Assembly (NCBI GenBank): GCA_026770585.1
Contig: MU646323.1
Location: forward strand, 1,344,534-1,368,578
DNA length: 24,045 nt
Direction of reading: 5' to 3'
Origin: Baffinella frigidus
Lineage: Eukaryota > Cryptophyceae > Cryptomonadales > Baffinellaceae
Made by a program: the position numbers and the translations under genes. Below the pieces are notes generated by a model. That model did not search any database. It had not been told where the DNA came from and saw nothing but the letters and a program-made list of their open reading frames with translations. This document shows positions 1-24,045 of this stretch, piece after piece. Numbering within the stretch: the stretch's first letter is position 1; each line of letters begins with the position of its first letter.

Positions 1-97
1 TTAACGTCACACACGAAAAGCAGTCAGTGTGCGGACGTTAAATTAACGTCACACACGAAAAGCAGTCAGTGTGCGGACGTTAAATAAATAACGTCCG
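1..97. repeat. Tandem 42-bp unit (two copies) plus inverted partial copy
   Basis: A 42-bp unit occurs at 1-42 and again at 43-84 without change. Each unit begins TTAACGTC and ends GACGTTAA, and CACAC/GTGTG lies just inside, so each can fold as a hairpin. The segment TAACGTCCGC at 88-97 is the reverse complement of the right end of the unit. The array touches the window edge, so the copy number is unknown. It looks like a foldback or satellite repeat. No coding role is visible. Confidence 0.85.
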
Positions 98-169
98 CAT
101 CGGATGATCCAGTGTGTGACCTTGTATTGTGTGACCTTAACTTCGAGTAAGGCCTGTAGAGCTTCAACC

Positions 170-285
170 TTTTTACTTTTACAATTTTAGGTACTTTAGG
201 TTTTAATTTCTCCCAACATAGCCAAACGACACGCCGTTCCATAGAAGGGATCTGCAGAGAAAGCATTTTTGCTTTCGGATCGCGT
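170..285 (+). repeat. Dispersed repeat, copy 1 (others at 1024-1075 inverted and 9090-9195)
   Basis: The stretch around CTTTAGGTTTTAATTTC and GCAGAGAAAGCATTTTTG is shared with 9090-9195 in the same direction (both contain CCCAACATA, CGACACGCC, and GCAGAGAAAGCATTTTT). The part ending GCGTTTCGC appears in reverse complement at 1024-1075 (CGCGATCCAAACGCAAAAAT). Three diverged copies in 24 kb suggest an interspersed repeat family. Any ORF crossing it is short and lacks recognisable motifs. Confidence 0.7.
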
Positions 286-754
286 TTCGCTCTCCAGTGC
301 AGAGGCTCGTGAAGAGGGGGTACAGGGTGGCTCTGTTGGGGTGTTTGAGGCTGCCCACATGGGCGCGCGCTCATCACACACACCGAACCCAAGTCAGCCT
401 TGTTCTGAGGCTCATGGTATCCCATGGCTGAAGTATAAGAGCTCCAGGCACGGATACCCCACAAGGTGAGAGGGGTTGTGTGGGGGTGTGAGATGAGACA
501 TATGTCAAACCAAACGCATGTAGAGGTTTCCCCCAATGTACGGAAGTCAGCGAGCGAGAGAGTGAGAGAAGTGGATTTGTAAGGGTTTTTTTCAGGTTAC
601 ACAGTGGGGGGAGGTGTTCATAGTCACGAATTGTGTCTGTCGATCGGATTTTGCCTGTCGGGATCGGGGATTTTGAAAATCTGGAAAACCGCGTTAGCAC
701 TGTCAAACACCGACCCATTATAGTGCCCACCCGCATTAGCGTTCACGCGTGACG

Positions 755-874
755 TTAGGGGGTTAGGGGTTAGGGGTTAGGTGTTAGGTGTTAGGTGTTA
801 GGTGTTAGGTGTTAGGGGGTAGGGGTTAGGGGGTAGGAGTTAGGGGTTAGGGGTTAGGGGTTAGGGGTTAGGGG
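755..874 (+). repeat. Interstitial telomere-like array, TTAGGGG/TTAGGTG type
   Basis: About 17 imperfect units of 7 bp (TTAGGGG, TTAGGTG, TAGGGGG) run without a break. This is the G-rich strand on +, whereas most telomere-like arrays further right have the C-rich strand on +. Unit drift and internal position show it is not a chromosome end. It lacks the CCCTGAA variants common in the other arrays and has fewer A/T bases per unit, so it may have a separate origin. Confidence 0.85.
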
Positions 875-881
875 CAAGTAA

Positions 882-990
882 CACGCGTCAGAGCCAATCC
901 ACACGCGTTAGAGCTCACCCACTCGCGTCAATGCCTACCCACACGCTCCAGTTAGTGTTGAGTGTTTAGTGTTTAGTGTTTAGCGTTCAG
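882..990 (+). repeat. Short tandem repeats ACACGCG(T) and GTTTAGT
   Basis: Positions 882-945 hold about four degenerate units of roughly 20-24 bp containing ACACGCGT or ACTCGCGT. Positions 952-990 hold GTTAGTGTTGAGTGTTTAGT-type 7-mers. Both lie directly after the telomere-like array and could be decayed continuations of it. No gene is present. Confidence 0.55.
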
Positions 991-1705
991 TGCAACTTGA
1001 GAATAGTTTGAGAATAGTTGCACTGAACGCGATCCAAACGCAAAAATGCTTTTTCTGCACATCCCTTCTTCAGAAAGGGATGTTGCAACTACTTTACAAT
1101 TTTTACTTTTCAATTTTTCAACCCTCAATCTTTGGATCAGATTTTGACTGTCCATGGGACCTTTTTTCTGCTAGGGGTTCGGCGGCTTGGAGAGGGTGTG
1201 CAGTCCTGGGCCTGTGAAGAAACTGCGCGTGGCTTCACGAACCGTTCTCGCTGTGCGCAGAGCCTCGGACGGCCACTCTTCGCTCGAGTGAGCTTGCTGC
1301 TGCGGTCGTCGACACAGGGTACGACCCATCCCATTTGCAGCTATGCAATAAGGTTTGGCGCCGAGCCTCGCAGCCATGGTGCGCACACACGCCGTAGAAC
1401 GTTTCGGTCAGATCCGCTGGCAGAATCTGGGGGCGTGGTGTAGCTGCAGGTGGCTCCCATGACCCGGTGGGATCCTCACCTGCTAGCCAGAAGTTGGCGG
1501 ATCGACGGACGCCCCGTGCTTCTCGCCGCCCATCTGGGCGGCGTCTGTGGGGACGCGGTTCCCGCGAGAGCAGCGGCAGCCTCCACTGCAAGTCAGTGGA
1601 CAAGTCCGACAGCTTTCTCCTGGGCTGACGCTGACGCGTCTGGCCGGTGTGGCAGGTGGTGCTTGACGTCAGCAGGCTCCTTCCCGGCAGAAGTAGGTCG
1701 GGGGC

Positions 1706-2116
1706 ATGGGAAGTAGGCGCAGAGCACAGCCCTCGGGGGACTCAGAGGGCAAGACGGCGACACGCGGGGATGGTGGGGCGGCGCAGGGGGGGCCGTCGCG
1801 GAAACGGCAGGCGCGGAGGCTGAGCGTTCATGACACTGCTGCTGGGTCGGCGGGGGCTGGCTCGGGCGGGCATGAGGAGTCGGGGTCGATCTTAGCTAAG
1901 GTCACGATGTGTTTATCGATGCTGTGCGACCCCAGTGTGCTGGCCGCAAGGAAGGCAGCGCTGGAGGCTGCGCTGACGAAGGTGGCGATGGAGTTTGGGG
2001 GGAAGGAGTTCAGGGTGGAGTGGATACGGGTGGGGCCGAGCGAGGACACGCTGCAGCGGGTGCTTCCGTTGTTGTTGGAGCGCGTGGAGGCGGAAGGTGC
2101 AGCGCAGTGCTTCCAG
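1706..2116 (+). CDS. F-box/WD40 gene exon 1 (N-terminus and first half of F-box)
   Basis: Encodes 137 residues, ending EGAAQCFQ, followed by the donor CAG|GTGAAC. Residues 1-60 are rich in Arg, Gly, Ser and Ala and look disordered. Residues 61-117 look helical, with an Ala/Lys-rich stretch. LPLLLERV at 120-127 is the first helix of the F-box-like motif. Reading past the donor in the same frame runs into proline-rich noise, which supports the splice site. Confidence 0.7.
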
Positions 2117-5100
2117 GTGAACACCCCACCCCCGTCCCTCCCGCCTGATTTAATGCCCCATTGCCCTCGCTGCCACTCACGGCTCGCCAGGCTCACGTGT
2201 TGTGTTGGTTGGGCTAGTCGAGCCGCGACAGCCGTGGTTGATGGTGGACCTTCATGCGCTGGGGCGAGCCTCGGGTGCAGTTTTCCCCAGGGCCTGAGCA
2301 TCGCCCCCTCTCACGGCTCACGCGGCGCATTCAGGTGTGCAAGCCGTGGCGGCGGGAGCTGGAGGCGCGGGGCTTCTGCCACACGACGGCGCAGCTCTGC
2401 TCAGCGCTCGCCGAGGGCCGCGACGTTGGGCGCCTCCGACAGAACGCGCTGCGCCGAATGAACGCGAGCACTTGCAGCGAAACCCAGAGAGCCGTGTGCT
2501 TGGACGGCATGGCATTCCTTCAGAAATCGCTGGGGAGGAAAGGGAGTCTGCGGGAGTGGTTGCAGTCCGCGTCGCAGGAGCCCGACGCGAGCTTCTTGTC
2601 GCGGGGCGGTGCATCGACGGCGCGATGCCTCGGGTTGCCGCTGGTTCGGTGGGTTGGGAAGCCGCAGGGGAGGGACCCTTTCTTGGATACGCTGAGCGGC
2701 CACACTCTCGCTGTGACATCGTTGGCCTTCTCTCGGGACGGAACATGTATCGTCAGTGGCTCGAAGGACAAGCTCGCCAAGATCTGGAACGCCGCGACAG
2801 GGGCCGAGGTCAGCATCCTTGAGTGAGTGCGTTGCGGGTGGTGGGGTGATGGGGGTTCATCCGGGGAAACGTACCATCTTTCAGAATCTGGCAACGAAAA
2901 TCACTATACAATTGGGTCACACGAGTATTAGTAAAGCATGTGTGTAATAATATTTATTTCCAGATTCTAAAAGAAAATACTTTCCCCCGGATTAGAGTGT
3001 TCGTGTTGGGCGTGTGCTGCAGGGCTTTAGGATTTTGACTTTCGACCTCTAAAGTCATGAACATGGCAATGTCATGAACATGGCAACTTTTACCAGATTT
3101 TCTCTGTACCTCCAGGACACGACCGCATAAAATCAGCACCTTTTTCGCTGCAAAAGTTGCCATAATGGCTCCAACCCAACAAGACCGCCGCATGTCTCGT
3201 TCAGATTTGTAAAGCCTGGACGTGATCCCGCGTACCAGACAGCGGACTTCGAAAGAATTTCGTGAATAATCCATAAACGATACGCCATACAACCCTACGG
3301 TAGGCAACAGCGTAGGGACATAGGGGGGTTCCTACGGATAAGGTAACGGAAAATGCCCTAAATTCGGCCAGAAAATGCCTCGGTAGCTGCGTGGTGGTGT
3401 TCTTGCCGGGCGTGTGTTGCAGGAGTTTGGTCTGGGAATGGGTGTGAGGAGAGGGTGGGTGGCATAGGAAGGTAGATCTAAGGCTACCAGGAACCGGGGA
3501 TTGAAACACCCCACACAGCGGACTACGAAGAGATTTTTGGGCTCTCAGAGCCCGAGTTTCCGTTACCTTATCCGTAGGAACCCCACCTATGTCCCTACGG
3601 ATTGCCTACCGTAGGGTCCTGGGTCTTATCGCGTAAGGATTATTCGAGATCCCTTCGAAGTCCACTGTGTGGCATGGCGCTCGTCATCCCGATGAATGAT
3701 CTCGGTGTAGAACAGGACCAGTTTCATCTCGGAAGATAACTGAATCACTTCCTTTTCAATAGGAGGTTGAATAGGAGAAATCAGTCAGGGCATAGTGAAT
3801 TTAATTAGACATCCTAATTAAATGAAAACGCCAATTAGGGAACTGATTCAGTTATCTTTCGAGATGAAGTTGGTCGTCGATAAAACCCCCCCTCTCGCTT
3901 GGTGGCAGGTGCACACGCTGACGGGGCACTCGGCAACAGTGTACTGGGTCGCGTTCTCGCCGGATGGAAAGCGCGTCGTTTCCGCGTCGTGGGACGGCTT
4001 CGTCAAGATCTGGGACGTCGAGACGGGCGCCGAGGTGGGCAGCCCACTTAGCAGCCACCGAGGTCTTCACGGATGCAGTCCATCTAAACTATTTGTACTA
4101 GAATATTATCCATTGCCCTGGATTCCAACTGGAATTTCCCCCGAGAATCCGGGGGGGAATATCTTCGGTCGCGGCTAAGTGATTTGTGCGATTGCGTCGA
4201 GACCACTTCTTATTAGGACTTGGCAATCGAGAATTGGGCCTTGATTTCTGAGGGCCGCTCCCTTACAGCGCTGAGTAATTGAGTATCGGGCCTCAGCATT
4301 TTTCATTGCCCGGCAATCCTGAGAAATCGGGCTCGGGCTCGATTTCTCAGGGCGAGGGTCCACGCCAGGTCAGAAGTCGAAATTTCAACGTTTTTTTATT
4401 TTACTACACAATCTAGAAGTAAAGTTGATTCTGCCCGAGAAACACGTCAAAAGTGTTGGGAATTGGAGCTGTTTGCCGCTGGAGTTTTAAAAATCTGTAC
4501 CACGATGAGCCATCTAAACACTTTTAGCGCGAACGAGTGTGTGTGAAAAAGGAACTTATGACCTGGCGCGGTACACTCAGAAATCGAGATCTGGGCTGGC
4601 GCCCGAGACTTCTAAAACGCAAAAGTTGTAGGAGATAGAGTTCCCTCTGATTCTCGGTTTCTGCGTGTGGATATTTGGGTTTCTTCACACTGCATAATCG
4701 AGGATTAGGAAAATCTGGACCCCCCCTTCTCGATTTTCAAGTTCCCTGTATGCACTGGCCTGAGGGAAGAGATGGGATGCGGTGGCACGGTTGCGGGCGT
4801 TTGCTGCCGGTTTCGCATTGGAAGTGTTGTGAGATGAGGGGGGTGGCAGGTGTGCACGATGAAGGGGCACGGGGGGTGCGTTTGGACCGTTGCGTTCTCG
4901 CCCGACGGGAAGCGCATCGTCAGCGGGTCGTCTGACACTCTCGTCAAGATCTGGAACGCCGCGACGGGAGCCGAGGTGAGAAGCTTTCCACACGGTGGGC
5001 TTCGAGGGTTTCGTTGGGCCTGGATTCCAGGGGGGTACGTGACCAAATTGCACCAGAAAATCTCTCAAGTTTATTTGCATCAAGACAAGTTGACTTTTGA

Positions 5101-7261
5101 TGAAAGGTTCGTAGTCCACCGTGCGGGTGGGACTGCGTTGAAAGTTTTCAGGTGATGGGTTGGTTGTGCGGGTGTGTGCGGCAGGTTTCGCGTTGGAAGT
5201 GGTCTGACATGAGAGAGGGTGGCAGATGCGCACGCTGACCAGGCACCTGAACAGACGTGGCCCTCGGGTGAGGGGGGAGTGAGTGCTGATGTGTTGGCTG
5301 TTTGGCAGGAGTGCACGCTGGGTACCTCACAGCGGACTTCGAAGGGATTTCGTGAATAACCCATAAACGATACGCCATACAACCCTACGGTAGACAATAG
5401 CGTAGGGACATAGAGCGGCAGGTTTCGCGTTGGAAGTGGTCTTCCAGTCTGAGATGGGATTGGGTGGAATTGGGCCTCGATTTCTCTGAGTCTGAGATGA
5501 GAGAGGGTGGCAGGAGTGCACGCTGGAGGGGCATTCGGACACGGTGTACTCGGTGATGTTCTCTGCGGACGGGAAGCTGGTCGCCAGCTCTTCCCGTGAC
5601 AAGCTTGTCAAGATCTGGGACGTGGGGAAGGGAGCCGAGGTGAGCACCTTTGTGTGTGGTCAGGTGCCACACGGTGGACTTCGAGGGTCTCGGGACCCTT
5701 GGATTTAGAGGTAACGTGACCAAATTTGCATTCGAAAATCTCTAAAGTTAAGTGCCCACAGGATAAGTTGACTTTTGATGAAAGGTCCGGGGTGCACTGT
5801 GTGAACGGGGTGATTGGGTGGATTTGCGGGCCTGCTTGCAGGGGTTGCTTTGTCTGCGGTATGATGCGAGGGTGGGTGGCAGTTGTTCGCGCCGAGGTGA
5901 CAATTCGTGGGTGGGTGCGTTGAGGGTGCTGAGGGGACTGTGTGGTTTTGCGGGCGTCTGCTGCAGGAAGGACAGGACTGGTCTGTCAAGGACAGGATTG
6001 GTCTGGGAAGTGAGATGAGGGTGGGCGGAAGGTGTGCACGCTGATGTGTGGGCGTTTGCTGCCGGGTTCGCATTGGAACTGTTCTGAGATGAGGGGGGTG
6101 GCAGGTGTTCACGCTGACGGGGCACTCGGAACTGGTGTTCGTGGTCGCGTTCTCGCCCGACGGGACGCGCATCGCCAGCGGGTCGGTTGACCATCTCGTC
6201 AAGATCTGGAACGCCGAGACCGGCGCCGAGGTGCGCATCCTTGGGGCGTGAACGCTGTGAAGCCAGGATTTGGATTGGGGTGTCAGGAGGGAAAAGTGCG
6301 GTGGCAGGCGTCGTTGCGTTCTGAATGAGGGGTGCTCTGCAGGTGCTCGCTGATGGGGCCCTCTGACGAGCCACGTATTGTGTTGTTTCACCAAGTCTGA
6401 TGGTGGTTTGCTTGGCAGATCTGGACGTCGGAGTGTCACAACTGCTGCGGAAGATGCATCTGCACCATGCAGGAGGATGAGGATGGGGAGGAGGAGCTCG
6501 TCTCCAACACGCAGTGCCCGGTGACGGGGCACGCAGACTTCGTGCACCGGGTGGGCTTCAGCAACGATGGCTCGCTCGTCATCTCCGGGAGCCACGACAA
6601 CACGGTGCGCTTTCCTAAACCCTCCACCGTAAACCCTGAACCCGAAACCCTAAACCCTAAACCCTCAAACCTAAACCCCCTGATCCCTAAACCCTAAACC
6701 TAAACCCTGAACCCTAAACCCTGAACCCCAAACCCTGAACCCTAAACCCTGAACCCTAAACCCTGAACCCTAAACCCTAAACCCTAAACCCTGAACCCAA
6801 CACCCAACACCCAACACCCAACACCCAACACCCAACACCCAACACCCAACGCCAAACACCCAACACCCAACACCCAACTAGAACCTAAACCCTGAATCCT
6901 AAACCCGAAAAGCCAAGCCCTCAACCCGAAAGGGCAGGTGCGGTTCTGGGACGTAGCGTCCGGCAGGCAGGTCCGGGAACTCGCGGGGCATAGGTTTGCC
7001 TTGGTCGAGGGTCCTTCCGGATGGTACGGACCAGGCCGCAGAGAGCACACGCACGTCGTGACGGCGTGCGGCGACACGCTCCTGATCTACGAATGCGCGA
7101 AGGGGCAGCCTCACGCGTCGGACGGTGCGGCAGCAGCTCCCGTGGCGTGCTTCAAGGTGGCACAGCGCATTCACTCCGTGGGGTGCCACGGCGCGGCGAT
7201 CTGCGTTGGGTGCGAGGGAGGGGCGCTTCTTGTTTTGGAGGCGCCGTTCCTCACTTCCTAG
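1706..7261 (+). CDS. F-box/WD40-repeat protein, eight exons
   Basis: Proposed join: 1706-2116, 2335-2808, 3909-4034, 4850-4975, 5514-5639, 6105-6230, 6419-6604, 6938-7261, giving about 632 aa. Every exon length is a multiple of three and every intron is phase 0. Residues about 118-145 (LPLLLERV ... VCKPWRR) fit an F-box-like motif split by intron 1. From about residue 256 there are seven or so WD40 blades, with GH near the start and IW or FW at the end of most. F-box/WD40 proteins of this layout usually act as substrate receptors of SCF ubiquitin ligases: the F-box binds Skp1 and the propeller binds the target. The N-terminal 60 residues are basic and low in complexity. The start ATG at 1706 is the first that keeps the frame open; a more distal start or a 5' UTR intron cannot be excluded. 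No polyadenylation signal was recognised after the TAG at 7259-7261. Confidence 0.8.
2335..2808 (+). CDS. F-box/WD40 gene exon 2 (second half of F-box, linker, WD blade 1)
   Basis: Starts GTG after ATTCAG and ends GCCGAG|GTCAGC, encoding 158 residues in phase 0. VCKPWRRELEARGF completes the F-box-like helix. A linker of about 110 residues follows, with a cluster of charged residues. The first blade starts TLSGHTLAVTSLAFS and ends AKIWNAATGAE. Splicing at the GAE junction is the same place where the next four blades end. Reading on in frame gives a stop a few codons later. Confidence 0.75.
2857..2994. mobile_element. MITE-like foldback element in intron 2 (TNATCCGGG family)
   Basis: The arms at 2857-2891 and 2960-2994 are inverted repeats: TCATCCGGGGAAA opposite TTTCCCCCGGATTA, extended by CAGAATCTGG/CCAGATTCT. 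The 4 bp on each side are GGGT and GAGT, a near-perfect target-site duplication. The length is 138 bp and there is no coding capacity. It shares terminal bases and 4-bp duplication length with the elements at 14431-14571 and 15110-15209. Confidence 0.7.
3241..3666. mobile_element. Foldback element with about 110-bp inverted arms, intron 2
   Basis: The left arm (3241-3352) begins AGCGGACTTCGAA and ends GGTAACGGAAA. The right arm (3557-3666) is its diverged reverse complement, ending TTCGAAGTCCACT. The arms share TACGGTAGGCAA, TAGGGACATAGG and ATCCGTAGGAA segments. Another arm start (AGCGGACTACGAA) lies inside at 3518-3530. No transposase is present, so it is non-autonomous. A solo copy of the left arm lies at 5331-5415. 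Confidence 0.75.
3719..3873. mobile_element. Small foldback element before exon 3
   Basis: TTTCATCTCGGAAGATAACT at 3722-3741, continuing GAATCA, faces its reverse complement TGATTCAGTTATCTTTCGAG at 3844-3863. Near the centre, TTAATTAGACATCCTAATTAA forms a second, shorter hairpin. The element is about 155 bp and AT-rich compared with the exon that follows. It appears to be a non-autonomous insertion in intron 2. Confidence 0.65.
3909..4034 (+). CDS. F-box/WD40 gene exon 3 (one WD blade, 42 aa)
   Basis: Flanked by GGTGGCAG|GTG and GCCGAG|GTGGGC. It encodes one blade from VHTLTGHSATVYWV to VKIWDVETGAE, with GH, SPDGK and the closing IW dipeptide. At 126 nt and phase 0 on both sides it can be added or lost without breaking the frame. 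The MITE-like element at 3719-3873 ends about 35 bp before it. Confidence 0.8.
4035..4849 (+). other. Intron 3 of the F-box/WD40 gene
   Basis: No gene inside. Positions 4200-4350 hold several degenerate copies of a motif around GAGAAATCGGGCTCGGGCTC and TTGATTTCTGAGGGC; GAGAAATCG and CGATTTCTC at 4319-4347 make a 9-bp hairpin. The motif recurs at about 4575. The last 50 bp (4800-4849) carry the intron module TTTCGCATTGGAAGTGTT...GAGATGAGGGGGGTGGCAG, which also precedes exon 6 and several dead exons. Confidence 0.6.
4850..4975 (+). CDS. F-box/WD40 gene exon 4 (one WD blade, 42 aa)
   Basis: Flanked by GGGTGGCAG|GTG and GCCGAG|GTGAGA. The blade runs from VCTMKGHGGCVWTV to VKIWNAATGAE. Its closing segment is identical to that of exon 2 (WNAATGAE), and its intron flanks resemble those of exons 5 and 6, so it belongs to the same family of exon duplications. 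Confidence 0.8.
5166..5252 (+). pseudogene. Dead WD exon remnant 1 in intron 4
   Basis: The usual 3' intron module (GTTTCGCGTTGGAAGTGGTC ... GAGGGTGGCAG) is followed at 5226 by ATGCGCACGCTGACCAGGCA. This reads MRTLTRH and aligns with the live exon starts VHTLTGH and VFTLTGH. After about nine codons the similarity stops. The acceptor AG is kept but no WD body remains, so this is a truncated exon copy. Confidence 0.65.
5295..5330 (+). pseudogene. Dead WD exon remnant 2, interrupted by a foldback arm
   Basis: TTTGGCAG at 5301-5308 is followed by GAGTGCACGCTG, the same 12 bases that open live exon 5 (ECTL). The sequence then switches to the solo foldback arm starting AGCGGACTTCG at 5331. The insertion or its deletion scar has removed the rest of the blade. 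Confidence 0.6.
5331..5415 (+). mobile_element. Solo arm of the 3241-3666 foldback family
   Basis: Shares AGCGGACTTCGAA, TTTCGTGAATAA, CCATAAACGATACGCCATAC, AACCCTACGGTAG and AGCGTAGGGACATAG with 3241-3324 at very high identity. No matching right arm follows within intron 4, so this is a deletion derivative or a copy carried by segmental duplication of the intron. Confidence 0.75.
5514..5639 (+). CDS. F-box/WD40 gene exon 5 (one WD blade, 42 aa)
   Basis: Flanked by GGTGGCAG|GAG and GCCGAG|GTGAGC. The blade runs from ECTLEGHSDTVYSVMF to VKIWDVGKGAE. It is the most diverged of the four 126-nt exons but keeps the GH, ADGK and IWD signatures. The 170 bp after it aligns with the 155 bp after exon 4, which marks a segmental duplication. 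Confidence 0.8.
5861..5900 (+). pseudogene. Dead WD exon remnant 3, collapsed to 14 nt
   Basis: GGTGGGTGGCAG|TTGTTCGCGCCGAG|GTGACA looks like the acceptor and donor of a WD exon brought together. The last six bases, GCCGAG, and the following GTGA match the donor side of live exons 3-6. About 112 nt of the 126-nt exon would be missing. It is no longer a multiple of three, so it would disrupt the frame if spliced in. Confidence 0.5.
5945..6060 (+). pseudogene. Dead WD exon remnant 4 and duplicated intron module
   Basis: GGGCGTCTGCTGCAGG and GAGATGAGGGTGGGCGGAAG repeat the 3' intron module. GTGTGCACGCTGA then follows at 6033-6045 as in the live exon starts. The acceptor has changed from GGCAG to GGAAG and the exon stops after about four codons. 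A second complete module follows directly and leads into live exon 6. Confidence 0.55.
6105..6230 (+). CDS. F-box/WD40 gene exon 6 (one WD blade, 42 aa)
   Basis: Flanked by GGTGGCAG|GTG and GCCGAG|GTGCGC. The blade runs from VFTLTGHSELVFVV to VKIWNAETGAE. The start of intron 6 (GCATCCTTGGGG) resembles the start of intron 2 (GCATCCTTGAGT), so the ancestor of this module may have been the exon 2 end. Confidence 0.8.
6419..6604 (+). CDS. F-box/WD40 gene exon 7 (acidic insert and first part of a WD blade)
   Basis: Starts ATC after TTGGCAG and ends AACACG|GTGCGC. It encodes 62 residues: a Cys-rich start (HNCCGRCIC), an acidic stretch (QEDEDGEEE), then the blade TGHADFVHRVGFSNDG to SGSHDNT. The blade continues in exon 8 as VRFWDVASG, which is the expected WD40 ending. 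The Cys-rich start is unlike a WD blade and could bind metal, but four cysteines in a short loop are weak evidence. Confidence 0.75.
6605..6937 (+). repeat. Intron 7 made of telomere-like repeats
   Basis: Between exons 7 and 8 nearly the whole intron (about 6612-6930) is CCCTAAA, CCCTGAA, CCCAACA and close variants with the C-rich strand on +. The intron starts GTGCGCTTTCC and exon 8 starts GTGCGGTTCTG, so the two ends share an 8-of-10 direct repeat (GGTGCGCTTT versus GGTGCGGTTC). The C-rich sequence supplies a pyrimidine-rich tract before the GGGCAG acceptor. Splicing restores the WD blade SHDNT|VRFWD exactly. Confidence 0.85.
6938..7261 (+). CDS. F-box/WD40 gene exon 8 (end of blade 6, last blade, stop)
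   Basis: Begins GTG after GGGCAG and runs to TAG. VRFWDVASGRQVRELAGH closes one blade and opens the next. THVVTACGDTLLIYECAKG and ICVGCEGGALLVLEA look like weakly conserved final strands that would close a seven-bladed propeller. The exon is uninterrupted and GC-rich, unlike the repeat-filled intron before it. Confidence 0.75.
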   Translation: MRFWDVASGRQVRELAGHRFALVEGPSGWYGPGRREHTHVVTACGDTLLIYECAKGQPHASDGAAAAPVACFKVAQRIHSVGCHGAAICVGCEGGALLVLEAPFLTS

Positions 7262-7371
7262 AAGTGCCGGTCTCACCGCGTTTGGTGCGAATGCATGCTG
7301 GAGGCTATCTCAATGAAGCCCAGCCAACACGCCAACCACCTGGAGTGGGGGCACGTTGGCATCTCAAGCAG

Positions 7372-7492
7372 TACAGGGGTACCTCGCTCATAAGACCCTT
7401 CCCCCCCCAGGATCACCATAGGGCCCTCTAGGCATAGTCCTTCTGTAGGGTCCCAGGGGGGGGCGGTTTCTCAGGAGCAAGATGCCCCTGTA
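7372..7492. mobile_element. Foldback element, TACAGGGG family
   Basis: The left end TACAGGGGTACCTCGCTCAT faces a right end whose reverse complement is TACAGGGGCATCTTGCTCCT. It has internal C- and G-runs (CCCCCCCCAGGATC / GTCCCAGGGGGGGG) and no ORF. The same family occurs at 19041-19157 and, partly, at 18780-18900. It abuts the larger foldback at 7491-7774. Confidence 0.65.
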
Positions 7493-7774
7493 TCCACTAA
7501 GTGGCCAGTAGGCTCATACGCCCCACGGTAGGGCCCTAGCTAGGACTTGCATAGGACCTCTTGGCGGTCAAATTTGACCGTCTGGCCACTTAAGGGATAG
7601 TGTCGCGCGATCGTGGCGTTGCGCGCGCGCCTTGCTTGAGTCTGTTTGCGTGCGGCCGATGCTGCATATATACCTCTTAAGTGGCGAGCTGGTCAAATTT
7701 GACCACCAAGAGGTCCTAGGAGGTACTAGGGCCCTACCGTAGGGCGCATGAGCCTATTCGCCACTTATGGGATA
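7491..7774. mobile_element. Foldback element with about 100-bp arms, TATCCCTTAAGTGGC family
   Basis: The left arm runs from TATCCACTAAGTGGCCAGTA to CCACTTAAG and the right arm from CTTAAGTGGCGAGC to CGCCACTTATGGGATA. The arms share GCTCATRCGCC, TACGGTAGGGCCCTAG, TAGGACCTCTTGG and GGTCAAATTTGACC. The centre is GC-rich with GCGCGCGCG. It has no transposase. Related ends appear at 18931-18950 and 19759-19855. Confidence 0.75.
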
Positions 7775-8111
7775 GCCTACGCCGCTACGCGTTCGAGCGC
7801 CGGGCGCCAGCGTGGATGCACGATGGAGGGAGGCAGAAGGGGTGGGGAGTCGAAGGGTGCCAGGGTCCTTGAGATCCTTCAAGATTTCGGGATTCCGTCC
7901 TTTCATTCCTTCAGGATTTCTGGATTCCCACCCCACCCGGACACCGAGTTCTCTCACGTAGAGGGAAAGGCCCTTTCGGACCACAAGTGTGCAACACGTT
8001 CCGAGTGCCGGAGAAACTCGTCTCGAACTTTCCCTCTACAGCAAGTTCTGAACCCTGTACCAGGCGACAGTGGCTGCATATGGTTTCTTTGGCTTCCTAA
8101 ACTCCAACCCC
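7775..8111. other. Non-coding stretch with a small tandem and an inverted repeat
   Basis: No gene is supported. Positions 7869-7930 hold two versions of a unit around CCTTCAAGATTTCGGGATTC and CCTTCAGGATTTCTGGATTC. GTAGAGGGAAAG at 7958-7969 is the exact reverse complement of CTTTCCCTCTAC at 8028-8039, about 60 bp apart, which suggests another small foldback element. Confidence 0.5.
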
Positions 8112-8213
8112 AAAAACCTGAACCCTAAACCCCAAACCCCAAATCCCAAACCCCAAACCCCAAACCCCAAACCCCAAACCCTGAACCCTGAACCCTGAAC
8201 CCTGAACCATGCA
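8112..8213 (+). repeat. Telomere-like array (CCCTAAA/CCCCAAA/CCCTGAA)
   Basis: About 14 imperfect 7-bp units. CCCCAAA dominates the middle and CCCTGAA the right end, so local blocks of one variant have spread, as expected from slippage or unequal exchange. No exon was found on either side, so unlike the array at 6612-6930 there is no evidence that it is an intron. Confidence 0.8.
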
Positions 8214-8889
8214 CCCAAAACCGCGAGATCGTGGAGCAATATGCCCGTAGGGAGTTCCTATGGTCCTAGGCATAGGCCTATGGTAGGACCCTAGGGACGC
8301 CCGTGTCCTCTGCTTTTGCTTCCCGACAGGACCCTATGGCATGAAAGCTAAAGCATGTCCTCCAAACATCGAAGCAGGCGAAGGTGGCTTTAGACTCACA
8401 AGTTCAGAGGGATCTCCGAGTTGGAGATGCAGAGGTTACTCGAACATAAGGACACACAACGCCCTAGGAGCATACAGCTTCGTCCCTCGGTGGCCCCCAA
8501 ATTTTGGGTGAGCGGCTCACCTGTCAGTTTTTAATCCATAAGCTGACGGAGGTGACACGTGACCTGTGTCCTGATAAGTCCTGCAGGGGCAAGGGCCTCT
8601 GAGGTGGAGACTGTATGTACTCCTTCAAAAAGCCGGCACAAACCCAGGTTCAGCAGCCTTGGCAATGGCATAACTGGCAACACCGGACCAGATCCGCTTG
8701 GGGTCAGTGAAGAAATGAGAGCGGTGTACGCTCATGGTCAAAAGCCGATTGGCTCTGAAACACTTCGAGAGTAAAATTCAATGAGATTCAACACACTTTG
8801 GGCAAGAGACGCCTCTCTCTCGCAGCTTTGCTCAACGCAAAAGTCAAGAAGAGAACATCATTCTGAAGTAAAGATGGAGCTTCTTGCAT
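8214..8889. other. Unassigned region with a foldback and a 71-codon ORF
   Basis: GGTCCTA and TAGGACC at 8259-8295 flank GGCATAGGCCTATGG, giving a hairpin like the core of the TACAGGGG elements. An open frame at 8559-8774 (+, 71 aa) has no motif I recognise. The stretch GCAGCTTTGCTCAACGCA near 8822-8840 resembles GCAGACTTTGCTCAACGCA at 11054-11072, so it may be a shared repeat. No confident gene. Confidence 0.4.
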
Positions 8890-8933
8890 TAAGTTGAGCA
8901 AGTCAACTTTGCTAAGTTGAGCAAGTCAACTTA
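8890..8933. repeat. Two tandem hairpins AAGTTGA-GCAAG-TCAACTT
   Basis: The 19-base palindrome AAGTTGAGCAAGTCAACTT (7-bp perfect stem, 5-base loop) occurs at 8891-8909 and 8914-8932, separated by TGCT. This starts a hairpin-rich zone that runs to about 10845. Confidence 0.85.
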
Positions 8934-9189
8934 TTTTTTGACTACAAAGCACTAACTCAGTCAAAAAAGCTCACTCTTCAGTGACTTACGCCGCTGTCCT
9001 AAAGGACGACACGATCTCAGTGATAAGCTTCATCAACCCCCCCACCCACCACATCAGTGACTTGCGAGGTGATTCAATACGTTGCTTCTCACACAATTTC
9101 TCCCTTTAGGTCCTTTAGGTTTTAATTTCGCCCAACATATGCCAACGACACGCCCTTCCGTAGAAAGGACTGCAGAGAAAGCATTTTTC
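8934..9189. other. Spacer with third copy of the dispersed repeat
   Basis: Contains GTCCTAAAGGAC, a 12-base perfect palindrome near 8997, and the dispersed repeat at 9090-9195 that is also found at 170-285. CAGTGACTTRCG occurs twice (near 8980 and 9054). No gene. Confidence 0.5.
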
Positions 9190-9620
9190 CACACAGATGG
9201 GAGTTTCGTTTCAGGTTTCAGAGAAACCTGCATCCCACAATAGTGGGATTCACAACACAACTCTTATCCCACCAAGTTGGGATTCTCAGAGTCAAACTCA
9301 ATCCCTCTACTGAGAGATTCTCGGACAATTTCTCCCACACAGATGGGAGTTTATTTCAGGTTTCAGGGAAACCTGCATCCCAGAATAGTGGGATTCTCAA
9401 GACAACTCTTATCCCACCAAGTTGGGATTCTCAGAGAACAATCAATCCCTCTGCTGAGGGATTCTCGGAGAATTTCTCCCACACAGATGGGAGTTTAATT
9501 CAGGTTTCAGAGACACCTGCATCTCACAATAGGGGGATTCACAAGACAACTCTCATCCCACCAAGTTGGGATTTTTGGAGTAAGATCAATCCCTCTGCTG
9601 AGGGATTCTCAAACACTCTG
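9190..9620 (+). repeat. Three tandem 145-bp units built of short hairpins
   Basis: Units start at about 9190, 9336 and 9480 with CACACAGATGGGAGTTT. Each unit is a string of small inverted repeats: CTCCCACACAGATGGGAG, CAGGTTTCAGAGAAACCTG, ATCCCACAATAGTGGGAT, ATCCCACCAAGTTGGGAT and ATCCCTCTGCTGAGGGAT, each with a 5-8 bp stem and a 3-8 base loop. Copies 2 and 3 differ from copy 1 mostly outside or symmetrically within the stems. Open frames across it are by-products of the repeat. Confidence 0.85.
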
Positions 9621-10845
9621 AAACAGCAAGTTTGTTGAGGGCATTAGCCCTCGGACTCCATGATAAGGAGATTCTACATGTGACTCTGAGAAGCACATTT
9701 TTGATGGGGTCCGCCCTTGGACTCCCTAATGGGGAGATCCCAATACGTGACTCTGAAGAGCACGTTTTGTCTAGGGCGCTAAGACTCCTTAAAAGGAAGT
9801 TCCTATACGTGATTTTCAGGAGCACGTTGCGTTTCAGGCATTACACCTGAAACTCCCTAATGGGGAGGTCCTAATACGTGACTCTCACAATGATTCTGAG
9901 TAAATTTGAACTCCACATCTATGGGGCCTTCAAACCAAGATTCATTCCACATGTACGGGATCTTCAGAAGAAACTACCATCCACAAAGGTGGAATCCTCA
10001 AACCTGCTTCCCAAAATGATGGGAATATTTGAGGGCTTCAAAATAACAGAACGCCCTCGGACTCCGTAATAGGGAGGTCGTTGACGCAATTCTGAGGAAA
10101 ACGGTTCGTTGAGGGCATTTGCCCTTGGACTCCCTCATCGGTTCGGTGAAGGAGTTAGCCCTTGGACTCCATCATGGGGAGGTCCTAATTCGTGACTCTT
10201 GAGGAGCACGTTTTGTTCAGTGCGTTAGCCCTAGGACTCCCTAACAGGGAGATCCTAATACGTGACTCTTGAGGAGCATGTTTTGCTGAGGGCGTTTCAA
10301 CCTCGGACTCCCCGATAGGGAGGTCCTGTATGTGACTCTAAGGAGCACATTTAGTTCGGGAACTTAGCCCCTGGAATCCATACGTCCTAATACGTAACTC
10401 TCGAGGAGCACGTTTTGCTTAGGGCGTTCACCGTCAGACTCCCTAATAGGGAGGTCCTACAAGTGACTCTTTGGAGCACGTTGCGTTGAGGGTATTGGCC
10501 CTTGGACTCCCTAATAGGGAGGTCCTAATACGTGACTCTTGAGGATCACGTTTTGTTCAGGGCGTCAGCCCTCGGACTCCCTCGCAGGGAGGTCCTATAC
10601 GTGACTCTCAGGAGCATGTTCATTTAGGGCGTTCGCCCTTGGATTCCCAAATAAGGATTCCCTAATACGTGACTCTTGGGGAGCACGTTTGGTCCTATGT
10701 GACTCTTACGAGCACGTTTCGTTCAGGGTATGAGCCATTTGACTCCCTAATAGGGAGATCTTATCACGTGACTCTTGAGCAGCACGTTTGGTTTAGGGCT
10801 TTGGCCCTCGGACTTCAATAAGGAGGTCTTAATACGTGACAGTCT
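9620..10845 (+). repeat. Minisatellite of about 70-bp units, each with two hairpins
   Basis: About 15-17 units of 61-71 bp, interrupted by non-repeat sequence around 9890-10080. The core of a unit is GAGCACGTTTTGTTCAGGGC, then GTTAGCCCT, CGGACTCCCTAATAGGGAGG, TCCTAATACGTGACTCTTG. Two stems recur: AGGGC-loop-GCCCT and CTCCCT-loop-AGGGAG, the second extended by GGAC/GTCC. One unit replaces the first stem by TTCAGG/CCTGAA with both sides changed. One unit is truncated to about 29 bp at 10682-10711. Similar hairpins (CCATCCACAAAGGTGG, TTCCCAAAATGATGGGAA) lie in the interruption. Confidence 0.85.
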
Positions 10846-11089
10846 TTCGAGGCATCGAGGGGGAAGCAACTGACCACAGGGGACGCGGAGTCGCGAAGCA
10901 AGCTTGCCGAGTATGCATCGACGAGTAGAACTCCTACGGGATCTCTCGACGAAGCCTGGTAGGAAAGTGATGCCGCTCAATGAGCTTCTGCTGATTCAAA
11001 ACACGCTCGGCGAGCGTGGACAACCAGCAATGGACTGGCAATGGTCGTTCTCGCAGACTTTGCTCAACGCATATAAAAGTACCGTTTGA
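10846..11089 (+). other. Unassigned possible coding fragment
   Basis: After the minisatellite ends the sequence loses its repeat pattern. The frame from ATG 10904 gives 61 codons, with a segment MPLNELLLIQNTLGERG at its centre. Another frame over 10850-10962 also stays open (LTTGDAESRSKLAEYAST). The two together could be one decayed coding region with a frameshift, for example of a retroelement, but I recognise no domain. It may equally be chance. Confidence 0.25.
11072..11078 (+). promoter_or_regulatory. Possible TATA box of the hydrolase gene
   Basis: TATAAAA lies about 145 bp before the ATG at 11224, in otherwise unstructured sequence. If transcription began about 25-30 bp downstream, the 5' UTR would be about 115-120 nt. 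There is no independent sign of a start site, and many algal promoters lack TATA boxes. Confidence 0.25.
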
Positions 11090-11223
11090 GACGTAAGAAT
11101 TCCGTTTGGGGGGAGCGTCTGCTAGGTCTGGGGGAGGCCCCTTCTTTCTTCTTCGTTTTTTTGGTTGATTTCCCCCCTTCCTCCCAGCTGCTGGAAGCTC
11201 AAGTGTCCGACCCCGTGCGAAGG

Positions 11224-11412
11224 ATGCGCCCCGAGGTGCTCCTCCCAGCGTGGACGCGCCTCGCAGCTGCGCGCCCGCTTAGGTCTCGCATTCCGCCGAG
11301 GCGCGACGGCGCGCGGGCGCTGAGCAGCACACCGGGCGGACCGCCGCTGCAGAAGAAGAAACCTGATCTGCCACCAGTCTTCCTCGTGCACGGTTTTCGT
11401 GTGCTCACCAAG
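11224..11412 (+). CDS. Hydrolase exon A: presequence and oxyanion-hole strand
   Basis: 63 codons from ATG to ACCAAG|GTGCCT. Residues 1-36 have nine Arg, no acidic residue except Glu4 and Asp28, and an RALSST site, typical of a mitochondrial presequence. PDLPPVFLVHGFRVLTK at the end fits the first core strand and the HG oxyanion turn of alpha/beta-hydrolases. A possible acceptor (TTCCTCCCAG) lies upstream at 11180-11189, so the ATG could also be in a second exon. Splicing before GTG and phase 0 match the other genes in the window. Confidence 0.5.
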
Positions 11413-14400
11413 GTGCCTACCCTTCTCCCGCCCCCACCACCTGCTCCGCGTCCTAGGTCCTTTAGGTTCTTTAAACTCCCACCATGGGCGGACACTGGGA
11501 CTGGTTCTGCAGGATGGCCCTGCTTCCTTTACGATCGCTCCAAGCCACCGCCTTCATCCTACCCGCAGCACCTCGCATTCTCAGCGGCAGCTGCATCCAA
11601 CGGTTGATTCTGCAAGGGGATCTGTTACCTGTGGATCCTGTATGCCACGGCTTCCCAACCTCGTCCGCAGACTGATCCCTGGTTCAAGCCGTATGAACCG
11701 TGCCAGGGCGGCAGGACACGGTTGAGATGACGTCCTGCATCGAACGGTTGATCCATCCAGGATGCCATCCAGGATGGTGCGCCCAAATAGATAGACCGAG
11801 GCAGGGCTGGGGGCTCATCGCGTCCCTAACGAAACAACCCAAAATCGAGGTAGACTGAGAACTAGGTTCACACAAAAACCGCTTTGACGTGTTGCGCCTG
11901 ACCCCGTGAAACGGGGAGTAACACGTGTGCGTCGCCGCAGGACACGGTGGAGGAGCCGTCCCTTCTCACGTGTACCAGTTGACACTTAACCTCTGTTGCA
12001 ACAATTTTTTATCTGGCAAATGGCGGCAGGACACGGTTGATGAGACGTCCCTGTCCTCGATGGACGCCGCGCTCGTTCGCCGCGGTCAGCTAACCCCGCC
12101 AGAGGCCTCGAAACATCTACGTCTTGACATCTCTCACCGGAACACCGAAGGATTTTCAGAGTCACTTTAGCCAGATCTGGCAAAGATAAGACAGTCATTT
12201 CTCTCGATTCCTATGGCGCGGAATGCCGAAAGCACTGTTTCCGTCTATTTGGGTTCACCAATCTAGTGAGCCCGGGCTCTTTCCCGCTCCAATTTTTTGA
12301 GCCCGGGCTCTTTTCCGCTCCGAAGTTGACGAATTTGTACCGCACACCCAGCATGTTAACTTCAGAATAGTCGGTCCACCCTAGTGATGCAGAGCTAGAA
12401 TGCTTCCTCTAGCCCTCCTCGCTCCAGAATTTCGCTCGTGCCATGTTTTCCGGGTCTGTACTGTAGGGGGTGGTTTGAAGGGGGTGGTTCGTGTGGCGAC
12501 GCCCTCATTGTATCACTCAACTCAAGGCTAAAGGGCCTATCTAGGACCTGTGTCGAGAGTAATAAAGAAGAAGAAGAAGAAGCGACGCCCCCCTGGTACA
12601 AACCGGGATTTGCCAAACGAGCAAACCCCTAAACACTAAACCCTGCACCCTACTCCCTAAACCCCAAACACGAAACACGAAACACCTCACTTCGGTGGGC
12701 CGATGCATAGCCGCGGTTGGCCTAAATTGCGCCCTGTAATAGCTCCAATTGCTGACTTTTGGCGTGTTTGCTGGGAAAGAATCCATTTTTTTTTAGGCGA
12801 ATCCCCACTTGTCCACACGAGGTAGATATCTATGCGAACAGAATAAACGCAAAGATATCTATGCGAACAGAATAAATGTCGATTGTAAACGTTTGTAGTA
12901 ATTTTCAGATGAAAAACAGCGACTTTACACAGGTCCGACCGCTCAGCGGGCGGAAACGTGATCATTTTCCCACAAAACTTTAAAAGTCCGTTTTATTCTG
13001 TTCGCCTGGGTAGCCTCGTGTGAGTGACCTGGCGTGGCCCAAACCTGAAACCCTCAACCCTAAAGCACCACCCCGGCCATAACCGCCGTCACATCGGCAC
13101 ACCGCCGACTCGAAACCCTAAAAAGAAACCCGAGAGGGCTTTTGACGCCAAGCCCCAACTCCAGAAAGATTTTGACGCCAGACCCCAACCCCGGCAGGGT
13201 ACCAAAACGTGCACAGATTCGACTACCCTTCGCGGGAGGATTCGCTTCAGGTTCTCCTGAAAACCCTAAACGCTTAACCCCCTGATCCCTAAACCCTGAG
13301 CCACAGAATCCTGAACCCTGGACCCTGAACTCTGAACCATAAATCCTGAATCTCAAATCCTGAACCCTAAACCCTGAACCCTGGACCCTAAAACCTACAC
13401 CCTAAACCCCACACTCCACACCCGAAACCCTTCAATACGTTTTGGGCAGCGTGGGTAGAGGCCTCACTTCATCGATGCCTCGTGGTTCTGAACCAAGCAA
13501 TTAATAAAGGTCTCTCTCTCTCGGTAGGACACGACACAGGACACGCGGGTAGGGCCCTACCACAGAAGAGGCTAGGATTAGGATTAGTACTTATCCTAGC
13601 CTCTCTGTGAGCAGAACCACGCAGCGTCGCTCGCGGACTTCATTTCGCGCCAACTCTCTCCTCCAGAAGCCGCAGGTGCCCTAGCCCATGAACCCTAAAC
13701 CCTACACCCTAAACACTAAACCCTGAACCCTAAACCCTAAACCCTAAACCCTAACCTCAAACCCTAAACCCTAAACCCTAAACCCTAAACCCTCAACCCT
13801 GAACCCGAAACCCGAAACCCTAAACCCCAAACCCGACAGGGGCGGGGGGGCGCGGGCAACTAGGGCCATTCGGGGTGGTAACGCACTCGTTTGGGGGGGT
13901 TGTCGCGAGAGCAGCCCTCAACCTTCTCCAGGTGCATCCGGACACATGATGAATTCCAATGAAACAAACCCCCTAATTGCAATAGGAGTTGGACCAAGGG
14001 TAATTAGCGCCCTATTTAAATTTGATTAGGGCCAGAATCCTGTTTGTTCGTCCATTTTTACAGCTCTCTCCATCCCCGCGTGGAACTAGGGGCGTTCGGG
14101 GTGGTTTCGCACTCGTTTGGAGGCTGCCTTCAACGTCCTTCAGGTGCACTCACAGACAGGGGGGTTTGTCTCGATATTTTAAACCACAGTAAAGCTACCA
14201 ATTTTATTACGATATTTTGAAGCCGCTCATTTTATTCGCTTCCCTTTGGAGGGTGGTTGTTGGGAGGCATCGGCGCGAGAGCTTCGCTCAACGTGCTCCA
14301 GGTGCTCAACGTGCTCCAGGTGCATCCACAGACATGCCACCAGGCTTCCGAACCGAGTTTGGTCCTTCGTGATCCTACCGTAGTCCAACTTGTTGCAGGC

Positions 14401-17400
14401 GATCCCCCAGGTGCATCCACTCATAAGATCTAATCCGGGAACATCATTTAATTTGATAAAAATGGGCAACAAAATTTGCTACACTAAAGGCTCCCACTAG
14501 TAATAGCAACGCAAATGTGTGGCAAATTTCGTTGCCCAATTTTTATTTAGTTAAATGATGTTCCCGGATGAGATCCACGGATCGGTGGAGGGAAGGACTC
14601 CTCTCGCTCCGTACGCCTCCTTGCAAGTAGCCGCATACGTGCTGACCAGACACTCCGTACATATGTTAGGCCCATTCCTCTCCAACTAATCCTCCACATG
14701 CACATAAAGCTCATACGATCTCAACAAAAGCTCCATATGCTATAGCGTGCAGGGTCGGGGAGAGCACCCCGGGGAGCGAGCAGGGGTGCGAGTGGTGACG
14801 TAGTTGAATACCGTATATGACACACCCTGGATACGAGCAGATTTCTGCGCTAAACCCTAAAACCCACACCCCAAACCCTAAACCCTAAACCCTAAACCCT
14901 AAACGCTAAACCCGGAACCCGGGTCGGGGGGAGGTGCCAACGGACGGAGCAGGGGTGCGGGGGGTGATGCTGGCTACGGCAGGCCCTACAGCGTGTACCA
15001 TCTCAAATGCTCTATCTCAAATGCTCAAATGCATCAAATGCCCCGAAATCAAATGCTCAAATGCTCGATATGGCGTGCAGGGGTGGGGAGAGTTGCCTCC
15101 GGACGGAGCTCATCCGGGACCATGTTCTTAGGGCCCTATTTAACCTTCGTCCAACTCCTATAAACAAATAGGGATCCATTTTTTTGAAATTAAACAATTC
15201 CCCGGATTAGAGCAGGGGTGCGGGTGGTGACGTCGTTCAACACCGCATACGACACACCCTAGATACGAGCAGATTTCCGCGCTAAACCCTAAAAACCACA
15301 CCCCAAACCCTAAACGCTACACCCTGAACCTTGGGTTGGGGTTGGGAGGAGCTGCCTCCGGACGGTGCGGGGGTGCGGGTGGTAATGCCGTCTAAGGAAG
15401 GCTCTAGACCGCACTTAACCCTAACCCCCACCAACGAAGCTCTAAACCCTAACCGCGCACCCCTGAACCCGAAACAAGGTTCGAGGCGAGCTGCCTCTGG
15501 ACGGAGCAGGGGTGCGGGTGGTGATGTTAGCGCCGCCGAACAAGGGCTGCTCGCTCGCGCGCGCTCTCCGCCCCGATGCGGTGCGCAACGCAGAAAGCCA
15601 ACGTTATCGGTGGACTTATTTAGACGCGGCGCAGTACAAAATGTACAATACAAAACAGTTCAGCCCTTCAAAACACCCACAATTTCTTGAAAAACTATTT
15701 TTAGAACCTTATGTCCGCCGGTAGATGGTGATGCTGGTGCCGCCGAACATGGGGTCTTCTCTTGCCCGCGCGCTCCGCCCTGATGCGGTGCGGGCCTGTC
15801 GTGAGGCGGGCTCTACCTCTGCGCCGAACGCCAGTTCGGCGGTGTTGGTAGCACTCAAGGTCTCATTACTAAACCCTCAACGCGGAACGCCAACGCTAAC
15901 GGGGGACTTGAAAGTCGGCCGGTTGCGGTGGACTTAGCCTTGAAAAAAAGTTCCTCGCTCGCGCGCGCTCTCCGTCTCGATGCGGTGCGGGCCTGCCAGT
16001 CCCGAGCCGGGCCCTACCTCTGCCTGCGTTGATCTGGTCTCCTCCAAATGAGGAGGAGACCGGAAGTTGATTACCTGGGTCTGTGGTACAAATCCGTGAA
16101 ATTGTGGTGTGGAAACGATCAGTCGACCCGACGCACGCAGAGCTGGTATCTGTGAACGGTTCTCGCATGAGGCCAGGTCGGTAGTTGCGGCAGCGCGGAG
16201 TCAGGTCCAAGCTGTGTTGTTATTAATCCAGATCTCGCTCCTACGAGCTGAGTTGGTAGCAATCAAGGTCTCATTACTCTCATGGCAGGCGAACTCGGTG
16301 GTGGCGACAGCTCGGTGATAGGGAGCTACCTTGGGTAATAAGGTAGGGTGGTACGGAATGCCGTAATCTGGTTGAAGCCATACTTAGGCTGTCAACCCTC
16401 CAACGTTTCTCACATGGCAGGCCAATTCAATGATGGCAGCAGCGGCTCTCAACTATGCGTTCGACTATTTCCTCGGGAACAAGGCCGGCCTCGAACTCGG
16501 TGGCCCACACCCCAAACCTTTAAGAGTTCAGGGTTCAGGGTTTACCGCTAGACAACCCTAGACCCTAAACCCTAAACCCTGAACCCTAAACCCTAAACCC
16601 TAAACCCTACACCTTAAACCCTAAACCCTGAACCCTGAACCCTAAACCCTAAACCCTAAACTCTAAACTCTAAACACTAAACCCCAAACCCTAAACACTA
16701 AACCCTGAACCCTAAATCCTAAATCCTAAACCCTAAACCCTAAACCCTCAACCCTCAACCCTAAACCCTAAACCCTAAACTCTAAACCCCAAAGCTCAAA
16801 GCCTTCACCTTAAACCCCAAACCCTAAACTCTAAACCCTAAACCCTAAACCCTTAACCCAAAACCATGAACCCCAAACCCTAAACCCTCCCTCCCGAATT
16901 CAATTTTGACCTCTCATCTAAGGGGTAATCGATCTTCGACGAAACCCCCTCACACCAAACCCTAACCCTCAACCCCTGTCCACTGCAGCGTCGGGCGATG
17001 AGTTCCCAGCACTCCCCTCGCGCTGTGAGGCGCTCGTCATCGCTGGGAGCCTTGGTGCAGGCGGGAGAATGTTCCACTCTGAGGGCAGGCGGGTTTTTTT
17101 CCCGTAGTTCCGCCTAGCTGTTTGCTTTACAGTAAACTCTAAATCCCGCCCCTAAACCCTAAGAACGTCTGGCGAGGAATTCCCAGCACAGCCCTCGCGG
17201 TGCGAGGCGCTGGTCATCGCTGGGAGTCTGGGGGCGGGGCATCCGCTTTCGCCTCAGCGCCCGAGGTTTTAGGGTGTAGGGTGTAGGGGGTATGGTTTAC
17301 TTCACTAACCCCTACCCCCTGTCTACCGCAGCGTCCGGCGAGGAGTTTCCAGCCCTACCCTCGTGCTGCGAGGCGCTGGTCATCGCTGGGAGTCTGGGGG

Positions 17401-18135
17401 CCTCACACCCGCTGCTCTCCGGAATCACAGACGGTACGCACGCCCCCCCTTCACCTCCTTACAACCTTGTGTACAAACGGGCGAGTCGTTTTTGCTGATA
17501 CGTTGAGACGTTTTCGGGTGGGGCACCCGCTGCTCTCCAGAATCACTGATTCTGCTCTCCGACACGCACCCCCCCCTCGTGTGCAAACTTGATTACACAT
17601 GATTTCTTGCAACCCCAGCTACCCTCCTCGCAAATGTCTGTACAACCCCCCCTTCCGTGCAAAGTTGTGCGCACATGTTTCCCGCACTCTCCGGGCAAGT
17701 TGAGTGTGTCCCCAGACGGCACGAACCTCCCCTCTTTACAACCCCAGTCCCCTCCTGGCAAGCTTGTGTACGAGGGCATGCAAGGTTTTGGGGCGTTCTG
17801 GAATCACAGACCGAACGCATCCCACCCCCCCACACGATGGAATACGAGGTTTTCATTTTAAAAGCAGTCTCGTTTAATTTCATTTATATCAGCCCTTTTC
17901 TGGTACAAACTTAGTTACCCCAAACCCCAAACTCTAATAAACCCCAAACACAGGGGTGGTGACGGAGGAGGAGACAGGGCTGCAGACCCCCCACGCGCGC
18001 ATGACCCTCACCGCTCCACACCACTTGTACTACCCCTCCTCACCCCCCCCCCCATTTCAAGGAATGTTGATGTTTAATCATCCCTCTACAGCATTTGGGA
18101 AATGCTGTAGAGGGATGAACCTCGCCGCTGCGTGA
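11224..18135 (+). CDS. Alpha/beta-hydrolase (lipase/esterase-like), multi-exon gene with amplified exons, possibly broken
   Basis: Best exon chain: 11224-11412 (presequence, VFLVHGF), [unfound exon], 13615-13675 (NHAASLADFISRQLSPP), 13840-13931 (VTHSFGGVVAR elbow), one of several MLAPPNKGS exons (best 15488-15580), [possible small exon], 17332-17433 (ALVIAGSLG), 17954-18135 (DGVVT, HH, stop). These motifs occur in the same order in bacterial-type lipases/esterases of the alpha/beta-hydrolase fold: oxyanion HG, GxSxG-like elbow, RVVMLxPPNxGS, VIAG strand, Asp-containing DG, then His. Junctions 13675/13840 (or 13864) and 17433/17954 join in frame. The Arg-rich start suggests import into a mitochondrion. 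The substrate is unknown. It may be an active gene with alternative exon copies or a decaying one, because I could not find the strand-helix exon expected between HGF and the elbow. Confidence 0.55.
11413..11708. other. Intron-like region after hydrolase exon A
   Basis: Begins GTGCCTACCC with a C-rich run. One frame reads MGGHWDWFC at about 11484, which is reminiscent of the region after HG in hydrolases, but I see no acceptor that joins it in frame. TCCTTTAGGTTCTTTAAA resembles part of the dispersed repeat at 170-285. No exon called. Confidence 0.35.
11709..12053 (+). repeat. Three copies of a GCAGGACACGGT repeat
   Basis: CGGCAGGACACGGTTGAGAT at 11709-11728, GCCGCAGGACACGGTGGAGG at 11934-11953 and GGCGGCAGGACACGGTTGAT at 12023-12042 share a core, followed by (A/C)CGTCC. 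The first copy forms a hairpin, GCAGGAC...GTCCTGC. An open frame over the last two (ATG 11925, 81 codons) contains SSMDAALVRRGQLTPPEASK, unassigned; it could be a repeated exon family but has no recognised domain. Confidence 0.5.
12267..12322 (+). repeat. Tandem copies containing GAGCCCGGGCTC palindrome
   Basis: TGAGCCCGGGCTCTTTCCCG and TGAGCCCGGGCTCTTTTCCG follow each other 31 bp apart, both continuing GCTCC. The 12-base core GAGCCCGGGCTC is a perfect palindrome in both. It could be a binding site pair or a hairpin duplicate; nothing else is visible nearby. Confidence 0.7.
12323..12813. other. Non-coding region with short repeats
   Basis: Includes a GAA microsatellite (about 12556-12571), a short degenerate telomere-like run (about 12625-12690), and a dispersed repeat at 12745-12790 (AATTGCTGACTTTTGGCGTG) that recurs at 20922-20963 as AATTGCTGACTTTCGGCGTG. 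No exon of the hydrolase was recognised here. Confidence 0.5.
12814..13022. mobile_element. MITE-like element with CACACGAGG ends
   Basis: The left arm CACACGAGGTAGATATC...GCGAACAGAATAAA faces a right arm whose reverse complement is CACACGAGGCTACCCAGG, GCGAACAGAATAAAAC. The motif GATATCTATGCGAACAGAAT is also directly repeated at 12825 and 12854, so the left arm was duplicated. About 209 bp, no ORF. Confidence 0.7.
13047..13430 (+). repeat. Degenerate telomere-like sequence in two blocks
   Basis: Short runs at 13047-13066 and a longer one at 13261-13430 with CCCTAAA, CCCTGAA, CCCTGGA and TCCTGAA units. Between them, 13110-13260 has a duplicated GACGCCAAGCCCCAACTCC / GACGCCAGACCCCAACCCC pair with a 78-codon open frame and no motif. 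The blocks lie in the interval where a missing hydrolase exon would be expected. Confidence 0.65.
13561..13609 (+). other. Strong hairpin next to hydrolase exon B acceptor
   Basis: CACAGAAGAGGCTAGGAT at 13561-13578 pairs with ATCCTAGCCTCTCTGTG at 13593-13609: 17 pairs with one bulged A. The right arm is the pyrimidine-rich tract five bases before the exon B acceptor (GAGCAG). In RNA the stem would sequester that tract, so it could affect splicing, or it may be a small inserted foldback. Confidence 0.7.
13615..13675 (+). CDS. Hydrolase exon B: helix before nucleophile elbow
   Basis: Bounded by GTGAGCAG|AAC and GCCGCAG|GTGCCC. It encodes NHAASLADFISRQLSPPEAA plus one base. In related lipases a helix of the type (A)xxLAxFI directly precedes the elbow strand, and joining to exon C gives EAAG...GPFGVVTHSFGG without a frame break. 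61 nt, phase 0 at the start and phase 1 at the end. Confidence 0.5.
13676..13839 (+). repeat. Telomere-like intron between hydrolase exons B and C
   Basis: Begins GTGCCCTAGCCC and from 13687 is almost pure CCCTAAA with some CCCTGAA, CCCTACA and CCCGAAA, ending CAAACCCGACAG. If 13840 is the acceptor, the whole intron is donor plus telomere-like array plus CAG. This is the second gene in the window with such an intron. Confidence 0.65.
13840..13931 (+). CDS. Hydrolase exon C: nucleophile elbow (live copy)
   Basis: Ends CTTCTCCAG|GTGCAT. It reads GPFGVVTHSFGG followed by VVARAALNLLQ. VTHSFGG fits the nucleophile elbow of lipases of this type (xTHSxGG), with Ser as the candidate nucleophile, and VARAAL is the following helix. 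The start is taken at 13840 after CCCGACAG. A second in-frame acceptor after CAACTAG (13863) would remove a Gly-rich octapeptide. Two decayed copies follow at 14081-14143 and 14247-14301. Confidence 0.55.
13932..14080. other. Spacer after exon C
   Basis: Starts GTGCATCCGGACACATGATG. It holds an AT-rich stretch with AATAGGAGTTGGACCAAGGG, related in reverse complement to the interior of the MITE at 15110-15209 (CCTTCGTCCAACTCCTAT). This may be a MITE fragment. No exon. Confidence 0.45.
14081..14143 (+). pseudogene. Dead copy of hydrolase exon C (C2)
   Basis: GGAACTAGGGGCGTTCGGGG, TGGTTTCGCACTCGTTTGGA match exon C and encode FGVVSHSFGG. About 14 bases between the elbow and the last six codons are missing, so the ending GCCTTCAACGTCCTTCAG (AFNVLQ) is out of frame. 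The donor CAG|GTGCAC is kept. The Thr-to-Ser change and wobble differences suggest it was coding before the deletion. Confidence 0.55.
14247..14301 (+). pseudogene. Dead or partial copy of hydrolase exon C (C3)
   Basis: TTTGGAGGGTGGTTGTTGGG ... GCGCGAGAGCTTCGCTCAAC ends CTCCAG|GTG. It keeps FGG and ARASLNVLQ but lacks the VTHS strand upstream. The last 18 bases (GTGCTCAACGTGCTCCAG) are tandemly duplicated, which gives a second donor at 14319. A trace of the following intron start (CCAGGTGCATCCAC) appears once more at 14407. Confidence 0.5.
14431..14571. mobile_element. MITE, TNATCCGGG family, with GATC duplication
   Basis: The ends are TAATCCGGGAACATCATTTA and its inverted partner TAAATGATGTTCCCGGATGA, with AAAAATGGGCAACAAAATTT / AAATTTCGTTGCCCAATTTT just inside. 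Both flanks are GATC (14427-14430, 14572-14575), a perfect 4-bp target-site duplication. 141 bp, no ORF. The most complete of the three family members here. Confidence 0.8.
14572..14756. other. Spacer, no gene seen
   Basis: Unique-looking sequence with no exon signature. It leads into the first decayed copy of the MLAPPN exon. Confidence 0.4.
14757..14800 (+). pseudogene. Dead copy of hydrolase exon D (D0)
   Basis: GGGGAGAGCACCCCGGGGAG then GAGCAGGGGTGCGAGTGGTG keeps the GAGVRVV portion in one frame but the start has changed and a stop follows. The 100 bp after it (GACACACCCTGGATACGAGC, GCGCTAAACCCTAAAAC) match the sequence after D2, so exon and intron were copied together. Confidence 0.5.
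14850..14912 (+). repeat. Telomere-like run between exon D copies D0 and D1
   Basis: About eight CCCTAAA or CCCCAAA units. It starts within the duplicated flank GCGCTAAACCCTAAAA, which also begins the run at 15281. Thus the telomere-like seed was copied with the exon, and the array then changed in length. Confidence 0.75.
14931..14980 (+). pseudogene. Partial copy of hydrolase exon D (D1)
   Basis: Reads EVPTDGAGVRGVMLATA, matching ELPLDGAGVRVVMLAP of the best copy, then diverges. The PPNKGS turn is lost. Downstream are four AAATGC-type repeats (TCAAATGCTC), about 15003-15065. Not expected to give a working hydrolase. Confidence 0.55.
15081..15240 (+). pseudogene. Copy of hydrolase exon D (D2) split by a MITE
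   Basis: The left half (15081-15109: GGGGAGAGTTGCCTCCGGAC, GGAGC) and right half (15210-15240: GAGCAGGGGTGCGGGTGGTG, ACG) form one exon D copy. They are separated by the 100-bp element at 15110-15209 with a GAGC duplication. Removing element and duplication would give back LPPDGAGVRVV. The right side then decays (GACGTCGTTCAAC). Confidence 0.65.
15110..15209. mobile_element. MITE, TNATCCGGG family, inserted in exon D copy
   Basis: Ends TCATCCGGGAC and CCCCGGATTA, 100 bp, flanked by GAGC on both sides (15106-15109, 15210-15213). The interior includes AGGGCCCTATTTAACC and AACAAATAGGGATCC, a second short inverted repeat. Because the target exon copy is known, both element ends are fixed exactly. 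Confidence 0.8.
15281..15335 (+). repeat. Telomere-like run before exon D copy D3
   Basis: CCCTAAAAACCACACCCCAAACCCTAAACG-type units fill the interval between D2 and D3 and end TTGGGTTGGGGTTGGGAG just before D3. A further run lies at 15417-15475 (CCCTAACCCCCACCAACG, CTCTAAACCCTAACCG). These would be intron interior if D copies are exons. Confidence 0.65.
15349..15405 (+). pseudogene. Partial copy of hydrolase exon D (D3)
   Basis: After GTTGGGAG it reads ELPPDGAGVRVVMPSKEGSR. The first 13 residues match the family, but LAPPNKGS is replaced by PSKEGS, as if bases were lost. It merges into telomere-like sequence. It could still be spliced in but would lack the PPN turn. Confidence 0.5.
15488..15580 (+). 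CDS. Hydrolase exon D: best copy (D4)
   Basis: Reads ELPLDGAGVRVVMLAPPNKG then CSLARALRPDA and ends GATGCG|GTGCGC, 31 codons. In lipases with the VTHSxGG elbow, the strand RVVMLxPPNxGS follows the elbow helix by 15-25 residues, which fits here. The start has no clean AG directly before GAG (AGGCGAG), so the exact acceptor is uncertain. The donor GTGCG is shared with D5 and D6. Confidence 0.5.
15725..15787 (+). CDS. Copy of hydrolase exon D (D5), short
   Basis: After CCGGTAG it reads MVMLVPPNMGSSLARALRPD then A, ending GATGCG|GTGCGG. It lacks the ELPPDGAGVR start but keeps the PPNxGS turn and helix in frame with codon-third-position changes relative to D4. It may be an alternative exon or a 5'-truncated copy. 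Confidence 0.45.
15845..16447 (+). repeat. Repeats of two short motifs after exon D copies
   Basis: GTTGGTAGCACTCAAGGTCT and GTTGGTAGCAATCAAGGTCT (continuing CATTACT) occur at 15845 and 16252. A second motif, CTCNCATG(A)GGCAGGC...GGTGGTGGCGACAG, occurs at 16162-16198, 16277-16314 and 16409-16447 and reads in one frame as ARSVVAAARS, ANSVVATAR and similar. They could be a further exon family of the hydrolase, but no motif identifies it. Confidence 0.5.
15940..15984 (+). pseudogene. Partial copy of hydrolase exon D (D6)
   Basis: Only SSLARALRLDA remains before GATGCG|GTGCGG; the MLAPPN portion is replaced by AT-rich sequence (TTGAAAAAAAG). The flank GGGCCTGYCRGTCC and GGGCYCTACCTCTGC after the donor is shared with D5, so again exon and intron were copied as one unit. 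Confidence 0.5.
16505..16890 (+). repeat. Largest telomere-like array, with strand switch
   Basis: About 330 bp of CCCTAAA with CCCTGAA, CCCTCAA and ACTCTAA variants. At its left edge the sequence is on the other strand (GTTCAGGGTTCAGGG at 16521-16535), then flips at about 16540-16555 to the C-rich strand. The head-to-head junction suggests inversion or two separate events. It ends about 100 bp before exon E1. Confidence 0.85.
16989..17063 (+). CDS. Hydrolase exon E, copy E1
   Basis: Preceded by CCTAACCCTCAACCCC and CTGTCCACTGCAG. It reads SGDEFPALPSRCEALVIAGS then LGAGG and diverges. The VIAGS strand matches the strand that precedes the catalytic Asp in this hydrolase type. It has a good acceptor but lacks the SHPLLSGITD end, so it is likely a truncated alternative. 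Confidence 0.45.
17166..17245 (+). pseudogene. Copy of hydrolase exon E (E2), acceptor lost
   Basis: Reads SGEEFPAQPSRCEALVIAGS, LGAGHPLSPQ. The bases before it are CCCTAAGAA instead of CGCAG, so no AG sits at the homologous place. After the match, a GTTTTAGGGTGTAGGGTGTA telomere-like run on the G-rich strand follows. Differences from E1 and E3 are mostly at third codon positions. Confidence 0.5.
17332..17433 (+). CDS. Hydrolase exon E, live copy E3
   Basis: Acceptor CTACCGCAG|CG and donor ATCACAGACG|GTACGC. It reads SGEEFPALPSCCEALVIAGS then LGASHPLLSGITD. It begins in phase 1 and ends in phase 1. The last base G joins GG of exon F to make GITDGVVTEEE, where Asp in TDG is the candidate catalytic acid, as in the VIAGxxxxNPxxxxxPGPxDG pattern of related lipases. 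Confidence 0.55.
17434..17953 (+). repeat. Intron before exon F with decayed exon E ends
   Basis: CCGCTGCTCTCCAGAATCAC at 17528 and GGAATCACAGACCGAACGC near 17799 repeat the end of exon E and the start of its intron. CGTGTGCAAACTTG, CCGTGCAAAGTTGTG and GGCAAGCTTGTGTACGA repeat a further segment. The last 35 bp (CCCCAAACCCCAAACTC ... CCCCAAACACAG) are telomere-like and serve as the acceptor region of exon F. Confidence 0.5.
17954..18135 (+). CDS. Hydrolase exon F: catalytic Asp/His end
   Basis: After CAAACACAG it reads (G)VVTEEETGLQTPHARM then TLTAPHHLYY and stays open to TGA at 18133-18135. Joined to E3 it gives ITDGVVTEEE, the expected Asp-Gly with following strand. HH in APHHLYY fits the C-terminal catalytic His. 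Codons 18079-18117 come from a perfect inverted repeat, so the last 20 or so residues may be a recent addition or the true end may be a donor near 18027 (TT|GTACTA). Confidence 0.5.
18078..18118. other. Perfect 19-bp hairpin with GGG loop
   Basis: TCATCCCTCTACAGCATTT and AAATGCTGTAGAGGGATGA are exact reverse complements separated by GGG. It lies at the very end of the hydrolase reading frame. It could be a miniature foldback insertion, an RNA 3'-end processing element, or a small-RNA precursor. The sequence shows only the symmetry. Confidence 0.85.
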
Positions 18136-18145
18136 CGTTACGTTT

Positions 18146-18214
18146 CGTAAACTAGAGAATGGTTCAGGTTGCCACACCACCCGTCGGCGATCCGGACAAC
18201 GCTCACGTTCCTAG
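18146..18214 (-). pseudogene. Minus-strand repeated exon, copy 2 (RNVSVVRIADGW)
   Basis: On the minus strand it reads RNVSVVRIADGWCGNLNHS, aligned with RNASVARIADGWRGSLRTV at 18400-18474. Several differences are silent. The acceptor CAG has become CA (TGCACTAGG), so splicing here is doubtful. Its 3' end lies close to the end of the hydrolase gene, so the two transcription units converge. Confidence 0.45.
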
Positions 18215-18312
18215 TGCATGAAAGCTACAGGGGTATCTCGAATACAAAAGCCTGCAGCCCTCATGCGGACCACTTTCGACGCTGAGCGTCTCGACTGTTC
18301 TCTCTTTCCCCA

Positions 18313-18365
18313 AAGGTATCGAACGGTGTGCAGGTTGCCATCGTCTGACTGTTTACTCCGAAGAG
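18313..18365 (-). pseudogene. Minus-strand repeated exon, copy 3 (partial)
   Basis: Reads SDDGNLHTVRYLWG on the minus strand, matching the ADGW(R)GSLRTVL portion of the 18400-18474 exon. The RNASV start is absent. It is a decayed third copy. Confidence 0.35.
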
Positions 18366-18399
18366 GCCTCCGATCTTGACATTCAACAACTGAGTTCAC

Positions 18400-18474
18400 T
18401 TTCCGTAAACTTGAGAACGGTGCGCAGGCTGCCACGCCATCCGTCGGCGATCCGGGCGACGCTCGCGTTTCTAG
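18400..18474 (-). CDS. Minus-strand exon RNASVARIADGWRGSLRTVL (unassigned)
   Basis: Acceptor GGTCGGCAG, donor ACGGAAA|GTGAAC on the minus strand, 75 nt. It reads (..)RNASVARIADGWRGSLRTVL then KFTE. The product family is not recognised. The third-position changes against copy 2 (AGA/AGG, GTC/GTT, GGA/GGG) indicate that it has been protein coding. It is probably part of the same minus-strand gene as the PDZ pieces, which I cannot prove. Confidence 0.4.
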
Positions 18475-18489
18475 CTGCCGACCCCGTGC

Positions 18490-18650
18490 CTGGCGCCATC
18501 TTCGTGCCGTGACGCGGCGAGAACAGGCTAGCCCCGTAGCCTCCAGAGGAGGGAATACATGTACATGACGGACACAAGGAGTGATCATTTCCCCAAAGAC
18601 GTGCTGCTTTGTGCCGTGACGTTGCGAGAATGCGAGCGCGTGCGCGGGGT
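18490..18650 (-). repeat. Repeated segment around FSQRHGTK
   Basis: CTTCGTGCCGTGACGCGGCG at 18499 and TTTGTGCCGTGACGTTGCGA at 18608 are related, as are CTTCGTGCTGTCTCAGAG (18774) and CTTCGTGCAGTGACGCTGAG (18903). On the minus strand two of them read FSPRHGTK and FSQRHGTK. Each is followed on + by AGAGAAYA and often by a TACAGGGG-type foldback end, so this may be the outer part of that element instead of an exon. Confidence 0.45.
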
Positions 18651-18779
18651 ATCTCGAATACAGAGAGGTCTCTATTGATTCCAGGGCTGCTTGCTTGGGT
18701 ACATGCTCATTCCGTGTGTCCATCTCCACTTCTCGTGTGTGTTCTTGGTGGCCGACCCTGTGCCTGGCTCCGTCTTCGT

Positions 18780-18985
18780 GCTGTCTCAGAGAGAACAGTC
18801 TACTGGGATACCTCGCGCATATGGAGCCGTGAACCCCCTAGGACCACCGTAAGGGCATAGATAGGCCGACTGTGGGGTCCCAGGGGGGTGCGTAGTACCC
18901 TCTTCGTGCAGTGACGCTGAGAGAATAACTACTGGCCACTTAAGGGATAGCCTCCATACGCGGGAATGAATTAACATGATACCGT
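18780..18985. mobile_element. Degraded foldback elements (TACAGGGG and TTAAGTGGC families)
   Basis: CTACTGGGATACCTCGCGCA starts a half element with CCCCCTAGGACCACCGTAAG and GTGGGGTCCCAGGGGGGTGC, as in 7372-7492. ACTACTGGCCACTTAAGGGA, TAG at 18930 is an end of the 7491-7774 family. Only one end of each is present. Confidence 0.5.
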
Positions 18986-19040
18986 GCAGGTATCAATAAA
19001 GGTCTCTGTCTTCGCAACGGAGGCTGCAGAGAACATTCTA

Positions 19041-19157
19041 CAGGGTTACCTCGCTCATAAGAAAGCGCCCCCCCTCCAGGACCACCATAGGGCCCTAGGC
19101 ATTGGCGTACTGAAGGGTCCTAGGGGGATGCGCTTTCTTATGAGCGAGGAACCCCTG
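19041..19157. mobile_element. Foldback element, TACAGGGG family (complete)
   Basis: The left end CAGGGTTACCTCGCTCATAA, GAAAGCGC is matched by a right end whose reverse complement is CAGGGGTTCCTCGCTCATAA, GAAAGCGC. The centre has AGGACCACCATAGGGCCCTA / AGGGTCCTAGGGGG. 117 bp. The ends are closer to each other than in the 7372-7492 copy, which suggests a younger insertion. Confidence 0.75.
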
Positions 19158-19159
19158 CG

Positions 19160-19282
19160 GAATCTTACGGTGTGCGTGCTTGTGTGTGTGTGTGTGTGTG
19201 TGAGAGAGAATTACTGCAGAACAACTGCAAAGATTTACTGTAAAACAAGTGAAACGCAAGAGCGTCAATCGACAAGCGGCTC
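19160..19282. repeat. TG microsatellite and spacer
   Basis: (TG)n occurs at about 19183-19202. The remainder is AT-rich with no exon signature on +. On the minus strand it would follow the exon at 19283-19355. Confidence 0.6.
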
Positions 19283-19355
19283 GGCGGTGTGGGCATCGCG
19301 CATTGCTGCGACGACGCACACGCTGCTCCCGTCCCGCTGCAACTCCACGCTGTAC
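19283..19355 (-). CDS. Minus-strand exon YSVELQRDGSSVCVVAAMRD (copy 2)
   Basis: Minus-strand acceptor AAATCCCTCGCAG|GTACAGC. 73 nt read as one base plus 24 codons: YSVELQRDGSSVCVVAAMRD then AHTA. It is nearly identical to 19512-19584, with one silent change (GAT/GAC) and one R/W replacement. No family recognised. No obvious GT donor follows; the end of the exon was set at the end of similarity. Confidence 0.4.
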
Positions 19356-19419
19356 CTGCGAGGGATTTACAGAGCCACGACCTTAGTGCCTGCGGGAGAG
19401 TGGGTGCGAGAGAGAAAGA

Positions 19420-19423
19420 GGAG

Positions 19424-19464
<41 letters not shown>

Positions 19465-19511
19465 CGAGAGAGAGAGGGAGGGAGGGAGGGAGAGTGTGTG
19501 TGAGAGAGGGA
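19420..19511 (+). repeat. GA microsatellite between duplicated exons
   Basis: (GA)n with GGGA and GTGT interruptions. On the minus strand it is a long CT tract, as might form the pyrimidine tract of an intron. Arg-Glu and Leu-Ser ORFs across it are artefacts of the repeat. Confidence 0.8.
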
Positions 19512-19584
19512 GGCGGTGTGGGCGTCGCGCATTGCTGCGACGACGCACACGCTGCTCCCGTCCCACTGCAACTCCACGCTGTAC
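19512..19584 (-). CDS. Minus-strand exon YSVELQWDGSSVCVVAAMRD (copy 1)
   Basis: Minus-strand acceptor TTTTCTGGTTTCGCAG|GTAC has a good pyrimidine tract, better than that of copy 2. A CT-rich microsatellite lies both upstream and downstream on this strand. The two copies are 229 bp apart and the duplicated block includes GCACTAA(C/G)GTC upstream. The role is unknown. Confidence 0.4.
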
Positions 19585-19617
19585 CTGCGAAACCAGAAAA
19601 TCACCAAGACGTTAGTG

Positions 19618-19620
<3 letters not shown>

Positions 19621-19653
<33 letters not shown>

Positions 19654-19740
19654 TGTGTGAGAGAGAGTGTGTGTGTGTTTGAGCGAGAGAGAGAGAGAGT
19701 GTGTGTTTGAGAGAGAGAGAGCGCGCGCGAGTCCTGAGGG
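19621..19740 (+). repeat. GA/GT microsatellite
   Basis: Mixed (GA)n and (GT)n runs ending GAGAGCGCGCGCGAG. On the minus strand it lies upstream of the exon at 19512-19584. No gene. Confidence 0.8.
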
Positions 19741-19758
19741 AGAGAGAAGCCGCGTGTG

Positions 19759-19896
19759 CATGGTGGGGTCATAATTGACCCCAAGCAGGTCGTATGCCCC
19801 TACTTACAGACCGTCGTGGGAGCGTACTAGGCTCATCGCCACTTACGGGATAGCTCTACCTACATCCCTGTAAAATCAATAGGGCTTCGGCCTCAC
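19759..19896. mobile_element. Degraded foldback element, TTAAGTGGC family
   Basis: GGGGTCATAATTGACCCC is a hairpin similar to GGTCAAATTTGACC of the 7491-7774 element. GTACTAGGCTCATCGCCACTTACGGGATAG matches its right end (split here as GCTCATCGCCACTTACGGGA, TAG). The left end is missing or strongly changed. Confidence 0.55.
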
Positions 19897-19950
19897 CTTC
19901 CCGCGTCTGAAAGCTCGGCACCAGAGAGGGGCGCGGGTGATCAGTAGGGC
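19897..19950 (-). pseudogene. Minus-strand PDZ-end exon, copy A (frameshifted)
   Basis: Matches the end of the exon at 20255-20349 (ITRAPL then GAGCTTTCAGACGCGGGAAG|GTGAGG), but two bases are missing after CCTCTC, so the ELSDAGR ending is out of frame. It is the most downstream copy on the minus strand. Confidence 0.5.
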
Positions 19951-20020
19951 TGTCCCTAGGGACACAGGACCATGAGGGCCTAGCCACACGCGTGTTATCA
20001 TCCGCGAGAACCCCATGTAC

Positions 20021-20080
20021 CTTCCCGCGTCTGAAAGCTCGCCACCAGAGAGAGGGGCGCGGGTGCGCGCGAGGGCCATC
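20021..20080 (-). CDS. Minus-strand PDZ-end exon, copy B
   Basis: Reads ALARTRAPLSGGELSDAG and ends CGGGAAG|GTACAT, as the exon at 20255-20349 does. The VQKQLIGVPATK start is not seen, so it is either shortened or continues into diverged sequence upstream. Silent and conservative changes (AGAE/SGGE) are in line with past coding. Confidence 0.4.
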
Positions 20081-20254
20081 CCTAAGAGGACAGCACCATC
20101 CTTGGGGTGGTGTGTGTTCCCATCCACGAGGAACAACAGTCCACGACTCTCAGCGAGAGAGAGAGGGAGAGAGATCAGTAGGGCTGGCCCTAGGAGTAAC
20201 AGACCATGAGGGCCTAGACACACGCGTGTTCTTATCCGCGAGAAACCCGTGTAC

Positions 20255-20349
20255 CTTCCCGCGTCGGAGAGCTCGGCGCCGGCGAGAGGGGCACGGGTGA
20301 GCGCGAGGGTCAGCTTTGTCGCGGGAACCCCGATCAGCTGCTTCTGCAC
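20255..20349 (-). CDS. Minus-strand exon: PDZ-like C-terminal half (copy C)
   Basis: Acceptor GGATTGCAG|GTG, donor GCGGGAAG|GTACAC on the minus strand. It reads VQKQLIGVPATKLTLALTRA then PLAGAELSDAG. LIGVPATKLTLALTR fits the end of a PDZ domain (loop Gx(P)xx, then the last strand VxLxLxR). PDZ domains bind C-terminal peptides and assemble complexes. Repeated at 20021-20080, 19897-19950 and, strongly decayed, 20475-20700. Confidence 0.45.
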
Positions 20350-20920
20350 CTGCAATCCAGGGGTTTCCCGAATTTAAGGCTCATGGAGAGCTAGGTGGTG
20401 GAACATGCGAAAGATCTTTCTCAGGACATGGGTTCCCCGAATTGAAGGACATGCACCGCCTTAGGGTCGTACAGTAGGGCTAGTCCTAGGAGCATAGGAC
20501 CACCCTAGGGGTGGTGCGTGTTCTGGATTTCGAGTAACCCATGTACAGGAAAGGAAGGTGAGGAGAGAGAGAGGGGCGGGTGAGCGCGAGGGTCGGCTTC
20601 GTCCGTCCTGCTTTCGTACTGGCGTGTCCAAGTTTAGTACGGGCACGTCCCAAATAAATACACTCGGACTTTCATCGGGGTTCGAGCAGCTGCTTCTGCG
20701 CCTGCATCACAGGACAGCCACGCCAGGTCACAGAGAAGAATTAAAGGTTGAGGCTCCCTCCTGGTAAAAGTGTTCCCTGGTACGAATGAAACAGCATTGT
20801 GCATTGCAATTGTTCCAGTTGATGACATTTGGCGCGTTTCCGTGGGCAGGCGAGGAAACCCTCACCACTCGGGACACGACGAGGAACCGCAGCACCGGAT
20901 ATCCGGTGTAACGTGTCCAA
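20350..20920. repeat. Decayed fourth copy of the PDZ-end block and spacer
   Basis: CAGTAGGGCTAGTCCTAGGA, GCGGGTGAGCGCGAGGGTCG and GAGCAGCTGCTTCTGCGCCT repeat the flanks of copies A-C (which have TCAGTAGGGCTGGCCCTAGG, TGAGCGCGAGGGTCAGC, ATCAGCTGCTTCTGCACCT). The coding core is disrupted by about 70 extra bases near 20600-20690. The rest to 20920 shows no exon. Confidence 0.5.
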
Positions 20921-20921
20921 A

Positions 20922-20963
20922 AATTGCTGACTTTCGGCGTGCTTCCTAAGAAACAATCCAATA
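20922..20963. repeat. Dispersed repeat shared with 12745-12790
   Basis: AATTGCTGACTTTCGGCGTG, CTTCCTAAGAAACAATCC is the same family as AATTGCTGACTTTTGGCGTG, TTTGCTGGGAAAGAATCC at 12745. A further trace (GACATTTGGCGCGTTTCCGT) is at 20824. No element ends were identified. Confidence 0.6.
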
Positions 20964-20994
20964 ATTGACGTGAGATGGTTCTCCGTAGTGTTCC

Positions 20995-21161
20995 GAGCGG
21001 CTGTCTTCTTTTGGTGAGGACAACCTTAACTTTATCGGGACATGAACTCACCAAGCTCTGCCGGGAAAACAATGACTGGGGCAGAGGTAGACCTGAGCGA
21101 CAGAGGAGCCTGGCCCGCACGGCGCATCGTCAACCGCCGCCAGCCTGTCGCCCACCTTGAT
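20995..21161 (-). CDS. Minus-strand PDZ-domain exons
   Basis: Exon 21093-21161 (acceptor GTTCGCAG, donor GCTCAG|GTCTAC) reads IKVGDRLAAVDDAPCGPGSS then VAQ. After a 35-nt intron (21058-21092) the next exon from 21057 reads SLVSSCPDKVKVVLTKRRQP. Together these fit a PDZ domain from its second half: KVGDRLxxVD, the helix (S)VAQSLVSS, then DKVKVVLTKR. The first part (the GLGF loop) is not identified and should lie upstream on the minus strand. The 35-nt intron is unusually short; the alternative is a frame shift within one exon. Confidence 0.5.
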
Positions 21162-21187
21162 CTGCGAACGAGCCCCAATCAGTCAAC

Positions 21188-21350
21188 TCGATTTCAAAGA
21201 TGTGGTCCTAGGTGGTCAATTTCAAAGATGTGGTCCTCGGCGGTCAATTTCAAAAATGTAGTCTGAGGTTGTCAGCCTGTCGCCCACCTTGATCCGCGCA
21301 CACGGCAGAATTGATCAGTCAACTGATTTCGGAGATGCGGTCCTAGGTGG
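21188..21350 (-). pseudogene. Dead copy of PDZ exon with three 29-bp tandem units
   Basis: CAGCCTGTCGCCCACCTTGA at 21274-21293 repeats 21141-21160 and reads IKVGDRL on minus, but its acceptor CGCAG has become CGCGG and the frame then runs into tandem units of ATTTCAAAGATGTGGTCCTA, GGTGGTCA (21188-21270). ATTTCGGAGATGCGGTCCTA at 21326 is a fourth unit. Exon and flank were duplicated, and the upstream copy then decayed. Confidence 0.5.
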
Positions 21351-21474
21351 TGCGCCCGCCCGCCCATCTTCTCTGAACTCGGTCGGAATCTGTTGAACTG
21401 ATGCACGCCCGTGTGCTGTTCCCCTCTGCGGTCCCGGCACGGGAGCTCTGCGGCGGAGGTCTGTTATGCCGGAC
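21351..21474. other. Spacer, no gene seen
   Basis: GC-rich with no motif on either strand. It should hold the start of the PDZ domain if the gene is intact, but I do not recognise it. Confidence 0.35.
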
Positions 21475-21517
21475 CTGCTGCGCTCCGGAGCGCAACTTCG
21501 CTCTCCCCGCGCAACCC
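21475..21517 (-). pseudogene. Minus-strand ARGERER exon, copy 3 (partial)
   Basis: Minus strand reads ARGERSCAPERS, ending in CAGCAG|GTCCGG, similar to HNARGERERSFAHQ ending CACCAG|GTCCGA at 21815-21883. The VLEGSSAARHN start is lost. Confidence 0.35.
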
Positions 21518-21660
21518 CCCGCGAAGGTGCTATCTTAGCCTCGTCATAGCCTCACCGTGGCCTAAAACCCACCCGCAGCATAGCATTCAACAGTCGACTC
21601 CGTGGACCCAACTCTGTGTCGAATGTGCTGCGCAGGACTGCTATTCCACGGGTGAGGTTT

Positions 21661-21717
21661 CTCTCTCTCTCGCCCCCCCCCTCATACACTCCCATGCTAT
21701 GCTCTCTCTCTCTCTCC

Positions 21718-21766
<49 letters not shown>

Positions 21767-21795
21767 GCGCGCTCTCTCTCCCTCCCTCGCTCTCG
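21661..21795 (+). repeat. CT microsatellite
   Basis: (CT)n with CCCT and CGCG interruptions over about 130 bp. On the minus strand it is a GA tract that follows the donor of the 21815-21883 exon. Serine/leucine and Arg/Glu ORFs here are repeat artefacts. Confidence 0.85.
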
Positions 21796-21814
21796 CAACT
21801 CTGGTGCGTCGGAC

Positions 21815-21883
21815 CTGGTGGGCGAAGCTGCGCTCGCGCTCCCCGCGTGCGTTGTGCCGCGCCGCGCTTGATCCCTCCAGCAC
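21815..21883 (-). CDS. Minus-strand exon VLEGSSAARHNARGERERSF (copy 1)
   Basis: Acceptor CACTTGGAAG|GTG, donor CACCAG|GTCCGA, 23 codons, phase 0. The family is not recognised. Compared with copy 2 (VLVGSNAARHN) the changes fall mainly at third codon positions, which holds equally for the complementary + frame (LCRAALDPSST), so the strand is chosen from the splice signals, CAG/AAG|GTG and GT. Confidence 0.35.
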
Positions 21884-21994
21884 CTTCCAAGTGTCAGTTC
21901 AGGGTTTAAGATTTGCTGCTTAGGGTTCATGGTGTAGGGTGTATGGTTGGGAGCTCAGGGCTAAGGGCGAGAGCGAGAGAGAGGTCCCATTGTC

Positions 21995-22034
21995 AGAGAG
22001 TGTTGTGTCGCGCGGCGTTTGACCCCACCAGCAC
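21995..22034 (-). CDS. Minus-strand exon VLVGSNAARHN (copy 2)
   Basis: The acceptor is the strongest in this group: CTCTCTCTCTGTTTCTCTAT then CAAG|GTG on the minus strand. It reads VLVGSNAARHNTL and then a stop, so the exon either ends earlier or is a dead copy. Confidence 0.3.
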
Positions 22035-22040
22035 CTTGAT

Positions 22041-22589
22041 AGAGAAACAGAGAGAGAGAGGTCCCCCATGTCACAAAGTGGTGCGCCTCCCAAGCACGCC
22101 CCCCGGAGCACTCGAGGCTAGAAATGTGACTATTTTAAACCCGGGACCCCTTTACAAGTGGGGCGGTATGTAGTAATTTTCACACAAATAGTGGTGATTG
22201 GTCACGTGAGTGCTCGATATCGAGCAGTAACGAGACGAAGACCGCCCGTGACTGGTACACATTCAAAAAATCTCCTTTTGAAATACTCCCTGTTTCAGCC
22301 TCGAGTGGGACCCCAGCGCCAAACGTCACAACCGGTCGTGTTTTTCGATTCGGAATGATTCGCTAACAGATAACCCTGATTTTGAGGAGGAGTTTCCACA
22401 CGAGAGGCTGGATGCGAGGTCGGAGGGTAGGGGGAAAGTCACGGCTCCAAAAACAAAGTAGGAACACCTTTTCTTGGGGGGGGGGGTCCTACACAGAGCA
22501 CAGAACAGCGACACGCACGATCTGGATTGATTGGAGGGCAAGGAAGCAGTCACCTTGAGGACGACGAAATCGCCGGACATGTATGTAAA
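22041..22589. other. Non-coding region, no gene seen
   Basis: Contains a GA run (22040-22062), a G-run (about 22477-22486) and mixed sequence. A 114-codon minus ORF over 22326-22670 has no motif and runs over G- and C-tracts, so I do not call it. Confidence 0.4.
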
Positions 22590-22817
22590 GACCACCCCGC
22601 ACCCACACTCCCCGCCCCCGCTTGCTCCGCCCTCCTGCTTTCGTGCGAAAATAGTTTTAATTGAAAACAATCCTGTGTTGTGCTAGGGGTGGGGGTGTGT
22701 GGCAAGTGTTTTCAATTGAACATGGATACGAGGACAACCCCGCACCCACACACCCCGCCCCCACCCGCGTCCCCCTGATTTCGTGCGAAATTCGATTTAA
22801 TCTAATTGAAAACACTG
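22590..22817 (+). repeat. Direct repeat of about 85-90 bp, two copies
   Basis: CCCCGCACCCACACTCCCCG...TTTCGTGCGAAAATAGTTTT, AATTGAAAACA at 22594-22672 recurs as CCCCGCACCCACACACCCCG...TTTCGTGCGAAATTCGATTT, AATTGAAAACA at 22738-22815. Both end in GTGTTG/GTGTCC. TTTTCAATTGAA between them adds an inverted trace. Non-coding. Confidence 0.75.
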
Positions 22818-23254
22818 ATGTGTCCACGCCTGGTCACAAGTCGGAACATCAGAAAGCCGTGCATCTAATTTTTTTTCCTACAAACCCTCAATCCTAAAGT
22901 TGATTCCGCGATTTTTTGCCTATAAATCACGGCGAAATCGAGACTTTCTCGAAATCAAATCTCGTGATATGCCAAGACATATGCCACGACACCAACTTCA
23001 ACACATGAATCCAACGAGCTCAGAAGGGACTAAATAAAAAAGATACACCCGTGCCCCAACACACGGTGGACAACCGAGTACACGCAGATTAGGAGTGGAG
23101 TGTGTACTCCGTGGTACCTATGGGTTTCGGGATTCGGGGGGACCACCGTAAACCTTGAACCCTAAACCCTGGACCAGAAACCTGAGAACCCGTGAGGGCA
23201 CGCACCTCCCCGAGGATCGAGAGGTCACCCGGCACCGCCGCAGACCTGGGGCAG
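22818..23254. other. Non-coding region with short telomere-like run
   Basis: AT-rich at first, then a hairpin GAGTACAC...GTGTGTACTC (23074-23109) and a short telomere-like run CCTTGAACCCTAAACCCTGG (about 23153-23172). No gene recognised. Confidence 0.45.
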
Positions 23255-23432
23255 GGTTTGGGGTTCAGGCTTCAGGGTTCAGGATTCAGAGGTTAAGGGT
23301 TTAAGGTACAGGGTTCAGGGTTCAGGGTTCAGGGTTCAGGGTTTCGGGTTCAGGGTTTCGGGTCCAGGTTCCAGGTTTTCCAGGTTTCCGGGTTCAAGGG
23401 TCAGGTTCAGGGTATAGGGGTCAGGCACAGAC
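23255..23432 (-). repeat. Telomere-like intron on the minus strand
   Basis: GGGTTCAGGGTTCAGGG-type units, the G-rich strand on +. On the minus strand the block starts GTCTGTGCCTGACCCC directly after the exon at 23433-23530 and continues as CCCTGAACC repeats, so it would be intron sequence of a minus-strand gene. The orientation relative to transcription (C-rich in the sense strand) is the same as in the two + strand genes. Confidence 0.6.
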
Positions 23433-23530
23433 CCCGGAGTGGACGCTTCGTCATCCCCGAGAGCCAGAAGTCCCTCAACGCTGACGCTCTCCTCCTCGTC
23501 GCTCGCGCCGGTCGATGAGCCAAACAGCAC
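23433..23530 (-). CDS. Minus-strand acidic exon VLFGSSTGASDEEE (copy 1)
   Basis: Acceptor GCGATTCAACAG|GTG, donor ACTCCGGG|GTCTGT on the minus strand: 32 codons plus two bases. It reads VLFGSSTGASDEEESVSVEG then LLALGDDEASTP. The Ser/Asp/Glu clusters look like casein-kinase-2 type targets in a disordered region. No domain recognised. Silent differences from copy 2 (CTG/CTA, GGC/GGT, TCG/TCA, GAG/GAA) show past selection on the protein. Confidence 0.5.
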
Positions 23531-23614
23531 CTGTTGAATCGCGACCCCCAATTTAATTCGTTTCGAACCGTGAACCGCGATTTGACTCGTGTCGCATCGT
23601 GCACCCCGATTTAA

Positions 23615-23685
23615 TCCCCAAAGCCAGAAGCAACATGCTATCTTCCTCCTCGTCGCTCGCGCCGGTTGATGAACCAAATAGCACC
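23615..23685 (-). CDS. Minus-strand acidic exon VLFGSSTGASDEEE (copy 2)
   Basis: Acceptor GATTCGGCAG|GTG. It reads VLFGSSTGASDEEEDSMLLL then ALG, then diverges from copy 1. The space to copy 1 (23531-23614) holds degenerate units around CGATTTGACTCGTGTCGCAT and looks like an intron. An alternative exon or the upstream of two serial exons. Confidence 0.45.
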
Positions 23686-23719
23686 TGCCGAATCCAACGT
23701 AAACCTCGAATTAGCCAAC

Positions 23720-23795
23720 GCAATTTTCCGTTTCCTTGTAGGCCGATTTTCCCGTTTCCTTGTAAACCCTGGCCTGTTCCGTTTCCCTGTAAACG
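23720..23795 (-). repeat. Three CCGTTTCCTTGTA units
   Basis: CCGTTTCCTTGTAGG, CCGTTTCCTTGTAAA and CCGTTTCCCTGTAAA at about 19-35-bp spacing. On the minus strand they read LQGNGTG, LQGNGKIG and LQGNGKL in one frame that continues to the exon at 23615-23685. It may be a small protein repeat or an intron repeat. Confidence 0.5.
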
Positions 23796-24045
23796 CAAGC
23801 AGGTGCTGTGGAGCACCAGGAAATACTAAATGAGGTTTCTAGCTCTGCCTCACTCGGGCTGACCGACTATTCTCAAGTTGACACGCTAGGTCCGCGGTGC
23901 AAACCCGTCAACTTTGGAGCAAAAACCAGCACGGGCTCACAAATGTGGTAGACCGAGACAAATTGACTGAGCCAAAGCAAGGGATCGGGAACGATGCCCC
24001 GACTGCATATCCGATATATCCGATAAAATTCAAGGCGGAGGGGGG
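23796..24045. other. Right end of window, no gene seen
   Basis: No exon or repeat family was recognised except CATATCCGATATATCCGATA (a short direct repeat of ATATCCGAT) near 24006. The sequence is cut by the window edge. Confidence 0.4.

Follow-up and report, generated by a model that had tools for sequence, protein, structure and literature searches.

What has become of a gene whose parts recur, exon by exon, along several kilobases of its own locus? An earlier note on a contig of Baffinella frigidus, a single-celled cryptophyte alga from the Arctic (assembly GCA_026770585.1, contig MU646323.1) had recognized the motifs of a lipase/esterase in repeated single exons and proposed either a gene in decay or a locus able to choose between exon versions. 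We analyzed the whole 24,045-nt stretch containing this locus (contig positions 1,344,534 to 1,368,578), hereafter the window, in whose own coordinates all features are given; the exons and copies of the lipase-like gene described below all lie on the plus strand. The G+C content of the window is 54.6%. For Baffinella sp. CCMP2293, passages of the genome report give 53.9% G+C and an assembly of 534.5 Mbp with 41.1% repeats (PMC9756366).

In a protein search, a provisional join of the motif-bearing exons matched P0001, a 155-aa hypothetical protein from Baffinella frigidus. In a translated search, P0001 proved to be this very locus, matching it in five segments (11224–11412, 12027–12086, 13197–13250, 13612–13680 and 13827–13946) that are identical to the window save for residues read over splice edges. 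It is a truncated model that ends after the fifth of ten exons, a warning that automatic gene models in Baffinella can miss half a gene. The exons beyond e5 were revealed by the relatives P0002–P0005, again by translated search, including a match to the last exon at 18438–18497. Together, the ten exons span 11224–18512 and are separated by nine GT-AG introns of 164–1547 nt.

Exon e1 (11224–11412), identical to P0001, runs from the start codon to VFLVHGFRVLTK and carries VFLVHGF near its end. The next four exons all lie within P0001: e2 (DTVDETSLSSMDAALVRR, 12030–12084, with AG and GT at its edges), e3 (YQNVHRFDYPSREDSLQ, 13198–13250), e4 (NHAASLADFISRQLSPPEAA, 13615–13675) and e5 (13840–13931), the last containing the nucleophile elbow THSFGG, with VTHSFGG at 13878. 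Exon e6 (VRGELPLDGAGVRVVMLAPPNKGCSLARALRPDA, 15479–15580), which is D5 in its copy series, reads MLAPPNKGC, has phase 0 on both sides and was aligned to P0002–P0005. Translated search, the join and alignment to the relatives placed e7 (ANSMMAAAALNYAFDYFLGNKAGLEL, 16421–16499), e8 (SGEEFPALPSCCEALVIAGSLGASHPLLSGITD, 17332–17433; E3 in its copy series, with VIAGSLG at 17379) and e9 (GVVTEEETGLQTPHARMTLTAPHH, 17954–18026). Lastly, e10 (LPRHPSAIRATLAFLAADPVPGAIFVP, 18428–18512) ends with the stop codon TGA and shows 70% identity to P0002 over 20 aa. Splice phases match at 9/9 junctions, giving an 891-nt frame from ATG to TGA that encodes 296 aa; in the DGVVT motif, the D closes e8 and the G straddles the e8/e9 splice. 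The join, the alignment and the copy search bear out the initial reading that the motifs follow the order of one alpha/beta-hydrolase with exons amplified singly. That reading had missed the coding exons e2, e3, e4, e7 and e10 and the extra copies of e2, e7 and e10, and e10 lies beyond the interval 11224–18135 that it covered.

The joined 296-aa protein scored 28.1 bits against Abhydrolase_6 (PF12697; Pfam cut-off 26.3), the type of profile match anticipated in the earlier note. Matches of separate exons to unrelated families, which that note had considered as a counterargument, did not appear, as none of seven single exon pieces rose above the Pfam cut-off for any family. From VHGF through the last exon, the protein aligns with P0002–P0004 at 46–49% identity. 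It keeps 96 of 138 invariant positions, every exon contributing some of them, where invariant denotes identity in the closest relatives at columns with at least three of P0002–P0005. S136 in THSFGG, D244 in DGVVT and H267 in APHH occur in the order Ser, Asp, His and face S125, D238 and H261 of P0002, positions that vary little or not at all across 34 relatives; by family comparison, these three residues form the probable catalytic triad. A fold was predicted for the relative P0002 only (34 sequences, pLDDT 79.6). Lipases top its PDB list (E 4e-9, TM 0.53–0.54 by query length, 50 of 1449 matches listed), and the best matches are the bacterial-type alpha/beta-hydrolase lipases 1ex9 and 5h6g, at a sequence identity of merely 16–21%. 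A PDB search by sequence with the joined window protein as query gave no match. Given the family, the conserved residues and the proximity of the predicted P0002 fold to bacterial lipases, ester hydrolysis is the likely activity of the joined protein.

These data bear directly on decay, by which the locus would be a pseudogene falling apart. The early end of the public model P0001 fits such a reading, as does the result that two lipase protein searches contained no full-length protein of this gene. However, one intact copy is present for each of the ten exons, splice sites and phases are correct, the frame stays open to the end, no disabled frame or splice site occurs in the joined model and the probable catalytic triad is retained. 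The image of an exploded, decaying gene is therefore not supported, and we consider a pseudogene very improbable; the locus is probably one complete, working ten-exon gene for an alpha/beta-hydrolase of the lipase/esterase type.

What, then, are the additional copies? Fragments accompany six of the ten exons, namely e2, e5, e6, e7, e8 and e10, and were defined by alignment, with a splice check for D6 and E1. Two e2 copies with AG at the edge cover exon bases 1–31 (11715–11743; score 85, below the largest null of 91, end-probe P=0.0025) and 1–36 (11941–11975; score 91, equal to the largest null). The elbow exon occurs three times, at 13878, 14077 and 14257–14301, as had been counted before. Its second copy (14077–14143) lacks the first 11 bases and is frameshifted by an internal gap, and the third (14257–14301) is a 3′ fragment of bases 48–92; both are followed by GT.

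The e6 series is the largest. The previous estimate of about seven MLAPPN exons agrees with seven traces starting near 14753, 14922, 15081, 15340, 15479, 15725 and 15943, but the MLxPPN string is found in only two of these, 15479–15580 and 15725–15787. Because the two read MLAPPNKGC and MLVPPNMGS, the motif PPNKGS reported earlier is a blend of both. D1 (14753–14801, bases 1–49) has AG at the edge; D2 (14922–14980, bases 1–59) and the 5′ part D4 (15340–15387) do not. D3 (15081–15233), likewise a 5′ part, is split by a 102-bp inverted-repeat element at 15109–15210 into pieces scoring 111 and 96, below the largest null of 115. Downstream of e6 follow D6 (15725–15787), consisting of the last 63 bases, and D7 (15943–15984), a 3′ part with subsequent GT.

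Two acceptor-side fragments of e7 lie at 16155–16195 (31/43 columns) and 16272–16311 (30/40; end-probe P=0.0025). The threefold occurrence of the VIAG exon also stands, with VIAGSLG at 17036, 17213 and 17379. Exon e8 is preceded by E1 (16989–17058, bases 1–70, with a possible in-frame end at 17054) and E2 (17166–17247, bases 1–82, exon edge without AG). It is followed by a copy of bases 37–100 (17481–17549) and a copy of the exon end plus following intron (17793–17833), both with an edge lacking GT. Copies of e10 comprise bases 1–51 with AG at the edge (18168–18217) and, downstream of the gene, bases 6–83 of 85 (18702–18784); the latter and the 15943 region look like decayed whole exons. Most extra copies are indeed broken, as the earlier note had stated, being truncated or out of frame.

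The truncations have a direction. We aligned every exon to the whole window after masking the place of that exon, using as null the best scores on the reversed, complemented and reverse-complemented sequence, with at most eight matches listed per exon. Sixteen matches beat the largest null. Four weak ones (scores 88–95, 6–16 kb away, three of e5 and one of e9) were dropped as chance. The 12 nearby copies belong to e5, e6, e8 and e10, score 117–293 versus largest nulls of 87, 115, 96 and 96, respectively, and have starts that range from 726 nt upstream to 446 nt downstream of the respective exon start. All six upstream copies start at exon base 1 and stop short of the 3′ end. Base 1 is present in 0/6 downstream copies, five of which reach within 2 bases of the exon end; the sixth picks up again beyond a gap and extends as far as the donor. 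For the retention of base 1 (6/6 upstream versus 0/6 downstream), the Fisher P=0.002 is a guide only because the copies are not independent events. The resulting polarity count of 12/12 leaves out the e2 and e7 copies and the D3 pieces, which did not beat the null; the two e2 and two e7 copies, although below it, are all upstream and all from the acceptor side, in agreement with the polarity. Of the 11 upstream copies, 8 have AG at the exon edge, the exceptions being D2, D4 and E2; of the 6 downstream copies of internal exons, 4 have GT at the edge and 2 lack it.

In addition, the two ends of every exon served as probes of up to 65 nt, which were compared with the adjoining introns using 400 shuffles. 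At P<=0.005, upstream matches were obtained for 6/10 5′ probes and 1/10 3′ probes, and downstream matches for 1/10 5′ probes and 4/10 3′ probes. One of the six upstream 5′ matches (e5) consists of CCCTAAA flank only, not exon, and the downstream 5′ match is the e5 copy without its first 11 bases. The upstream 3′ match, from e3 at 12926–12984 (P=0.0025), runs against the polarity rule, and three more upstream 3′ probes (e5, e8 and e9, P=0.0075–0.0175) lean against it.

Homology between copies and exons is not confined to coding sequence. It runs through the acceptor into the intron for e2 (9–10 nt), e6 (D2 and D4), e7, e8 and e10, and through the donor clearly for e5 and e8 and over 5 nt only for e6 (D5 versus D6 or D7); these comparisons leave out E1 with E2 and E3 with E4. 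D6 and D7 share more donor-side intron with each other than D5 does with either. Such continuation into introns is what duplication of a unit spanning the edge would produce. In a blastn self-comparison of the window, with arrays masked by a hand-made list, we found 39 direct and 8 inverted pairs, and within 1 kb 27 direct versus 1 inverted. The 27 local direct pairs are spaced 132–941 nt apart (median 288), with nine in the lipase gene, seven in a neighboring WD40 gene, ten outside both and one straddling an edge. Local direct repeats are thus also found outside exons, and short tandem duplication is therefore general in the window, the exon fragments marking the places at which it hits exons.

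The exon copies themselves are in direct orientation, adjoin their own exon and keep the exon order. Tandem duplication of the whole gene was rejected, since the copies of each exon cluster together and the clusters follow the exon order. The same arrangement argues against fragments copied in from a paralogue elsewhere by ectopic repair instead of local duplication, and no second Baffinella-named protein was among the best 120 of 1506 matches, most of which are nameless. Such an origin would account for the synonymous differences among copies described below, but we judge it exceedingly improbable.

With polarity, direct orientation, homology over splice sites and similar repeats outside exons all observed, we consider an intact ten-exon gene, with the fragments as by-products of short tandem duplications, to be the best explanation and hold it with moderate confidence on the sequence data. 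Frequent short tandem duplications, many of them over an intron-exon edge, would lengthen introns. A duplicated piece reaching from the intron into the exon, or from within the exon into the intron, would spare the working exon and leave a fragment in the intron. A remnant upstream would then be an exon start and a remnant downstream an exon end. With just one homologous splice site of the two, such a fragment should be passed over in splicing and add no more than length to the intron. We infer that the full exons are the spliced ones, that the fragments are ignored by splicing and that one endpoint of most duplications lay within an exon.

The neighboring WD40-repeat gene (1706–7261) has eight exons encoding 632 aa, seven GT-AG introns, all of phase 0, and four 126-nt WD exons. 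Multi-repeat WD40 proteins were among the 120 of 7211 protein matches listed, which also included P0139, a different Baffinella WD40 protein with 52% identity over 67%. Exon-start fragments were noted at 5218–5258, 5303–5321, 6011–6048 and 6318–6366, not all of them above shuffled scores: 5303–5321 (19/19 identical) and 6318–6366 fall below the best shuffled score. The stretch 6011–6043 is found 74 nt upstream of the matching W4 start (6085–6116), with 29/33 columns identical. End probes matched upstream for 3/8 (5′) and 0/8 (3′) and downstream for 3/8 (5′) and 1/8 (3′), one of the three upstream 5′ matches (w8) being array flank only. Because the four 126-nt exons are copies of one another, upstream and downstream are indistinguishable in the introns between WD exons. 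The fragment 6318–6366, an exon start downstream of the last WD exon, goes against the polarity rule. The WD40 gene has fragments too, but the polarity rule there is not clean and not confirmed.

The WD40 exons share flanking intron (4792–4870 versus 6047–6125, 72/79 identical), and because the four 126-nt WD exons are fixed as real repeats, whole-exon duplication does occur in the window. This lends weight to another origin of the lipase fragments, as whole-exon duplicates once used as alternative or extra exons that later lost one end, the polarity then reflecting which splice site was lost. Wider homology between 15517–15822 and 15724–16023 points the same way, as do synonymous differences. 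Reading copy differences in the exon frame, we compared synonymous and nonsynonymous changes (S:N) in 16 valid pairs, which include D5/D4 and D2/D4 and leave out the out-of-register D5/D3b and four D3 rows. The check on such differences suggested by the earlier note gave a divided answer: five pairs show a synonymous excess (E1/E3 9:2, E1/E2 8.5:2.5, E2/E3 5.5:2.5, D5/D6 9:4 and D6/D7 8:5), but in the other 11/16 it is not significant. For the five, P=0.0005–0.013 if both copies were free of constraint and P=0.015–0.17 if one was dead from birth, which is weak after 16 pairs; in those with a live exon, the latter test gives P=0.015–0.10. For E1/E2, neither of which is the present e8, P=0.0034 with both copies dead, which speaks for some use in the past or for serial copying of a living exon. 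The excess in E1/E3, E1/E2 and D5/D6 would be expected from whole-exon origin. On the other side, polarity of 6/6 and 6/6 is unexpected from random decay, and the e2, e7 and D1 copies stop early, those tested (one e2 copy and D1) having no synonymous excess. We regard this origin of the fragments as unlikely.

Could any copy serve as an alternative exon today? Most are unfit: either truncation has deprived them of one homologous splice site, or they do not keep the frame. Searching for full exons with both splice sites and the same phase, we found only D6 (15725–15787) for e6 and a 66-nt version of E1 (16989–17054) for e8, both shortened. Both are flanked by AG and GT, contain no stop and are in the right phase, such that of the Dscam-like choice proposed earlier, in-frame replacement by D6 or E1 is conceivable and replacement by most other copies is not. 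Both also belong to pairs with synonymous excess. However, D6, which reads MLVPPNMGS and is the best candidate, is 13 codons shorter than e6, and E1 in place of e8 would delete ASHPLLSGITDG with the probable catalytic D244; moreover, E2, whose exon edge lacks AG, has a similar excess. Use of D6 and E1 as real alternative exons, on a much smaller scale than in Dscam, thus appears improbable from their sequences.

Several other repeats share the window. CCCTAAA-type arrays, of the plant-type telomere repeat, were detected by repeat scan on the plus strand at 13691–13834, ending just before e5, at 14850–14920 before copy D2 and at 16554–16888 before copy E1. A fourth array lies at 6614–6878; all four are degenerate, intronic and C-rich on the coding strand. 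CCCTAAA-type repeats occur in the 60 nt before the acceptors of e5, e6, e9 and the WD40 exon w8 (4/16 introns), and the arrays may also serve as branch point and pyrimidine tract. A MITE-like element is suggested by three pairs of inverted ends resembling CTMATCCGGGRA, 102–143 bp apart (2856–2995, 14430–14572 and 15109–15210), of which the copy interrupting D3 has AG on both sides and that at 14430–14572 has AT on both sides. The end pattern, with a total of 11 versus a chance mean of 7.4, is not above chance, and the evidence is the pairing. Between the two genes, tandem arrays at 9189–10840 comprise a 144-bp unit (2.9 copies) and a 68–70-bp unit (~8 copies). Furthermore, a dispersed repeat flanks the lipase gene on both sides in direct and inverted orientation (7372–7490, 18801–18892, 19039–19157 and 20427–20547). 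An Rfam search over the whole window gave no match.

Beyond this locus, we suggest only tentatively that Baffinella may experience standing, genome-wide short tandem duplications over splice sites, exposing the birth of longer introns and of occasional in-frame alternative exons such as D6 and E1. If true, such a process could contribute to a genome whose assembly, in Baffinella sp. CCMP2293, is put at 6.1 times the size of that of Guillardia theta in the genome report passages (PMC9756366). Views of intron growth and of the trial of new exons usually rest on inference from a handful of isolated cases; in a gene with oriented fragments beside six of ten exons, the process could be measured directly. 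Among the literature matches listed, we found no report of this exon-fragment pattern in Baffinella.

Three known systems offer comparison. In Dscam-type mutually exclusive tandem exons, one gene carries several neighboring copies of one exon. The Baffinella locus is alike in having neighboring copies of one exon in one gene, but almost every copy in it is cut short and has lost one homologous splice site, such that no more than two could be spliced in. A model of tandem duplication of exonic sequence shares the idea that such duplication reshapes exon-intron structure; it involves exon sequence only, whereas homology in Baffinella crosses splice sites. Closest in form is the potato RdRp gene, where, according to passages of its report, the 3′ portion of an intron was directly duplicated in tandem together with the 5′ portion of the exon that follows, giving rise to a new spliced intron (PMC4974935). 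In that single gene the outcome was a new intron, whereas in the Baffinella gene fragments of six of the ten exons have accumulated on both sides of exons and seem to lengthen the introns.
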